A DNA stretch of 64,000 nt, from NCBI RefSeq assembly GCF_904848165.1, contig NZ_LR884459.1, forward strand, positions 3,410,001 through 3,474,000, read 5' to 3'. The position numbers were made by a program, and so were the translations under genes. Shown in pieces: positions 1 to 64,000 of this stretch (position 1 is the stretch's first letter; each line of letters opens with the position of its first letter). Source of the DNA: Psychrobacter arenosus. GTDB taxonomy: Bacteria > Pseudomonadota > Gammaproteobacteria > Pseudomonadales > Moraxellaceae. The notes beneath the pieces are model-generated. The model was given only the letters and a program-made list of their open reading frames with translations. It was not told the origin of the DNA and did not search any database.

Positions 1-52
1 TACACTATCAATTGGCTTGATTAGCCATTGTCATAACGAGTAAGAAAGAACG

Positions 53-93
53 TTTTATAGCAGTGTTTTTTATAGCAAGAGCTTTTTATAGCA
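53..93 (+). repeat. Three short direct repeats ahead of the first acyl-CoA ligase gene
   Basis: The ten-base word TTTTATAGCA occurs at 53-62, 68-77 and 84-93, a period of 15-16 bp, in the leader of the ligase gene starting at 137. This could be a regulator binding array or a simple sequence expansion. No clear -35/-10 pair is visible beside it. Confidence 0.4.
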
Positions 94-136
94 CGGCTAA
101 GGACTACCGCACTATCACTTATCAAGGAAGATAACC

Positions 137-1699
137 ATGATTATCAATTTCAGCAATCACATGGCCGCATTGGCTCAGCGTTATGGCGAGCGTGAGGCTA
201 TAGTCAATATAGAGCGCAATCGCAGATATACTTTCTCTGAATTTCACCTGTTAACCAACCAAATCGTCAATATGATGGTCAATTTAGGGCTAGGGGTGGG
301 TGATAGCTTTATCAATATTCTCGATAATGACAACCTCTCTCTCATTCATGCTCCCACCATTTTTAAGGGCGGCGCTACCGGTGCCTTTACCAATTTTAGA
401 GACTCGCTAGAAGAGCACACTTGGCAGGTGGCCGCGGCTAATGCCAAGGTTGCCTTTATAGAAACGGCTCTCTTGACCACGCATTATGACATGCTAAGAG
501 CACAGGGCGTCACTATCGTAGTGATGGACAAACCCGAAGAGATGCTCGACGGGGTGCATTATTTTTGGGACCTGGTAGCGCAAGCGTCCAATAGCAATCC
601 TGATGTTGAGCTAGACGATCGTGAGCATTGTGCGCTAATTCGCTTTACTGGCGGCACGACGGGCAAAGGTAAGCCGGCTATGTATAGCATGGACAATTGG
701 TTTAGCTGCCGCGATACGGCTTTTGCTTTTGATGATAAAGCGATGTGGGGCGACTCTCCAAGGTGTATTCATGTCGCCCCTATCAGTCATGGTAGTGGTA
801 TGTTGGTATTACCAACCCTATATTCGGGCGGCTGTACTATTACGCAGAATACTCCAGACCTAAATGCTTACTGCGCTAATATCGCTCAAGAAAAGGCCAC
901 ACTAACTTTCCTAGTGCCCACCATCCTATATCGTTTGCTAGAGATTGAGTCTGATTTAAGCACGCTTAAATACGTGGTGTATGGCGCCGCGCCTATGAGC
1001 CCTGGTAAGCTCAAATTACTGCAGGCAAAACTGGGTAATATCTTTATCCAAGGCTATGGCTCTACCGAGCATTTTGGTTTTGCCTTCAACATGAGTACCG
1101 AGCAACATATCATCAAAACGGAAGCGGATGAAGTCCGTTTGGGCTCTGCCGGTCAACCCACTCCAGGCGTCGAATGTATTATCGTCGATAGCGAAGGCAA
1201 TAAGTTGCCGCAGGGCGAAACGGGCGAGCTGTGGGTACGCTCACGCAGTGTCTGCCAAGGCTATCTGAATGCGCCTGAGCTGACGGCTGAAGAATTCCAC
1301 AATGGTTTTTGGAAGTCAGGCGATTTAGGCTATATGGACAACAAGGGCTTTATCTACCTTGTAGATCGCAAAAAAGACATGATTATCTCCGGTGGCTTCA
1401 ATATCTATGCTAACGAAGTTGAGTCTGCATTGAATAGCCACGCCGATGTGTTATTGGCTGCCGTGGTCGGTATCCCGCATGAAGAATGGGGGGAGGCTGT
1501 GCATGCCGAAGTTATCCTTAGAGAGGGCGTGAGTCTGACAGAGCTTGAGCTAATTACTCATGTGAAAAGTCTGATTGGTAAATATAAGGCACCCAAAACT
1601 ATTCTTATCGTTGAGCACATTCCTACTAGTGTGGTGGGCAAAGTGCTGCGTAGAAAAGTGCGTGAAAAATACTGGAATGCGAGCCGTAAAATTGCCTAA
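137..1699 (+). CDS. AMP-forming acyl-CoA synthetase/ligase
   Basis: Class I adenylate-forming enzyme that would activate a carboxylic acid to acyl-AMP and then acyl-CoA in the cytoplasm. The phosphate-binding motif TGGTTGKGKP is near residue 170, the YGSTE adenine motif near 305, and the GDLGYMD...DRKKDMI hinge with GGFNIYANEVE around 395-425. The late lysine of VVGKVLRRK lies near 501. At 520 residues it is normal length for the family. A ribosome site AAGGAAG sits eight bases before the ATG. It is followed 62 bp downstream by a thiolase, suggesting the same transcript. The substrate cannot be read from the sequence; short-chain or aromatic acids are both possible. Confidence 0.9.
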   Translation: MIINFSNHMAALAQRYGEREAIVNIERNRRYTFSEFHLLTNQIVNMMVNLGLGVGDSFINILDNDNLSLIHAPTIFKGGATGAFTNFRDSLEEHTWQVAAANAKVAFIETALLTTHYDMLRAQGVTIVVMDKPEEMLDGVHYFWDLVAQASNSNPDVELDDREHCALIRFTGGTTGKGKPAMYSMDNWFSCRDTAFAFDDKAMWGDSPRCIHVAPISHGSGMLVLPTLYSGGCTITQNTPDLNAYCANIAQEKATLTFLVPTILYRLLEIESDLSTLKYVVYGAAPMSPGKLKLLQAKLGNIFIQGYGSTEHFGFAFNMSTEQHIIKTEADEVRLGSAGQPTPGVECIIVDSEGNKLPQGETGELWVRSRSVCQGYLNAPELTAEEFHNGFWKSGDLGYMDNKGFIYLVDRKKDMIISGGFNIYANEVESALNSHADVLLAAVVGIPHEEWGEAVHAEVILREGVSLTELELITHVKSLIGKYKAPKTILIVEHIPTSVVGKVLRRKVREKYWNASRKIA

Positions 1700-1761
1700 T
1701 GACAGCGCTGTTATGCCAATAGCAGTACTCATAACCCTACAATTAGTCTAAGGAATGACCT

Positions 1762-3003
1762 ATGAATGACATTTATATCGCAGGCGTCGGCATGACCAAG
1801 TTTGGCCGTCATATAGAGCGCAGTTATAAAGATTTGGCGCGTGAAGCGGTAGAGCAAGCGTTGACCGATGCCGGTGCAGAATTAGACCAAGTTAAGCAAG
1901 CCTACTTTGCCTCGTGTGTTATCGGTTTTATGCAGGGTCAACATATGATTCCTGGTCAGGTGGCATTACGCTCGATGGGCTTTCAAAGTATCCCTATCTT
2001 TAATATAGAAGGGGCTTGTGCGTCTTCCAGTACCGCATTGCATCTGGCCGCGATGGCTATCAAAAGTGGCTCGTGTGATATCGCCATCGCGGTAGGCGCT
2101 GAGAAGATGATTAATGAGGACAAGGCGAAAATGTTTGCCGCTTTTGACTCCGCTTGGGATGTCAGTACCGTAGAGGATAATCGCGATACTTTATTGGCGA
2201 TGGGCGCAGGTTTCGAGTGCCCAGAAGGCTCGCAATCTGATAAACCGTATTCTATGTTTATGGATGTGTACGCCGCTTTTAGCCGCCAGCATATGAGCAC
2301 CTTTGGTACCACGCAAAGACAAATTGCGGCGGTCTGTGCGAAGAACCATACCCACTCAATGCATAATCCGTTAGCACAATATCAACGCCCTTATACGATA
2401 GAAGAAGTGTTGGTAGCGCCGCCGATTACCTATCCGTTAACCCTACCCATGTGTGCACCGATTTCTGATGGGGCGTCGGCTACGGTCTTATGTAATGCTG
2501 AAGGGTTAAAGCGCCTAAAAGGTGAGGCCAGCCGTGCCGTTAAATTATTAAGCAGTGTGGTGCGCTCGAGCTCAGACCGCAGTTTTGAGGATTATAAAAA
2601 TCACCTTACTGCGCTTGCTGCTACTGAAGCTTATGAGAAGGCAGGCGTTTCTCCTCAAGATATCGACGTCGCTGAGGTACATGATGCCACGGCTATGGGC
2701 GAAATTATCCAGGTCGAAAACCTTCAATTGGTCGGTTATGGCGAGGCGGGTAGAGCGGCGGAAGCTGGCGAGCTAACGATCGGTGGTCGCATTCCTGTCA
2801 ATCCATCGGGTGGTCTAGAATCCAAAGGCCATCCAATCGGTGCAACTGGACTGGGACAAGTCTATGAGTTGGTCACCCAACTGCGCGGTGAGGCAGGCAA
2901 GCGTCAGGTGGAAGGTGCCCGAATCGCTATTCAAGAAAATGGCGGCGGTATCTATGGGGTAGAAGAAGCTACTGCGGTTATTAATATTTTGGCTAGGCAG
3001 TAG
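1762..3003 (+). CDS. Thiolase family protein (SCP2-type acetyl-CoA acetyltransferase)
   Basis: Thiolase-fold enzyme, likely cleaving or forming a beta-ketoacyl-CoA with coenzyme A. The nucleophilic cysteine is Cys86 in EGACASSSTA. The catalytic histidine regions are HDATAMGE near residue 307 and SKGHPIGATG near 355. The HDATAMGE type of motif, in place of the NEAFA motif of biosynthetic thiolases, places it in the SCP2/lipid-transfer-like thiolase group. At 413 residues it is full length. AAGGAATG precedes the start. It sits between a CoA ligase and a short-chain fatty-acid carrier, which fits degradation of an activated acid. Confidence 0.88.
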   Translation: MNDIYIAGVGMTKFGRHIERSYKDLAREAVEQALTDAGAELDQVKQAYFASCVIGFMQGQHMIPGQVALRSMGFQSIPIFNIEGACASSSTALHLAAMAIKSGSCDIAIAVGAEKMINEDKAKMFAAFDSAWDVSTVEDNRDTLLAMGAGFECPEGSQSDKPYSMFMDVYAAFSRQHMSTFGTTQRQIAAVCAKNHTHSMHNPLAQYQRPYTIEEVLVAPPITYPLTLPMCAPISDGASATVLCNAEGLKRLKGEASRAVKLLSSVVRSSSDRSFEDYKNHLTALAATEAYEKAGVSPQDIDVAEVHDATAMGEIIQVENLQLVGYGEAGRAAEAGELTIGGRIPVNPSGGLESKGHPIGATGLGQVYELVTQLRGEAGKRQVEGARIAIQENGGGIYGVEEATAVINILARQ

Positions 3004-3309
3004 GTTATTGGTTAAGCCCTAGTTTATTTATTAAATAACAGCAAAGTTAAACTCAAAAAAAGTAATTCTACGCGTATCTAACCCATAATTTACTTTTATA
3101 AATAATGGCTAAGTTATTGAAAATATTAATTTTCAGTAACTTGGCCGGTATTCGTGCGTTTAAAATTTATAAGCCCTTAAATTTTACTTATTTTATTAGC
3201 TATATCAGGTAAGCCGCAGTAAGTATTAGGACATTTTAGATAAATTTATACCGTCATACACTATACATGGAAGAGTGTAAGCGCCTACCAAGGAAGGGAG
3301 TACAGCCAC
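3004..3309. other. Intergenic region with a long imperfect hairpin
   Basis: This 306-bp stretch between the thiolase and the carrier holds no credible gene. At 3111-3142 there is an inverted repeat (AAGTTATTGAAAA pairing with TTTTCAGTAACTT) without a T-run. It may be a weak terminator or an operator for the carrier gene. The carrier has its own ribosome site, AAGGAAGGGAG, at about 3291-3301. Confidence 0.45.
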
Positions 3310-4638
3310 ATGTTACGCAAAATTTCACAAAGTTTTAATGTTGGGGTCGAGAACTATTTACCCAATGCTTTTATCTTTGCCATTCTACTAACTTTTATCA
3401 CTATGATTCTTGGGGTAACGGTCACCCACCAAACTGTAACTGAGATGACCACCCATTGGTATGGCGGGTTTTGGAACTTTTTAGCCTTTACTACGCAAAT
3501 GATTTTAATATTAATTACCGGTTATGCCTTGGTTAAAGCGCCCCCCGTACAAAAACTAATGTTGCGTATGGCCTCAATACCAAAGACACAAAAGTCTGCA
3601 TTGATCATGACCATCCTGGTCGCTGCTGTTGCTGGCTATCTTAGTTGGGGACTGGGTCTAGTACTAGGGACGTTATTCGCTATTGAAGTCGCAAAAAATG
3701 TCAAAACTGCTGACTTTCGTATTCTAATAGCGGCTTCTTATACCGGCACCATTGCCATTTTACCGGCCAGTATTACGGTCACTGCGCCGCTGCTCGTGAA
3801 TACTCCGGGTCACTCGCTTGAAGCGGAAATCGGTCTTATTCCATTGTCCCAAACCATTTTTAGTCCGACCCTAATGCTGACTGCCTTTGTTGGTCTGGCT
3901 GTAGTGTTGTTTGTTTATATCAAGATGATGCCAAAGCCAGAGGAAGTGGTTCCTTTTGAAGCAGATGTGGATGTTTTCGTAGTGGAAGAATTTGCAGAAG
4001 CTAAAACGTTTGCTGAAAAACTAGACCGTAGCAAAATTATTAACTATATCCTCGTGGCATTAGGCATGCTGTGGTTAGGTCAATATGTGGTGTTAAATGG
4101 CTTTAACCTAGAGCTTAATATTTTAAATTTCTTTTTCATTATTCTGGGTCTCGCCCTTCATGGCACTCCTGTAAGTTATGTGAATGCTATTACCGCAGGT
4201 ATGCCTTCAGCGTCCGGTATTCTTTTACAGTTCCCTTTTTATGCCGGCATTATGGGTATGATGGTCGGCTCAGGTCTGATCACTGTCATCTCTCAATCTT
4301 TCGTTTCTATCTCAAACGAATATACTTTCCCTCTGCTGTCCATGTTATCAGCGGCCCTTGTTAACGTCTTTGTGCCCTCAGCGGGTGGCCAGTGGCAAAT
4401 TCAGGGACCGATTATGCTAGAGGCATCGCGCGCTTATAGTATTCCTATTGCCACGGTCGTCAACACTGTAACCATTGGTGATTTAGTAACCAACTTGATG
4501 CAGCCGTTCTTTGTACTTCCTGCACTGGGCCTGTCAGGACTTGGGTTAAAAGACATTTGGGGGTATTGTTTGGTTTCGATGGTTTTATTAATGATTGTAA
4601 GTGGCGTTATTGTCACCGTCATTCCGTTAATTTTTTAA
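3310..4638 (+). CDS. atoE: Short-chain fatty acid transporter, AtoE family
   Basis: Integral inner-membrane carrier with about a dozen hydrophobic segments across 442 residues, the usual AtoE length. The N-terminus (ISQSFNVGVENYLPNAFIFA) and the PSAGGQWQIQGP segment near residue 358 are characteristic of the AtoE (TIGR00366-like) family, which is tied to acetoacetate and short-chain fatty-acid uptake. A charged cytoplasmic loop lies around residues 215-240. The next ligase starts only 18 bp downstream, so the two are probably co-transcribed and the carrier likely supplies that ligase's substrate. The AtoD/AtoA CoA-transferase usually found with AtoE is not present here. The gene symbol is given on family resemblance. 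Confidence 0.85.
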   Translation: MLRKISQSFNVGVENYLPNAFIFAILLTFITMILGVTVTHQTVTEMTTHWYGGFWNFLAFTTQMILILITGYALVKAPPVQKLMLRMASIPKTQKSALIMTILVAAVAGYLSWGLGLVLGTLFAIEVAKNVKTADFRILIAASYTGTIAILPASITVTAPLLVNTPGHSLEAEIGLIPLSQTIFSPTLMLTAFVGLAVVLFVYIKMMPKPEEVVPFEADVDVFVVEEFAEAKTFAEKLDRSKIINYILVALGMLWLGQYVVLNGFNLELNILNFFFIILGLALHGTPVSYVNAITAGMPSASGILLQFPFYAGIMGMMVGSGLITVISQSFVSISNEYTFPLLSMLSAALVNVFVPSAGGQWQIQGPIMLEASRAYSIPIATVVNTVTIGDLVTNLMQPFFVLPALGLSGLGLKDIWGYCLVSMVLLMIVSGVIVTVIPLIF

Positions 4639-4656
4639 TAAAAAGGAGTTTTATTT

Positions 4657-6174
4657 ATGCTAACGCATGGCCACCACACGACTTATACGATGCTAAAAAA
4701 GCAAACCATAAAGCATCCTGAAAAAGATTTTGTCATTTTTGGCGACTGTCACCGCACCTACACTTCGATGTTGCAACGCGTGAATCAACTGGCGCATTGG
4801 TTGACACAACAAGGCATTAACAAAGGAGATGTCGTAGCGGTTTTCTTAGGTAATTCACCGTTGTTTTATGAAGCTTGGTTGGCTTGCGGAGCTATAGGCG
4901 CTGTACTGCTGCCTATTAACACAGCCTCTACGGCTTCTGAATTGGATTATTTTTTAGAGCATTCTGAAAGCAAAGGTTTTATTTACGAAAAAGAGCTGGT
5001 TGATGCCAGCCATATCAAAACAGCAGGTCAAAGAAACTTGGCTTTTTGTCAAGATAGCGACCTGGCTTGGTCAGAGGAACTGTCCCTATTATCTGCCGAG
5101 AACATCGATTGTGCGGTTACGCCGGCTGATGTCGCCGCCATCATGTATACCTCAGGCACTACGGCTAAGCCAAAAGGGGTTCTAATTACCCATGAGAATT
5201 ACTTATTTGCAGGTCATTCTTCGGTTCTATATCAGCAATTAACCCCAGCAGACCGCTACTTTATCTTTTTACCCCTGTTTCATGTTAACTCGCAATACTA
5301 TACGTCTATGGCCATGCTCGTTTGTGGCGGTACTATAGTTTTAGAACAACGCTTTAGCTCCTCAACGTTTTGGGACACGGTAGCAAAACATCAGCCGACG
5401 GTGAGCAGCTTAACCGCCACTATTATTAAGATGCTGCTAGAGACCCCTATACAAGCTAATGAAAAGCCTAACAGTATTCGTCAAGCCGCCTATGGGTTAC
5501 AAGTTACAGTAGATGACCTTGATAAATTTCAACAACGTTTTGGCATTAAGTTGTTCCAATGGTATGGCTTAACTGAATCTATCACTTCCAATATTGTCAC
5601 ACCGCTATACGAAGAGATGCCTACTGACCCAAAGACGGGAATTTACGCCATTGGCAAAGCTGCACTTGGTCATCAAGTGAAAATCTTGGATGAAGACGGA
5701 CAAGAGCTGCCCCCTTTGGCTGTAGGGGAGATCGTATTGACTGGCCCCTCGCTGATGAAAGGCTATTATAAAAACCCAGAAGCGACGGCAAAAACGCTGC
5801 AAAATGGCTGGCTGTTTACGGGAGACAATGGCTATATCAATAGCGACGGTTTTATTTGGTTTGTCGATCGCAATAAAGACATGATTAAAAGAGCAGGCGA
5901 AAATATCTCGTCAATGGAAATTGAAAACATTCTATCGGGACACCCAGCTGTACAAGCTTGTGCGGTAGTCGGTGAGCCCGATCATCTGCGTGAAGAGGCC
6001 GTTATAGCCTATATTAAAATATACGAGGGGCAGCAAGTTACCGATGATGAGTTAAGACAGTTTTGTGAGCAGTATTTGTCCTATTTTAAAGTGCCACAAG
6101 AGTTTCGCGTCATCGATGATTTTCCTAGAACTTCTATTGGGAAAATTCAGAAAAATTTATTGCGTAACAAGTGA
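4657..6174 (+). CDS. AMP-forming acyl-CoA ligase (CaiC/FadK-like)
   Basis: Class I adenylate-forming ligase of 505 residues. The motif MYTSGTTAKPKGVLITH is near residue 163, WYGLTES near 308, the GDNGYI...VDRNKDMIKRAGENIS hinge around 388-415, and the terminal lysine of SIGKIQK near 496. The strong site AAAAAGGAG lies eight bases before the ATG. It is coupled to the AtoE-type carrier just upstream, so the natural reading is that it activates the acid the carrier imports. Resemblance to carnitine/crotonobetaine CoA ligases is by overall style only. No carnitine genes are nearby, so the substrate is left open. Confidence 0.88.
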   Translation: MLTHGHHTTYTMLKKQTIKHPEKDFVIFGDCHRTYTSMLQRVNQLAHWLTQQGINKGDVVAVFLGNSPLFYEAWLACGAIGAVLLPINTASTASELDYFLEHSESKGFIYEKELVDASHIKTAGQRNLAFCQDSDLAWSEELSLLSAENIDCAVTPADVAAIMYTSGTTAKPKGVLITHENYLFAGHSSVLYQQLTPADRYFIFLPLFHVNSQYYTSMAMLVCGGTIVLEQRFSSSTFWDTVAKHQPTVSSLTATIIKMLLETPIQANEKPNSIRQAAYGLQVTVDDLDKFQQRFGIKLFQWYGLTESITSNIVTPLYEEMPTDPKTGIYAIGKAALGHQVKILDEDGQELPPLAVGEIVLTGPSLMKGYYKNPEATAKTLQNGWLFTGDNGYINSDGFIWFVDRNKDMIKRAGENISSMEIENILSGHPAVQACAVVGEPDHLREEAVIAYIKIYEGQQVTDDELRQFCEQYLSYFKVPQEFRVIDDFPRTSIGKIQKNLLRNK

Positions 6175-6283
6175 TGCAAATATCTCAACAGTAATTTTTA
6201 GAGCACAGCCGTTTCCTGTATCAATGCTATGATGCAGAAGACGGCTTATAAAGACATTGTAGCTATTTTAAGCTTTAAAAAAT

Positions 6284-6305
6284 AATCAGCTAGAAGGCTG
6301 ATTTT
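6284..6305 (+). terminator. Hairpin between two ligase genes
   Basis: AATCAGC (6284-6290) pairs with GCTGATT (6297-6303) and is followed by a short T-run. A wider AGCCGT/ACGGCT pairing lies at about 6208-6246. This may end the carrier-ligase transcript, with a separate promoter for the next gene, but the T-run is short. Confidence 0.4.
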
Positions 6306-6334
6306 AAAATTAGACACCATAAGGATGTGGATAA

Positions 6335-8041
6335 ATGATCGTTATTCCAAAAGAAAGAATCGCAAAATATAAAGAGAAAGGCTGGTGGCAAGAAGTCACG
6401 CTAGATGACATTTTCAAAAAGCATACCGCCGACCATCCTGATACTATGGCTCTGGTTGATGCGCCCAACACTATGGAGCTTTATGGTCGCGAGCCCACCA
6501 GACTCACTTGGCAGCAGTCTGAAGAGCGGGTCATGCGTTACGCTGCTATGTTTACGAGACAGGGTCTAAAAAAAGATGATGTTTTAATCGTACAGCTGCC
6601 CAATATCGTTGATCTGTCTATTGTTTATCTAACCTGTGCTCGCCTAGGAATCATTGTCAGCCCTGTGCCAACGCTATACCGTGACAATGAGCTTAAAGAC
6701 ATTGCTCAACAAGTAGATGCCAAAGCTATTATTACCGCATCCTGTATTGGCAAGTATGACCACGCTGCGCTAGCTCTGCGCTTGCAAGCGGCTAGTCCCA
6801 TGTTAGAAAAAGTATTTTGCTTGGGTAATGTGGATGACAGCACTGATGTGGTAGCGGTAGAAGCCGAGCTGCTAAACTATACAGATGACGATGCAGCGCT
6901 GGTCATGGACGCGGCTAATAAAGCCAATGTTTCTGCAGATGAAATCTTCACTATTTGCTGGACTTCAGGAACAGAGTCTTCACCTAAAGGCGTGCCCAGA
7001 AGTTATAACGAATGGCTGTCTATAGCAAGATTAATTAGTGAGGCGAATGAAGTACAGAGTAACGCTAATTTCCTGAATCCTTTCCCTATGGTCAATATGG
7101 CCGGTATCGGTACCTGCTTCTTTGCTTGGGCAATCAATGGGGGGACGTTAGTACAGCATCATCCTTTTGATTTAGGTTTGTTTATTCAGCAAATCCGCGA
7201 TGAAGATATTACTAATACCTCAGCGCCACCAACGCTATTGAATTTATTGCTGCAAAACGATGATATGCTCAAAGGCATCAACTTTGACCGCTTAAGAACT
7301 ATTGGCTCTGGGTCAGCACCACTGTCGGAATGGATGGTCACCGGCTATCAAGAAAAGTATGATGTGCACATCACCAATCTTTTTGGCTCCAATGAAGGCT
7401 CTGCTTTGATGAGCTCGTATGGGGTTATCGCTGACCCTGTGCTTAGAGCCCGCTATTTCCCTAGGTTTTTTGCGCAAAGTAAAGACGGTTCGCTAACCAC
7501 AGATGGCTTTGAAGCGCGTATTGTCGATCCTGATACCGAAGAGGAAATCTTAGAAGCTGGAGTTATTGGGGAGCTACGCGTTAAAGGACCAGCGGTATTC
7601 TCAGGATACTGGCGCGCCCCTGAGGTCACAGCACGCTCTTTTGATGCGGATGGTTGGTTTAAGACGGGAGATTTGTTCCAAATTGCCGGCGAGGATAAAG
7701 AGTTTTTAGAGTACTTCGGCCGTTTAAAAGATGTGGTGATTCGTGGGGGCATGAATATTTCGCCCGTAGAAATTGAAACCTTATTAATGGCTTATCCGCC
7801 TGTTGCCGACGTAGCGATTGTTGGTGCCCCAGATAATATTATGGGGGAGCGCGTCTGTGCTTTCATAGTCCCTAAAAAGGATCAGGTAGTAAAGTTAGAG
7901 GCTATTAACAATTACTTGCGTGACGATAAGGGCGTGGCTATCTTTAAACAAGTGGAGCGCTTAGAAATCGTAGACTCGTTACCACGGAACGCTATCGGTA
8001 AAGTACTTAAAACAGCGCTGCGTGATCAACTCTCGAAATAA
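6335..8041 (+). CDS. AMP-forming acyl-CoA/aryl-acid ligase
   Basis: Third adenylate-forming enzyme of the cluster, 568 residues. The CWTSGTESSPKGVPRS motif is near 207, LFGSNEGS near 349, the GDLF...FGRLKDVVIRGG hinge near 450-475, and the terminal lysine of NAIGKVLK near 556. It has a 40-residue N-terminal lead (KEKGWWQEVTLDD) as in cyclohexanecarboxylate-CoA and 2,3-dihydroxybenzoyl-AMP ligases. That hints at cyclic or branched acids but does not prove it. It is separated by 160 bp and a hairpin from the previous ligase, so it may have its own promoter. An imperfect terminator follows. Confidence 0.87.
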   Translation: MIVIPKERIAKYKEKGWWQEVTLDDIFKKHTADHPDTMALVDAPNTMELYGREPTRLTWQQSEERVMRYAAMFTRQGLKKDDVLIVQLPNIVDLSIVYLTCARLGIIVSPVPTLYRDNELKDIAQQVDAKAIITASCIGKYDHAALALRLQAASPMLEKVFCLGNVDDSTDVVAVEAELLNYTDDDAALVMDAANKANVSADEIFTICWTSGTESSPKGVPRSYNEWLSIARLISEANEVQSNANFLNPFPMVNMAGIGTCFFAWAINGGTLVQHHPFDLGLFIQQIRDEDITNTSAPPTLLNLLLQNDDMLKGINFDRLRTIGSGSAPLSEWMVTGYQEKYDVHITNLFGSNEGSALMSSYGVIADPVLRARYFPRFFAQSKDGSLTTDGFEARIVDPDTEEEILEAGVIGELRVKGPAVFSGYWRAPEVTARSFDADGWFKTGDLFQIAGEDKEFLEYFGRLKDVVIRGGMNISPVEIETLLMAYPPVADVAIVGAPDNIMGERVCAFIVPKKDQVVKLEAINNYLRDDKGVAIFKQVERLEIVDSLPRNAIGKVLKTALRDQLSK

Positions 8042-8090
8042 ATTTTAGTGGGCTGATAAGTTGATATAGTCTATTTTTAAGGCTAACAGC

Positions 8091-8150
8091 TAAATGACCA
8101 GTCCCTAAATGATCAGCAGCTAAATAACCAGTAATTAAATAAAAAGTGCA
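8091..8150 (+). repeat. Four 15-bp tandem units after the ligase cluster
   Basis: Units starting at 8091, 8106, 8121 and 8136 each begin TAAAT and the first three contain a TAAAT(G/A)A(C/T)CAG core. They lie between the stop codon and the terminator and are non-coding. Confidence 0.55.
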
Positions 8151-8154
8151 AAAT

Positions 8155-8203
8155 AAAAAAGGCTATCAATCCTATTTCTAAATAGTATTGGTGGCCTTTT
8201 TTT
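8155..8203 (+). terminator. Imperfect rho-independent terminator for the acyl-CoA cluster
   Basis: An A-run with GGCTATCAAT and CTATTT on the left arm pairs with AAATAG and ATTGGTGGCC on the right arm, followed by seven T. It lies between convergent genes (ligase on plus, glycosyltransferase on minus) and may serve both strands. Confidence 0.65.
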
Positions 8204-8263
8204 ATGGGGGTAAAAATTGGATTAGGTTTGAATTATCTTAGTTTGCTCAATAATTTTCTATAT

Positions 8264-8983
8264 CTATGATTGCGAATTACTCTGTTCTAACTTCACCAAA
8301 AACGCCGCAAAGCCTTCACTAGTCCGGGCTTGCAAACGGCTGCTAGTAATTACCCGCACCCGATTGCTCCAAGTAATATCGAAGCCTGCGCTCTCAAACT
8401 GCTCCACCAAAACCACATCTTCATGACAAGGTAAGGGCGCAAAGCCTCCAACGGCTACATAAGCAGCACTACTAAAGCTTAAATTAGCCCCATGAATATG
8501 ATGATGACCCATCTTATCTTGATAATGCGCAATATACTCTTTACGCGTCTGCGGTGAGAGATGCGCCCAGCTGTCAATACTCACCACGCCACAAATCATA
8601 TCGGTAGGTTTTTGCGTTATATGAGTGACTTGCTGCATTAGCCAATCTGAAGTTACCGCTGAGTCCGCATCGGTACAAGCCAGCCAAGTCGCGCCGTAGT
8701 TGTCGATAGCATGACGAATACCCACATCGCGTGCTTGCCCAACACAGCGATAATCACCGGCTATATAATTGACTTCCGCAGCTTTTACCAACGCCAGAGT
8801 ATCATCACTACAACTGTCTAAGACTACCAACGGGTACGCGGTAATGCTTGCAGGCAATTGCTCGATAGCACTCTGCACCGAGGCTAAACACTGAGTAATG
8901 GTCAGCTCCTCGTTATGAGCGGGAATCACAATGGCTATCTTTGTATGTGGCATTATATCTGAGATGGTTTTATCGACTTTCAT
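8264..8983 (-). CDS. Family 2 glycosyltransferase
   Basis: GT-A fold transferase of 239 residues that would move a sugar from a nucleotide donor. It has the N-terminal VIPAHNEELTITQCLASV motif (residues 20-37), LDSCSDDT near 57, and the metal-binding DAD in CTDADSAVTSDWL at 105-107. No membrane segment is obvious, so it is probably cytosolic or peripheral. It is last in a run of four minus-strand genes whose ends touch or overlap (methyltransferase stop six bases upstream), so it acts in the same pathway as the PIG-L deacetylase and acyl-CoA-dehydrogenase-like protein. The product is unknown; a glycolipid or modified saccharide is a guess. Confidence 0.85.
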   Translation of the reverse strand: MKVDKTISDIMPHTKIAIVIPAHNEELTITQCLASVQSAIEQLPASITAYPLVVLDSCSDDTLALVKAAEVNYIAGDYRCVGQARDVGIRHAIDNYGATWLACTDADSAVTSDWLMQQVTHITQKPTDMICGVVSIDSWAHLSPQTRKEYIAHYQDKMGHHHIHGANLSFSSAAYVAVGGFAPLPCHEDVVLVEQFESAGFDITWSNRVRVITSSRLQARTSEGFAAFLVKLEQSNSQS

Positions 8984-8989
8984 ACCCCG

Positions 8990-9727
8990 TTATACCAAGC
9001 TTTCTTGCATGGCGACTGACTTTGACGAATTTTGCCAAACGTCCAGTAGAAAATCGCTATCTACGGTCTGACTTTGCTGGGTAAAAGTCATTGGTTTAGA
9101 GTTGTCAGTATTTGCATTATTAGCGCCATTAAAAACTTGATAAAAACGTTGGTGCACCGTCTCACCGGTCATTACAAAGCCTTCAATAGGGTAGCGCCAG
9201 TGACAACACAGTAGGGTGCCACCTTTAGCTAGATTTTGTCCAACCCAAGCTATTACCGTATCAATATCCTCTGGCGATAAATAATATAGAATTTCACTAA
9301 TAACAATTAAATCAAAGGGTGGGGTGTGGGTAGGCACGCTTTTTGGTAATTCTGACGAAGGATAAGTTTGCTCGAACACCTCTGTTAGATTTAATAAGAC
9401 ACTAGGAATAATCCCTTGCATGACCTTAACGTGCGGCGTATTTGCCAAGCGCTGCTGAGCGAGATGAACTGCTTTATTATTACCATCAATGCTGAGCAAA
9501 GTTCGACAGCGTTGCGCTAGTAATGCACTAAATACCCCATTGCCGCAACCTAGCTCAATGGCATTACTATAATGAGCTTGCGGTAATACGGCTAGGCACA
9601 TATCGCGTTTGCGCTGTTCATACCAGCGGGTCTGATACTGCCAAGGGTCACTACTACCGCTATATAAAGTATCAAAATAGCTTTCTGAATAGCTGTTAGA
9701 TTGGTCGTCTGTGCGAGTATCACTCAT
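8990..9727 (-). CDS. SAM-dependent methyltransferase (NodS-like)
   Basis: Class I methyltransferase with the SAM-binding glycine loop AIELGCGNGVFSALL near residues 56-70 and a following acidic residue in LLSIDGNNKAV. The reading frame is open to 9805, but the ATG at 9727 (protein begins MSDTRTDDQ) is preferred. It overlaps the upstream PIG-L stop by eight bases, which is typical of translational coupling, and removes a poorly conserved lead. The predicted length is about 245 residues. The NodS resemblance (DPWQYQTRWYEQRK, where many such proteins carry DPW) suggests N- or O-methylation of a small sugar or lipid. The substrate is unknown. Confidence 0.82.
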   Translation of the reverse strand: MSDTRTDDQSNSYSESYFDTLYSGSSDPWQYQTRWYEQRKRDMCLAVLPQAHYSNAIELGCGNGVFSALLAQRCRTLLSIDGNNKAVHLAQQRLANTPHVKVMQGIIPSVLLNLTEVFEQTYPSSELPKSVPTHTPPFDLIVISEILYYLSPEDIDTVIAWVGQNLAKGGTLLCCHWRYPIEGFVMTGETVHQRFYQVFNGANNANTDNSKPMTFTQQSQTVDSDFLLDVWQNSSKSVAMQESLV

Positions 9728-10532
9728 ATAAATAAACTTCCCAAGGCTGGCTAATTCTAGCGATAGTTTGCGGGGATAGTATGGGCGGGTTCCCGGTACT
9801 TTCATCTACGGTAATTTGGCTTTTAAAACAAGTAATAGCTTGAGCTTTACGCTCGGCTTGTTCCGTGGTCAAATCGACTCTTATAGCGCAGTGCCAAGGA
9901 ATACGATGGTCAGCAGGCTGAGCCCAATGCCACGCCCAAATCAACACTTGATAACACGCCAACTGGTGCTGCTTAGCAAAGGCGGCAACGACTTGACCGG
10001 TGGCCTCATGATCAGGGTGGCCGTCGTGGGTAAAAGGCGCTACTAAAATATCGGTAGGCTGAAGGATAGCGGTTAATTGCTCATGAAACTGCGCTTGCTC
10101 ATTAAAGACGTTACCATCCGTCAAACCTAGCGGAATAGTCGTTACTTGCTGTGCAATACCTAAGGCCTGTAGCGCTGACTGGCTCTCTTGCGGTCGTATG
10201 CTATCCAACTGTTCCGGTGAATAAATCTGCGAGTCGGGGTGGCTCTGCGTACCATTGGTCACATGAACCAGTGCGATAGGATTGCCGTTGGCTGCTACTT
10301 GCTGTAGCAAACCGCCACAGCCTAGTATCTCATCATCAGGGTGCGGTGAAAAAATACAGACGCGTCGCTGCGGGGCAAAAGTATCGGCTATATTAAATCG
10401 TGGTAATGCTTGCAACCCTTGCCAATTGCGCCATGTCTCTGAACTGGTACCATCACCTTCTATAACTCGGTCACCAACGATAGGGTGGAGGTTCGCAGAG
10501 GTGTCTAACGGCTTAGCAGCTATAGTTGCCAT
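9720..10532 (-). CDS. PIG-L (LmbE-like) family deacetylase
   Basis: Zinc-dependent deacetylase of the GlcNAc-PI/LmbE family, which removes acetyl groups from N-acetylated sugars or related substrates. The metal site motif FSPHPDDEILGCGG is near residues 61-74 and the second histidine motif APFTHDGHPDHEATGQ near 164-179. At 270 residues it is normal length. The start overlaps the end of the acyl-CoA-dehydrogenase-like gene by 13 bases, and its stop overlaps the methyltransferase start, so all four genes are surely one operon. The operon pairs deacetylation, methylation and glycosyl transfer on presumably one molecule. Confidence 0.87.
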   Translation of the reverse strand: MATIAAKPLDTSANLHPIVGDRVIEGDGTSSETWRNWQGLQALPRFNIADTFAPQRRVCIFSPHPDDEILGCGGLLQQVAANGNPIALVHVTNGTQSHPDSQIYSPEQLDSIRPQESQSALQALGIAQQVTTIPLGLTDGNVFNEQAQFHEQLTAILQPTDILVAPFTHDGHPDHEATGQVVAAFAKQHQLACYQVLIWAWHWAQPADHRIPWHCAIRVDLTTEQAERKAQAITCFKSQITVDESTGNPPILSPQTIARISQPWEVYLYE

Positions 10533-11650
10533 ATATTATCCTGTCTTGCAGTCAAGCTGTCCGCTGAATCACTAACGGCTTGGCTGGCTAGCTGGCTGGT
10601 TAACTCACCAATTTTTTGGCTATCGAAAGCACCATGACTTTGGCGAATAAACACGGCTAAATCTGCCGATAATCTGGCGAAATGAGCATTGCGACAAAAA
10701 GGTGCTGCCCCTAATGCCTGACCGACAGTTTCTATCACGAGCCGAGCCGTCTGCTCAACCTGCGCTCTTAATTGGCGAATGGCGAGCTCATGGCTATCCT
10801 GCGGTTGAGTATCTATTAACGCCGCCACATGACGAAAATACTGCTGCGTAATAGCCAATGCAGTGCTAATTTGGCCCAAATACATGGCTTTATAACCATT
10901 GGGCTTATATTGATAAGCTTCGATTAAATAAGCGGCTAGGGTAGCTGCAGCGCCATACCAACAAGCGGCAACACCTGCTGCCCCATGCCAAAACCCAACC
11001 CGGTCCAGATAGGCATTGGGAGCGCCCACCTTGCTAGCCGCTACTGTACTAAACTGTACGGTGGCTGTATCGGTAGCTTGCATCCCTACCGCTTGCCATT
11101 CGCCATTATCAATTGCAATACCGGCTTGTTGCATATCCACGATAAGTAATTGCGACTGCCCGTCCTCATCTCGATAGGTCAGCAGCCCATGATTCACCAT
11201 ATTAGCCCCTGAGCACCATGCTTTGCTGCCACTAATATGGCCTTGCTTATAACGAATAGGGTCAGGATGACCTTCAGCCGCCCAAATCGCCCACAGTCCT
11301 GCAGTCGATTGCTCATAGCCCAGCTCATGGAGGATACTGAGAGCATCTGAGTGCGATTCAAACCATTTAGCAATCGTTAAATCAATGCCGGCAACATAAG
11401 CCAGAATTTGCCAACGCATCAAGGTGTTGGGCGCTGACCCAGACCCAGACGTATTACCACTAGCAGGATGCGGTATGTCGTCACTATAGGCTACTAAACT
11501 AAGTAAGATATCATGGCGCAATTGATCCGACATACTATCTGTTTTAGCTGCCAACTTACCCGCCTGCTTATCAGCAGAGATAAGGTTTTCTACAGTGGTC
11601 TTAATACTACTTAACAGGAGACTATTGGGAGTTAATTTTGCAGCATACAT
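10520..11650 (-). CDS. Acyl-CoA dehydrogenase-like flavoprotein
   Basis: About 376 residues from the ATG at 11650, chosen because AGGAAG precedes it at a good distance; the frame is open to 11713. It looks like the acyl-CoA dehydrogenase superfamily: HEL/GYEQSTAGLWAIWAAEGHPD in the N-terminal helical part, the strand-rich SGSKAWCSGANMVNHGLL segment matching the usual G-x-K-x-W/F-x-S-G substrate/flavin region, and a C-terminal helical bundle. A clear catalytic glutamate could not be placed, so the reaction is uncertain. It is first of the four-gene operon and downstream of otsA on the same strand. Family members in such clusters are poorly characterised. Confidence 0.75.
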   Translation of the reverse strand: MYAAKLTPNSLLLSSIKTTVENLISADKQAGKLAAKTDSMSDQLRHDILLSLVAYSDDIPHPASGNTSGSGSAPNTLMRWQILAYVAGIDLTIAKWFESHSDALSILHELGYEQSTAGLWAIWAAEGHPDPIRYKQGHISGSKAWCSGANMVNHGLLTYRDEDGQSQLLIVDMQQAGIAIDNGEWQAVGMQATDTATVQFSTVAASKVGAPNAYLDRVGFWHGAAGVAACWYGAAATLAAYLIEAYQYKPNGYKAMYLGQISTALAITQQYFRHVAALIDTQPQDSHELAIRQLRAQVEQTARLVIETVGQALGAAPFCRNAHFARLSADLAVFIRQSHGAFDSQKIGELTSQLASQAVSDSADSLTARQDNIWQL

Positions 11651-11758
11651 CAGCGGCTTCCTACCTACTTTTATGAAGTTATTAAAGCTATTCAAGTTAT
11701 TAAAGTGGAGCAAATATTATCGTTAATTACTTATAGCGAATACGTTTAAAAACTGTTG

Positions 11759-13462
11759 TTATGTTTTATGCGAATAGGGGTATAAGTCTTTTAGGAAGTT
11801 TTGCTGCCAAGTATGCAAATTATGCTGTTCTAACCCTTGAAATAAAGTCTGATAACGGGATTTTCGCTCTGCTAGTGGCATGGTTAAGGCCGTATTTAAC
11901 CCGTGAATGATACTTTCGGGTTGTAGCGGGTCGATAAGGACTGCGGCTTGCATTTGTTCAGCTGCCCCGGCATAGCGTGACAAGAGTAATACCCCAGGAT
12001 TATCAGGATTTTGCGCCGCAATATACTCTTTGGCAACTAAGTTCATACCGTCTTTTAGCGAATTTACCCAACCAACATCACTCTGCCAAAACATGGACAT
12101 TAAGATGTCGTGATCTAACGCACTCTCACTATAAGTAACTGCCTGCCAAGGCTCGATAAGTTTATTGTTTTCAAAGATATCATCTGTTTTTATAGGACTG
12201 GCTATATCATTAAGCATCTTGCAATTCGTAGTGTGCAAGGTTCCCGCATTAGTATTGGGATACGAGAATTGCTGATTAATGTCACAGATAGACTGTCTAA
12301 CTTCGTTATGAAGCTGTTGATAAGTAGATAAATCCAAACGGCTAGGGCAGGCGATTTGCAAAAATTGTAGTTGGTTTTGATAGTTTGGATAATGCTGTAA
12401 AAAGGTGCGATACGCCGAAAATCGCGACAACAATCCTTTGGAATAATCAATCCTATCCACCGCAATAATCTGTTGAGCGGCAGATTTGATAGGGTCGTTT
12501 TTTTGAGTAGGGTTTGAAGAGTGAGAGGGTGTTTGTGATAGTAAATGACTGACCTGCTGTTGGATTTTCGCTACATTAACACCGATGGGGTAGGCGTTAA
12601 TGGCTAGCAGATGCGGGACAGCTGACTTCGAGTCTAATGTAAGAAGTAATGAGAGCGGCGCTGACCGGTTAGTCTTAGCAGAATTGACTGGGGTGGTCGC
12701 AGCCTGTGGTCGTGAGTCTTGCAAACGGTTAATCACTTGATAGTCGATTGCTCCCTTTTCTTGCCGATAATCATCGCTTATTAGGTAATCTTTTAAATAG
12801 TGTGCGAAGACTACGCTGCTATTGGCTTTATCGCGGTACGTTTGCACGCCAAGCACATCATAGTGAGCAAGATGATGAATCAGTTCAGCACTTTGCGCAA
12901 GTGGTTGCCAAAACGCTAAAGGGGCAAACGGGATATGCAAAAAAAACCCAATACGATTGCGCATACCCAATTGCCGGCAATGATAGGCCACGCTTAAAAA
13001 GTGATAGTCATGTACCCAAATCACATCATCGGGTTGGATGATTTTTTTTAACTGACGAGCGAAAAGCTGGTTAACGGCTTGATAACCTGAATAATCCTGT
13101 GGGGCTTGTCGGATTAAATCATGGCGTTCATGGAGTAGGGGCCACAATACATTATTAGCAAATCCGCAGTAAAAATGCTGGTATTGTTGCGCCGTTAGCG
13201 GGGTAGTCACATAGGTGACGGCGGTAGTAATGGGCTGTTTGTCATCATACTCTTGCTCACTATGGGTTAAAACGGGTTGGGAGCTATGGCTAAAGTCGTT
13301 AGCCAGATAATCATCATGATCATCAATAATATCCCCATTCCAGCCCATCCAAATACCGGAATTTGCTCTTAACAAATCATGCAAAGCTATCGCTAATCCC
13401 CCTGCCATCGGATTGTTATCAGGCATTTTAACCCGGTTAGATAAGACGATTAAGCGGCTCAT
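11759..13462 (-). CDS. otsA: Alpha,alpha-trehalose-6-phosphate synthase (GT20)
   Basis: Makes trehalose 6-phosphate from UDP-glucose and glucose 6-phosphate. Family marks are the N-terminal SRLIVLSNRV, AGGLAIALHDLL, WMGWNGD, WVHDYHFLSVA, GFFLHIPF, AVDRIDYSKGLLSRF and LKDGMNLVAKEYIAAQ. Start taken at 13462 (MSRLIVLSNRV) because it matches the canonical OtsA N-terminus; the open frame runs 14 codons further up. At about 567 residues it is roughly 100 longer than E. coli OtsA. The extra length comes mainly from low-complexity inserts before GVNVAKIQQ (roughly residues 245-275), after it, and around SYPNTNAGTLHTTN. It lies 13 bp after otsB, so the two are co-transcribed for osmo- and cold protection. 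Confidence 0.93.
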   Translation of the reverse strand: MSRLIVLSNRVKMPDNNPMAGGLAIALHDLLRANSGIWMGWNGDIIDDHDDYLANDFSHSSQPVLTHSEQEYDDKQPITTAVTYVTTPLTAQQYQHFYCGFANNVLWPLLHERHDLIRQAPQDYSGYQAVNQLFARQLKKIIQPDDVIWVHDYHFLSVAYHCRQLGMRNRIGFFLHIPFAPLAFWQPLAQSAELIHHLAHYDVLGVQTYRDKANSSVVFAHYLKDYLISDDYRQEKGAIDYQVINRLQDSRPQAATTPVNSAKTNRSAPLSLLLTLDSKSAVPHLLAINAYPIGVNVAKIQQQVSHLLSQTPSHSSNPTQKNDPIKSAAQQIIAVDRIDYSKGLLSRFSAYRTFLQHYPNYQNQLQFLQIACPSRLDLSTYQQLHNEVRQSICDINQQFSYPNTNAGTLHTTNCKMLNDIASPIKTDDIFENNKLIEPWQAVTYSESALDHDILMSMFWQSDVGWVNSLKDGMNLVAKEYIAAQNPDNPGVLLLSRYAGAAEQMQAAVLIDPLQPESIIHGLNTALTMPLAERKSRYQTLFQGLEQHNLHTWQQNFLKDLYPYSHKT

Positions 13463-13475
13463 ATAAGCTGTCTCG

Positions 13476-14414
13476 CTATAGTTTGTACAGGGGTGGGTTG
13501 GCATCTACTAAGCCAAATGCTGCAAAAGCGCGTCGTTTATAAAAATTTAAAAAGCTTTCAAGTAAAGCAGTCACCTCATAAACAGTATACACATAATAGT
13601 GGGCACAAGTCGGCTCCCTACCAACTTTTATACCTGTCCCCTTAATTGCTCTGCGCTGCTCTTCTTTAAAACTATTTACACTATTCTCTTCACCCTGTAC
13701 CGCTGCAAACCCAGCCTCATCGGTAATGTCATCCCCTATAAATATAGGATACAGCGCGCCATTATAATTAGAGCTGCTTTGTATTTTTTCTAATAATGTC
13801 AGTATCGCAGTGCCTTTATTAACCCCTTTAGGGGCTACTTCCCAAACGTACTTTCCTGGTTTTAATCCCCACTTAGAGTAGTCAGCTATTAATTCAGAAA
13901 TAATGGTATGGGCGATATCGGCTAAAGCGGGATTCTGCCGATAATGTAGGGCAACAGAATAGGGTTTCTCTTCGATAGTAAAGTCGTCATAGGGCTCACA
14001 CGCTTGGAATAGAGCTTGTTTTATAGCATTAAGTTCGTCACTGTCTACTGGGCTAGCGATGCTTGGTTCGCTACCTTGGTTATCATGATGATTTCTAACA
14101 TTAACAAAGCTCATCTCTAGGCCATGAGTAGCGGCAATAGGCAATTGCAAAGGCGCTAACATCTCTTTAGCCTCGGCAAGACTGCGCCCAGTAACGATAG
14201 CTATAGAGCCGCCATAACGTTGTATTTGCTGCAAAAGGGTTAAGGTATTCTGAGGGATGAAACTGTCTTTTGGATTGAGGGTAAAGTCGGCCAGCGTGCC
14301 ATCAATATCTAAGAATAAACAATACTCTTGCTGAGACGATAGGTAATCGGCAAGGTGGTTGGGTTGCAAGTAAATAGGTGGCTTATTGAAATCCGGCATC
14401 CTTGCTGAAGTCAT
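13476..14414 (-). CDS. otsB: Trehalose-6-phosphate phosphatase
   Basis: HAD-superfamily phosphatase that dephosphorylates trehalose 6-phosphate to trehalose. HAD motif I FLDIDGTLADF is near residues 34-44, motif II around IVTGRS near 78, and motif IV GDDITDE near 234. At 312 residues it is longer than E. coli OtsB (about 266), with a short N-terminal lead and a C-terminal tail. The ribosome site AAGGGAATAAGC precedes the ATG. It is first gene of a long minus-strand run and is translated before otsA. A divergent 539-bp region separates it from the symporter. Confidence 0.93.
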   Translation of the reverse strand: MTSARMPDFNKPPIYLQPNHLADYLSSQQEYCLFLDIDGTLADFTLNPKDSFIPQNTLTLLQQIQRYGGSIAIVTGRSLAEAKEMLAPLQLPIAATHGLEMSFVNVRNHHDNQGSEPSIASPVDSDELNAIKQALFQACEPYDDFTIEEKPYSVALHYRQNPALADIAHTIISELIADYSKWGLKPGKYVWEVAPKGVNKGTAILTLLEKIQSSSNYNGALYPIFIGDDITDEAGFAAVQGEENSVNSFKEEQRRAIKGTGIKVGREPTCAHYYVYTVYEVTALLESFLNFYKRRAFAAFGLVDANPPLYKL

Positions 14415-14953
14415 GCTTATTCCCTTTTATTAAACCGTTATGTTTTAAGTTAAATCTTTAAATGTCAGGTAAGCGAAGCTCAATTGGGGCAAGTAGACTT
14501 TAAAAATAAACATAGCGACTATTCTCTAGTTATACAATAATATAATTATTTTAATTTAAACTAACTGGTAAGTTTATCTTAATTAATTTTGCCATAAATT
14601 GAGCTACACTGCGAGAGTTACAATACTTTATGTGACTTAAGCTCTGCGACTTCGTGAACAGCAACGTACATATTAGAATAGCTTTTTAAGGAATATTTAG
14701 AAGAGAGAAGCGAGGCAAATAGCTCTTCATTCAATAAATATATACTAATTAAAATCTATAGGTTTTACAAACAGTTACTGTGCCATAATGATGTAGCCAG
14801 TCAATAATAATAAATGATAATAGCACTCGTTTTTGCAGCGAAAAGTAAGTTTTTATTAAAAAATGAAAGGGTATAGTTTTACCCTTAATAATTTAGAGGA
14901 TATATAGTGCTGCTGCACTCTGGTAGGGCTTTGAATTTTACAAGGACTGTTTT
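14415..14953. other. Divergent intergenic region, otsB and symporter
   Basis: 539 bp without a believable gene. It must hold promoters for otsB (leftward) and the symporter (rightward). It is very AT-rich around 14530-14600. A hairpin (AAGGGTA 14867-14873 with TACCCTT 14880-14886) lies about 70 bp before the symporter start and could be an operator or attenuator. I could not fix a convincing promoter. Confidence 0.4.
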
Positions 14954-15817
14954 ATGAGTAATAACTTGTTAGTTATATTACTGCCATTAGCATTGGCTTA
15001 TATCATGTTTACCTTAGGTACAGGGCTCAAACCTAGCGACTTTAAGATTATCACGAAGCACCCTAAAGCTTTTTTTGTCGGTCTAATCAACCAAGTCCTT
15101 TTCGTGCCGCTGGTGGCTTTAGCGGTCGTATTATTAATGTCCCCACCACCGGCTATTGCCTTTGGCATCATGCTGATCAGTTTTTGTCCCGGTGGCGTTA
15201 CTAGTAATATGCTCACCTATTATGCGAAAGGTAATGTCGCCTTGTCAGTGGCGCTCACTGGCGTAGTCAGCTTATTGTCAGTGATAACCTTGCCGATCTT
15301 AATTACGTTGGCCTTCAACTACTTTATGAAAGACCAAGCGGGTACTATCAGCGCGGTAAAAATCGGCGTCGTGATGTTTTTATTAACAGCGCTGCCCGTA
15401 ACCCTGGGTATGCTTGCCCGCTATAAATTCACCGAGCTTATGAGTCGTCGAAGCGGTATTCTTAATGGGCTAGCCAGTATCTTTTTTGTGCTTATTGTCC
15501 TTGCCGCTATTGCTTCTAACTGGCAAGTCTTACAAGAGCAATTAGCCTCTATAGGTTTAGAGCTTGTATCTATCATCGTAATCTTATTTATTGTCAGTAT
15601 CTTAACCTCTAAGATACTGAAGCTCAGCTGGTTTGACACTAAAACAATCTCTATAGAAACCAGTATTCAAAACAGTACGACGGCCATTACCTTAGCCCCT
15701 ATTATTATGGCAACGACCGTTGGCTTGCCTGTTATTGCTTTACCTGCTGCGGTGTATGGGGTGTTGATGTACGTGGTGGCTTTGCCGGTTATTGCTATGA
15801 TTCGGAATCGGGAGTGA
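14954..15817 (+). CDS. Bile acid:sodium symporter family (BASS) transporter
   Basis: Inner-membrane protein of 287 residues with nine to ten hydrophobic helices. The N-terminal FTLGTGLKPSDFK and the broken-helix segments LISFCPGGVTSNMLTYYAKGN and ETSIQNSTTAITLAP carry the residues that form the sodium sites in the BASS fold. Bacterial members transport a range of organic anions, and the real substrate is not predictable. It is a single gene transcribed away from otsB and followed by a strong two-way terminator. The ribosome site is weak (CAAGGACTG seven bases before the ATG). Confidence 0.88.
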   Translation: MSNNLLVILLPLALAYIMFTLGTGLKPSDFKIITKHPKAFFVGLINQVLFVPLVALAVVLLMSPPPAIAFGIMLISFCPGGVTSNMLTYYAKGNVALSVALTGVVSLLSVITLPILITLAFNYFMKDQAGTISAVKIGVVMFLLTALPVTLGMLARYKFTELMSRRSGILNGLASIFFVLIVLAAIASNWQVLQEQLASIGLELVSIIVILFIVSILTSKILKLSWFDTKTISIETSIQNSTTAITLAPIIMATTVGLPVIALPAAVYGVLMYVVALPVIAMIRNRE

Positions 15818-15948
15818 TTGAATAAGAGGCTCTTATGGTTTGAGAGGGTTTGTTATTTTGAGTATTATGGATAAAGTAATAATATAGGAAATTAAGGCTT
15901 AGATTTTAAGAATACGTTTTTATACTTATAAGTCTTTAATTCCAGAAT

Positions 15949-15986
15949 AAAAAAGCCTCAAATCTTTAAGATTTTGAGGCTTTTTT
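15949..15986. terminator. Bidirectional terminator
   Basis: AAAAAAGCCTCAAA and TCTT pair with AAGA and TTTTGAGGCTTTTTT, giving a strong stem with A-run on one side and T-run on the other. It separates the convergent symporter and the GTPase operon. Confidence 0.85.
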
Positions 15987-16065
15987 GATTATTTGTGCTT
16001 AAAAAACTATATTAATCAAACTAAACGTAACTAAAGTTGGTTCATTTTTTAACCTCATTAGCAGG

Positions 16066-16380
16066 TCATTCTCTAAGTTTTCGTAGAAATCCTTGTTTAA
16101 TTTCTCGACCTTTTCTTAACTTTTCTCGACCTTTTTTAAACTTTTCTCGAACTTTTTTTAACTTTTCTTGAGCTTCTTGTCTAGTTCCTAGACTGGAATT
16201 ACCAATGGTTTCTATACGATTAATCTCTTCACCACTATCAATACTATCATGACAAAAACTACGCCCAGAATAATCTTCGTCTTGATTTGCATTTTCTGTA
16301 TTGGATTTTGAGACTGCTGACGAGTTTCCTGAATCGTTGGTAGTTTTTCCTTCTGCTGGGACTGTCGAGCTTTTTTTTTT
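16066..16380 (-). other. Second open C-terminal frame of the GTPase-operon protein, reached by -1 shift
   Basis: On the minus strand the frame that ends at the TGA 16066-16068 stays open back to an A10 tract at 16371-16380, inside the gene listed at 16212-17150. A -1 shift there (CCA AAA AAA AAA then AGC) replaces the membrane tail with about 105 hydrophilic residues: a serine/asparagine-rich linker, then a strongly repetitive lysine/arginine/glutamate helix (EKLKKVREKFKKGREKLRKG). I checked every codon from 16066 to 16380 and found no stop in this frame. The tract contains A AAA AAA, a known type of slippery heptamer. Either programmed slippage or a recent indel could explain it. Confidence 0.65.
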
Positions 16381-17150
16381 GGAATTCTATTCATAGCATT
16401 AGGATTAGCCACATTCTTTAGAATTATGATAAAGTCATATTTGTATTTATCATAGTAAAGTAACTCTAAACCTTCTAAGTCTTTTTCTTCATCTATAAAG
16501 TTTAAATATAAAGCGGCAATGTTTTTAAGTTGTTCTTTATATTTTCCTAAAATAATACTTTCACAGACTGCTAGAAAATCACTTTTATTAGTAAGAGCTT
16601 TATAAATGCAATGATTAGGCAGCAAAGAGAAAATGTTACTTTCGAACGTTACTTCTGCATAAGTATCTCCAATACTCTCTAGCAATCTGCCTATACCTGT
16701 ATCAGGTAAGGGCACATCATTAACTGACTCTGCTTCAATATTCTGATTTTTCAAAGTCTCAAAAAGCCTTTCGATTTCATCTTTTGCATATAGCCCGTCT
16801 ACTATTCGGGTGACTTCTGCATAAGCTGAACCAGTTGGATCCTCTATAGCTTGGATCCATAGGTTTATTAAGTGTAATATAGGCTGCAGACAATTTTTAC
16901 CGCTATCAGAATGCTCTGTATTACTAAAAATAAGGCTATAACGTATAGGGGTGGATACCTTATCTAAACGACTGGATGGCAGTCCACCAAGGAATACTCT
17001 CCAACCACTATCGTCGCTTTCCGCAATAATAGTTGGGTGCTCGAAACTTGTGCATCTATCATATTTCTGTAGCCAACTGTCATCTACTGCCTTACTGCCT
17101 AAATAGCGATAGTCTTTAAACACGCTACGTGTTTGTATAAAAAACTTCAT
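16212..17150 (-). CDS. Unknown protein, last gene of the paired-GTPase operon; C-terminal membrane anchor in this frame
   Basis: I do not recognise the family. It has 312 residues: a mixed alpha/beta body (about 1-255), a basic linker with PKKKARQSQQKEK, and a C-terminal hydrophobic run (IILGVVFVMIVLIVVKRLIV) that looks like a tail anchor. It begins nine bases after the GTPase stop with AAGGAAG before the ATG, so it is part of that operon. The linker lies on an A10 run (16371-16380) where a -1 shift leads into a second long open frame ending at 16066. So the true product may be membrane-anchored, soluble with a charged coil, or both. It may be the effector or adaptor of the two GTPases, by position only. 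Confidence 0.7.
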   Translation of the reverse strand: MKFFIQTRSVFKDYRYLGSKAVDDSWLQKYDRCTSFEHPTIIAESDDSGWRVFLGGLPSSRLDKVSTPIRYSLIFSNTEHSDSGKNCLQPILHLINLWIQAIEDPTGSAYAEVTRIVDGLYAKDEIERLFETLKNQNIEAESVNDVPLPDTGIGRLLESIGDTYAEVTFESNIFSLLPNHCIYKALTNKSDFLAVCESIILGKYKEQLKNIAALYLNFIDEEKDLEGLELLYYDKYKYDFIIILKNVANPNAMNRIPKKKARQSQQKEKLPTIQETRQQSQNPIQKMQIKTKIILGVVFVMIVLIVVKRLIV

Positions 17151-17159
17151 AACGCTTCC

Positions 17160-18377
17160 TTATTTAATAACTTTTGTGCGATTACTAAGGGTACGCTCTG
17201 AAATTTCTTTGATTATTTCGGATATAGTTTGTAGCCTTGTTTCTTGAGATCTTTTATTTTTATTATGCTCATTAGCAATACTTTCTTTATTTGAAGCAGT
17301 ATTGCGTTTTTCCTTTTTTGAGCCATCAACCCAAGACCAAAAGTTGCCAAAAAAACCTTCATCCTCTTCAGCAATTTTTCTTGCTTCTTCAGCCTCACTC
17401 TGTGAGTGTTGATATTTCTCGGATATTTCTTCTAATCTTACTTCTTCAGAAATCCTATAAGCTTGTACTATTGTTTTGCAGATAGTGATGAAAATATCAT
17501 CTGCACCTTTAGGCTGAATACCATTTTTACTTGGTATGACGCTATAGGTACCCATAAATCTCAATGTGTGGTCATTATCTTCATTGTCTACTTTCCAATC
17601 ACCCCTGCGTAGATCGACACAACCAATAGTATCTACTGCAGTATATAGTATGGATACGTTAGCACCTGAGGTAAACTCATCTTGAATAGCTTTAATGACA
17701 CCGTCATAGTATTTATTGACCTTTTCATATAACTCAGAGCTTTGGTTCTTACCTGTAGTTCTAACGTTATCAATAAAATAACTTTCACATTTAGTAGGGG
17801 CAAAAATTACAACTGATGGTTCGCCAGGATAATTATAAGCTCTATTTTTTGCCCACTGTCTAACTATTTTTGCTATGGCTTCAGATTGTATATTATCTTC
17901 AATAGCTCTCAGTTCTTTTGGTGAGGCAGCAGACATGATTACTGTTGCTTCAACAGGAATAATAATGACTGCACTTTCTGTAATCCATTTCTCACAGTCT
18001 TTCCATTGCTGACTTGCACCTTCTGGTCTAGAAGTTGGGTCAAGCCAACCACCAGGAAAGTCTAGTATTTCAAAGTCCAACATATTTTCATCATTCATAG
18101 ACTTTAAACTAAACTTAAATTTGAAAGGACTTTGAGTACCTGCCAGCGCTCCAGCATTGAAAGACTCTCCGCCTATAGATCCTGCATTGATTGATCCTCT
18201 TAATTCTCTATCGTGCATAGCTAACTTCTTCTCAGTAGCTAAATCTTCGGTCTCAAAGCTAATGGGGGTACCTGTTAATAATTTAGTACCCACCATATTA
18301 GAGATAGTAGAAATTAAGGAGGTTTTGCCTACACGGGTTGGGCCTAGCATACTAATTTTATAAATTGGGTTACTCAT
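17160..18377 (-). CDS. TRAFAC-type P-loop GTPase
   Basis: Cytosolic GTPase-like protein of 405 residues. The P-loop GPTRVGKT is at residues 12-19. A G3-like motif is FEILDFPGGWLD near 102-113. A degenerate base-recognition motif, APTKCE (TKxE in place of NKxD), is near 199. A C-terminal third rich in E/K/R (coiled coil) contains an aromatic patch GFFGNFWSWVDG that could touch membrane. It lies between a dynamin-like GTPase (27 bp upstream) and an unknown protein (9 bp downstream). It resembles GTPases found in pairs in predicted bacterial conflict systems. That link is from memory of such clusters, not from a search. Confidence 0.78.
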   Translation of the reverse strand: MSNPIYKISMLGPTRVGKTSLISTISNMVGTKLLTGTPISFETEDLATEKKLAMHDRELRGSINAGSIGGESFNAGALAGTQSPFKFKFSLKSMNDENMLDFEILDFPGGWLDPTSRPEGASQQWKDCEKWITESAVIIIPVEATVIMSAASPKELRAIEDNIQSEAIAKIVRQWAKNRAYNYPGEPSVVIFAPTKCESYFIDNVRTTGKNQSSELYEKVNKYYDGVIKAIQDEFTSGANVSILYTAVDTIGCVDLRRGDWKVDNEDNDHTLRFMGTYSVIPSKNGIQPKGADDIFITICKTIVQAYRISEEVRLEEISEKYQHSQSEAEEARKIAEEDEGFFGNFWSWVDGSKKEKRNTASNKESIANEHNKNKRSQETRLQTISEIIKEISERTLSNRTKVIK

Positions 18378-18404
18378 TTTTTTTCCTAAACTAAATATAA
18401 TTAA

Positions 18405-20645
18405 CTAATTGGATAAATTATTTTGAATATCATTAATACTGGTTTTTATCTTGCTAATACGAGCCATGGAGCTCTGTATATCGGCAAATAAACCTGGCCA
18501 CAACTCTGCAGGATAAGAAAATCCTAATCTCCTAAATTCTTTGACGCTATCAGAGCTACGGATTAGTTCATCTTCAAATTGCTCCAAAGCTGAGAACAGA
18601 ACCAACTTAGGAAACTCAACATCTCTATTTAGCGCAATACGCGTCTGATAAGAGGCTTGTTCTGCTAAATCTGATATACGCTTGAATAGTAAGTCTAGAT
18701 TCTCCGAACTAATGTCTGCAAACTGACTGACTTTATTATTGTCAGCATCTTTTGTTTCGTATTCTATATAGTTAAGATTCTCTCTTACACGCGGATGTAG
18801 CTGCACTTTATAATCTAACTGTAAGTTTCTGAGTTTAAGCACTGAGTCCGCAAGATTCAAACAACTGGTTGACTCGCCATTCTCTTGAGCATTTAACAAA
18901 TAACTTTCAAACTCTGCTAGAACTTTTCTTGGCTCAGTCTCAGAAAGCAAATTGCCTGTATGGCGCTTTAAAATCTCTGCAATTTCTTGGAAAAATTCAT
19001 TCAATTGATTATTAAAGAAATTATCCAGCTTAGTGAACTGTTTACTAATTTCCACACGAACATAGTTACATTGATCAAGGGCAACACCCGCTATACCATT
19101 TTGTCTATAAATCTGCTTCTGCGCAGACTGTTTCCAAGACTCAGGAGAATCACCAAAACCACTCTCAATCCAACTTAATATATCGTTGTAGCAAAGATCT
19201 ATTTGTTCGCTATATTCATCATCTAAGTGATTTTGTATTCTGATTTGATCTTTGTACTGGCGAATGTCTAGATTGATGTCATCTATTAGAGCATTACTTT
19301 TCTCTTCAATAACTTCGCGTTTACTGCCGTCCATTGTAGGTAGTTTTATATTCTTATTTAAAGATTGTATTAAGTCCGATATCTTTTCTTCTATAGCTTT
19401 ATAAGAGTCGAAAGTACCTTTAATGATTTGTTTATCCATGACGTCTAGACGATTTGCCAAATGCTCTAATACAGGGGTTAGTAGCTGTTTACCAATACTC
19501 TCAGGATTAATAGCATCTGCTTCTATAATGTTAAAAACCTTGTTATTCTCGCCTTGGTTTACTTCTCTTAAGACATGGTTGCGTAAAGCAGTCAACTGCT
19601 CGCTTGTAGCTCTACTGTCATGATTAATAAGGATAGAAACAAAGTCTTTACGATCCTGAAAGCTTCTGGCTTTGTCTAACAAGTTCACAGCACTGCCATC
19701 TTTAGCGCTCCAGAAACCATCACCACCGCCAGGGCGTTTTACTAAGATAACGAAGTCAACGCCTTTTTTAAGCCCCTGTAGATGATGCTCTTCTGTACTG
19801 GCTGATAACTCACCAAGTCCTGGTAGGTCAATAAAGCCTAGTTGCTTCACAGGAGCAGAGGGAAAGCTGCAATATATGCTGACATCTTTGACGGCTAGAT
19901 ATTTTCTTTGGCAAGTCTGAGGAGTATTTTCCTCAGTATCTTTTGGATAGGCCACGTACTCACGTAACATTGTCAAATCAACTTGTCTTGGAGGTTGATT
20001 TAATAAATCCTCATAGGACCACAATCCGCTTTGCATCTGCTTAAGTTTTTCTAAGATAGTGATGTTTGAAGGAATGCGTTTTGACTCTACTAAATCACTT
20101 TCATTTTTTGGATAACTATAGCTTCTAAATTCTTCAATCGTTTGAGGGCAAGCTAAAGCTAATTCATTATGATAAGGGAATAAAATACTCTCTCTAAAAG
20201 AGTTGAAGGTATGAAACTCGATATTAGCGATATTTTTGTCACTGTGAAATATTTGGCTTTTAACAGCAGTAACAGGAAGGTTGTCGCCAGTAGGAACTTG
20301 CTCTTCACCTAGTCCAGAGATGCTCTGAAGTAAAGTACTTTTACCCACACGTGCTTGGCCACTCACGCCTATGTTAATAGTATCTCTACTGAACCGCTCT
20401 TTTAAACTGTCTAAATCTGCCAATACTTTAGGTATCGAATTTTGAATCTCTGCAGTATCTACATTTTTTAAAACGGTACGCAGCTCGCCAGGTGTTTCAG
20501 GATCACTTATTACCGCATCTAAAGTGCTGTCTAAGGAGTTGAAATTCTCTTTCATTATCTGCCAACGATGAATTTGTTTTTCAATTTCAGGTAAGTTAGC
20601 TTTACGATTTTTTAAAATATTTGAAATTTGTAATGCGATATTCAT
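18405..20645 (-). CDS. Dynamin-like large GTPase
   Basis: 746 residues. A helical N-terminal region (1-85) is followed by a GTPase domain with P-loop GQARVGKST (96-104), a possible G2 threonine near PTGDNLPVT, G3 DLPGLGE near 274-280, and a degenerate G4 NHDS near 345. The remaining roughly 380 residues are helical and coiled, with no membrane span. This architecture (early G domain, long helical stalk) is that of bacterial dynamin-like proteins. The operon neighbour on one side is a hydrophobic DUF697-like protein and on the other a second GTPase. Bacterial dynamin-like proteins act in membrane remodelling, and some act in phage defence. Confidence 0.78.
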   Translation of the reverse strand: MNIALQISNILKNRKANLPEIEKQIHRWQIMKENFNSLDSTLDAVISDPETPGELRTVLKNVDTAEIQNSIPKVLADLDSLKERFSRDTINIGVSGQARVGKSTLLQSISGLGEEQVPTGDNLPVTAVKSQIFHSDKNIANIEFHTFNSFRESILFPYHNELALACPQTIEEFRSYSYPKNESDLVESKRIPSNITILEKLKQMQSGLWSYEDLLNQPPRQVDLTMLREYVAYPKDTEENTPQTCQRKYLAVKDVSIYCSFPSAPVKQLGFIDLPGLGELSASTEEHHLQGLKKGVDFVILVKRPGGGDGFWSAKDGSAVNLLDKARSFQDRKDFVSILINHDSRATSEQLTALRNHVLREVNQGENNKVFNIIEADAINPESIGKQLLTPVLEHLANRLDVMDKQIIKGTFDSYKAIEEKISDLIQSLNKNIKLPTMDGSKREVIEEKSNALIDDINLDIRQYKDQIRIQNHLDDEYSEQIDLCYNDILSWIESGFGDSPESWKQSAQKQIYRQNGIAGVALDQCNYVRVEISKQFTKLDNFFNNQLNEFFQEIAEILKRHTGNLLSETEPRKVLAEFESYLLNAQENGESTSCLNLADSVLKLRNLQLDYKVQLHPRVRENLNYIEYETKDADNNKVSQFADISSENLDLLFKRISDLAEQASYQTRIALNRDVEFPKLVLFSALEQFEDELIRSSDSVKEFRRLGFSYPAELWPGLFADIQSSMARISKIKTSINDIQNNLSN

Positions 20646-20660
20646 AGCTTTGCTCCAAAA

Positions 20661-21026
20661 TTATTTGCTAAATTTGCGTTCTAAGTCGGCTGCAAGAGCC
20701 CAACCTGTGGCTTCTATCAATCCAATAGTAATAGTTGGAGCGACTATTTGCCCTAAGCCAGGAATCAGTTTGGATAGCTCTTTAGCTATAACTTTTACTG
20801 GCTGTTTTAAGATGGTACTTTTAATCGTCAGCACCACCATACCTTTAGCCGCTTCCTCAGTTAAACTGCCACCAAAGACACTAGCTAGACTCACTGTCAT
20901 AGCAGTCATGGCAATAACGTCGACAGCAACTCCTAAACCTGGTACAGGCACAAGGTTCCCTGCGCCAGCCGATATGGCAGTGGTATGAATAATCGTATGA
21001 CACTTTGATTCTTGGCTTGGGGTCAT
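20661..21026 (-). CDS. Small hydrophobic glycine-rich protein, DUF697-like
   Basis: 121 residues with two or three hydrophobic glycine/alanine-rich segments (SAGAGNLVPVPGLGVAVDVI; LGQIVAPTITIGLIEATGWA). The pattern of alternating P-x-P-G-x-G turns resembles the DUF697-type domain that accompanies some Era- and IRG-like GTPases, where it is often fused to the G domain. Here it is a separate gene between the WYL regulator (41 bp) and the dynamin-like GTPase (15 bp). It is likely a membrane-inserting partner of the GTPases. AGGAAC precedes the ATG at a loose distance. Confidence 0.65.
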   Translation of the reverse strand: MTPSQESKCHTIIHTTAISAGAGNLVPVPGLGVAVDVIAMTAMTVSLASVFGGSLTEEAAKGMVVLTIKSTILKQPVKVIAKELSKLIPGLGQIVAPTITIGLIEATGWALAADLERKFSK

Positions 21027-21067
21027 TTCTAATGTTCCTAATCAAATAGTTAATATAATTTATAGGT

Positions 21068-21970
21068 TTATTTATTCAGATATATCTTAAGGTTTTCTTC
21101 CATCTGCTTCTGCACCTCAACAGGACTAATAATGCGAATGTGAGGTATCCAATATTGCACAATAGGCACCACCTCTCGCGGGTGCACATCCTTACAGACC
21201 AACAGCAAATCACCACTATCCAACTTACGCACCAATTCCTGATTGGGGAGTAAGTTACGACGTTGGAAGTATCCTGCGACTTTGGCGTCTACTTGCAGGA
21301 CAATCTCGCTAATTTGGTTACTAAAAAACAGACTGTCTGTATCAATGATTTCAGCTTTAACGGCTTTGTCACACTCGAAAGTTTCGCCTGTCACTTGCAG
21401 ATTGCTAATTTGCGTAAAGCAAAAGGTGCGCGTCTGCTCTTTCCATGTGCCGACGACATACCAAATCCCATTTTTATTGAGCAAATGATAAGGATGTAGG
21501 CGATGATGCTTACTGCCACCATCAGTGGAGGTGTCGCTGAGCTTACGATAGTCAAATTCTATACAGTGGCAGGAAGTAATGGCTTGATTGATGGTTTTAA
21601 ATTCTTCAGTACGTTCATGAATCTTCTCGTAGTCAAAGCCTTTGACCAAAATACTCTGGTTTAATTGTTGTTGAAAAAATTCACGGTCAATCTGTGGCAG
21701 TAGGTCTTGCACGCTAGCGAAATTAGCAAAGCGTTTAATATCACTGATATCTAAGAACCCAATTTTCTTGCTATCAAGGCGATAAAATTGAGGGCCACCT
21801 TCACTAAACTCTATAGCGGTTAGGCGATCCTGAAAATCTCTCTTTAAAGTGCGCGTAGATACCTGATAGGTTTCCGCCAACTCGTCAATATTTAGACGTT
21901 CACCAGCGTTTAATCGGACAATAATGTCAGCGAGCCGATAAGCCAGTCTTTCATGTTTCTTCAATGCCAT
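21068..21970 (-). CDS. WYL-domain transcriptional regulator
   Basis: DNA-binding regulator of about 300 residues. An N-terminal winged helix (RLADIIVRLNAGERLNIDELAETYQVSTRTLKRDF) is followed by a central WYL domain (IEFDYRKLSD, HPYHLLNKNGIWYVVGTW) and a C-terminal WCX-like part. Start set at 21970 (MALKKHERLAYRLADI), matching the family N-terminus; the frame is open to 22030. WYL proteins often control defence operons and sense nucleic acid or nucleotide ligands. It is first gene of the minus-strand GTPase operon, so autoregulation is likely, with the operator probably in 21971-22180. Confidence 0.88.
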   Translation of the reverse strand: MALKKHERLAYRLADIIVRLNAGERLNIDELAETYQVSTRTLKRDFQDRLTAIEFSEGGPQFYRLDSKKIGFLDISDIKRFANFASVQDLLPQIDREFFQQQLNQSILVKGFDYEKIHERTEEFKTINQAITSCHCIEFDYRKLSDTSTDGGSKHHRLHPYHLLNKNGIWYVVGTWKEQTRTFCFTQISNLQVTGETFECDKAVKAEIIDTDSLFFSNQISEIVLQVDAKVAGYFQRRNLLPNQELVRKLDSGDLLLVCKDVHPREVVPIVQYWIPHIRIISPVEVQKQMEENLKIYLNK

Positions 21971-22183
21971 AACCCTATATTGAGTTTGATATTTATTCTT
22001 ATATTTCAAGATATTGTAAATTGTATACAAAGACTAACAAAGGTCGAATTATGCCAGTTTATTGAGATATGGCAACAAAAATTTAACTTTTTTAAGCGAT
22101 TTTATAGTTTTACTAACTAGTTGTATTTTCTATGATATATGGGTCTAGCGTTAAAATAGCCTCCTAAAAAATAGCTTGAAGGT

Positions 22184-22486
22184 TTACAGCCGAAATTTAA
22201 GATAGTCTTTTTCATAGAAGATAATAGGGATAGATAGGCGCTGAGACGTTAAATTGCCATGTTTACTTTGTTGAGCTATCAGCTGTTGACCGGAGCTGCG
22301 TAAGAAGTGATATAGCCCTCTTGGATCCTCAATAATAATATTAGAATTTAAATCTATCCGATTGCCACATTCAAATTCAAACCATATGGGGGTATGCCCA
22401 TATCCGTTATGAGTCAAGAAGTCTTGTAATACAGGATTAGGAAGCTGTAGAGGGCTGCTTTTGGAATTTCTATTAAACCATCTCAC
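22184..22486 (-). CDS. Small protein of unknown function
   Basis: About 100 residues, no recognised domain and no membrane segment. No ATG is available. GTG at 22486 is preferred because TAAGGAG lies seven bases upstream, while TTG at 22489 would be only four bases away. It ends in IPIIFYEKDYLKFRL. It is divergent from hsdR and upstream of the WYL-GTPase operon, separated from it by about 210 bp. The good ribosome site is the main reason to believe it. Confidence 0.55.
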   Translation of the reverse strand: MRWFNRNSKSSPLQLPNPVLQDFLTHNGYGHTPIWFEFECGNRIDLNSNIIIEDPRGLYHFLRSSGQQLIAQQSKHGNLTSQRLSIPIIFYEKDYLKFRL

Positions 22487-22812
22487 CAATATTCTCCTTA
22501 ATATCAGGAAGCTATAGGGTCTAGTCTAGAGAGTAGAGATGACAGGTTGTGTCAGTATGAATAAATATTTTTAAGGATAAGGCACGGTTTATTCTTTTTT
22601 AAGCAAATAATTAAATGTAGTTCAAGTTTGCTATTCCTAATTAAACTATAACTAGCCATCCAACCAACTAACGTAGAACAAAAAAGCAATCTAGAAATAT
22701 AGTTCATTATCCAATATAAAATCAGTTTGTTATCTATAGGCTTTGACTGGGGTCTGATTGCGGTTTACTATTCAGAGAGTTGTATAACAATATAAAAATG
22801 ACAGGCTAAAAT
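22487..22812. other. Divergent intergenic region ahead of hsdR
   Basis: 326 bp with no gene. It holds the hsdR promoter candidate at 22743-22771 and the ribosome site of the small leftward gene at its left edge. Nothing else stands out. Confidence 0.5.
22743..22771 (+). promoter_or_regulatory. Candidate sigma-70 promoter for hsdR
   Basis: TTGACT at 22743-22748, a 17-base spacer, then TACTAT at 22766-22771, about 42 bases before the hsdR ATG. The spacing is ideal and each box is one or two bases from consensus. Confidence 0.55.
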
Positions 22813-25800
22813 ATGAGTGAAAGCAAGTTTACTTCTAATTTTGATTTTATGGCAGAGCACGACCCAATATTTTTAGAGTTGGCCACCAATGCCGAACGGG
22901 TTTTTAAAAGTGACCCTAATACGAGCCTTATTAAGATGCGGCAGCTGGGGGAAGCATTAGCTCAGGACTTAGCCACTAGAAATAACATTGCTTTTGATAG
23001 AAATATAAAGCAGGTTGATTTGATAAATCGGTTAAATTACGAGCTACGACTCGATAAAAACCTTATTACTGAGTTTCATAGCTTAAGAGAAGAGGGCAAT
23101 AAGGCGGTACATAGTTTCAAAACTAATCATAGTGAAGCAGCGATAGCTTTAAAAATGGGCCGCTCGCTATGTATCTGGTATCACAAAACTTATGGCAAAA
23201 AAGGCGGTGTGTTCAAACCTGCTAAATTTGAAGAGCTTCCTGATCCGAGTCAGCAACTACAAAAGCTAACCTTACAAGTACAGCAACTATCGGCGCAACT
23301 TAAAAATACTACCAGTCAAAGTGACGATGTCGAAAAAATCACAAAGTTAAAGGAACAAGAAGCTGCTCTAATTGAACAAGAGAAAAGAGAATATCAGCAA
23401 TTGGCTGAAATGATGGATGAAGAAGCGCGCTCACTAGCGGAACAAAATAAACAACAAGAAGCAGAGCTGGCGAGAATAAGAAAAGAATTCGTCGAGCAAA
23501 CCGAGCAGCTACAAGCTGAGCTGGCCAAAAATATTGCCCAAGGTGTTAAGCTACCTACTCGCGTGAGACTAGCAGATTTTATTCCTTCTGAGGATGATGC
23601 GCGCTTATTGATTGATGAGCAGCTGCGTCAATCGGGCTGGCTAGTAGATAGCGAAATAATAACCCAAGCCAATGGCGAGATACCTGAAGTAGGTAAAAAC
23701 AAGGCCATTGCTGAATGGACTATGCAAAATGGCAGAGCTGATTACGTATTATTCGTCGGCTTATCCCCAGTCGCCACTATTGAAGCCAAGAGTCAGAACA
23801 CTAACGTATCTAATAAAATACAGCAGGCTGAAAGATACGCCAAAGGTATGAAGTTTACCGAAGCAATGAAACCCGCTTGGGAGCTTACAGACAGCGCTCT
23901 TAATTGGCGTAGCAGTAGTAGTCCTGACAATAGCGACTATGATATTCCCTTTGTGTTTTCGTGTAATGGTCGACCTTTTATTAAGCAGCTGCCAGAGCTC
24001 TCCGGTATTTGGTTTAGAGACGCTAGGAAAACCAATAACGCGGCTAAACCATTAGAGAGCTTTTATAGCCCAGAGGGGCTATTAGACCTCCTAAAACGTG
24101 ATGTATTACTAGCAGAGGACAAGCTTAAGCAAGAACCTTTTGCCTACCTAGGGCTAAGGGGCTATCAAGTAGACGCCATCAAAGCGGTTGAAGAAAATCT
24201 AGAGGCAGGTGCTGACCGTTGTCTTTTAGCTATGGCAACAGGTACGGGCAAGACGCGAACTATCATCGGTCTTATCTATCGCTTCCTAAAAGCTGAACGA
24301 TTTAAACGTATTTTATTTCTAGTAGATAGGACAGCGCTAGGTGAGCAGGCTTTTGATAGTATGCAAGAGATGACGCTAGAGCAAAACCAGACCTTATCAA
24401 AGATTTATAATGTCGCTGAGCTAGGCGATATGGCGGTAGAGGCGGAAACACGGGTGCAAGTGGCGACGGTCCAAGCGATGGTCAAACGTATCTTTAGCGG
24501 TGACAATCCACCTACCATCGACCAGTATGACTGCATCATTGTCGATGAGGCACATAGAGGCTACACCTTAGACCAAGAGATGACCGAAGGTGAGTTAGCT
24601 GTGCGCGATAACACTCAGTACCTATCTACTTATAGACGCGCGCTCGATTATTTTGATGCGGTTAAGATTGGATTAACGGCAACCCCTGCCAAGCATACCA
24701 GTGAAATCTTTGGTAAGCCTGTATTTAACTTCTCTTATCGGGAAGCAGTGGCCGCAGACTGGCTCATTGATTATGAACCGCCTATTCGCTATGAGACTCT
24801 ATTAACTAAAAATGGCATCCATATCGATAAGGGAGAGCAAGTTAGTCGTATCGATACCATGACGGGGGTAGTAGATACCGCTGAGTTAGAAGATGAGTTG
24901 AACTTTGAGGTGACTAACTTCAACCGTACGGTCATTACAGAAAGTTTTAACCGTGTGATTTGTGAACAGCTTGCCCAAGAGATAGATCCCACTGGTGACG
25001 AAAAGACCTTAATATTCTGTGCTACAGATTTGCATGCAGATATGGTCAAGCGCTTATTGGATGAAGCTTTTTTAGCTGTGCATGGGGACAGCTATAACGA
25101 AGATGCTGTCAAAAAAATAACGGGCGCTAGCGATAAAGTGGGTCAGTTGATCCGCCGTTATAAAAATGAAAAGTTCCCTAGTGTTGCTATCACGGTAGAT
25201 CTATTGACTACCGGTATCGATGTGCCCAGTATTTGTCATCTAGTATTTTTACGCCGAGTGAAGTCGCGTATTTTATTTGAGCAAATGATAGGTCGTGCTA
25301 CCAGACGTTGTGATGATATTGGTAAGACCGTCTTTAAGGTCTACGATCCTGTAGATATTTTTGCATCATTGCAAGACGTGAATACCATGAAACCCTTGGT
25401 GAAAAAACCCAATATCACTATTGATCAATTAATTGCAGAGTTGATTGACAACACACCCGCAAACTCCGCAGAGCCGCTGCTAGCGGAAGTGAGTGAAAGC
25501 AGTGTTAGTTATCAGATAGACAGCCCATCGTCAGATCATGATGAGAATGGCACTGAAGCAGACACAGCAGAGATCAATCAGGACAGCGAAGAGAATACGG
25601 TCTCAACGTCTCACGAGGATAAGTTTATTGTCTCCGCTCAAGAGATAGAGCAACACCACCAGCAGGTATTAGCTGAGCTATCGCAAAAAATCATGCGCGT
25701 ATTACGTAAAGCTGATAAAAAAGCTGAGCGTAAACCCGAGCTAAAAGCCAAGCTTGATGAATTAAAGGAACTGTGGGGCGTAGGGCCTGAGAAGCTACAC

Positions 25801-26472
25801 CAAGAGTTGCATGAAGGCGGAGTGGTGAAAGCTAAAGAATTTTTAATTAAGCATAGTAATTTATTAGGGCAACTGACTGAAGTGAAGTACCTTACAGGCT
25901 CAGCGCAAATGCCAGTCATCTACGAGGGTGAAGATGAGTTGCTTAGCCGAGAGCAAGGTTTTGGTGAGCATCAGCGTCCTGATGACTACCTAGAGAGCTT
26001 TGACGCCTATATTAGGAATAACCTCAATAATTCAGTCGCGCTAACTGTAATAGCAACCAATCCTAAAACGCTAACTCGTGAGGCGCTAAAAGAAGTCAAA
26101 ATCATGTTGGATAGTGCCGGTTATAGCGAGGCAAAATTGCGCTCGGCATGGCGTGAAAAGACTAATCAGGATATAGCGGCCAGTGTGATCGGCCATATCA
26201 GACGCGCAGCACTAGGTGAGTCATTAATACCCTTTGAGCAACGGGTCAATCAAGCTATGCAAGCCATCTATGCCAGTCACAGTTGGACCCCCTTACAGCG
26301 CAAATGGCTAGACCGACTCGCCAAGCAACTTCAGTACGAGACCTTAGTAGACAAGCGCTTTGTAAATGAGAGCTTTGCCAGTCAAGGTGGGGTTAAGCAG
26401 TTTGATAAGGTATTACAGAATAAGCTAGATGACGTGTTAGAGCAGGTCAATGAGGCTTTGTGGCAAGCTTAA
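22813..26472 (+). CDS. hsdR: Type I restriction enzyme, R subunit
   Basis: ATP-dependent DNA translocase/endonuclease subunit, 1219 residues. In order: a DUF4145-type N-terminal domain (about 15-115), a long coiled coil (about 145-255), a PD-(D/E)xK nuclease core ADYVLFVGLSPVATIEAKSQ (E-x-K near 324-326), SF2 helicase motor with Walker A MATGTGKTRT near 475-484, DEAH near 578, TATP near 622, motif VI QMIGRATRR near 827, and a C-terminal helical domain that binds the methylase. The layout matches the EcoKI-like class of HsdR. A second, unrelated-looking HsdR lies at 59-62 kb. HsdM and HsdS follow after a small secreted protein. Confidence 0.94.
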   Translation: MSESKFTSNFDFMAEHDPIFLELATNAERVFKSDPNTSLIKMRQLGEALAQDLATRNNIAFDRNIKQVDLINRLNYELRLDKNLITEFHSLREEGNKAVHSFKTNHSEAAIALKMGRSLCIWYHKTYGKKGGVFKPAKFEELPDPSQQLQKLTLQVQQLSAQLKNTTSQSDDVEKITKLKEQEAALIEQEKREYQQLAEMMDEEARSLAEQNKQQEAELARIRKEFVEQTEQLQAELAKNIAQGVKLPTRVRLADFIPSEDDARLLIDEQLRQSGWLVDSEIITQANGEIPEVGKNKAIAEWTMQNGRADYVLFVGLSPVATIEAKSQNTNVSNKIQQAERYAKGMKFTEAMKPAWELTDSALNWRSSSSPDNSDYDIPFVFSCNGRPFIKQLPELSGIWFRDARKTNNAAKPLESFYSPEGLLDLLKRDVLLAEDKLKQEPFAYLGLRGYQVDAIKAVEENLEAGADRCLLAMATGTGKTRTIIGLIYRFLKAERFKRILFLVDRTALGEQAFDSMQEMTLEQNQTLSKIYNVAELGDMAVEAETRVQVATVQAMVKRIFSGDNPPTIDQYDCIIVDEAHRGYTLDQEMTEGELAVRDNTQYLSTYRRALDYFDAVKIGLTATPAKHTSEIFGKPVFNFSYREAVAADWLIDYEPPIRYETLLTKNGIHIDKGEQVSRIDTMTGVVDTAELEDELNFEVTNFNRTVITESFNRVICEQLAQEIDPTGDEKTLIFCATDLHADMVKRLLDEAFLAVHGDSYNEDAVKKITGASDKVGQLIRRYKNEKFPSVAITVDLLTTGIDVPSICHLVFLRRVKSRILFEQMIGRATRRCDDIGKTVFKVYDPVDIFASLQDVNTMKPLVKKPNITIDQLIAELIDNTPANSAEPLLAEVSESSVSYQIDSPSSDHDENGTEADTAEINQDSEENTVSTSHEDKFIVSAQEIEQHHQQVLAELSQKIMRVLRKADKKAERKPELKAKLDELKELWGVGPEKLHQELHEGGVVKAKEFLIKHSNLLGQLTEVKYLTGSAQMPVIYEGEDELLSREQGFGEHQRPDDYLESFDAYIRNNLNNSVALTVIATNPKTLTREALKEVKIMLDSAGYSEAKLRSAWREKTNQDIAASVIGHIRRAALGESLIPFEQRVNQAMQAIYASHSWTPLQRKWLDRLAKQLQYETLVDKRFVNESFASQGGVKQFDKVLQNKLDDVLEQVNEALWQA

Positions 26473-26602
26473 AAGGAAAGGAGTAAATACTGAATGGCCT
26501 GCTCTAGCTAATTGATAATAAATAAGAGTAGATTATTGTTTTCTAAAATATAATAACCGTGTAATATAGGGTTTCTTAAATCCCTATTAATATCAAGGCT
26601 TA

Positions 26603-27157
26603 ATGATGAAGATAACTTTTAAAAAACTAACGGTCGCTTGCGTCGGTATCTTATTTGCTAGCACCGTCAATGCTGAGCCTAGTGACTATGGCTATGAAAT
26701 AAATGTAAAAAAAGGCGGCTACCATTTTACGCAATGTAAGATTGATGAAGAGGGCTCAGTAAACTTCTGCACCGCTAATATGGCTAAAAAGGTAGATGAA
26801 ATTGCTAAGCAAAAAACGAACTTCGGTAAAAATTCAGTAATGATGCGCTTTTGGGACAGCAATATAAACTATTGGGTATATGGTGCGGTTAATAAAACTA
26901 CTAAAAAAGTCTTCTTATATCCTAGAGGATTGCGAGCTTCAGAAGGTAATTCTAAAGATGTTAAAGTAACCTTTGGCGATAAACGCGATAGAATTTGTAC
27001 AGCAGGCAGTCACGTCACGATGGAAGGAGACAGGTATGTCACCAGTTATGATGATAGCAGTGCCACTACCGACTATTGCATCACTTATAATGACAACACA
27101 GGCTTTGGTAGCATGATCGAAGTCGATGCCAAAACTAGAAAAGTAATACGTGATTAG
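26603..27157 (+). CDS. Secreted protein of unknown function inside the restriction locus
   Basis: 184 residues with a clear signal peptide (KKLTVACVGILFASTVNA, cleavage after A24-E25). The mature part has four cysteines (QC, FC, IC, YC contexts) that could form two disulfides, consistent with a periplasmic protein. No family recognised. Two adjacent ATG codons start it; AAGG favours the second (26606). It is flanked by its own terminator at 27216-27239 and by about 130 bp on the left. So it is probably a separate cistron dropped between hsdR and hsdM, not part of the enzyme. Confidence 0.7.
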   Translation: MMKITFKKLTVACVGILFASTVNAEPSDYGYEINVKKGGYHFTQCKIDEEGSVNFCTANMAKKVDEIAKQKTNFGKNSVMMRFWDSNINYWVYGAVNKTTKKVFLYPRGLRASEGNSKDVKVTFGDKRDRICTAGSHVTMEGDRYVTSYDDSSATTDYCITYNDNTGFGSMIEVDAKTRKVIRD

Positions 27158-27215
27158 TTATTTGCATAATTTTTCTGTATCACTATAGTGGTTATAGCCG
27201 TTTATCTTCTAATGA

Positions 27216-27239
27216 AACACCTCTAGTAGGTGTTTTTTT
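27216..27239 (+). terminator. Rho-independent terminator
   Basis: AACACCT (27216-27222) and AGGTGTT (27228-27234) form a perfect stem with a five-base loop, followed by a T-run. It ends the secreted-protein transcript before hsdM. Confidence 0.8.
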
Positions 27240-27427
27240 AGGTCATTATTATTGAAAGCTATAACTTTATCCTGCCATCTTTATCATTTTTTGATGAAAG
27301 TTATTTTCAGCGTCATTAGCTGACGTTCTGTCGATATTTACCTTAGTTTAAGGGTGACTAGCCAGCTACCAAACAGTAAACTATACCCAATCCATAACTA
27401 AACCATTCAATAACTTCAGGACCTCTT

Positions 27428-29017
27428 ATGAGTAGTAGCAATATCGTACAAAAGCTTTGGAATCTCTGTGATGTACTACGAGATGATGGCATCAACTACA
27501 GTGATTATGTGACTGAGCTGGTACTACTGCTATTCATTAAGATGGAGTATGAAAATACAGAGCAGGGCTTATTGGTCAAGCATACCTTGCCAGAGGGCTG
27601 CCGTTGGACAGATATCAATGAGCTATCAGGGCTGAACCTGCTCAATAAATATAAGCAAGTCCTATTGGATCTCTCCCAGAGTGATGACTTATTAATTGCG
27701 ACTATCTATAACGATGCTTATACGCGCTTAAGAGAGCCGCGCCACCTTGAGCAACTGGTCAAGAGCTTAGACAATCTAGATTGGTTCAGTATCCAAAACG
27801 ATGGTCTGGGCGATCTCTATGAAGGCCTTCTTGAGAAAAACGCTACCGAGACTAAATCAGGTGCCGGTCAGTATTTCACGCCGCGCGTACTAATCGACAG
27901 TATGGTGCGCTGTATCAAGCCGCAAGTAGGTGAGGTAATCCAAGATCCAGCCGCTGGTACAGCAGGCTTCCTAATCGCTGCCGATGCTTATATCAAATCG
28001 CAGACCGATGATTTATTTGATGTGAGTGCTGAGCAACAAAAGTTCCAAAAGTCTAAAGCCTTTGTAGGTGTGGAGCTAGTACCGAATACCCGCCGTCTCG
28101 CGCTTATGAACTGCATGCTACACGGTATGGAAGGCGATAACGAAGGCGTAATCCATCAAGGTAATGCGTTAGGGGAAGCGGGCGCGAATCTACCTAAAGC
28201 CGATATTATCCTAGCCAATCCACCCTTCGGTACGTCCAAAGGCGGTGATGCCAGTATCACCCGTGATGATTTAACTTATAAGACCAGTAATAAGCAGTTG
28301 GCATTTTTGCAACACATCTATCGCAACCTTAAGGCAGGCGGGCGTGCCGCTGTGGTGCTGCCTGACAACGTATTGTTTGAAGCCGGTATTGGTACTGAGA
28401 TACGTCGTGACTTGATGGATAAGTGTGACTTGCATACCATTTTGCGTCTGCCTACCGGTATCTTTTATGCCGCTGGCGTGAAAACTAACGTGTTATTTTT
28501 CACGAAAGGTACTGCTAAAAATCCAGACCAAGACCAGAAGTGTACTGAAAACGTCTGGGTCTATGATTTACGTACCAACATGCCAACCTTTGGTAAGCGC
28601 ACGCCTTTTAGTCCACAGCACTTAGCACCGTTTGAAGCGCTCTATGGCGATGATCCAAAAGGCACGAGTCCTCGTAGCGAAGGAGACTGGTCATTTGCTC
28701 CTGAGCTAGAGGAAGACAAGGGTGAAGCCGCTGAGCAAGATATGGAGAACAGTCGCTGGCGTGTGTTTAGCCGTAATTGGATTGCGGATGAAAAGGGCGA
28801 TAGCTTAGATATTAGTTGGTTAAAAGATAGCGATAGTATTGATGCAGCAGATTTAGCTGAACCTCATGTGCTAGCTAGTGAAGCGATGACAGAGCTTACT
28901 GAGGCTTTACGTCAGCTTGATGGTTTAATGCAGGCTTTGGGTCAGGCTGATGAAGCCGATGTTCAAAAACAATTACTACTAGATATTTTAGGTTTAGATA
29001 CAGAGGGCAAACTATGA
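27428..29017 (+). CDS. hsdM: Type I DNA methyltransferase, M subunit
   Basis: Adenine-N6 methylase subunit, 529 residues. An N-terminal helical HsdM_N domain (1-150) with WNLCDVLRDDGINYSDYV is followed by the SAM-binding motif DPAAGTAGFL near 173-182 and the catalytic NPPFG near 264-268. The C-terminal helices end in acidic/leucine-rich sequence that contacts HsdS. Its stop overlaps the hsdS start as ATGA, giving coupled translation. About 270 bp and a terminator separate it from the preceding gene, so it should have its own promoter in 27240-27420. That fits the need to make the methylase independently of HsdR. Confidence 0.95.
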   Translation: MSSSNIVQKLWNLCDVLRDDGINYSDYVTELVLLLFIKMEYENTEQGLLVKHTLPEGCRWTDINELSGLNLLNKYKQVLLDLSQSDDLLIATIYNDAYTRLREPRHLEQLVKSLDNLDWFSIQNDGLGDLYEGLLEKNATETKSGAGQYFTPRVLIDSMVRCIKPQVGEVIQDPAAGTAGFLIAADAYIKSQTDDLFDVSAEQQKFQKSKAFVGVELVPNTRRLALMNCMLHGMEGDNEGVIHQGNALGEAGANLPKADIILANPPFGTSKGGDASITRDDLTYKTSNKQLAFLQHIYRNLKAGGRAAVVLPDNVLFEAGIGTEIRRDLMDKCDLHTILRLPTGIFYAAGVKTNVLFFTKGTAKNPDQDQKCTENVWVYDLRTNMPTFGKRTPFSPQHLAPFEALYGDDPKGTSPRSEGDWSFAPELEEDKGEAAEQDMENSRWRVFSRNWIADEKGDSLDISWLKDSDSIDAADLAEPHVLASEAMTELTEALRQLDGLMQALGQADEADVQKQLLLDILGLDTEGKL

Positions 29018-30315
29018 GTGGAGTAAGTTTGCTGCAAAGTTGGAAAAATATAAAACTTGATGAAGCAGTCTTAAAAATAGTCGGTGGTGGAACACCTAGT
29101 AAATCTACTCCTGAATATTACAAAGGGGATATACCTTGGATGTCAGTAAAAGATTTGAAAGGATATACCCTTAAGAGCACTCAAGATTATATTACTCAGG
29201 AAGCGGTTGAAAATAGCGCAACTAATATTATTCCTAAAGGAATACCTATTGTTGCTACAAGGATGAGCCTAGGTAAAATCGTTATTGCTAGTTTTGACAC
29301 GGCCATTAATCAAGATTTAAAAGCAATATTTTTATCTCCCTATGTATCGGTCCAGTTTTTTGTATATTGGTATCGGTCCAAATTAAATATTATTGAGTCG
29401 TTAGGTACAGGAACAACTGTAAAGGGTATCCGGTTAGACAACTTAAAAAACTTGGAATTTTGTTTATATCCATTAGCTGAACAAAAAGAGATAGTAAGAC
29501 TGTTAGATACTCATCTTGCCACAGTCACGCAAATCCAAGCTCGACTTGAAGCTATACCTAAAATACTTGAGAGGTTTCGTCAGTCTGTATTGGCTGATGC
29601 TGTGAGTGGGAGACTTTCAGGTACTGAATTTAATCAAGTTGATAAGTTGGAAATTGGTAATGTAGCAGAATTAAATCCAAAGAAAGAAAAGCAAACTGAT
29701 GATTTTGAGGTTTCATTTTCATCAATGAGTATGATGTCTGCAGAATTTGATAAGCCACTAGGTTTTGAGAGCAAAAGATGGAGCGAAGTAAAAAAGGGTT
29801 ACACGTTTTTTAAGAACAATGATGTTTTATTAGCAAAAATAACACCATGTTTTGAAAATGGAAAATCAGTGATCGCTAATAATTTGATAAATGGTATCGG
29901 AACAGGTTCTACAGAGTTTTTAGTCATTAGATGCTCTGATAAAGTACTACCTACATGGATCTTATATCACTTTAAACAGAATAGTTTCATTGCCTCAGGT
30001 GTTGCAAATATGTCTGGGTCAGTAGGTCATAGACGCGTACCAAAAGAATTTATAGAAAGTTATAAAATTTATTTACCGAGCCTAGATAAACAAGTTGAAA
30101 TAATTAATCGAACCAAGCAACTTCTTGCCTACGCAGAACAAATAGAAAAAAGCGTCGCAGCTGCCAAAGCCCGTGTCGATAATTTGACTCAGTCTATTCT
30201 TCATCAAGCCTTTACTGGTCAATTGACAGCAGAGTGGCGTGAGCAAAATCCTGAGCTTATTAGCGGTGATAATAGTGCTGAGGCTCTTTTGGCTAGGATT
30301 CAGGCTGAGGGGTAG
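29014..30315 (+). CDS. hsdS: Type I restriction-modification specificity subunit
   Basis: DNA target-recognition subunit, 433 residues. Two target-recognition domains (about 8-150 and 205-345) are each followed by a conserved helix; LAEQKEIVRLLDTHLATVTQ is the central spacer helix and LDKQVEIINRTKQLLAYAEQ the second. It ends with the expected IL HQAFTGQLTAEWREQNPE tail. The first domain starts with the typical GGTPSKSTPEYYKGDIPW sequence. It overlaps hsdM by four bases. The recognition sequence cannot be inferred by eye. Both domains are intact, so the system looks functional. Confidence 0.94.
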   Translation: MSGVSLLQSWKNIKLDEAVLKIVGGGTPSKSTPEYYKGDIPWMSVKDLKGYTLKSTQDYITQEAVENSATNIIPKGIPIVATRMSLGKIVIASFDTAINQDLKAIFLSPYVSVQFFVYWYRSKLNIIESLGTGTTVKGIRLDNLKNLEFCLYPLAEQKEIVRLLDTHLATVTQIQARLEAIPKILERFRQSVLADAVSGRLSGTEFNQVDKLEIGNVAELNPKKEKQTDDFEVSFSSMSMMSAEFDKPLGFESKRWSEVKKGYTFFKNNDVLLAKITPCFENGKSVIANNLINGIGTGSTEFLVIRCSDKVLPTWILYHFKQNSFIASGVANMSGSVGHRRVPKEFIESYKIYLPSLDKQVEIINRTKQLLAYAEQIEKSVAAAKARVDNLTQSILHQAFTGQLTAEWREQNPELISGDNSAEALLARIQAEG

Positions 30316-30363
30316 GGACTTTTACTTTAGTTTGATTTGGCTTTGAGGGTTTATAGCTCTCCA

Positions 30364-30402
30364 AAAAAATGACACGTGATTAATATCCGTGTCATTTTTT
30401 TT
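30364..30402 (+). terminator. Terminator after hsdS
   Basis: AAAAAATGACACG pairs with CGTGTCATTTTTTTT around a short loop, a strong symmetric hairpin with T-run. It separates the restriction genes from the regulator and the ZorAB-like operon. Confidence 0.85.
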
Positions 30403-30583
30403 GTCTAACTTTCAATAAGGTATTAAATTGAGATAGTGCAATAGGCAAGAAAATCAATCATAAAACCTAGGCAAATAGTGCGTCAGTATAAGACGCATGG
30501 CCGGCTCGCTATATTCCTAACCTATGTTGATTCTGTTAGCCTAGTGGTTATGAAAAATAACAAATTAAACAAGGTTAAATGGC

Positions 30584-31300
30584 GTGAATAACAACTCTAC
30601 AGATATTATTAAACGGCAGCTGCTCATCATAAAATTATTATTAGAAGGCAATTATGTGTCGACCAGACAGATACAAGAACATCTGCTGAAATCGGGCATT
30701 GAGACGAAGCTACGCTCACTGCAAAGAGACTTGGCGGCCTTAGAAGAGATATTACCTATTGAGTGTCGTAAAGACGATAAGCCCTACAGTTGGCGATGGC
30801 AGCGTTTGGCCACTACTAGTGAGCACCAACTGAGTTTGTCACAAGCTATCGCATTGCGTTTGGTGGAGACAGAATTACGTGGGATCATACCTGAAGACTT
30901 ATATGACAGGCTTGAGCCTTTGTTCATCAAGTCGCATTTCGTAACGGGGCTATCTCAACTGACTGCTCTTGATAATTGGGATGACAGCTTGCAAAGAGAC
31001 CTGCCAGATAGCTTTATCAATCATGATCGGTCTAAGTTTAATTATTATCAAAGGCCTAGTGTGACATCAATTTCGACCTTAAGGCGCCTTATGATGCTTA
31101 TGTATGCCAAGCGTCAACAGCAAAAAATCACTAAAAAATTAGTAGTACCGCAGCTACGACCTTTAGATTTAAAACAACTAGAAGGACAACTGATGCTGCA
31201 GGAAGAGAGCACAGAAAAGCTGTTAAAAGATTTGGTGCTTACTTTGGTAAGACATGATTTAGAAATAGTCACTGAACTTTTGACAGATAAGAACTTTTAG
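30584..31300 (+). CDS. Regulator with WYL-family N-terminal half, WYL domain absent
   Basis: 238 residues starting at GTG (30584). The N-terminal winged helix (YVSTRQIQEHLLKSGIETKLRS, then LQRDLAALEE) and the following LSLSQAIALRLVETELRGIIP helix are those of WYL-type repressors of defence loci. The strand-rich WYL domain that should follow near residue 150 is replaced by a short helical end, and the gene stops. So it binds DNA and probably dimerises but lacks the usual ligand domain. It lies 111 bp ahead of the AAA+ gene and is likely its regulator. Confidence 0.75.
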   Translation: MNNNSTDIIKRQLLIIKLLLEGNYVSTRQIQEHLLKSGIETKLRSLQRDLAALEEILPIECRKDDKPYSWRWQRLATTSEHQLSLSQAIALRLVETELRGIIPEDLYDRLEPLFIKSHFVTGLSQLTALDNWDDSLQRDLPDSFINHDRSKFNYYQRPSVTSISTLRRLMMLMYAKRQQQKITKKLVVPQLRPLDLKQLEGQLMLQEESTEKLLKDLVLTLVRHDLEIVTELLTDKNF

Positions 31301-31330
31301 AAGTCTTGCTTTTAAAGGAATAGTAAAAAT

Positions 31331-31359
31331 TTGTTGAACTATAGTAAAGCTTAGATATA
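31331..31359 (+). promoter_or_regulatory. Weak candidate promoter for the AAA+/ZorAB-like operon
   Basis: TTGTTG at 31331-31336 and GATATA at 31354-31359, with a 17-base spacer, about 50 bases before the AAA+ ATG. The match is modest. It lies between the regulator stop and the strong ribosome site AAGGAGGG at about 31401-31408. Confidence 0.3.
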
Positions 31360-31411
31360 TCATGAGTTATACCACTGAAATATTTAAATTAAATGACTTT
31401 AAGGAGGGTTT

Positions 31412-32479
31412 ATGGCTCAAGAGTCTAACAGGGTAAGCCTAGAAACAGATATAAGGCAAAGCAATAAATCTAAAACTATATTTAGAACTCCTTCACTTAT
31501 TGAGGATAAAAAGGATCGAAAAATTTCCATAGTGGCTGATAGTGATGAAGATAATACTGTCTATCAAGCTCAACCATCGAAATATCATTTAAATACTGAT
31601 GTCATTCTTGCCGCTCACACCCTCAACGAGCTTGAAGAAAGCCTAGCAAAAATAAAATTCCACAAAGTGATTTATGAAGACTGGGGCTTTGCCGAGGTAG
31701 ACAAACTTGGACGTAGTAGTATTTTAAATTTTTATGGCAAGCCTGGAACTGGCAAGACTCTGACTGCTGAAGCTTTTGCTGGCCGATTAGACTTGCCAAT
31801 CATTAAGGTGGGCATAGCTGAAATTGAAAGTAAGTTAATGGGAGAAACGTCTAAGAATATACAGAAAGTTTTTCAGGATGCTTATGCGCAAGGTGCAGTT
31901 TTATTTTTTGATGAAGCAGATACTTTATTGGGTAAACGTCTTTCTTCCGTTACCCAAGGCGTAGATAACGAAGTCAACGCTATGCGTTCCACTATGCTCA
32001 TTGAACTAGAAAAATTTGATGGCATTGTCATTTTTGCCACTAACTTCGCTAAAAATTATGATGAGGCTTTCCGTTCACGGATTAGTTACCATGTTGAGTT
32101 TATCCTCCCTGACTTAGACACTCGTAAAAAACTTTGGTCGAGAATGTTAGTAGAGAAAATCCCGTTGGCTGATGACAGAGAAACTATAATCGATCAGTGT
32201 GCTGAACTATCAGAAGGGTTTTCAGGCCGTGAGATAAGGACCTGTATGCGGTTGGCATTACCAAAAGCATTAATGCAACCAGGTGTAGCGGTTGAAGAGG
32301 CAATGCTGAATATTGAGCATCTGAAATCAGCTATCGAAAATGTCAAAAAATCTCAAAGAGAAGTGGGTGGAAATACAGAGGCTAGCAGTAGACGCAGAAA
32401 TGCTGTTCAAGAAGTTCAAATAGCAAAAAAAATGTTGGGGACAAAGAATAAGTCACCAGAGGAAAGTGAATCTTTATAA
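31412..32479 (+). CDS. AAA+ ATPase of the ZorAB-like operon
   Basis: 355 residues. Walker A GKPGTGKT is near 109-116, Walker B VLFFDEADTLLG near 163-174, sensor 1 IFATN near 206-210, and the arginine-finger region EAFRSRISYHVEF near 219-231. A sensor-2/lid helix SGREIRTCMRLALPKA follows. The fold is that of classical AAA proteins (FtsH/Vps4-like remodelling ATPases), with a 90-residue N-terminal lead lacking a membrane span. The ribosome site AAGGAGGG is very strong. It is first of four genes in tight order before the MotA- and MotB-like proteins. It probably works on those or on an invading target; its substrate is unknown. Confidence 0.85.
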   Translation: MAQESNRVSLETDIRQSNKSKTIFRTPSLIEDKKDRKISIVADSDEDNTVYQAQPSKYHLNTDVILAAHTLNELEESLAKIKFHKVIYEDWGFAEVDKLGRSSILNFYGKPGTGKTLTAEAFAGRLDLPIIKVGIAEIESKLMGETSKNIQKVFQDAYAQGAVLFFDEADTLLGKRLSSVTQGVDNEVNAMRSTMLIELEKFDGIVIFATNFAKNYDEAFRSRISYHVEFILPDLDTRKKLWSRMLVEKIPLADDRETIIDQCAELSEGFSGREIRTCMRLALPKALMQPGVAVEEAMLNIEHLKSAIENVKKSQREVGGNTEASSRRRNAVQEVQIAKKMLGTKNKSPEESESL

Positions 32480-32530
32480 AAAGTGAAACATTAGCAATCA
32501 GTAATATCTTATATTTTTAGGGGTTAAATT

Positions 32531-33823
32531 ATGGGTTGGTTTAGTAGTGCATGTTCATGGGTAGGTAGTAAGGTCAGTAGTGCTGCATCTTATGTTTCAG
32601 AAAAGGTTAGCGAAGGCTTGTCTTGGGCAAGAGAGAAAGCAGCTAAAGCATGCGATTGGATTGCGGAGGAAGGCGAAAATTTTATTGATAAGGTCAAGGA
32701 TGTCTATAAAAAAGTAAAGCCTTTTTTGCAAAAGGTGAGGCCATGGTTAGAAGCGGCGGCAAAGGTTGCTCCATTCCCTTGGTTAAAAGTTGGGTTAATG
32801 ATGACTGCGAAAGCCATCGACTCACTATTAGCTTTAGAAAATAGCCCAGTATTACATGCTTTAGAAAAAGCAGTTAGAAAAACTATTAAGCTTGCTCAAC
32901 AAATAAAAGAAAGATATTTAACGCCAGAAGAAGTAGAAGAAGCTAAAGAAAATCGTGATGCCTTTATGCAAGCTGAACAACAGTACGAAACAGAGTTGAG
33001 CAAAGAGCAGAGAAAGGCTCTGCAACTTAATGAAATGCTAAACAACTATGGAATCTTAAAATTTGAGTTAAGAGAAGTATTAGAGATGGGGGTTATCGAC
33101 TTCCAACACTATTTAAGATTACGGGCCACTCAAAAATTATTAGATATCACAGAACAGAAAATTATTACAGTTACTAATATTGATGATATCCATAATGATG
33201 ATATTTATTTAATTAAGATAGCAGAAAGCCTACTTTCGACAGCTCAACTTTCTGATGAAGATGCATTAAAACTAGATGGCATTATCCAACAACGGTTTGG
33301 TAAGTCACTTATTCCTTTTGTATTTGAAGAATTGATGTTTGTATGGGTTGAAAAACAGCAAACATTAGAACAAAGTTGGAGCGAATTAAGTAAAAAGCTA
33401 TCTAAAGATAGAGTATTAAAGACTCGTTTAGAAGTCGCTAAACGTACTTCAGAATTAACAGTAGAAGAAAATGAGATATACAGTGAACTGTTAACTAAAA
33501 TGAGTGGCGAGGAATCCAAGCTTAGTCGTTTGGATAATGAACGTCGTTCAATGAAAAGCTATGTTTATGCTGCTGAAGGCTTTATGCAAATACTTGAAAA
33601 AGATGACGCGACCCTAGAAGCTGAAGATAAAGATTACCTTATTGAAGATAGTGAAGAAATAGCTAGTATCATTATGCGAGTAGCGCAAAACAATACTCCT
33701 TGGGAGTCTTTAACTAGCGAAGAGCAAAGCTTGATTACCGATTATGCCAATATTTTTGAGGCAGAAGGTAAAGCTCGAGCAGAGAAGCTTAAGAAAGAAA
33801 TTGTAGTAGGAGTAGCGGCATAA
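32531..33823 (+). CDS. Unknown helical protein of the ZorAB-like operon
   Basis: 430 residues, no family recognised. The N-terminal about 110 residues are a chain of amphipathic helices rich in W, A, K and S (WVGSKVSSAASYVSEKV, then GLSWAREKAAKACDWIAEE), like a membrane-surface binding region. The rest is charged coiled helices with regular leucines (ELSKEQRKALQLNEML; KTRLEVAKRTSELTVEENE). There is no signal peptide. Its stop overlaps the next gene as TAATG, so it is translated together with the MotA-like protein. It could be the sensor or effector of the system, by position only. It does not look like ZorC, ZorD or ZorE as I know them. Confidence 0.72.
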   Translation: MGWFSSACSWVGSKVSSAASYVSEKVSEGLSWAREKAAKACDWIAEEGENFIDKVKDVYKKVKPFLQKVRPWLEAAAKVAPFPWLKVGLMMTAKAIDSLLALENSPVLHALEKAVRKTIKLAQQIKERYLTPEEVEEAKENRDAFMQAEQQYETELSKEQRKALQLNEMLNNYGILKFELREVLEMGVIDFQHYLRLRATQKLLDITEQKIITVTNIDDIHNDDIYLIKIAESLLSTAQLSDEDALKLDGIIQQRFGKSLIPFVFEELMFVWVEKQQTLEQSWSELSKKLSKDRVLKTRLEVAKRTSELTVEENEIYSELLTKMSGEESKLSRLDNERRSMKSYVYAAEGFMQILEKDDATLEAEDKDYLIEDSEEIASIIMRVAQNNTPWESLTSEEQSLITDYANIFEAEGKARAEKLKKEIVVGVAA

Positions 33824-35595
33824 TGCGAATAGTAGAAATTGGCGATTTCTTAAATCCGTTTGGTGAAACACTTTCTACCATTTTTGTCATTAGTCTCATC
33901 CTATTAACGATAGCCACTGTAGTCTGGTTGCTTGTTTCAGCTAAGGAGACAAACTGGGAGGCAAATTGGCACGGTGGTGACTTAGATAATGAAGAAAATA
34001 ACCTAGCAGGGGAGTATGGTTCTGTACAAGAGTTAAGTGAAGCTGTCGCTACAAAAGCTGAAAAAGTAGCTGAAATTATGCCTAGTATGTTATTAATAGT
34101 AGGTTTGCTTGGTACGTTTTTGGGTTTAGGTATCGCACTTAACAAAGCATCTACTGTACTCGCGATGGCGGATACAGCGGGAATGGATTCAGCCATGACT
34201 CAATTAATGGGTCTCATGGACGGTTTGGGCGCTAAGTTTAAAACATCTACTTGGGGGATTCTATGTTTTATCATTCTTAATCTTCTATTTAATACATTTG
34301 GTTTTCAAGAAAAAAGACTTGCATGGGCTATTAAAAAAGTTCGCGCAGAAGCTAAAGTAAAAGAAATGGCACTAAGTAATAGAGAGTTAGAAAGACATGA
34401 GATAATGATTAATGCGCTTAAGAGCATTGATAATAATGCCCAACATAATAATCAATTGCTAGTAGATAATATAAGATCATTACAAGAGGATAATATTAAA
34501 GAGCTGAGTAATATTTTCCTAATATCTGGTCAAATGAGAAACGATATTAATAATAATAATCGACATTTGATTGACTCTTTTAATAAGGTCAATGAGGATA
34601 GTCTATCAAAATATGAGAAGCTATTTAGTCAGGTCCAATCTAGCCTAGATAAAAACAATAAGATAGCTACTGAAAACTCTAAAGACAATATTACTGAACT
34701 GCGAAAGATAGCTAGCTACAATAAAGCTACGCAGCAATCCATGCAAGACTTCGTTGAGCAAACAGTTGATAGTATGGCATCTATTGGAGGATCCGCAGAT
34801 AAAATGGCTGTAGCAGCTATTGCTGTAGGGGACTCTGCAAAAGGTTTGAATGGGGTGGTTAAAAACCTGCGTGACGAGCTTGAAGGTGTTATGTCTATGA
34901 TAAAGAAAGATTTATCAGAAACTATTAATAGTATGGGTAAAAGCTTTGAAGCTAATATGGCCACTATGTCAAAGAGTATGGGAGAAGCAACGTTAGGTAT
35001 CTCAAACGCTGTTGGAGACCTGTCTACTAGTGTTAATCATACTATGTCAGGAGTAACCAAAGCAATTAATGATTCAATGGAGTTGCAGCTTAAGTCTGCC
35101 AATGAATTTACAGTTACAAGCGCAACCTTAAATGGTCAAATATTTGAAATGACAGATTTAGTCAATAAATTATCAAATGATATAATGAGTGGATTAAAAG
35201 CAGTGTCTGAAAGCGGACGACGTATGATAGCGCTTAATGTGCGTTATGAAAAATATGCAGAATTAGTTGAAAAGATTACAGAGACTAACCAGCAGGTATT
35301 AAGTGATAATCAGCATATAACGAGCTATTTGCCAAAAATGGTCGATTCTATTCCTAACCTTGGTAATAGTATGAGTAAAAATTTATCAGAATCTATAGAA
35401 ATACAGAGAAATTCTACTGAAATTTTTAGTCAGCTTTCAGGCGATATAAAAGATGCCTTAAAGATAATATCTCAAAGTTCAGATAGGTTAGAGGCATTAA
35501 ATTCACGCTATGAAAACTATGCTGAACTTGTAGAAAAAATTACTCAAAGTAATCAAAATCTACTCGCCAAGCTTGAACAAAAAAGTGTTGCATAG
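33823..35595 (+). CDS. MotA/TolQ/ExbB-like channel protein with long cytoplasmic tail (ZorA-like)
   Basis: 590 residues. Three membrane segments: about 17-39 (STIFVISLILLTIATVVWLL), about 86-108 (MLLIVGLLGTFLGLGIALN) and about 143-163. The MLLIVGLLGTFLGL segment is the signature of MotA/TolQ/ExbB proton-channel proteins. Residues 165-590 form a long predicted coiled coil with two copies of a 40-residue repeat ending in NxRYExYAELVEKIT (about 456-495 and 545-585). ZorA of Zorya anti-phage systems has the same plan: a MotA-like ring plus a long intracellular tail. It starts one base before the previous stop and is followed 11 bp later by the MotB-like partner. Confidence 0.85.
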   Translation: MRIVEIGDFLNPFGETLSTIFVISLILLTIATVVWLLVSAKETNWEANWHGGDLDNEENNLAGEYGSVQELSEAVATKAEKVAEIMPSMLLIVGLLGTFLGLGIALNKASTVLAMADTAGMDSAMTQLMGLMDGLGAKFKTSTWGILCFIILNLLFNTFGFQEKRLAWAIKKVRAEAKVKEMALSNRELERHEIMINALKSIDNNAQHNNQLLVDNIRSLQEDNIKELSNIFLISGQMRNDINNNNRHLIDSFNKVNEDSLSKYEKLFSQVQSSLDKNNKIATENSKDNITELRKIASYNKATQQSMQDFVEQTVDSMASIGGSADKMAVAAIAVGDSAKGLNGVVKNLRDELEGVMSMIKKDLSETINSMGKSFEANMATMSKSMGEATLGISNAVGDLSTSVNHTMSGVTKAINDSMELQLKSANEFTVTSATLNGQIFEMTDLVNKLSNDIMSGLKAVSESGRRMIALNVRYEKYAELVEKITETNQQVLSDNQHITSYLPKMVDSIPNLGNSMSKNLSESIEIQRNSTEIFSQLSGDIKDALKIISQSSDRLEALNSRYENYAELVEKITQSNQNLLAKLEQKSVA

Positions 35596-35606
35596 GGGTG
35601 CAGTAG

Positions 35607-36242
35607 GTGCAAAAAAAACCAAGTGAATGGATATCCATTGCAGATTTGATGTCAGGTGTCATGGCAGTAGTGATGCTACTGCTCGTTATATCTGTGCTAC
35701 AAAATACTTATGCTGAAGTTAAGCATAAGCAGGAAATGGAAAGTAGCCAAAAAAATGAGAATCAGAAGATAGAAAGCTTATTAGAAGATATTCAGTCCTC
35801 AGTTACCGCACAAGGTGCAGGAAATTTAATTGATTTTAATTTAGAGCAAAGCAAGATTACGTTGAAAGATAATATTTTTGCTAGAGGTAGTGCTTGTATT
35901 ACTCCAGAAGCACAGATGGCATTTAAAAATATAGAAGATAAAATAAATCGATTTTTACAACAATCTTCTAGCGCTAAAATATTTGTAGAAGGCCATACAG
36001 ATAACATTCCCGTATCTAAGCCTGTGACAGACTACCAAAGATTTTGTACAGTGTATGATGACAATTATACACTGTCTGCAGCACGCGCTAGAGAAGCTCG
36101 TAAACTCTTAGTTGGACAGTTAGACAGTTCTATAGCAAAACGTATTATCGTAGCAGGTTATGGTGATTCCCAACCTATTAAAGGTATCTCTCCTGAAGAT
36201 GATGCAAATAGACGGGTCGAGGTAAGGTTGTCTTTAAAATAA
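35607..36242 (+). CDS. MotB/OmpA-like stator partner (ZorB-like)
   Basis: 211 residues starting at GTG with AGGGG eight bases upstream. A single N-terminal membrane helix (ADLMSGVMAVVMLLLVISVL) carries Asp13, in the place of the proton-binding aspartate of MotB and ZorB. A linker follows, then a C-terminal OmpA-like peptidoglycan-binding domain with VEGHTDNIPVS near 127-137 and LSAARAREARKLL near 153. It would anchor the MotA-like ring to the cell wall and pass ions. Codons 2-4 contain an A8 run (35611-35618). Last gene of the four-gene operon. Confidence 0.86.
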   Translation: MQKKPSEWISIADLMSGVMAVVMLLLVISVLQNTYAEVKHKQEMESSQKNENQKIESLLEDIQSSVTAQGAGNLIDFNLEQSKITLKDNIFARGSACITPEAQMAFKNIEDKINRFLQQSSSAKIFVEGHTDNIPVSKPVTDYQRFCTVYDDNYTLSAARAREARKLLVGQLDSSIAKRIIVAGYGDSQPIKGISPEDDANRRVEVRLSLK

Positions 36243-36300
36243 ATCTATAGGAACCGACTATATAACAAATAACTTTTTTACTAAAACTCAGGACAAAAAT

Positions 36301-37302
36301 ATGCCCTCTAATAATAAAAAATTAACCCTAATGCTAGGATTCAGTTTAGTATCCCTATTGGCCTCAGGTTCGGCACTAGCGGGACTGCAGGCTTTCCAAA
36401 ATAATTCAAGCGATAACTATAGCTGTGGCTATAAGAATGATAAAGGTCAAACCGTAGTTGCGGCCAAATATGAAGGGTGTGGCAACTTTTCTGAAGAGCT
36501 AGCTCGGGTATCGATTATCAAGCCGATAATGAAAGATGGCTATGAAGACGGTATCTATTTGCAAGGCTATATCAATGAAACCGGTAAGCTCGTCATACCT
36601 ATTAAGTACGAAGCGCCACTATTCGATGGTGTAATAATAGATTATCGAGATTTTCATCAAGGTCTATTAGCCGTTTATAAGAATGGCAAATATGGCTATA
36701 TGAATAAGTCAGAAAGGCTAACGATTCCTTATCAGTACGATACAGCAGGTGACTTTAATGATGGCCTAGCAGTGGTGAGTCGTAATGAAAAATATGGTGT
36801 TATCGATAAAAATGGCAAAACCGTAGTGCCATTTAAGTTTGATGGGTTAGATGACTATTCAGAAGGCTTAGCGAAGTATAGAGTTGGGGATTGGGGTGAT
36901 GCAGCTAAGTTTGGCTTTATAGATAAATCTGGCAAAGTAGCTATTCAGCCAAAGTGGGACGAAGCAATGGAGTTCTCTGAAGGTCTCGCTGCTGTCAAAG
37001 TAGGGGGTTATGAGACGGGCAAATGGGGCGTGATTGATAAGTCTGGCAAGCAGATAGTCGCCCCTAAATATGATAGGGCCTATATTGAGCCGATGGGTGA
37101 TGCTGTCGAGGTGGATGGTGGTCGTTATGTAGACGGTAAGCTTGAAGTCTATAACTTAAATAAAGCGGGGGCGGGCGCCTATATGGACTACGGCAGTATC
37201 ACTCGCTATATCTTAAATCGACAAGGCAAAATTATTGAGCAAAAAAACTTTGCTGATTGGAATGAGATCGAGAAGGTCCGTCACCCTGAGTATTACGAAT
37301 AA
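36301..37302 (+). CDS. Secreted WG-repeat protein
   Basis: 333 residues with a signal peptide (LTLMLGFSLVSLLASGSALA) and five or more WG (KWG) beta repeats: GYINETGKLVIPIKYE, GVIDKNGKTVVPFKFD, GFIDKSGKVAIQPKWD and GVIDKSGKQIVAPKYD are the clearest. WG-repeat proteins are exported or surface proteins of largely unknown function and often sit near accessory loci. It begins 58 bp after the ZorB-like gene with its own AGGAC site, so it may be on the same transcript. Whether it belongs to that system is open. A perfect terminator follows. Confidence 0.8.
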   Translation: MPSNNKKLTLMLGFSLVSLLASGSALAGLQAFQNNSSDNYSCGYKNDKGQTVVAAKYEGCGNFSEELARVSIIKPIMKDGYEDGIYLQGYINETGKLVIPIKYEAPLFDGVIIDYRDFHQGLLAVYKNGKYGYMNKSERLTIPYQYDTAGDFNDGLAVVSRNEKYGVIDKNGKTVVPFKFDGLDDYSEGLAKYRVGDWGDAAKFGFIDKSGKVAIQPKWDEAMEFSEGLAAVKVGGYETGKWGVIDKSGKQIVAPKYDRAYIEPMGDAVEVDGGRYVDGKLEVYNLNKAGAGAYMDYGSITRYILNRQGKIIEQKNFADWNEIEKVRHPEYYE

Positions 37303-37346
37303 AAGAGTAAGAAATTAAAATTTAGACGTTAGCAATAATTTTTCTA

Positions 37347-37384
37347 AAAATTAAGCCAACACTGTAAGGTCTTGGCTTAATTTT
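37347..37384 (+). terminator. Terminator after the WG-repeat gene
   Basis: AAATTAAGCCAA pairs with TTGGCTTAATTT (arms about 37347-37359 and 37372-37384). The right arm itself supplies the T-run. It marks the right edge of the defence island before rluF. Confidence 0.75.
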
Positions 37385-37635
37385 ATGGGTGTAGATTTTT
37401 AATACAAAAAAAGCCTCCGAGATACTAGGGGGCAGTTCGCTTAAGATTCTATAAAACCCCGTTCAAACCCCACCCAAATCATATAGCTATAGCTACATTT
37501 CCAAGTTATAACCATCTCCCCTAAAACGAGTCCTGAATTTCCTATATAATGTAAACCACTGCGTAATTATGCTATATTCAATTTAAGCCTCTTTGTTAAC
37601 ATGAAAGGCTTTTCATCAGGTAAAAACGGTACTCT
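37385..37635. other. Intergenic leader of rluF
   Basis: About 250 bp without a gene. It should contain the rluF promoter, but no convincing box pair was found by eye. A partial A-run/GCCTCC sequence near 37406 is not paired well enough to call. Confidence 0.3.
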
Positions 37636-38634
37636 ATGTTTAACGCTCCCTCGACTCGTTTAAATAAATACATCAGCGCCAGCGGTATATGCTCTCGCAG
37701 AGACGCTGACCGCTTTATTGAACAAGGTAATGTGTACATCAATGGCAAGCGCGCTTCGATTGGTGATCAAGTGACTGCTGGTGATACGGTGAGAGTCAAC
37801 GGGCAGGTCATTGAACCACAAGGCGAAAACAACTTCGTTTTTATTGTCTTAAATAAGCCCGTGGGCATCGTGAGTACCACGGAAAGCTCTGAAAAAGATA
37901 ACATCGTTGATTTTGTTAAACATGGGGTGCGTATTTTTCCGATTGGTCGTTTGGATAAAGACTCTCAAGGTCTAATCTTTTTGACCAACAATGGTGACCT
38001 AGTCAACAAGGTATTGCGGGCGGGTAATAATCACGAGAAAGAGTATTTGGTAACAGTAAATAAGCCGATAACCGATAGCTTCATTAAGGGATTATCAGGT
38101 GGCGTGCCTATGTTGGGCAAGATGACCAAGAAATGTAAGGTCACTAAAGTGTCACCTAACGTGTTTAACATCACGCTAGTTCAGGGTCTAAACCGGCAAA
38201 TTCGTCGCATGTGTGAGCATTTTGGCTATGATGTGGTCAAGCTTGAACGTACGCGGATTATGAATGTGACTATTAAGGGTCTTGCCCTTGGGGAATGGCG
38301 AGATTTAACCCAAAAAGAGTTGTCTGTGCTGCTTAAATCTATAGAAGGCTCCTCTTCAGATGGCAGTACTAAGCCCAAGAAGTCTCATAAGACGCCACCA
38401 AAAAAACCGCGTGCTGATACCTCGCCCAAGTCCAAAGCGTCTGCAGAAGCAACGGATGGTGCAAAGGGGAATAGTAGACATTCCAAAGACGGTCCTAAAA
38501 AACCAACGGGTTCTAGAGGTAAAGACAGGCGTCCATTTGGAGATAGCAAAAAGTCTGGGCGTAATGGTAAACCGGCTGCCAATGGCAGAGGCCCTGCAAA
38601 AAGTCGTGGTCCGCGTCGGTCTTCGCGAAAATAG
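37636..38634 (+). CDS. rluF: 23S rRNA pseudouridine(2604) synthase
   Basis: Isomerises U2604 of 23S rRNA to pseudouridine. N-terminal S4 domain ([21 protein letters not shown], residues 7-27) and catalytic domain with [20 protein letters not shown], whose aspartate near 108 is the nucleophile. [16 protein letters not shown] and LERTRIMNV are diagnostic of RluF over RluB/RluE. Residues 240-332 are a disordered lysine/proline/glycine-rich basic tail, longer than in E. coli (290 residues total there). Housekeeping gene and likely the stable chromosomal flank of the accessory genes on its left. Confidence 0.95.
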
Positions 38635-38693
38635 CTTAAGGCAAAGTGTTTACCTAATTAGAGCAGCTGATAAAAGATAGACTTGTAATACAT

Positions 38694-38726
38694 AAACCCA
38701 GACTACTTAAGTGGTCTGGGTTTTTT
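38694..38726 (+). terminator. Terminator after rluF
   Basis: AACCCAGAC pairs with GTCTGGGTT, with an inner ACTTAAGT palindrome, followed by six T. Confidence 0.85.
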
Positions 38727-38824
38727 AATATTTAATAGCGGTTTACTTTCTTTATTTATGCGTCATAAAACATAGTCACAGACAGCTTTTTCTAAGTTAT
38801 CTTTTTCTCTAAGTCACCTTATTT

Positions 38825-39688
38825 CTAGGTTGCTTGACTACCAAACCTACCCAAAAACTGACTGACAGTGTCTGAGATATCCGAGAGAGGATTTTCGCTA
38901 ACATCGAGTTGCTCCAATGCCCGTAAATCAGTAATACTCTCGGGCAAGTTTTCTAAACCATTCTTATAAAGCCCAAGACGTTTCAGTTGCTTCAGATTGC
39001 CTATAGAGCTTGGTAAGGTTTTTAAGTCAGAACCCCGTATGTCTAGTTTTTCAAGGTTTGTTAAGTTTCCGATACTATCAGGCAAGGCTGTCAAATCTCT
39101 ATTGGCAGACAGTTGAATACTGGTGAGCTTGCTCAGATTGCCAATAGAGTCGGGTAGGTGCTGTACCTTAGATCCTCTCATATCGAAATGAGTAAGCGCT
39201 GATAGATTGCCAAGCTCATCAGGAATTTTCTCTAAAGTTTTTGACAAGATATTAAGCGATTTAAGGTGCTTTAATTGACACAAAACTTTGGGGAATTCAG
39301 TACAAGCGCTATGCATGTAAACCAGCGTCTCTAAGTTATCCAACTGCGCAATCTCTTCTGGTAGCTCTGCAAACCCTATCAATCTAAGATATTTTAGGTT
39401 TTTTAAATTGCCGATAGCGCTTGGTAATGGCTTAGTGGACTCACTTTCGCTTTGTAATACTGATTTATTATCAATATAGTTATAATGCGTCAATTTTCCA
39501 TAGCCTAAATCAAGTCGCTCTGACTGACGCAATTCTTCAGGCTCACGAGGGATAATGCTATCAGGGCTACCATACATATTATGGTTATCCATCCAGTCCC
39601 ATATCTCTAACATCCAGTCTTCAACGCCCGCATCTTGCTTGCGATTAGTATTATTATCTTGGTGGGTTTTACCGTTATGTGCTGTCAT
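38825..39688 (-). CDS. Leucine-rich-repeat protein (LRR copy 1)
   Basis: 287 residues, probably cytosolic with no signal peptide. An N-terminal region with DWMLEIWDWMDN and DSIIPREPEELRQ (about 22-52) is followed by eight 23-residue leucine-rich repeats of the bacterial LPxxIGxLxxLxxLxxxxN type. The same N-terminal motif (WM-x-x-IW-x-W ... IPR-x-x-x-EL) occurs in the two plus-strand LRR genes to the right, so all three are one family. The ribosome site AAGG is seven bases before the ATG. LRR proteins of this kind bind other proteins; the partner is unknown. A decayed relative lies at 43544-43757. Confidence 0.85.
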   Translation of the reverse strand: MTAHNGKTHQDNNTNRKQDAGVEDWMLEIWDWMDNHNMYGSPDSIIPREPEELRQSERLDLGYGKLTHYNYIDNKSVLQSESESTKPLPSAIGNLKNLKYLRLIGFAELPEEIAQLDNLETLVYMHSACTEFPKVLCQLKHLKSLNILSKTLEKIPDELGNLSALTHFDMRGSKVQHLPDSIGNLSKLTSIQLSANRDLTALPDSIGNLTNLEKLDIRGSDLKTLPSSIGNLKQLKRLGLYKNGLENLPESITDLRALEQLDVSENPLSDISDTVSQFLGRFGSQAT

Positions 39689-39765
39689 AATTTTGCCTTT
39701 TAATAATAATTAAATGAGGTGAGTGCATTCAAATTTTTAGCTAGTTTTCTTGCTAAGTGACAGAA

Positions 39766-39978
39766 TTAAAAGTAATTAGGCGCAGTAATACGACCAAGGT
39801 AAACCCTATGCATAGCAAGGCTGGTTATTAAAAGGACTGATAAAGAGTTGTGACTCTTGCCGGGAGGCCTATTGGAAAAATAAGGACAGCAAAACGCACT
39901 CATAGGACGCATTGACTGAGTACGAGGAAGGCTTTTAGAAAATATAAAAATCGGAATAAATTGGCTAGAAGTAGCCAT
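39766..39978 (-). CDS. Doubtful small ORF
   Basis: 70 residues from the ATG at 39978, preceded by GGAG at seven to eight bases; the frame opens at 40029. Composition is rich in S, P and F with no recognised domain (MATSSQFIPIFIFSKSLP...). It lies in a decayed, repeat-rich stretch next to an IS relic. The ribosome site is the only support, and it may be a non-coding remnant. Confidence 0.3.
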   Translation of the reverse strand: MATSSQFIPIFIFSKSLPRTQSMRPMSAFCCPYFSNRPPGKSHNSLSVLLITSLAMHRVYLGRITAPNYF

Positions 39979-40029
39979 AAAGAAATCTCCTATTACTCTG
40001 TCTGTGCCAAATTGAAACGACACAGTCAC

Positions 40030-40178
40030 CTTACAGAGCGAAAAGGAGGTGTGCGTTTTACCAGTCTTTGTTTTTCATCGCGCTGGAAGTAGCCTTAAAC
40101 CCACGATGTTTTTTTATCATAGCAAGTGATTTTTATTTTGTCAAAAGTGAAATGAAGGGGTCATAGAACTGATCTGCT
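40030..40178. other. Non-coding stretch beside the IS630 relic
   Basis: No gene or clear signal is visible. The phrase GCTGGAAGTAG occurs at about 40083-40093 and again at about 40690-40700 (the end of the decayed transposase). That suggests this stretch also derives from insertion-sequence decay. Confidence 0.35.
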
Positions 40179-40712
40179 TGGTATTAGTCAAAAAAAAGAC
40201 CTTAGAGCATCCAAAAACCTGCTCGATAAAAAGGTTTATATATCAGAGTAAGCTTAATCGTTTCATGGATTAAGGCTATCCTATTGTTTACATGGATGAA
40301 AGTGGCTTCGAGTGCGAGACTATTTGGCTTCGAGTGCGAGACTATTCGTCCCTTTGCCATGCACCGATAGGTAAGCCTTGTATCGACAGTTACAACTGGC
40401 GAGGTAAAAAACGCTCCAATGTCATCAGTGCTCTCTATGAAAAGATGTTATTTGCGCTTGACTACTTTTAGCAGAACATCAATGGTGATATATTCTACCA
40501 CTGATGTAAATACACACTTATTCCAAGTCTTAAGACCAAATGTGTGATCGTTATGGATAACGCCAGCTTTCACAAGCAAGTGCAAAGACTGTTGAATAGG
40601 CACGGTCACAGACTTCTATTCTTACCACCATATAGTTCTAATCTAAGTCCTATCGAAAAAAATAGGCACAGGCAAAGTTCTTACATCAAGGCTGGAAGTA
40701 GAATGATTTAAA
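40179..40712 (+). pseudogene. Decayed IS630-family transposase
   Basis: Translation in one main frame gives the IS630/Tc1-like DDE core: IVYMDESGFE (first Asp), SYNWRGKKRSNVISAL, CVIVMDNASFHK (second Asp), LLFLPPYSSNLSPIEK (Glu), and AQAKFLHQGW after a one-base shift. It is broken by at least four in-frame stops (for example TAA at about 40270, TAG at about 40469, TGA at about 40502) and by a 23-bp-period tandem duplication near 40304-40346. The N-terminal DNA-binding part is missing. No flanking inverted repeats were found. The element is dead. Confidence 0.85.
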
Positions 40713-40811
40713 AAACCATTTTATGATATAGGCTGTATAGATTTTATAAAGAATTAACTATATTACGCATAACTAACATCCTTTCGCATTAATATAAGGA
40801 ATAGTAAGATT

Positions 40812-41864
40812 ATGACTGATGAAAATAAACATAGACAAACTGAACCTATGACTAATTATGAAATAGCGTATCACTATAATAGTAGTCCTTTGACATTAGA
40901 AGATAAAGAAAGTTTAATGGAGGCCCCTCTTAATTCAGCATTAGCAATACAAAGATCAAGCCAAATGGTAGTTAATGAAAGTTGGATGAAACGTATATGG
41001 GAATGGGCAGATGAGTTCGATGTTCCTGAGGAAAGTATTCCGCGTAATCGAGATGAGCTACTAGCTATAACACGTTTAGATATTTTTAGACCTAAACTTG
41101 CATTACCTAAAATAGATTATCTGCCGGATGAGTTGACATTCCTTAGTAATCTCTTAGTACTCAATATTAATCGTTGTGCACTTACAAGCTTGCCTAAGAG
41201 TATTGGTCAACTCGCTAATTTGACACAACTTGATGTTAGTGATAATGAAATTAAAGAGTTACCCGAAAGCATTGTTCAGCTTAGTAATTTATCTAGTCTC
41301 AATATTTCGGGTAATAGGCTTAGAGACTTACCTGAAAAAATCGGCCAACTTACTAAATTAAATTTTCTTAATGTCTGTGGTAACAACCTTAGAGGATTAC
41401 CTGAAAGCATTGGTCAGCTCACTAATTTAAATACGCTTAATGCGGATTATAATAATCTCAGAGGGCTACCTGACAGTATTGGTCAGCTCACTAATTTGAT
41501 AAGTCTTAAACTTCATACCAATCATCTGAGAAAATTGCCTGAAAGCATTGGTCAGCTTACTAATTTAACGAATCTTTCTGTTGGTGAAAGTCAGCTCAGA
41601 AAGCTACCTGAAAGCATTGGTCAGCTGACTAATTTAACATATCTTCATGTTGGTGATAACCAAATCAGAAACTTGCCTGAAAGCATAGGCCAACTGACTA
41701 ATTTGGATTTTTTGCATGTTGGTGGTAACAATATTAGAAGCTTACCTGAAAGTATTAGTCAGCTTACTGATTTAACTTATCTTTATATTAGTGAAAGCGA
41801 GCTTGGAGATTTGTCTGAAAGCCTTGTTCAGCTCATTAATATGGAACAGCTTGATGTTTTTTAA
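40812..41864 (+). CDS. Leucine-rich-repeat protein (LRR copy 2), possibly cut short by a stop
   Basis: 350 residues. The N-terminal region is shared with copies 1 and 3 (NESWMKRIWEWADEF, EESIPRNRDELLA near 55-85), then eleven 23-residue LPESIGQLTNLxxLxxxxNxL repeats encoded by near-identical 69-bp DNA units. The AAGGA site is ten bases from the ATG. The stop TAA at 41862 interrupts a repeat: after it the same frame continues as NNLRDFPQYSS and stays open to 41939. So the protein has probably lost its last repeat end. It lies 139 bp before copy 3 in tandem; the two are recent paralogues. Confidence 0.85.
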   Translation: MTDENKHRQTEPMTNYEIAYHYNSSPLTLEDKESLMEAPLNSALAIQRSSQMVVNESWMKRIWEWADEFDVPEESIPRNRDELLAITRLDIFRPKLALPKIDYLPDELTFLSNLLVLNINRCALTSLPKSIGQLANLTQLDVSDNEIKELPESIVQLSNLSSLNISGNRLRDLPEKIGQLTKLNFLNVCGNNLRGLPESIGQLTNLNTLNADYNNLRGLPDSIGQLTNLISLKLHTNHLRKLPESIGQLTNLTNLSVGESQLRKLPESIGQLTNLTYLHVGDNQIRNLPESIGQLTNLDFLHVGGNNIRSLPESISQLTDLTYLYISESELGDLSESLVQLINMEQLDVF

Positions 41865-43340
41865 AACAATTTAAGAGATTTTCCTCAATATAGCTCATCA
41901 TTTAACCACTATAACCAGGATTTTAATTTACTTTGTTAATACAATAAATAGAAAAATTATAGCTGAAGATAATAATAGTGACGACTATAGGGAAACGGAG
42001 TCTATGACTAGATATGAAATGGTATACCACTATAATAGTAGCGCTCTGACAGTACAATGTAAGGAAAGCTCAATGAATGCTCCTCTTAATTCGGCACTAG
42101 TAATCCAAAAATCAAACCAAATGGTTGTTGATGAAAGCTGGATGAAGCGTATATGGGAATGGGCAGATGAGTTCGAGATTCCTGAGGAAGACATTCCGCG
42201 TAATAGAGATGAGCTATTGGCTATAAAAAGCTTATCTTTTGTTATGAATTATTGGAAAAATGAAAGATGTGAAGATATTAAGTATAAAATTTTATCCAAA
42301 GTAAAGTGTATACCTGATGAAGTGACTTATATTACTAATCTCCTAGCTTTTGAAATTATTGGCCTTAGATTAAATTATTTACCAAATAATATTGGTCGTC
42401 TTGTTAATTTGACTACTCTCAAAGTTAATAATAATGAGTTTAGGGCGCTGCCAGATAGTATTTGTCAGCTGACTAATTTGACAGAGCTTGAAATCAATAA
42501 CAATGAGCTTGAAGAGCTGCCTGAAAGCATTGGTCAACTCACTAATTTGACTAAACTTCATATTGATTATAACTCTCTTCGAAAGTTACCTGAGAGTATT
42601 GGTAATCTTACTAACTTAACTGAGCTTAAAATCAATAATAATGAGCTTAAAGAATTGCCTGAGAGTATTGGTCAACTCACTAATTTGACTAAGCTTCATA
42701 TTGGTTATAATAATCTTAAAGAGTTACCTGAGAGTATAGGTATACTCACTAATTTAATAGATTTTAATATTAATAGTAATGAGCTTAAAGAATTACCTGA
42801 AAGTATTGGTCAACTTGCTAATTTGACTAGGCTTTATGCTGATTATAATAATCTTAAATACCTTCCTGAAAGTATTGGTCAGCTCATTAATTTGATAAGT
42901 CTCCAACTTGACTATAACAATCTTGAAGAGTTACCTCAAAGTATTGTTAAGCTCACAAATTTGTTAGACTTTGATGTTGATAACAATCAGCTTAGAGACT
43001 TGCCAGAAGGCATTGGCCAGCTCTCCAATTTAGAAAGACTTCGTGTTGGTTATAACAATCTTAAAGAGTTACATCAAAGTATTAGTAAGCTCAAAAATTT
43101 GGTATATCTTGATCTTACTAATAACCAGCTTATGAGGTTACCTGAGGATATTGATAAACTCAATAGTTTGATAGAGCTTCGTGTCAGTAATAATCAGCTT
43201 AGACAGCTACCTGAAAGTATTGGTAAACTAGCTAATTTGGCAAAACTTCGTGTGAGTGGCAACCAGCTTAGAAGGTTGCCTAAAAGCTTTAGTCAGCTTA
43301 CTAATTTGACAGAGATTAAGCTAGATAATAACTATATTAG
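41189..43340 (+). repeat. Near-identical 69-bp DNA repeats within the LRR genes
   Basis: Units carrying the words TTACCTGAAAGCATTGG and CAGCTCACTAATTTGAC recur every 69 bp through both plus-strand LRR genes, eleven then fifteen units. DNA-level identity is high enough to promote unequal recombination and changes in repeat number. Confidence 0.85.
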
Positions 43341-43356
43341 AGAGCTGCATGATTGA
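42004..43356 (+). CDS. Leucine-rich-repeat protein (LRR copy 3)
   Basis: 450 residues. Residues 1-75 match copy 2 closely (YHYNSSALTV, APLNSALVIQKSNQMVVDES, WMKRIWEWADEFEIPEED, IPRNRDELLA), then about fifteen 23-residue repeats with consensus LPESIGQLTNLTxLxIxxNxL. No signal peptide or membrane span. GGAG lies three bases before the ATG, which is tight. The in-frame sequence just upstream (EDNNSDDYRETES) resembles the copy 2 N-terminus without its ATG, so the start may have moved. A tandem duplicate of copy 2 with a different repeat number. Confidence 0.86.
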   Translation: MTRYEMVYHYNSSALTVQCKESSMNAPLNSALVIQKSNQMVVDESWMKRIWEWADEFEIPEEDIPRNRDELLAIKSLSFVMNYWKNERCEDIKYKILSKVKCIPDEVTYITNLLAFEIIGLRLNYLPNNIGRLVNLTTLKVNNNEFRALPDSICQLTNLTELEINNNELEELPESIGQLTNLTKLHIDYNSLRKLPESIGNLTNLTELKINNNELKELPESIGQLTNLTKLHIGYNNLKELPESIGILTNLIDFNINSNELKELPESIGQLANLTRLYADYNNLKYLPESIGQLINLISLQLDYNNLEELPQSIVKLTNLLDFDVDNNQLRDLPEGIGQLSNLERLRVGYNNLKELHQSISKLKNLVYLDLTNNQLMRLPEDIDKLNSLIELRVSNNQLRQLPESIGKLANLAKLRVSGNQLRRLPKSFSQLTNLTEIKLDNNYIRELHD

Positions 43357-43543
43357 GCTGTTTAACACAGCTTATTAGTGCCATAAATGTGTTAATAGCA
43401 ACTAATGTATTGGTCAACTAATCTGAGACAGCTCATAATTGTACTGCCCCCGGATTGTCGGAGACGCAACATTCTGAGAGAATATGTATACTAACTCCTG
43501 CCATCAATCACGTACATATAAACTTGGGATATTTTAAGATGTT

Positions 43544-43757
43544 TTAAGATGCTCGAGAGAGGATTCTGGTTAGCATCAAGATTTTCCCATGACTTTAGGT
43601 TGGTAATACTATTATGCAAGCTTTATAAACCATCGCTATAAAGTCCAAGACTTTGCAATTGACTTAGATTGCCAATAGAGACTGGTAGGTGCTAAACATT
43701 AGTTGCTCTCATATCAAAATAGGTAAGCTCTGATAGATTGCCGAGCTCATCAGGAAA
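43544..43757 (-). pseudogene. Decayed LRR gene fragment, relative of LRR copy 1
   Basis: Plus-strand text such as GAGAGAGGATT, TAAAGTCCAAGAC, GATTGCCAATAGAG and GCCGAGCTCATCAGGA aligns with 38880-39225 of LRR copy 1 in the same order. About 138 bp (two 69-bp repeat units) is missing between the third and fourth matching blocks. The frame is broken and there is no start. Confidence 0.7.
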
Positions 43758-43823
43758 CCCAACCTTAGAAAAGTTATGCTCTATTAAAAATTAAAAAATC
43801 GCTATAAGCCCCAAAAATTGGAC

Positions 43824-43854
43824 AAAAAAAAGCCTCACTGTGAAGTGAGGCTTT
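43824..43854 (-). terminator. Leftward terminator, original terminator of a tRNA-Gly gene
   Basis: Read on the minus strand, AAAGCCTCAC pairs with GTGAGGCTTT around a six-base loop and ends in eight T. It sits ten bases beyond the CCA end of the tRNA-Gly fragment, the usual place for a tRNA terminator. Confidence 0.85.
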
Positions 43855-43863
43855 CTTAATATT

Positions 43864-43909
43864 TGGAGCGGGATAAGAGATTCGAACTCTCGACCCCAAC
43901 CTTGGCAAT
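43864..43909 (-). other. 3' fragment of tRNA-Gly(GCC): attachment site of an integrated element
   Basis: On the minus strand this reads TTGCCAAGGTTGGGG, then TCGAGAGTTCGAATCTC, then TTATCCCGCTCCA: anticodon loop with GCC, variable region, T arm, acceptor 3' strand and encoded CCA. The 5' half is absent (the bases before TTGCCAA do not continue the anticodon stem). A partial tRNA 3' end beside large recombinase genes is the classic direct-repeat scar of tRNA integration. Orientation predicts that the intact tRNA-Gly lies to the right of the element, beyond position 64000. Confidence 0.8.
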
Positions 43910-44160
43910 GTCGCCCACCAAAAATATCTAATAGTATTTAAGTCTATCAGTCCTGTAATATAAAGGCTTATAGGCTTTTTTGTTTATGGATATAAGATGA
44001 ATTTAACGTAATTTAGAATAAAAATTATATTTAAAGTCACCATGGAATTATGGTAAATTGACACCAACCTAAAGTTATTTAATAAGTTTCCCTCCCCCTA
44101 TGAGACATTATTTAGATAACATTTCATGGATTTTAATTCATTAAGCTATAGTTAAGATGT

Positions 44161-44712
44161 ATGGGTAAAAGGATGACGTTTAAGCAAACGGTTAAGACTA
44201 TCAGGGCTGATACCAAGCTAATGGTTCATCCTTTAGCTACTAAGCCATATCAAATCTACTGCGAATATCTTGATATGAATTTAATGAGTCCAAGCAGTTT
44301 ACCTATGTCTAAAAAAACTCCTCTATTTGAAGTGATTCTTGTAAGGAGTCACTATTTATTTTTTGAGGATTTTGCCCAGGTGTCCATCTTAGGTGACAAA
44401 GACCTTATATCTGTTAGACGTGTTAATTTAACCAAGGTCGAAATCGAAAGAAGGGCGTGGAGCTGGCTATTTGAGGCATTTATAAGCATTGAGCCAATTA
44501 ATCCCGATATCTATGATGTGATTAAAAATACAATACCTAAACATATTGAAAACTATTTATTTGCAGGGATTCTAACTATAGAGCAGGTGCTTAGACATAA
44601 AAATTTGAAAAGATATCATTTTGATTATCAGCGAAGTAAACAGCCTATACACTGTCACAAGCTGCCGTCCTTTGCAGATTTGATTCAGCAAGTACGTTAT
44701 GATGGTCATTAG
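44161..44712 (+). CDS. Unknown protein at the element edge
   Basis: 183 residues, not recognised. No membrane span or signal peptide. It is mixed alpha/beta with many aromatic residues (SHYLFFEDFAQVSILGDKDL, RRAWSWLFEAFI). It is the first gene inside the tRNA-Gly boundary and points towards the recombinase genes, so it could be an accessory protein of the integration module. Start is uncertain: ATG at 44161 has no ribosome site, and the second Met at 44173 follows AAAAGG directly. Confidence 0.55.
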   Translation: MGKRMTFKQTVKTIRADTKLMVHPLATKPYQIYCEYLDMNLMSPSSLPMSKKTPLFEVILVRSHYLFFEDFAQVSILGDKDLISVRRVNLTKVEIERRAWSWLFEAFISIEPINPDIYDVIKNTIPKHIENYLFAGILTIEQVLRHKNLKRYHFDYQRSKQPIHCHKLPSFADLIQQVRYDGH

Positions 44713-44818
44713 TTATTTAGAAATTAAAAGTCAAAATACGAAGTCATAGCCTAATTGATAAGCAGAAAGTTATACCACTTTCATTCGTTTAGAATAAATC
44801 AAGTGATAAGGTCAATAC

Positions 44819-46246
44819 ATGGACTGGTCAACGCTGATCTCAGCTGGTGAAAGCAAAACGCTAGAGTTCAAAAGAGAATTGCCTAAATACGATCAAATTG
44901 CTAAAACCATTGTTGCATTTGCAAATACTAGTGGGGGACGATTAATTATTGGTGTTGATGATGATGGTACGTTGATAGGTATTGATGAGTCCTCAATACT
45001 TGATTTAGAAGATCGAATTTATGCCAGCTTATTTGAGCAAATAAGCCCAACCATTAATCCAGATATTTACGCAGTGAACTATGAGGGTAAACTCCTCCTA
45101 GTTATACAAGTTAGCCGAGGTAGTTCATTACCTTATTATTTGAAAGTTTTAGGCAAAGCTGCTGGTGTCTATATTCGCATTGGCACCAGTAATCGTTTGG
45201 CAGATTCTTATTACATCGCAGAGCTTGAGCGACAACGTCAACATATGAGCTTTGATGAGCAACCATGTCTTGACGTAAAGTTTACAGATTTAGATACTAG
45301 TAATCTTGAGCAACGTTTTAAAGCAAGAGGCTTAACACTGGACAGGGTCAAATATCACAATTTAAACCTATTAAAGCGAGTAGATGACGAAGATCGCCCT
45401 ACTTATAGTTTATTGATATTACTCGGTCATTTTGAGCATGTCAGTACTCAATGTGCTCGGTTTAAAGGTACGAATATGCAAGTGTTCTTGGATCGTAAAG
45501 AATACACAGGAGATATATTTACTCAAATAGAGCAAACCGAAGTTTTCATTCGAAATCATTTAAACTTAAAGGCTGAAATTACAGGGTTGCAAAGGGAGGA
45601 CTCATTAGAAATTCCTCTGCCTGCGATCCGTGAAGCATTAATCAATGCCTACGTGCATCGTGATTACAGTAACTTTGGTCGTAATATTAAGGTCGCTGTG
45701 TATGATGATATGGTAAATATTGTCTCTGCAGGCGGATTGATGCCTAATCTGACAGTAAGTGATTTATATGCAGGACGTTCAGAAATTCGAAATCGCGCCA
45801 TTGCTAAAGTCTTTAAGCTTTTAGGCTACATCGAACAATGGGGGAGTGGCATCAATCGCATTCATGATACTTGTATTCAGGCAGGACTGCCTGCTCCGAT
45901 AATTGAAGAAAAAAATGACTTTGTCAATGTTGAGCTAATGCGAGCAAGGACAGGTCATGAGTCGTCTGCTAAGCCGAATAAGCCATCAGAAAATGGACCT
46001 TTACGAACGATTACGAACGATTACGGACGATTACGGACGATTACGGATGATTATGGACGATTAGAGATGGATCAAAAACGAGTGCTGCTACAGCTTTTGG
46101 AAGTTGACTCGCTTAGCCGTCAACAAGTTATGGCGTTATTAAATGTGGAGAAAACTCGCGCTTATAATGTATTAAATAGCTTAGTGATTTTGAATCTGAT
46201 TAAAAGGCAAGGTAAGGGGAGGGCAACTGTCTATGTTATTGCTTAA
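44819..46246 (+). CDS. AlbA_2/Schlafen-type regulator with ATPase-like C-terminal region
   Basis: 475 residues. N-terminal AlbA_2 domain (ESKTLEFKRELPKYDQIAKT, FANTSGGRLIIGVDDDG, about 10-130). Central HATPase_c_4-type region with IREALINAYVHRDYS near 268 and EQWGSGINRIHDTC near 340. C-terminal winged helix (SRQQVMALLNVEKTRAYNVLNSLV). Such proteins are often labelled RecG-like or divergent AAA-4 regulators. Between the last two domains a linker is encoded by six 10-bp DNA repeats (46001-46060), so its length and frame are changeable. It sits just ahead of the recombinase genes on the same strand. Confidence 0.85.
   Translation: MDWSTLISAGESKTLEFKRELPKYDQIAKTIVAFANTSGGRLIIGVDDDGTLIGIDESSILDLEDRIYASLFEQISPTINPDIYAVNYEGKLLLVIQVSRGSSLPYYLKVLGKAAGVYIRIGTSNRLADSYYIAELERQRQHMSFDEQPCLDVKFTDLDTSNLEQRFKARGLTLDRVKYHNLNLLKRVDDEDRPTYSLLILLGHFEHVSTQCARFKGTNMQVFLDRKEYTGDIFTQIEQTEVFIRNHLNLKAEITGLQREDSLEIPLPAIREALINAYVHRDYSNFGRNIKVAVYDDMVNIVSAGGLMPNLTVSDLYAGRSEIRNRAIAKVFKLLGYIEQWGSGINRIHDTCIQAGLPAPIIEEKNDFVNVELMRARTGHESSAKPNKPSENGPLRTITNDYGRLRTITDDYGRLEMDQKRVLLQLLEVDSLSRQQVMALLNVEKTRAYNVLNSLVILNLIKRQGKGRATVYVIA
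46001..46060 (+). repeat. Six 10-bp tandem repeats inside the AlbA_2 gene
   Basis: Unit TTACGGACGA with one or two variant bases in some copies, repeated at 46001, 46011, 46021, 46031, 46041 and 46051. Because 10 is not a multiple of 3, three units encode one ten-residue period (LRTITNDYGR, then LRTITDDYGR). Gain or loss of one unit would shift the frame before the winged-helix domain. Confidence 0.95.
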
Positions 46247-46285
46247 CTTATATTATTTACCGTGCTATGTGTGCTATGTATCCCT

Positions 46286-48535
46286 ATGACTAAATTAAGA
46301 CAAGCTATGAGGATAGATCAATACATCCAATTGTTGATGCCTGATAATGATGATAGTCATACTGATGAGATACGCTCTTTTTTTAAGACGATTATTCAAT
46401 TGGTATCAGCAGATTTTATGGGCATTACTATTGACCATAAGCATCCTCTCATAATTGACGCACAACAATTAAAAAGTATCTATAACAGCTATAAAGGCAA
46501 ATTAACTAAGCCTGATTATGTTACAAGAGTGTTTATAGCCAGCACCTACCAACTCCCAACTTTGCAAGGAGCGTGTCCTAGTCCAGAGTGGCAGTGGACC
46601 GCAAAATTATGTCATCTGCTTTTATATTTTGCCCAACATGATTTAATACGCCGTATTGAAGAGACGAGCATAGAAGCTAGAAAGTGGATAAATCCAGCAC
46701 ATGCTAATCATTCACTTTGGCAACTGTGTCATCAGAAGCTGCAAGCAACCACACTTGAAGATACTTACCACAATTTCAATCAGTATCTTCAAGCACTTGA
46801 AGCCAAAAATGATCCAAATTTAAAAGATTTTGTTAAGATTTATCGGACATTAGACTTCGCTTTCAACGAAAGACAACGTATCACCCGTGCTTCTACAGAG
46901 CGAAGAAATAATCGTAATCAAAGAAGCAGTGAAGCAAAAACAGAGTACATTGGTGCAAGCGACGTTGATGATGATGCAGATGAGTTGGTTAGCGTGATTG
47001 ACTTTGAAGAAGTAAGTAGAGAGGTTGATATCTATCGTGAGCGGTTGGATAATCCAGTGCCTAATTTTACCTACCTTAAGCAAAGCACCTTACAAGCTAC
47101 AGAGAAATATTCAGCCAGTTTAATTTACCGTAGAACCCAAGCAAAATTTGCTCATGCCAATAAAAATGAGCGGTTTATCAGCTGCAATATTCGCCAATTA
47201 CCACTGACTGCTTTGCAGAATATCACAGCACGATTATGGCAATGGTTTAACCATGAGAGTGCTGATAGAGATAGAAAAAGGGCTATCGCCTATCTGCTAT
47301 TATCTCTTTATACTGGCCGATCGGTCAATCATCTGGCAGAAGACATCCATACTTGCAATAAACAGCTTATTGATATAAGCCCTCGCAAAAAAACTTATAG
47401 CCTAATTATCAAGCTCAATATTACCCCATTACGCATCCGTACCCAAGGCATCGAAGAGGTCATTGCCAATCGTCTCACTGAATTAGTACTACCGCTTCCA
47501 CCAACGCTAGGTATTTTTTTAACCTATAAAGGCGCACCAAAGATAGACTTAATACACAAGGTGATTAATAGTTTGCGAGATGAATTGAAACTGCCATTGC
47601 TTTCGCTTGCTCGTATTGAAAAATCTCTTTATAGCACCCTTATACGTGATATCAGCACGTCACAGATTGCCAGTATTATTACAGGTCGCAATGATAAAAA
47701 GCGAGCTGATCTATGGTACTGCTCGCACACCATCCAAAGCATAAAAAACACATATCAGCAAGCAGTTCAACTTTTAACGGCTCGCTGCACTGATCGAAAA
47801 AATACGGTTGATTATCTATCTGATGTGTCACTGACCAATGTTGCTATCGGTAGTCAAAATAGTCCAGATTATCCCATTGTTAGCGTGCTTATTGATCATT
47901 TGCGAAGGCAAGTTGAAACGCTAACGGACTATATTGATAAGTTTAATGCCTATAATTTATGGCTCTGGCACGTGTCTCTATTACTGACGTCCATTAGAGC
48001 AGTTGAAGGCGCGCCAGGTATGCTCTACCAGTTAAATCTAACCACAGGTCTGGCTTGGATTTCTGATAAAGAAGAACGGGTGAGAAGTGGCTCGCACCGC
48101 CTCGTGCCAATCTGTAGTTTTCTAAGCACAGCAATTAACAATTTTTTAAAGTACTTAGAGAGCTTTGCTAAACGGTATGGCCGTTTAAACGTGCAAATCA
48201 ATGTAATGATTAAAGCTATCCTAAACTCAAGCCGTCCCCTATTAAACTATCTAAATTCAGACGGCACCTTTGAGTCGCTGCGACCTGCCATTGTCAATAA
48301 AAGCCTCGAAGAAAATTTTCGTTTCAAGGTCGATTGGACACGACATGTTGGCCAACGCTTTTTGCATGAGCAGGGGATTGATGAAGCCATTATTATGGCA
48401 GTTTTTGGTCATGAAATGATGGGACAAGAAACTTGGCGAAAACACTCGTCACTCAGCATTGGTCACATTCTAGGCTTAAAGGAGACGTATGACGCACTAG
48501 CAGACAAGCTGAAGTTAGAGCAGGTTGAGCTATGA
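46286..48535 (+). CDS. Large tyrosine-recombinase-family protein, catalytic Tyr not apparent
   Basis: About 749 residues; the frame is open from a GTG at 46262, and neither that nor ATG 46286 or 46307 has a clear ribosome site. The C-terminal part has recombinase-fold marks: LLLTSIRAVEGAPG (box I Arg), SGSHRLVPI, RHVGQRFLHEQ (H-x-x-x-R box) and VFGHEMMGQETWRKHSS. The position where a catalytic Tyr is expected reads KHSSLS. So it may be inactive or a regulatory partner. It overlaps the next recombinase gene by ATGA. Two large linked recombinases of this sort recall gamma-mobile-trio (GMT) islands, which I could not verify. Confidence 0.7.
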   Translation: MTKLRQAMRIDQYIQLLMPDNDDSHTDEIRSFFKTIIQLVSADFMGITIDHKHPLIIDAQQLKSIYNSYKGKLTKPDYVTRVFIASTYQLPTLQGACPSPEWQWTAKLCHLLLYFAQHDLIRRIEETSIEARKWINPAHANHSLWQLCHQKLQATTLEDTYHNFNQYLQALEAKNDPNLKDFVKIYRTLDFAFNERQRITRASTERRNNRNQRSSEAKTEYIGASDVDDDADELVSVIDFEEVSREVDIYRERLDNPVPNFTYLKQSTLQATEKYSASLIYRRTQAKFAHANKNERFISCNIRQLPLTALQNITARLWQWFNHESADRDRKRAIAYLLLSLYTGRSVNHLAEDIHTCNKQLIDISPRKKTYSLIIKLNITPLRIRTQGIEEVIANRLTELVLPLPPTLGIFLTYKGAPKIDLIHKVINSLRDELKLPLLSLARIEKSLYSTLIRDISTSQIASIITGRNDKKRADLWYCSHTIQSIKNTYQQAVQLLTARCTDRKNTVDYLSDVSLTNVAIGSQNSPDYPIVSVLIDHLRRQVETLTDYIDKFNAYNLWLWHVSLLLTSIRAVEGAPGMLYQLNLTTGLAWISDKEERVRSGSHRLVPICSFLSTAINNFLKYLESFAKRYGRLNVQINVMIKAILNSSRPLLNYLNSDGTFESLRPAIVNKSLEENFRFKVDWTRHVGQRFLHEQGIDEAIIMAVFGHEMMGQETWRKHSSLSIGHILGLKETYDALADKLKLEQVEL

Positions 48536-51500
48536 GCGACAATCATTCAAACGACTCATCTGACGCACTATTTGGGCATGAGAGACGACGGGCAAAACGC
48601 GAGTCTGAACGAAAACATGCCACTATTCAAGGCCGCGATATTTGCCAAGCATTTTGGCAAGACTTTATGGATGAGATTGAAGGCAAGAATTCTGATAATA
48701 CGGTTATTAGCGATAAGCGTATTAATCAGTTGTATGATGATATTTTCAGCGCCATTAAATCGCAAATCAATACAAGATACCATCCCTTTGCCTTGTTTGA
48801 GCGGAAACGTTTTTTTGAAAGTGTTAACCGTAATCGATTAAAGCAGGGCCTGGAGGCTTTGCCACTACCCATAATTGCTGCAAGAACTCAGCGCCCAAAA
48901 AATATCAATGAGTTCGATCAGTTTTTATATTTGTCTCACGCTCAAAGCGTGGTGACAGCTGCTATTAAGATATGGCAGCAAAAAAACAAATTCTCTCTTA
49001 CAGATTGTATCAGTTGGTTTTTATTTTCACTAATCAGTTTTGGGGGCTATAACGACACGCAATTAATTATTGCTGTCTATAGGTATTTAGAAGACGCTAA
49101 GCCCATATACCAAATCTTTAATGACCTATTATGTATTCCTGTTCGACTACGATCAGATGACTACGCTAATGAAATTATTAATGAGCATGATAATGATCAA
49201 GTTTTTTATCGCTCACGCTTAATTATCATTGATGATGTTAGTCGCTTATGGTTACTGCATTTGCAAAGGCGGTTGGCACAAAACGAGCTTTTCCCAGAAT
49301 TGCATCAGGTCATGCGTCGTCTTGGCGAATTTACTCAAGACGGTTTCACTATCAAATCGATAGCAAAGTCAGCCTATCTTAAGAATATTTCGATTTATTG
49401 GCAAACCCTACCGAATATAAAACTAGACATACAACTCGTTGAAGTCTTAACAGGCAACCAAAAGCACACTGCGCTATCACCCGAGCATTGGCTACGGTAT
49501 TTTCAGACAATTAAAGTGCCTAAAGTGACTCTAACAGATGAGCATTTTAGTCAGCTAATTATTGATTGCAACAGCCAATACTCAGGCAATGGTTCTGACA
49601 ATATTCAGGTCAAGTCTGATATCGTAAAAAATATTCGCAATATCTTAAATAATGACAAACAGTCCATTAAATCCGCTCTTGAGAAACTATCCAATCAATC
49701 TTTATACCCCAATCAGCAGCGCTTGGTCACATGGATGATTGAGCTATACATGAATGGCAATAAAACCAGCACCTTAAAACGTTATTTATCAGAAGTCGGT
49801 AATGCCTTTATTGCAGGAACACGGGGAGCAGATTTTGTTGGTTGGACAAAGCATGAGTATCATTATATCTACGAAGATATCTTGTCCGAGAAAACAGATC
49901 ATAAAAAAGGTTATACCACTACTGTGTTATGCTCATTGCATAATTCACTAAAAAGACATTATCAAGCCCCTAGTATTGATCTAAGAGGAGGGGGTGATCC
50001 GCAAATTGTTGCCAGCTACTTAATACCCTTCCAACTATACTCAAGTCTGCAAACCAGTATCGCCGAACAAAATCAGTTGAACAATTACTATAAGCAGCTG
50101 CTCCAAGTCGTATTGGCTTTGTTATATCGTACAGGCATGCGAATCAGCGAGATTTTAGGACTACAAGTTCAAGATATTGAGTATGACAATCAAGGGTTTT
50201 TGGAGTACAACATCATTGTTCGCTCTAACGCACATCGCGCGCTAAAGTCCGATGATGGTACAAGGCGTATTTCGCTATCTACTTTACTACCAGATGAAGA
50301 ATTGAAGCATTTTATAGATTTTTTTAATGCTAAAAAAGATCAGTCTTCCCGTTACTTATTTACCTTGGCTTATAAGGCAGAGCCACTCTCAAGGCATAGC
50401 ATCGAACAACCCATCAAAGCAATATTAGCCGATACCCCTTATCATGACATCACATTGCATAGTTTTCGCCATAATGCCATGTCTAATATGGCAGTGATAT
50501 TACGATGCCGACCTCACTTTGCTACTTATTTTACTGACTATAGTGAGGAGGAGGTTAGTAGGATTAAGTATCACCTTTTGGGCGAAGCTCGAGGAATTTC
50601 AAGCAATTATTGGGATGCTTTGATGGAGTTTGCTGGGCATGCCGATCTGAATACCACTTTTAGCTCCTACATTCATACGGCTGACATTATTGCCAGTCAT
50701 CAGATGAGTCAAGCAAAGCTTACGCTACCGTTAGAGATCGTTAATAAGCTAGTAAATACTAGCCGTGTCAGCCTGCACCAACATAATAATCAGGCTTATG
50801 ATGCTAAAAAGAATGTAGTACATTTGAGTGTGATTAGGTCATTCATCAACAAAAAAATACCTAAAAACAACCTCATTGGATCTAAACCTGAAAGAGCATC
50901 AAGTCAGTCATTTAATCAAGCAGATAGAAATGATGGCTCACAACCCTCTGCTATTTTTGGTAGATATAGTCGGCGAATGATTGAAAAGCTGTTGCAGGGT
51001 ATTGAGGAGGGGCAGAATTTAAGTGAAGCAAGTCATTTAAATTTTGTCTATAGCGATGCCCTAATTATTTATGATCAAGCAGTGCGGTTAGTGCAGGATG
51101 CTGATGGTAAGCTAAACTATAAACTCATCTCCAAAACTCGTAGGCAAAAGTCCAACCATGTGTTAATAGCCCCTACGTCATTACACTATCATGAAGAAAA
51201 AGCATTGGCTAACTTATGCTTTGATAACCTTGAGCGGTTATATCAGTCCAAAGAAAATAGGCGAACCATTAAACAGATGCTAGACGTGTTCTATCAAAAG
51301 GTGAATACCTCAAAAAGTGAGATTCGCTTTACCTTTAAAGAGAAAAAGCTGTTTTATCAATATCTCAAAGTGATGTGTCAGATATTGCCTAGCAAGCATT
51401 GGCGAGTCAATATCAGTGCGCTTCATTATCAATCTTACGTGGATGATAAGGGTAAGCGCAACATTGAGTCATTGGTAGACAAAAAGGGTAAACTCAAACG

Positions 51501-51696
51501 AGTTGAAGCGTTTCACAAGGCGTATCCAAACTTTGCTGGTGAAGTGACCACTGCTGATAGTTACAATGGTTATGCGTTGTCTGTTATCAGCCCTGGCAAT
51601 AACCGTAGAGGTAGTAATAAGGGGGACAACAAGGCATCGGCATTAATGAAATATGTGTTGCATCTTCTTTTGATTGTTAAGGATTTAAGTGATTAA
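48532..51696 (+). CDS. Very large tyrosine recombinase/integrase
   Basis: 1054 residues, about three times a normal phage integrase. The catalytic domain lies roughly at 515-720: RTGMRISEILGLQVQDIEY (box I Arg), ITLHSFRHNAMSNM (H-x-x-R), GHADLNTTFSSYIH (second His and the nucleophile Tyr near 713). The full catalytic set appears present. The long N-terminal half is helical, and a C-terminal extension (about 760-1054) is of unknown role. Translated together with the upstream recombinase-like gene (4-base overlap). Most likely drives integration at the tRNA-Gly site at 43864. Three direct repeats follow the stop codon. Confidence 0.85.
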   Translation: MSDNHSNDSSDALFGHERRRAKRESERKHATIQGRDICQAFWQDFMDEIEGKNSDNTVISDKRINQLYDDIFSAIKSQINTRYHPFALFERKRFFESVNRNRLKQGLEALPLPIIAARTQRPKNINEFDQFLYLSHAQSVVTAAIKIWQQKNKFSLTDCISWFLFSLISFGGYNDTQLIIAVYRYLEDAKPIYQIFNDLLCIPVRLRSDDYANEIINEHDNDQVFYRSRLIIIDDVSRLWLLHLQRRLAQNELFPELHQVMRRLGEFTQDGFTIKSIAKSAYLKNISIYWQTLPNIKLDIQLVEVLTGNQKHTALSPEHWLRYFQTIKVPKVTLTDEHFSQLIIDCNSQYSGNGSDNIQVKSDIVKNIRNILNNDKQSIKSALEKLSNQSLYPNQQRLVTWMIELYMNGNKTSTLKRYLSEVGNAFIAGTRGADFVGWTKHEYHYIYEDILSEKTDHKKGYTTTVLCSLHNSLKRHYQAPSIDLRGGGDPQIVASYLIPFQLYSSLQTSIAEQNQLNNYYKQLLQVVLALLYRTGMRISEILGLQVQDIEYDNQGFLEYNIIVRSNAHRALKSDDGTRRISLSTLLPDEELKHFIDFFNAKKDQSSRYLFTLAYKAEPLSRHSIEQPIKAILADTPYHDITLHSFRHNAMSNMAVILRCRPHFATYFTDYSEEEVSRIKYHLLGEARGISSNYWDALMEFAGHADLNTTFSSYIHTADIIASHQMSQAKLTLPLEIVNKLVNTSRVSLHQHNNQAYDAKKNVVHLSVIRSFINKKIPKNNLIGSKPERASSQSFNQADRNDGSQPSAIFGRYSRRMIEKLLQGIEEGQNLSEASHLNFVYSDALIIYDQAVRLVQDADGKLNYKLISKTRRQKSNHVLIAPTSLHYHEEKALANLCFDNLERLYQSKENRRTIKQMLDVFYQKVNTSKSEIRFTFKEKKLFYQYLKVMCQILPSKHWRVNISALHYQSYVDDKGKRNIESLVDKKGKLKRVEAFHKAYPNFAGEVTTADSYNGYALSVISPGNNRRGSNKGDNKASALMKYVLHLLLIVKDLSD

Positions 51697-51717
51697 TGGA
51701 TACTATGATGAGTTCTT

Positions 51718-51782
51718 AATCGATTTAGTGCAATATGGCTAAATACAATCGATTTGGCACAAATTTAATTGATTTTATGCAG
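51718..51782 (+). repeat. Three 16-bp direct repeats after the recombinase gene
   Basis: AATCGATTTAGTGCAA (51718-51733), AATCGATTTGGCACAA (51747-51762) and AATTGATTTTATGCAG (51767-51782) share an AATYGATTT core. They lie in the gap between convergent genes, where no terminator hairpin is visible. They may be recombinase arm-binding sites or a regulatory array. Confidence 0.55.
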
Positions 51783-51869
51783 GTTAGATACATTTAAACT
51801 GCTTTTAACAGAGTTGGGACAAATCCTATTTTAATTTTTTAGCTTGGTTCCATACATCTCATATTGACC

Positions 51870-53987
51870 TTAAATGACTGATTTTCTTTTTACTTCCATC
51901 GCTTCTCGTAAATACTTCATAGGGAAGGGCAATACGGTCGGGTTGTTATAACGAACAAAGTCAACATCCAGTAATGGCAGAATATCCTGATACAGATTCC
52001 TACCCTGTAATGACTTAATCAGTCGTAAATTAACCATATGAGATAGAGTTTGTTGAAAAGAAGTATGGTAATAGCCGACAGAATACCAAGCATTGCTATC
52101 ACTAATTTCTCCTGCTCTAATAGAAAATAGATCTCCCATTTTATCGAATAAACTGTCGTTAGTTTTACTAAAGCTCAAAACAATACCTTGCTCAAGCAAT
52201 TTTCTACGAATATTTTTATATTCGCTGGTGCTAGTGTGATAGTGCTTTTTAATAAGCTTTTTTAATCCATTTTTATTTAGATGTTGGGTTTGTTCAATGA
52301 GTTCTTGTATAAAGCTTTTCCACTGTTTGTCTTCAGGATGAACTAAATCTTTGAATAAAGCCGCTATATTGGCTCCCACGCGATAGTGTTCTGATAAAGA
52401 GGTTTCATTTTGTTTTAACTCAGCTTCTATTCGACTTAAATCAGGCAATACACTTTCATCTTCGCAGACGATAATATTGACATCTTGGTTAGGGCTAATG
52501 ACGAAAGCCTCAATGGCACTTTGTTTCTTGTCCTTATAGGGCTCATTGGCCTTGATGACTAAACTGATCGCTTCTGAATAAGGGTGGGACGGGAAAAGTT
52601 CAGAGAAGTCATGACAGAAGTAGTCAATACTACCCTTTGAGTCGATCTGTAGCATATGATAGTCATTATTGATAATACTGCCAAAGACCCAACTACCTTC
52701 TAGGGCAAATTTTTCGTTTTCAAATAGACGGATTCGGCCCCTAATCACGTCTTGCTTGATCCATAACTCTTTCAATAAGTTTCTAAGTACTACAGCTCTT
52801 TTTTTACCTGTTTTATTATTATCTTGATTGTCTATAATTTGGTCAGCTTCTAAACATTGCTGATATCTCTCATCAGTAATGTGTTGAGTGATATAACGCT
52901 CATCCTGCCTATAGGGATCATCATCATTAGCATAGCTAGATTTAGATTTAATTAGACAAATATGATGAGCATCTTGCGACTCTCGTTTGCCTAGCGCCGC
53001 TTTAATGCCCAATTCTGCTAATTTAGCTTGCATATCTTCGACTAAAACTTGGCTATCAGTGTCGCCAATTTTATCTAAGATACGTACTTGCATAGACTGG
53101 GTTAGCTTTTGAAATTGACGGTCGTTATTTAATAGTCGGAATCTATCTTCCAAGCATTTATCATAAGAGCGCTCATGCCAGTTTGCTGATACTAGTCCCT
53201 TATAACGTTCATTGAAGCGGCTGTAGAGGCTATAAAGTATGCCCATTCGAGTTTGCAAAAAGCTTTGATGGTCTTTAATACTCAGAGCATCACTAGTGGA
53301 TTTTGTGCCAGGAACGCCTGCTTGAATATAGATGTTTTTCCAATCTGCTTCAGTGTCATTCTTCGTACGTCTCAAAGTATTGAGGTGAAATTTATAGCCG
53401 GGCTTAGCTAGCTTTTTGTTTCTTTGCGCCTTGTCCTTTTCTTCATAATAGATACTGGCTTTAGTCTGATAGGTGACTGCTTTAGCGGTTAATGCATAAC
53501 TGTCTTTATTTAAAACAATCTCATGACCTACTACTACTTTACGTTTGGTTTTGCCCATCGGAAAGTAAATCAGTCTGCCGTTTAGATTATGAAAAGTAAG
53601 ACGATCACTATGAGAGTTGGCTAGGGCATTAAATAAGAGTTGGTATAGCCACGCACCAGTTATAACCGGCTTATTGGGTACAATTGTGGCAGTAGCTTGA
53701 GCAATCTCAACCTTAATGTGAGCATAGTCTTGGTTGTTAGCTATTCGTTGACGTAGTATTTCTATATCAGGGTAATGATGTTTTTTGAACATAGCATAGG
53801 CGTATCTACCATAACGATATAAGCAGGCTTCGGCTTGATAGTCTTCAAGTAATTCATCTAAGTGATAGCTATTCGCCCAATTAACTTTACCAGTCTTATT
53901 ACCATTTTGCCAAGTAAAGCAAAGAAAAACGTAAGCGCTGTTTAGTGCTACAAAGTCAGTTGTAAAATCTAATTTATTGGTCTTCAT
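51870..53987 (-). CDS. Unknown partner of the helicase-nuclease; possible PIWI/RNase H-like C-terminus
   Basis: 705 residues, not firmly recognised. It follows the helicase-nuclease stop by one base, so the two are translated together. N-terminal part (YVFLCFTWQNGNKTGKVNW, then RQRIANNQDYAHIKVEIAQ) and a strand-rich middle (TFHNLNGRLIYFPMGKTKRK). The end reads RYNNPTVLPFPMKYLREA, a shape seen at the C-terminus of PIWI-type RNase H folds (P-x-P followed by a helix). pPIWI-RE systems pair such a protein with a helicase and a restriction-type nuclease, which matches the neighbour. No catalytic D-x-D-x set was identified, so this stays a hypothesis. Confidence 0.6.
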   Translation of the reverse strand: MKTNKLDFTTDFVALNSAYVFLCFTWQNGNKTGKVNWANSYHLDELLEDYQAEACLYRYGRYAYAMFKKHHYPDIEILRQRIANNQDYAHIKVEIAQATATIVPNKPVITGAWLYQLLFNALANSHSDRLTFHNLNGRLIYFPMGKTKRKVVVGHEIVLNKDSYALTAKAVTYQTKASIYYEEKDKAQRNKKLAKPGYKFHLNTLRRTKNDTEADWKNIYIQAGVPGTKSTSDALSIKDHQSFLQTRMGILYSLYSRFNERYKGLVSANWHERSYDKCLEDRFRLLNNDRQFQKLTQSMQVRILDKIGDTDSQVLVEDMQAKLAELGIKAALGKRESQDAHHICLIKSKSSYANDDDPYRQDERYITQHITDERYQQCLEADQIIDNQDNNKTGKKRAVVLRNLLKELWIKQDVIRGRIRLFENEKFALEGSWVFGSIINNDYHMLQIDSKGSIDYFCHDFSELFPSHPYSEAISLVIKANEPYKDKKQSAIEAFVISPNQDVNIIVCEDESVLPDLSRIEAELKQNETSLSEHYRVGANIAALFKDLVHPEDKQWKSFIQELIEQTQHLNKNGLKKLIKKHYHTSTSEYKNIRRKLLEQGIVLSFSKTNDSLFDKMGDLFSIRAGEISDSNAWYSVGYYHTSFQQTLSHMVNLRLIKSLQGRNLYQDILPLLDVDFVRYNNPTVLPFPMKYLREAMEVKRKSVI

Positions 53988-53988
53988 G

Positions 53989-56900
53989 TTAGTGCTCGCT
54001 AATTTTATTATTAATTAATTCAACAAGTTCGATAAGCTTTTTACCATCAAGTATAAAATTGGGAATCTCAATAATTTGTTTATTAGCTTCCTCAAATAAT
54101 CTATAACTAAGATGCTCAGTATCACTAATGATATTAATGACAAAGACCAACTTGGCGTCTATACCTTGTATCTTATTAAATATGTCTCTGCGTATCTTTT
54201 CACCATCATGTTGACTAATGGTCCAGTGTTTGAAGTCTACAAACACCTTATCATTTACTTGGAAGTCGAATATTTCAAACTGATTTTTAGGCATTTGATA
54301 TAAGTGTGGAAGGTCATACTGCTCCCATAAGACAGATCCACATACCTCACCAAGTGCACCCTTATAAATATTGTTAAACAAAATAGGCTGCAGCCAATGT
54401 TTGGAAGCTGGAAGACTAGTGGCATAACCGTGAGAGATAAAATGGCTCTTTAAAATTGGATGTTGCATCAATTTATCGAGCTTTGCAGAAGCCTCGCTTA
54501 CTTTATAAGAATAGGGCTGTTTATCTATTAGAATGTTGACCTCTCTATAGTCATCTTCTTGTTGGTAATAATAAGCAGATTTTGGTTCTGAAAAATTGGT
54601 ATAAAAGAAGCGATACTTCTTATTCGTGTTATCGTCGTATTGAGGGTGCTTTAAACAAACATTCCGAATCAATTGCCATTGATCAATCACTCCATCATTT
54701 ATAGCACCGTCTTTGAACCTCGCTAGCATTTGATAGATGGCATCACGTACTTTCATCATATCTTTTGATAAGACGGCATCAACTAATAGGCTGCTGTTTT
54801 GTCGATAGCTATTGACGGCTGCTGATATTTTCTGGAATTCTGGCAGTAAAGGCATGTCATCTAAGTCATCATGCCAACACTTAGATATCTCTCTATCTAA
54901 ATGCAGATGGATAGTAGGGGACTTCATATTAGTTCGACAGATGCGCCCCACTGCTTGAATAAGTATCTGCATGATATGCAAGCGATAATCATTAGAATGG
55001 TAAATGCTCTCTTGAGCGTATTGGTAACTATGCTGACCGATATACGCTAAAAACGCCTTTTGTAAGTATTGATGAAAATCGCTATAAGTTAACCCTGATA
55101 TCTTCAGATACTCTAGCTGATAGAGATGTTTGGCCAGGTCTTTATCGGTAATAGAACCGTTGCCATTAGTATTGACCAATACGTTCGTTGGTTTATCCAA
55201 ATACAGCGCATCAAAGTCAGTATAAGAGTCGGCATTAAAGGCGTTAATCTTGAGCAGCTCTCTGGGATGATTAGCCGGGATTGGAAATTGAATATTAATT
55301 CCTGCCCCTAGAGTAGCGTAAGTAGACAGTACAAATCGGCGTTTGCCTGTAGCCAAATCAGACTTAAGTTGCGCTAAAGTTTGTGTACTGTTGTCACCGA
55401 CGACGCTGACAATTTCCTCAGACGCATATCGATCTGAGTGTTGATGGTAATTACTTAATAACTGACAGAATTCATGGATAAGCTGAAGCTCTTGATCACG
55501 ATAGCCCTTACCTGATAGTAATAAAAAAGCAACAGTCTCTTGAGTAAGGTGAGCAGACCATAATCTAAATATCTTGTAGTACTGAGATAGCCGATAAATA
55601 TATTGCTGCTCGGGATACTGCTCCTTGATTTGAAGGGTAAGATCAGTGATATCGTCTTGATCCGCGCCATGCTCTCGACCGATCCCAAATAGCTCTGAAA
55701 GATGCTGCAAAACTTCTGATTCGCTCAGACCATTTGGTAGGCCTTGCCAATGTGTTTGAATATCTATTTGGTCATAGCGTGCTTTGCTAGCATCAAACTG
55801 TTGCTGCAAGGCCTGTTTATGATGGGGACTTAAAGTATGGAATGTGAAAGGCGCATTAGGATCAGCATTAAGACTTGATTGTAAGTAGTGAAGGTCATAG
55901 TTGCCCAGTCTACTCTTTATATTTGCGGTAGCTGACACGCCAACGACCATAAATTGACGACACCAGCTCAAGAGTATTAATTCAGCGGCGCAAGGGAAGT
56001 TGAAGCTGAGTACCTTGGAGCGTCCTGCATGACTTTCGCCATTGCTAATAGAGTGGTAGATAAATCCATGCTCATAAAATCTCGCTGATGGTAATTGCTC
56101 AGATGCTAAAGCAGGTACCGTATGCAGCCATGATTTACTAAGACGCTTATACTGTATTTCGTTAACAAGCTGCTTCACTGTGGCTTCTGGTAAATGAAAA
56201 AAATCTAAATAACTACGAGCAGCATCCTCAAAGCTAATGCCAACGGTGTCTCGGCGCTGAAAATAGTAATTATTAGCTAGCATGGCAAGACCGCCTTTAA
56301 ACCATTCAATAAAATACCTGTGTTGGCCTAAAAGCTTACCCAAGGTAGTTTTTTGCCCTTTTTTACCTAGGTCTTTTTTATCAAAATTGATCCATAAAGT
56401 ACTGTGCTCATAATCAGGCTCAATAGTAATAATCTTGTCATTAGCATCTGCTAAATAATGAGTGCTTTTGTCATAGAAAATGAAAGAGGTATGATTATTC
56501 TCCTCTCGACTTTTTAAGCTTAGGTCTGTTTTAAACTCTTCAACAACGTTTTGCGACAGTTGTCGAAAGTTATTTTCAATTTCACTAGGGGTTACCGGTT
56601 GCTTGGTGAGCTTGTGCTGAAGTATTAAGTTGGTAGGAAGTTTTGACTCGCGAAGACGTGAGGCGACCTGCCGGACAGTAGGTACGAGCTCTAGAGTATT
56701 GGTTAGACCTTGCTCAATGATATAGCTTTGCAGTACCTGTTTAGAGGCGTCAACCTCATCGATAAATAGGGTCGTGTGGTACTCGCTCAGTAGCTCTGAA
56801 AAAGGCATAAGTGGTTGTACGAGAGTCTGATAAGGATAGACGAACTTTGCCACACTCATAAAGAGTACTGAGCGTTCAGTAGTTAATACGGACGGGAATA

Positions 56901-57423
56901 GCTTGCTAACCCACTGCCACTGCGGATCAGTTTTAATCAATTCTATTCTATCTGCAATGACAGGATGTTTATTGCGCAGAGTATTGGATACTAGTCTGCT
57001 AAGCTCACTGCCTTTTTTATTAAGGATAGGCTCTAATACTTGCTTTAAAGCTAAGTTATTTAGGCCTTTTATGGCTTCTTTGACACTGAAGCAATCGTAA
57101 GAGGGGAATAGCCTTGCGATATCATGTTCACATTCACTAAAATGTGCTATGAAAGCATCTTTAGTACTTTGAACAAATAGCACCTCTCGCTCAAAATACT
57201 CACTCTTGCCATGAGCTTGCAAACGTCGTTTAAGGTCTTTGAGGGGTAGGTTTTTTTTGAGTGGCGTAATGAAGATAATCTTACGGTTGGTTTGACGTAG
57301 GGTATCTATGTGCGTAGCGATATACTCTATGATGGAATAAGTCTTACCACTGCCTGTCGGCATATCGAGTAGCAACAGACCTAAATTTTCAGGTTGTAGA
57401 TAATGCTCTAATATGGTCTTCAA
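53989..57423 (-). CDS. Helicase with C-terminal PD-(D/E)xK nuclease-like domain
   Basis: 1144 residues starting at TTG (57423), with AGGAGG eight bases upstream. SF2-like helicase: Walker A MPTGSGKTYS is near 21-30, with almost no sequence before it; the Walker B-like TLFIDEVDAS is near 219; motif VI IQAVGRICRTNMKSP is near 817-830. The C-terminal region (about 1020-1070) has GEVCGSVLWEQY, FEIFDFQV and VFVDFKHW, the spacing and D-x-K of restriction-type nucleases. So one chain could both unwind or move along DNA and cut it. It forms a two-gene operon with the 705-residue partner. A 17-bp palindrome lies about 100 bp upstream. Likely a defence cargo of the element. Confidence 0.78.
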   Translation of the reverse strand: MKTILEHYLQPENLGLLLLDMPTGSGKTYSIIEYIATHIDTLRQTNRKIIFITPLKKNLPLKDLKRRLQAHGKSEYFEREVLFVQSTKDAFIAHFSECEHDIARLFPSYDCFSVKEAIKGLNNLALKQVLEPILNKKGSELSRLVSNTLRNKHPVIADRIELIKTDPQWQWVSKLFPSVLTTERSVLFMSVAKFVYPYQTLVQPLMPFSELLSEYHTTLFIDEVDASKQVLQSYIIEQGLTNTLELVPTVRQVASRLRESKLPTNLILQHKLTKQPVTPSEIENNFRQLSQNVVEEFKTDLSLKSREENNHTSFIFYDKSTHYLADANDKIITIEPDYEHSTLWINFDKKDLGKKGQKTTLGKLLGQHRYFIEWFKGGLAMLANNYYFQRRDTVGISFEDAARSYLDFFHLPEATVKQLVNEIQYKRLSKSWLHTVPALASEQLPSARFYEHGFIYHSISNGESHAGRSKVLSFNFPCAAELILLSWCRQFMVVGVSATANIKSRLGNYDLHYLQSSLNADPNAPFTFHTLSPHHKQALQQQFDASKARYDQIDIQTHWQGLPNGLSESEVLQHLSELFGIGREHGADQDDITDLTLQIKEQYPEQQYIYRLSQYYKIFRLWSAHLTQETVAFLLLSGKGYRDQELQLIHEFCQLLSNYHQHSDRYASEEIVSVVGDNSTQTLAQLKSDLATGKRRFVLSTYATLGAGINIQFPIPANHPRELLKINAFNADSYTDFDALYLDKPTNVLVNTNGNGSITDKDLAKHLYQLEYLKISGLTYSDFHQYLQKAFLAYIGQHSYQYAQESIYHSNDYRLHIMQILIQAVGRICRTNMKSPTIHLHLDREISKCWHDDLDDMPLLPEFQKISAAVNSYRQNSSLLVDAVLSKDMMKVRDAIYQMLARFKDGAINDGVIDQWQLIRNVCLKHPQYDDNTNKKYRFFYTNFSEPKSAYYYQQEDDYREVNILIDKQPYSYKVSEASAKLDKLMQHPILKSHFISHGYATSLPASKHWLQPILFNNIYKGALGEVCGSVLWEQYDLPHLYQMPKNQFEIFDFQVNDKVFVDFKHWTISQHDGEKIRRDIFNKIQGIDAKLVFVINIISDTEHLSYRLFEEANKQIIEIPNFILDGKKLIELVELINNKISEH

Positions 57424-57718
57424 GTTTTTGGCCTCCTGCCTAGATAATTATCCATTAAGTGTTTGATTATTAAATCTTACTCAATTTAACTAGGAAGGAG
57501 AAGGTGCGACAATTAAAGACACGACAACTGTTGTCGTTTGTATTGTTAATTTAATTGGGGCCTATATAGAGAAGGGCGCTTTGGGAATAGAGAGGATTAT
57601 TGCAGAGACGAAGTAGGGGAGCAGTTATATAGGATAAAATGCGCTTCGCTCAATATGCTAATGGGAACCTGGCCAGTAAGCTGAATTGATAGGCATAACT
57701 ACTCAGCACCAATAAATA
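57424..57718. other. Intergenic region before the helicase operon
   Basis: 295 bp without a gene. Near the helicase end it contains the palindrome at 57521-57537; the rest, towards the small gene at 57719, shows nothing recognisable. Confidence 0.4.
57521..57537. promoter_or_regulatory. Perfect 17-bp palindrome, candidate operator of the helicase operon
   Basis: ACGACAAC-T-GTTGTCGT is perfectly symmetric around one base and lies about 100 bp upstream of the TTG start at 57423. A related half-site GCGACAATT occurs at about 57506-57514. Likely bound by a dimeric repressor that is not encoded next to it. A similar CGACAGTTGTCG occurs inside the helicase gene near 56552. Confidence 0.5.
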
Positions 57719-58204
57719 TTAATAATGATGAGTGAAAGATTCAGGCTCATCTATGGGTAAACTGATACTGGCATAGCTTTTAGCTAAATTACTAGAAAGC
57801 TGTTGTAAATACAGTAGGTGGCTCTCTCTAATGATAATCTCATCGAGATCACAATTATCATGCTCTCTTAAGACACGATAGATCAAAATAATACACGCTT
57901 GAGTAAAAAAGTAATCATCGCTGAAGTTATTAGAATCCAAATATAGATAGCTTCTCACTATTTCATTCAAGTCTTCGATCAAATGTTGCTCGTGAGCGCC
58001 TGAGTTATATAGAGATAAAGCTTGATGTAAATCATGAATAAGTTGAAATTGATTTGTCGACAGCTTCAAGTCTGGAATATTGGCCAGTACCTCATCTAGC
58101 CCATAAGATTTAGGAATAGATTCGAAAAGCTGCCGATATTTCCCAAATTCCGAGTTAACATTCTCTGCAATATTTTCAATATAGGGGGTTAATTCTAAAT
58201 ACAC
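57719..58204 (-). CDS. Small helical protein at the end of the second type I operon
   Basis: About 161 residues from the GTG at 58204, chosen because GGAGG lies eight bases upstream; the frame opens at a TTG at 58219. All-helical and acidic by composition (YIENIAENVNSEFGKYRQLF; IPDLKLSTNQFQLIHDL). No family recognised. It lies 72 bp after the YgjP-type metallopeptidase on the same strand and is probably the last gene of that operon. Confidence 0.65.
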   Translation of the reverse strand: MYLELTPYIENIAENVNSEFGKYRQLFESIPKSYGLDEVLANIPDLKLSTNQFQLIHDLHQALSLYNSGAHEQHLIEDLNEIVRSYLYLDSNNFSDDYFFTQACIILIYRVLREHDNCDLDEIIIRESHLLYLQQLSSNLAKSYASISLPIDEPESFTHHY

Positions 58205-58276
58205 TGCGATATCCTCCAATACTAAACTTAAAAGATATATTTGATTGGTATGTAGTTAAAATAGTAAAAACAAAGC

Positions 58277-59035
58277 TTATAAGTTATCTGATAAACCATT
58301 GCCTGACCAAGTCTCTTCACTAAGAGGCATCTGATTTAGCATATCTCGTCTCGATTGCCAGTCAGGCATATGAGTATCCAAAATTGCTTTGAATTGAGTG
58401 TTATGATTTCGCTCTTTAAAATGGGCAAGCTCATGTAAGATAATATATTCAAGGCAGTTTATAGGTTTTTTTGCCAGCTCAAGATTTAGCCAGATACGAC
58501 GATCTTCAACACTACAGCTGCCCCACTTTGTCTTCATTCTTTTGACTTGCCAACTCTCCACTGATACTCCAAGACGAGTGGACCACTTATCTAATAGGCC
58601 AGGTACTCGAGCTTTGAGACGCAAGCGATAATAGTCATTTAAGAGTTTGGCTTTATTTCCAGTAGTGGTATTAGGACTGACGTATAATTTTAGCCTACCA
58701 CTTTTGAGCTTAACTTCATTAGGCTTATTTTGCCCATTACTTATCTCTATGACTTCTAAGCGATAGCGTCTGCCCCACAAGTAATGCGTTTCCCCACTGA
58801 TCATCTGCCGAGTAGACTGACGCTCTTGCTGCGCAAAACTAGCTTGCTGCCGGCGAATCCATGAAATACGATGGATGACAGCCATTCTTATAGCAGTATC
58901 TGTCATAGCCTTAGGCGCAGATACTCTTACCTCTCCATCAGGAGGCATAACGCTAATATGTAAATTTTTAATATCTTTACGGCTTAGCTGAATGTCCAGC
59001 TCGCCAATTTTGATAAGCGTTAATTTAACAGTCAC
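58277..59035 (-). CDS. YgjP/SprT-like zinc metallopeptidase (DUF45)
   Basis: 252 residues starting at GTG, overlapping the HsdR stop by four bases. The zinc motif HELAHFKERNH near 199-209 and the preceding MKTKWGSCSVEDRRIWLNLEL segment are typical of the DUF45/YgjP family. Such genes are commonly found immediately after hsdR in type I restriction operons. Their role there is not established; proteolytic control of the restriction subunit is one idea. Upstream HsdR and downstream small protein are on the same transcript. Confidence 0.88.
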   Translation of the reverse strand: MTVKLTLIKIGELDIQLSRKDIKNLHISVMPPDGEVRVSAPKAMTDTAIRMAVIHRISWIRRQQASFAQQERQSTRQMISGETHYLWGRRYRLEVIEISNGQNKPNEVKLKSGRLKLYVSPNTTTGNKAKLLNDYYRLRLKARVPGLLDKWSTRLGVSVESWQVKRMKTKWGSCSVEDRRIWLNLELAKKPINCLEYIILHELAHFKERNHNTQFKAILDTHMPDWQSRRDMLNQMPLSEETWSGNGLSDNL

Positions 59036-62000
59036 TTATATTCCTGTTGTGCTTTAACCAGATTAATCAGCTGTTCAATGTCAGCATCAACTTGATACTC
59101 TGAAATCACCTGATGAACCGCATTTTTGATGCGTCGCTCTTTAATCAAGTGACCTTGCCAATCGGCCTGCTTGTTTAGTCTAATAGCCGCGTCTACCTTA
59201 TCCGCAAGCGCTTCATCTTGGCCTAGGTTGTCATACAGTGCGCGTTTTGCAGCTGTATTAATGCTATCAGGATAGCGGTCACCCTGTGCTGTACTAGTAG
59301 GGTTCATAACCTTAGCAGCAAGTTGTTGGATCTTTTCTAAATACTCTGCATATTTAAGGGCTTTTTGTCGACGCTGCTCAATAAGTTCGCTGAGTAGGGC
59401 GGACATGTGCTCATAGTATTTGGGATTCACTGGATTTTCGTCAACGATAGTTTTGCGAACGTTGTTCTCAATAGTCTCGGCAACGTTTTCAGGATTGCTA
59501 GCAATATCTTCTGGAAGGGCTTTTATCAGAGCATCCGATCCTTGGTTGACGATTAATTCAATAAGGCCTAAATCTTCAAAGTCTATAACCGTTTCACTAG
59601 GATCTGCATCGATATAGCTGTCTAGTATGCGGCGCATTTTAGGCTCATAGCTCTTCATGTCGATATAATCGCCACTCATGAGTTTGATGCTATTACGTAC
59701 CGCGTCATAGTGCTTCACATCCTCTTTGATACGAGTTATCTCATCGTCATTATAACCTGCTTCAATCATCTCATTGGCGATGTTGCCGTAGGAGCGTATA
59801 AGCTTTGATACGCTCTTATAAAGAGTAAGTCGTAGCTGCTCTTTTTCGAGTCTATCAGCATCAGATATATCGTCACTGGGGCAGAAGTAAGCGGCGTAAT
59901 CTTGAGTATTTCTAGGATACTTAACAGGCTCGCATAGGCCTCGAACCATCTCTAACGCATCATCAAGATTCTGCTTAGCGTGGGTCAGTCGGTCTTTTAA
60001 CAGACCTTTCACATCCTCATCATCGTAGTTTGCAAAGGCACCTTGAGTATAGACATTAATCGTAGCTTGTAAGGACTGGAACAAGTCTTGATAGTCCACA
60101 ATATAGCCGTATTCTTTATCTTCGCCGTCTAAGCGGTTAACGCGGCAAATGGCCTGAAACAAGTTGTGATCAGCCATCTTCTTATCAATATATAGATAAG
60201 TGGCAGAAGGGGCGTCAAATCCAGTTAGCAGCTTATCTACAACTATCAATAGCCGCATTTGTCCTGGTTCATCTTGGAATCGTTTTTTCACTGATTTTTC
60301 GAAGTCTTCTGCTTTAGCACCCGCTTCTTGCTCACTGATATCATAATAGTCAGCAATCATTTTGCGATAAGTATGAAACTTAAATAGCTTTTCAGTCATA
60401 CCTTCGCCAGTTTCTTCACCTTTAATGCTATCAGCAGTAGGTAGATAGCTAGTCACAATCGCTACCTTGCCATTTAACTGGGATTGACTAAATAGCTCAT
60501 AGCTCTTACAGGCTTGATAGATACTGCTACAAACCAACATGGCATTGCCACGGCCATTCATAAGCTGGGGACGTGTTTCCATGTCAAATAAGATATCGTC
60601 AACAATACGTGATATGCGTGTCTGGCTAGACAGAACACGCTGCATGGTGCCCCATTTTTGCTTAAGTTGAGATTTTGCAATATTGGTAAGACCTCGGGTA
60701 TTGGCATCAAACCAAGCATCCACCTTCTTGGATGAGGTCAGTCGTTGATCAATATCACGAGCTTCATAACGTAAGTCTAATACCACGCCATCAGCAACTG
60801 CTTCATCAAACTTATAGGTATGAATAAAAGGGCCAAACACTTCGATAGACTTTTTCTTATCTTTTTTAAGCAGAGGGGTGCCCGTAAAACCGACGAACAT
60901 GGCATCAGGCAGTAATGCTTTCATTACGCTATGCAGCTTACCTGACTGAGTCCGGTGACACTCATCGACAAAGACAAACAAATCCCCTTTAGGGCTAAAG
61001 TCTGACGGCAGGCTGGCTTGAATCTCTTTAATGAAATCTTCTGTATCTTGAGAGTCCTCTTCATCATCTTCTGTATGACGACCAAATTTATGGATTAAAG
61101 AACACAGTAGCCAAGGGTTAGGTTGATTCAGGTTTTTAATTAGATCAGCACCGCTTTTCGTGCGATAAATCTCCTCATTCACACCAAAAAACACTTTCTC
61201 GATTTGTTCATCAAGCTCAGTACGGTCCGTAATAATCAATACACGGCTATTGGTGATATTCTCACGAATCCACTTGGCCATCCAAACCATGGTCAAGCTT
61301 TTCCCCGAGCCTTGAGTGTGCCAAATGATGCCATCTTTTCGCTGTGCAATATGCCTTTTTGCCGCTTGAATGCCAAAGTATTGATTGTGACGGCAGGTCT
61401 TTTTGACCCCAGCGTCAAAGACAATAAAATTGTTAATAATATCTAAAAATCTGTGCTTGTTGCAGACATTATGCAAATGAAAATCTAAAGCATGATCGGT
61501 AAAATCTGCATCTGCTAATGTGAGGTGTGTGGGTACGCTAGTATCAGACTGAGGGGTATGGTGAGGGTTGGCTTCTTTCCATTCTAGATAGTACTTCTCA
61601 GGGGTTTCAATAGTGCCATATCGCAGACCTTGGGTATCATTGCCGGCCATGACTAATTGTGTCGTGGTAAAAAAACTGCGAATAAACTCTTTTTTCTGAT
61701 TGTCTAAGTTTTGATGAATACCTTCTGTGACATTGACGGTAGAGCGTTTTAGCTCAATCACACCCAAAGCAATGCCATTCACATAAATAACGATGTCCGG
61801 ACGTTTTTTATTCTCGCCCGCAATGGACACTTCTTCCGCTATGGCAAAATCATTGGCGTCGACATCATCCCAGTCAATCAGATTGATTGTCTCAAAGCGT
61901 TCGCCAGCACCTTTCTTTTCCTTAACGCCATAGCGCAGTAGGCTATACACCGCTTTATTAGCATCATACAGTTTAACGCCACTGCCTAGAGCGGCGGCTT

Positions 62001-62202
62001 TTTGAAGCGTATTAATAGCGCGTCGTGTTAGGGTAGGGCTAATATTGCGGCTGGCTAGCCATTGTTCTAATATCTCGACTTCAATATTGCTATTGTTGGC
62101 TCTGTCTTTAAAGTCACCCAGATAGCGATAGCCGAGCGTGTCGGTAAAAAAGCGTATTACACGTTTTTGCGTGAGTCTTTCTATGTGAGTGACGTTACTC
62201 AT
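59032..62202 (-). CDS. hsdR: Type I restriction enzyme, R subunit (second system)
   Basis: 1056 residues. N-terminal nuclease RPDIVIYVNGIALGVIELKRS (D ... E-L-K near 138-154), helicase motor with Walker A WHTQGSGKSLTM near 297-308, a DECH box (VFVDECHRTQ) near 411, GFTGTPLL near 437, and motif VI FQAICRVNRLDG near 680. The C-terminal helical domain is intact. It is of the EcoR124/HsdR_N type and not a recent copy of the HsdR at 22.8 kb, which has a DUF4145 lead. It overlaps the upstream gene by eight bases. The matching hsdM and hsdS are not in the window and probably lie beyond 64000. Confidence 0.93.
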   Translation of the reverse strand: MSNVTHIERLTQKRVIRFFTDTLGYRYLGDFKDRANNSNIEVEILEQWLASRNISPTLTRRAINTLQKAAALGSGVKLYDANKAVYSLLRYGVKEKKGAGERFETINLIDWDDVDANDFAIAEEVSIAGENKKRPDIVIYVNGIALGVIELKRSTVNVTEGIHQNLDNQKKEFIRSFFTTTQLVMAGNDTQGLRYGTIETPEKYYLEWKEANPHHTPQSDTSVPTHLTLADADFTDHALDFHLHNVCNKHRFLDIINNFIVFDAGVKKTCRHNQYFGIQAAKRHIAQRKDGIIWHTQGSGKSLTMVWMAKWIRENITNSRVLIITDRTELDEQIEKVFFGVNEEIYRTKSGADLIKNLNQPNPWLLCSLIHKFGRHTEDDEEDSQDTEDFIKEIQASLPSDFSPKGDLFVFVDECHRTQSGKLHSVMKALLPDAMFVGFTGTPLLKKDKKKSIEVFGPFIHTYKFDEAVADGVVLDLRYEARDIDQRLTSSKKVDAWFDANTRGLTNIAKSQLKQKWGTMQRVLSSQTRISRIVDDILFDMETRPQLMNGRGNAMLVCSSIYQACKSYELFSQSQLNGKVAIVTSYLPTADSIKGEETGEGMTEKLFKFHTYRKMIADYYDISEQEAGAKAEDFEKSVKKRFQDEPGQMRLLIVVDKLLTGFDAPSATYLYIDKKMADHNLFQAICRVNRLDGEDKEYGYIVDYQDLFQSLQATINVYTQGAFANYDDEDVKGLLKDRLTHAKQNLDDALEMVRGLCEPVKYPRNTQDYAAYFCPSDDISDADRLEKEQLRLTLYKSVSKLIRSYGNIANEMIEAGYNDDEITRIKEDVKHYDAVRNSIKLMSGDYIDMKSYEPKMRRILDSYIDADPSETVIDFEDLGLIELIVNQGSDALIKALPEDIASNPENVAETIENNVRKTIVDENPVNPKYYEHMSALLSELIEQRRQKALKYAEYLEKIQQLAAKVMNPTSTAQGDRYPDSINTAAKRALYDNLGQDEALADKVDAAIRLNKQADWQGHLIKERRIKNAVHQVISEYQVDADIEQLINLVKAQQEYK

Positions 62203-64000
62203 TATGAGTATCCTCTGAATTTAGATTAAGACCTTGCATCATAATTTTTAACATCTGATCTTCATGCGCTTGAATCATCTCTTTATTCCATATTGCTTTC
62301 TTATTTTTAATGCAATCAATCATTCTGGATAATTTTAAGCTATCAATGTGCCCACTATCTAAAAAGTACTTTACTTTGACATCAGGCATATCATTGCTCA
62401 CACGAGAGTTAAGACTATGACTGATTAAACATAAATTGCCAAATGAATGAAGAAGCGTATCTTCTGAGTCCTTATCATTAATGAACAATTTGTCATCCCG
62501 CTTATTTTGCGGATAAAAATGCTCTACAGAACTTCGAGCAGTAAACGTAAAGTCGCTATTTTTATCTTCTAACCAAAGCAAATAATCTAAGTAATTAAAT
62601 ACAAAAATATTACGGATTTTACCGTATCTGAGGTACTGCTTTATCTTGATACATAGCTTATCAGGACTCAAGTTATCATCAGTCTGTTTGAATGATACCT
62701 TGTTGAAATCCAAGGTTTGATAAATAATTTGATGATAATCATCTGGCTCATCAGTCAAATAACGTCTCAACATAAAGGCTCTAGCTAGACCCTCTAAGTG
62801 GTTTATATAAGCTGCTCCATCAAGCCCCGTGTCATCATGCTTGTAATGAGAAAAAGAATAATATAAAACGGCATTAAGCCAATGCTTATAGTTTGTAGTA
62901 GGGGTAGAGACATGAAAAGCACTTTGCAACATCACTAACTTATTATTGTCATTCTCAAAGCTATTTTTATAATAACTATTCTTTTTATCTTCACCTTTAA
63001 CCAGTTTGTTAAGTGTCCATTGTCCTTTGGTGTCTTGTGTATTGCGCTTTATTATAAAGTGGTCAAAGATAAATTTGCTTTTAAGCAAAGCATAGACAAA
63101 GGTTTTAACTTGAGACAAAGGGGTTATCTTATCTTTGGTTTGTAAGCTATGACCATCGTTTGAGGTGCCAACAGTTTCTAAATTTGACGGATTTAAAATA
63201 TAGGTTTCAAATTGGGTCAGAAGCTGCTTATCATCAAGTGCAATGTCCTCTTGATATGAAGACTGTATGTTAATCATGATTCTTAAAACATGTAGAAGAA
63301 AACCTGAGAAGTTAATTAAGCTATAGTAGGTTTCACCATCATCATCTTCTTTATCAGTTGTATCGCTAGGGTCAGGTGGAGTGATAAAGTTATCGTCAAG
63401 AATGTCGTAAAGAGAAGGAAGAACTTTTGCATCATTATTTTGAAGATTATCATCGCAGTTAGAATGTTGCTCATTATCTGGTAAAGAGATTTTTGCAACA
63501 TCAGATTCCCTATATATCTTTAGTAGTTGATCAAAATCTTCAGGTTTAAAAAGGGTTAAATTATCTGAAAATAATTTGAAACGCAGAGTAGGGTTGAAGC
63601 CATACTGTACGTATTTGTTCATATTAGCGCAGGCTTCCCAAACATTATGAATCAATGCTTTAGCTAGTCGTTTGTCCGCAAGTGCTATCTCATTTTCGTC
63701 TGCTTTCTCAACTACTGATAATAATCGCGCTTTGATGATTTCGTGCTTTTCTAATTGCTCGCCTCGGTTATTCATGACTTCAAAATAATGGTTTAAATCC
63801 GTTTCATCAGGCACAGGCACACGAGCAATTTGTACATATTGAAATAGATAATCGCAAAACTCTTGAATGGTTGTATTAGATGGTTGGCTCTCATTATCAG
63901 GAGTAATAAATTTACTTTTCATTACTTCGCTAATAGACTTATAACCGTTGATAATAGCAGGATTTAGTTTGTCTTTATAAATGTGCTCATAGGTTTCTAG
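62195..64000 (-). CDS. DUF262/DUF1524 (GmrSD-like) protein, N-terminus beyond the window
   Basis: Partial gene. The first in-window ATG is at 63922, but the frame stays open upstream to the window edge (reading ETYEHIYKDKLNPAIINGYK before that Met). So the real start, with the DUF262 ParB-like N-terminal domain, is outside. Inside are the end of DUF262 (EVMNNRGEQLEKHEIIKARL, about 29 bases from the 63922 Met) and a C-terminal DUF1524 HNH-type nuclease motif VEHFYPQNKRDD with SFGNLCLISHSLNSRVSND. GmrSD-type proteins cut modified DNA. Its placement just before hsdR, with an eight-base overlap, suggests it is part of the restriction operon. Confidence 0.82.
   Translation of the reverse strand, partial: LETYEHIYKDKLNPAIINGYKSISEVMKSKFITPDNESQPSNTTIQEFCDYLFQYVQIARVPVPDETDLNHYFEVMNNRGEQLEKHEIIKARLLSVVEKADENEIALADKRLAKALIHNVWEACANMNKYVQYGFNPTLRFKLFSDNLTLFKPEDFDQLLKIYRESDVAKISLPDNEQHSNCDDNLQNNDAKVLPSLYDILDDNFITPPDPSDTTDKEDDDGETYYSLINFSGFLLHVLRIMINIQSSYQEDIALDDKQLLTQFETYILNPSNLETVGTSNDGHSLQTKDKITPLSQVKTFVYALLKSKFIFDHFIIKRNTQDTKGQWTLNKLVKGEDKKNSYYKNSFENDNNKLVMLQSAFHVSTPTTNYKHWLNAVLYYSFSHYKHDDTGLDGAAYINHLEGLARAFMLRRYLTDEPDDYHQIIYQTLDFNKVSFKQTDDNLSPDKLCIKIKQYLRYGKIRNIFVFNYLDYLLWLEDKNSDFTFTARSSVEHFYPQNKRDDKLFINDKDSEDTLLHSFGNLCLISHSLNSRVSNDMPDVKVKYFLDSGHIDSLKLSRMIDCIKNKKAIWNKEMIQAHEDQMLKIMMQGLNLNSEDTHNE

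Follow-up and report, generated by a model that had tools for sequence, protein, structure and literature searches.

Gene organisation and the two upstream proteins

The window, a stretch of 64,000 nucleotides from the single-contig genome (3.70 Mb) of Psychrobacter arenosus, carries four genes on the plus strand between positions 31412 and 36242. They encode, in the order described in the initial annotation, an AAA+ ATPase (31412..32479, 355 aa), a helical protein designated P2 (32531..33823, 430 aa), a ZorA-like subunit (33823..35595, 590 aa) and a ZorB-like subunit (35607..36242, 211 aa, GTG start). The strong Shine-Dalgarno sequence noted before, AAGGAGGG, can be read directly at 31401..31408 on the same strand, 5' of the ATG of the first gene at 31412. 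The open reading frames of P2 and zorA overlap by one nucleotide.

The assignment of the first gene to the AAA+ ATPases was confirmed by the classic AAA domain of Pfam (PF00004, 2.5e-25, above the cut-off). An alignment of 47 sequences revealed conserved segments at residues 109-116 and 165-170 (FFDEAD), which we take, in name and role, to be the Walker A and Walker B motifs, in addition to a conserved Arg223 and a conserved L342-G343 at the C-terminus.

P2 matched no PADLOC or NCBIfam model, and its two Pfam matches were far below the cut-off. Among the matches listed (120 in each of two listings), all named relatives are hypothetical proteins. The AlphaFold2 model is all-helical (pLDDT 76.2, below 50 for residues 1-63); it showed no similarity to a solved fold in the PDB at E<=0.001, and VIA-align returned mostly generic helical hairpins. 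The previously predicted helical character is thus borne out by the model, and the term amphipathic is only modestly supported, since the helical moment reaches a maximum of about 0.6 at residues 46-66 and is 0.28 at the extreme N-terminus. In the alignments P2 starts with a conserved MGxFSS followed by a Ser/Val/Ala-rich stretch, and the strongest conservation is located in FxHYLRLRATQKLL (191-204) and PFVFEE (262-267). Judged from these comparisons, P2 looks like a new protein family.

The motor subunits

The ZorA-like subunit contains three hydrophobic segments, TM1 (residues 20-38), TM2 (88-106, GLLGTFLGL) and TM3 (143-161, directly preceded by KFKTSTWG), followed by a cytoplasmic tail of about 425 residues. 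Homologous ZorA proteins range from 487 to 854 residues, one split copy aside; the longest belongs to a Cloacimonetes MAG (L043), a carrier of the four-gene set outside the Proteobacteria. PADLOC assigned the subunit to ZorA1 (8.4e-12), and nothing exceeded the Pfam cut-off; a whole-genome search with the MotA_ExbB family found three other places and not the operon. Using hhalign with reference groups of 3-5 rows, the probabilities were 95.3% for ZorA I, 91.8% for ZorA II and 93.6% for ZorA III, compared with 5.5% for ExbB and 2.1% for MotA (five rows). The NCBIfam scores were all below the cut-offs (ZorA_1 40.9 vs 190, ZorA_2 33.7 vs 100 and ZorA_3 13.5 vs 250 bits), and the nearest named proteins are from Psychrobacter. 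In both fold comparisons the closest PDB structure was ZorA (8VVN); TolQ/ExbB followed closely and outranked some ZorA entries. By profile, the A subunit is assigned to the ZorA class and not to MotA or ExbB. The earlier description as a MotA/TolQ-like protein with a long tail holds for the tail; the likeness to TolQ and ExbB is one of fold, and the profile points to ZorA instead of MotA. The value of 2.1% also led us to reject a MotAB flagellar stator.

The ZorB-like subunit has the predicted architecture of a single transmembrane segment with Asp13 and an OmpA-like domain (Pfam OmpA 8.4e-13, above the cut-off). Asp13 is present in 45 of 45 aligned sequences including the window copy, and Cys97 and Cys147 are conserved across the family. 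PADLOC matched the protein to ZorB1 (5.2e-22); with the NCBIfam ZorB1 model it reached 27.4 bits against a cut-off of 400. However, the window copy scored 75.8 bits with the ZorB1 model, other proteins of the class genomes scored 65-77 bits, and six of the latter have a MotA-like neighbour by eye; the ten best matches gave 113-325 bits. With such scores, Zorya and flagellar MotB are not distinguished by the ZorB profile match, and the membrane aspartate and the peptidoglycan-binding domain are not discriminating either, because MotB has both. The assignment to Zorya therefore rests on the A subunit.

In a ZorB tree, the 21 rows of the operon family formed one group (99/99) apart from the rows of Zorya I, II, III and MotB. 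The Zorya II and Zorya III rows formed separate, well-supported groups, and the deep branching order was not well supported.

ZorAB-like pairs were also seen at other loci with unusual neighbours. L119 has a pair of 613 and 217 aa that groups with ZorB III in the tree; at L109 a ZorAB-like pair is accompanied by a 529-aa gene and then a ZorD-like gene; at L111 genes of 380 and 843 aa follow zorB and a ZorD-like gene precedes zorA.

Conservation and genomic setting

Searching the genome collection with the P2 alignment yielded 41 loci, mostly from gamma- and betaproteobacteria, plus one Sphingomonas and the Cloacimonetes MAG. Four of them (L018, L028, L030 and L031) look like near-copies of other loci. 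The AAA+ gene adjoins P2 in all 41, and zorA and zorB follow in the same order in 39; the remaining two (L009 and L040) end at a contig edge. Two of the 39 complete loci (L012 and L027) have a split zorA frame. The same order also occurs in E. coli VREC0761, on a Paraburkholderia megaplasmid, on a faecal contig labelled as phage and on one IMG/VR contig; another IMG/VR locus begins at P2. An overlap between the frames of P2 and zorA was seen in 39 of the 44 cases measured, with a median of -4 bases (mechanical starts). Across 40 loci, the pairwise distances are correlated among the four proteins (r 0.84-0.91), and none of 1000 permutations gave a value as high. Since the order recurs in 39 of 41 loci and the other two stop at a contig edge, the four genes are a conserved unit to an extent that is more than chance.

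The set is rare. Including P. arenosus, it was detected in 4 of 105 genomes of the genus and in 5 of 299 genomes of the family sample, in which a sixth, weak match was left out; in the class sample (369 genomes) only P. arenosus itself carries it. By DNA similarity, enterobacterial queries detected the set in 1 of 5426 E. coli genomes. There, a tyrosine integrase next to nfeF is located 230 bp after the operon. In L025, L028, L030 and L054 the operon is likewise followed by an integrase, which matches the E. coli one at E 0.0. A sparse and patchy distribution of this kind would be expected of genes that move horizontally.

In the window, type I R-M genes (22813-30315, PADLOC) are located upstream of the operon, followed by a gene for a probable HTH regulator with similarity to the WYL type (30584..31300, plus strand). 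The initial annotation had placed the operon after a type I restriction system and a WYL-type regulator; the former was verified and the latter in part, because the regulator matched the PADLOC WYL model (2e-6, residues 10-153) and no Pfam family. A WG-repeat protein with a signal-like N-terminus (36301-37302, plus strand) starts 58 bp after zorB, and its gene was not found in related loci. Further downstream are an AlbA_2 protein at 44819, a second HsdR (59032-62202) and a GmrSD-like protein at 62195. With this gene content the window qualifies as a defence island.

Additional genes were noted in the same region. Three leucine-rich-repeat proteins, the third recognised by eye, lie at 38825-43356, and two of them have a similar N-terminal sequence. 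Two large overlapping genes on the plus strand (46262-51696) code for proteins of 757 aa, without a Pfam match, and of 1054 aa (48532-51696), the latter containing a phage-integrase domain. On the minus strand, at 18405-22030, a 121-aa gene and the gene of a WYL regulator (21068-22030) precede a gene whose 746-aa product matches Dynamin_N weakly and below the cut-off.

DdmD and DdmE are a plasmid-defence pair, and adjacent genes on the minus strand (51870-57423) encode a DdmE-like (705 aa, 2.6e-7, weak) and a DdmD-like protein (1144 aa, 6.3e-32), perhaps a diverged DdmDE-like system. With this pair and the R-M genes the island is not phage-specific, and the motor might accordingly sense envelope events at DNA uptake, so that the defence would be directed at plasmids or other mobile DNA instead of phage. 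We consider such a role very improbable, since no plasmid-specific link was found and the Zorya types assayed in the published excerpts act on phage (PMC11890865, PMC8565338).

At the other loci, neighbouring proteins of at least 220 aa were scanned (276 of 291, after removal by hand of 15 long or doubtful reading frames) for 37 of the 41 loci, leaving out the four apparent near-copies. The controls were 212 of 216 proteins (four removed) from 20 regions of 18 kb in other genomes. Counts for the neighbours are lower bounds, as they derive from the best 25 of 127, 203 and 33 matching models per set. HsdM was found beside five of the 41 loci (L004, L016, L021, L023 and L027), also beside L051 and L054, and in none of the 20 control regions. 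WYL models of PADLOC matched at least 10 of the 276 neighbours compared with 0 of 212 controls. When a match to WYL-type queries or to the 30584-31300 protein was counted, 10 of 41 loci have a WYL-type gene on the same strand no more than 500 bp upstream of the AAA+ gene, and an eleventh (L043) was identified by eye; the regulator is associated with the operon in some loci and lies outside its core. Zorya I operons are located downstream at a distance of 347 bp in L016 and 421 bp in L027. In L027 ZorA, ZorB, ZorC and ZorD all match, with ZorD cut by the end of the locus; in L016 ZorA, ZorB and ZorD match and some gene occupies the place of ZorC. Two neighbour proteins of the set with those Zorya I operons carry an EH_Signature domain.

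None of the 20 control regions contained a type I R-M system, a WYL regulator or a Zorya I operon. Ten PADLOC models matched in the first control set (three for RtcR, and mad3, dGTPase, PDC-S07, mad8, mad2, BrxL and AriA) and six in the second (mad3, RTasPolA, ZorB3 and three ZorB1, one protein each); with these 16 models it is evident that single PADLOC models match ordinary proteins too. The typical defence setting proposed earlier thus applies to the window and to part of the other loci.

Such restricted occurrence of R-M genes, at only five of 41 loci, would also be compatible with a non-immune envelope-stress or transport machine, in which a horizontally spread ZorAB/Tol-like motor works on the cell wall with AAA+ and P2 as cytoplasmic accessories, and both the non-discriminating ZorB profile and the high rank of TolQ/ExbB in the fold search fit this explanation. 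We nevertheless regard it as improbable in view of the rarity within the genus, the integrase-bearing islands, the R-M and Zorya I genes adjoining several loci, and a profile of the A subunit unlike MotA and ExbB. In addition, no Ton, Tol or flagellar partner was recognised among the window proteins scanned.

Relation to known systems and proposed function

The operon resembles Zorya I in its ZorA-class subunit with three hydrophobic segments and a long tail, in the membrane aspartate and OmpA-like domain of ZorB, and in its defence-island setting, with Zorya I itself adjoining it in two loci. It differs from Zorya I in lacking ZorC and ZorD, in place of which AAA+ and P2 are located upstream of zorA, in the ZorA_1 score far below the cut-off and in its own group in the ZorB tree. 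The ZorAB core is shared with Zorya II (ZorABE) and III (ZorABFG) as well, but in the PADLOC scan neither AAA+ nor P2 matched models of ZorC, ZorD, ZorE, ZorF or ZorG. Membership in types I-III was therefore rejected: the type-defining partners are missing and ZorB lies outside their clades. For Zorya in general, the scores are below the curated ZorA and ZorB cut-offs. With MotAB, ExbBD and TolQR the operon shares the general architecture expected of an ion motor, including a MotB-like B subunit and an A-subunit model that also resembles the TolQ/ExbB structures; it differs from them in the long tail of the A subunit and in the lack of a rotor, TonB or TolA gene.

Neither the four-gene set nor P2 has an entry in PADLOC 2.0, Pfam or NCBIfam. 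The papers found among open-licence full texts (PMC11890865, PMC8565338, PMC12505986 and PMC13192584 in excerpts) describe Zorya I-III only, and none on this four-gene set or on a 'Zorya-like' or type IV system was found there. According to the excerpted text of PMC8565338, Zorya type III was defined by new genes around the core Zorya pair, and on this precedent the operon is a candidate new type. The ZorAB core is already known; it is the partnership with AAA+ and P2 that constitutes a candidate new Zorya-like type. The new type suggested in the initial annotation is consistent with the ZorAB-class motor, the conserved partnership and the uncatalogued set, and the ZorB match does not contribute to it.

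The motor together with its setting argues for a Zorya-like immune role. Since no nuclease family is matched by AAA+ or P2, the motor most likely controls an ATP-driven AAA+/P2 module. With a probability of roughly two thirds, we read the operon as a Zorya-like defence motor that controls this module. For Zorya I and II, the excerpts of PMC11890865 report that peptidoglycan binding by ZorB, ion flow and the ZorA tail are all needed, and nucleases are proposed to be recruited.

For the operon we infer protection against phage and the following effector mechanism. Five ZorA-like and two ZorB-like subunits (a presumed 5:2 ratio) would form an ion-driven motor in the inner membrane, which the OmpA-like domain of ZorB would anchor to peptidoglycan. 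Damage of the envelope during phage entry may trigger the motor; ions would then pass Asp13 of ZorB, and the ZorA ring and the long tail would turn or change shape. Acting as the signal, the tail would recruit or activate the cytoplasmic AAA+/P2 module, in which the ATPase may remodel P2. P2, whose Ser/Val/Ala-rich N-terminus is predicted to be disordered, would most probably act at the inner membrane and stop the infected cell. An action of P2 on the membrane is a guess, with about even odds against a function as AAA+ adaptor. The complete nuclease-free sequence, in which the ZorA tail of a phage-triggered motor activates AAA+ and thereby converts P2 into a membrane-disrupting or membrane-remodelling form, is offered tentatively.

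The same motor and defence role would be retained if AAA+ itself were the effector, unfolding or extracting phage or host proteins, with P2 bridging the ZorA tail and AAA+ as adaptor or scaffold. This variant lies inside the core reading and does not exclude it. Among the named models AAA+ scored highest with the defence ATPase IetA (PADLOC 3.5e-34, 116.8 bits; NCBIfam 109.7 bits), above CdvC (79 bits) and PAN (75.2 bits), but the NCBIfam value is far under the cut-off of 510 bits and within the range of the common AAA fold. The frequent overlap of P2 and zorA would be expected if P2 and ZorA interact physically, and the conserved C-terminal L-G of AAA+ also fits; no protease family was matched in the four genes in the PADLOC, Pfam and NCBIfam scans. 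We consider AAA+ as effector rather unlikely. IetAS, an AAA ATPase with a subtilisin-like protease, differs from the operon in having no motor genes, and an identity with it was rejected on the IetA score below the family cut-off and the lack of an IetS protease among the four genes.

For the signal from the Zorya motor to its effector, the model in the excerpts of PMC11890865 is recruitment of nucleases by the ZorA tail. As a naturally occurring variant that has this kind of motor, an AAA+/P2 module and no recognisable nuclease, the operon would test the idea that ZorAB is a general sensor accepting different effectors. The set is compact (about 4.8 kb), and the invariant ZorB Asp, the Walker motifs and the ZorB Cys pair are open to mutation. 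P2 would represent a new family of defence proteins and, if the proposal is true, the operon would join Zorya-type sensing to an effector chemistry without a known precedent among Zorya systems.
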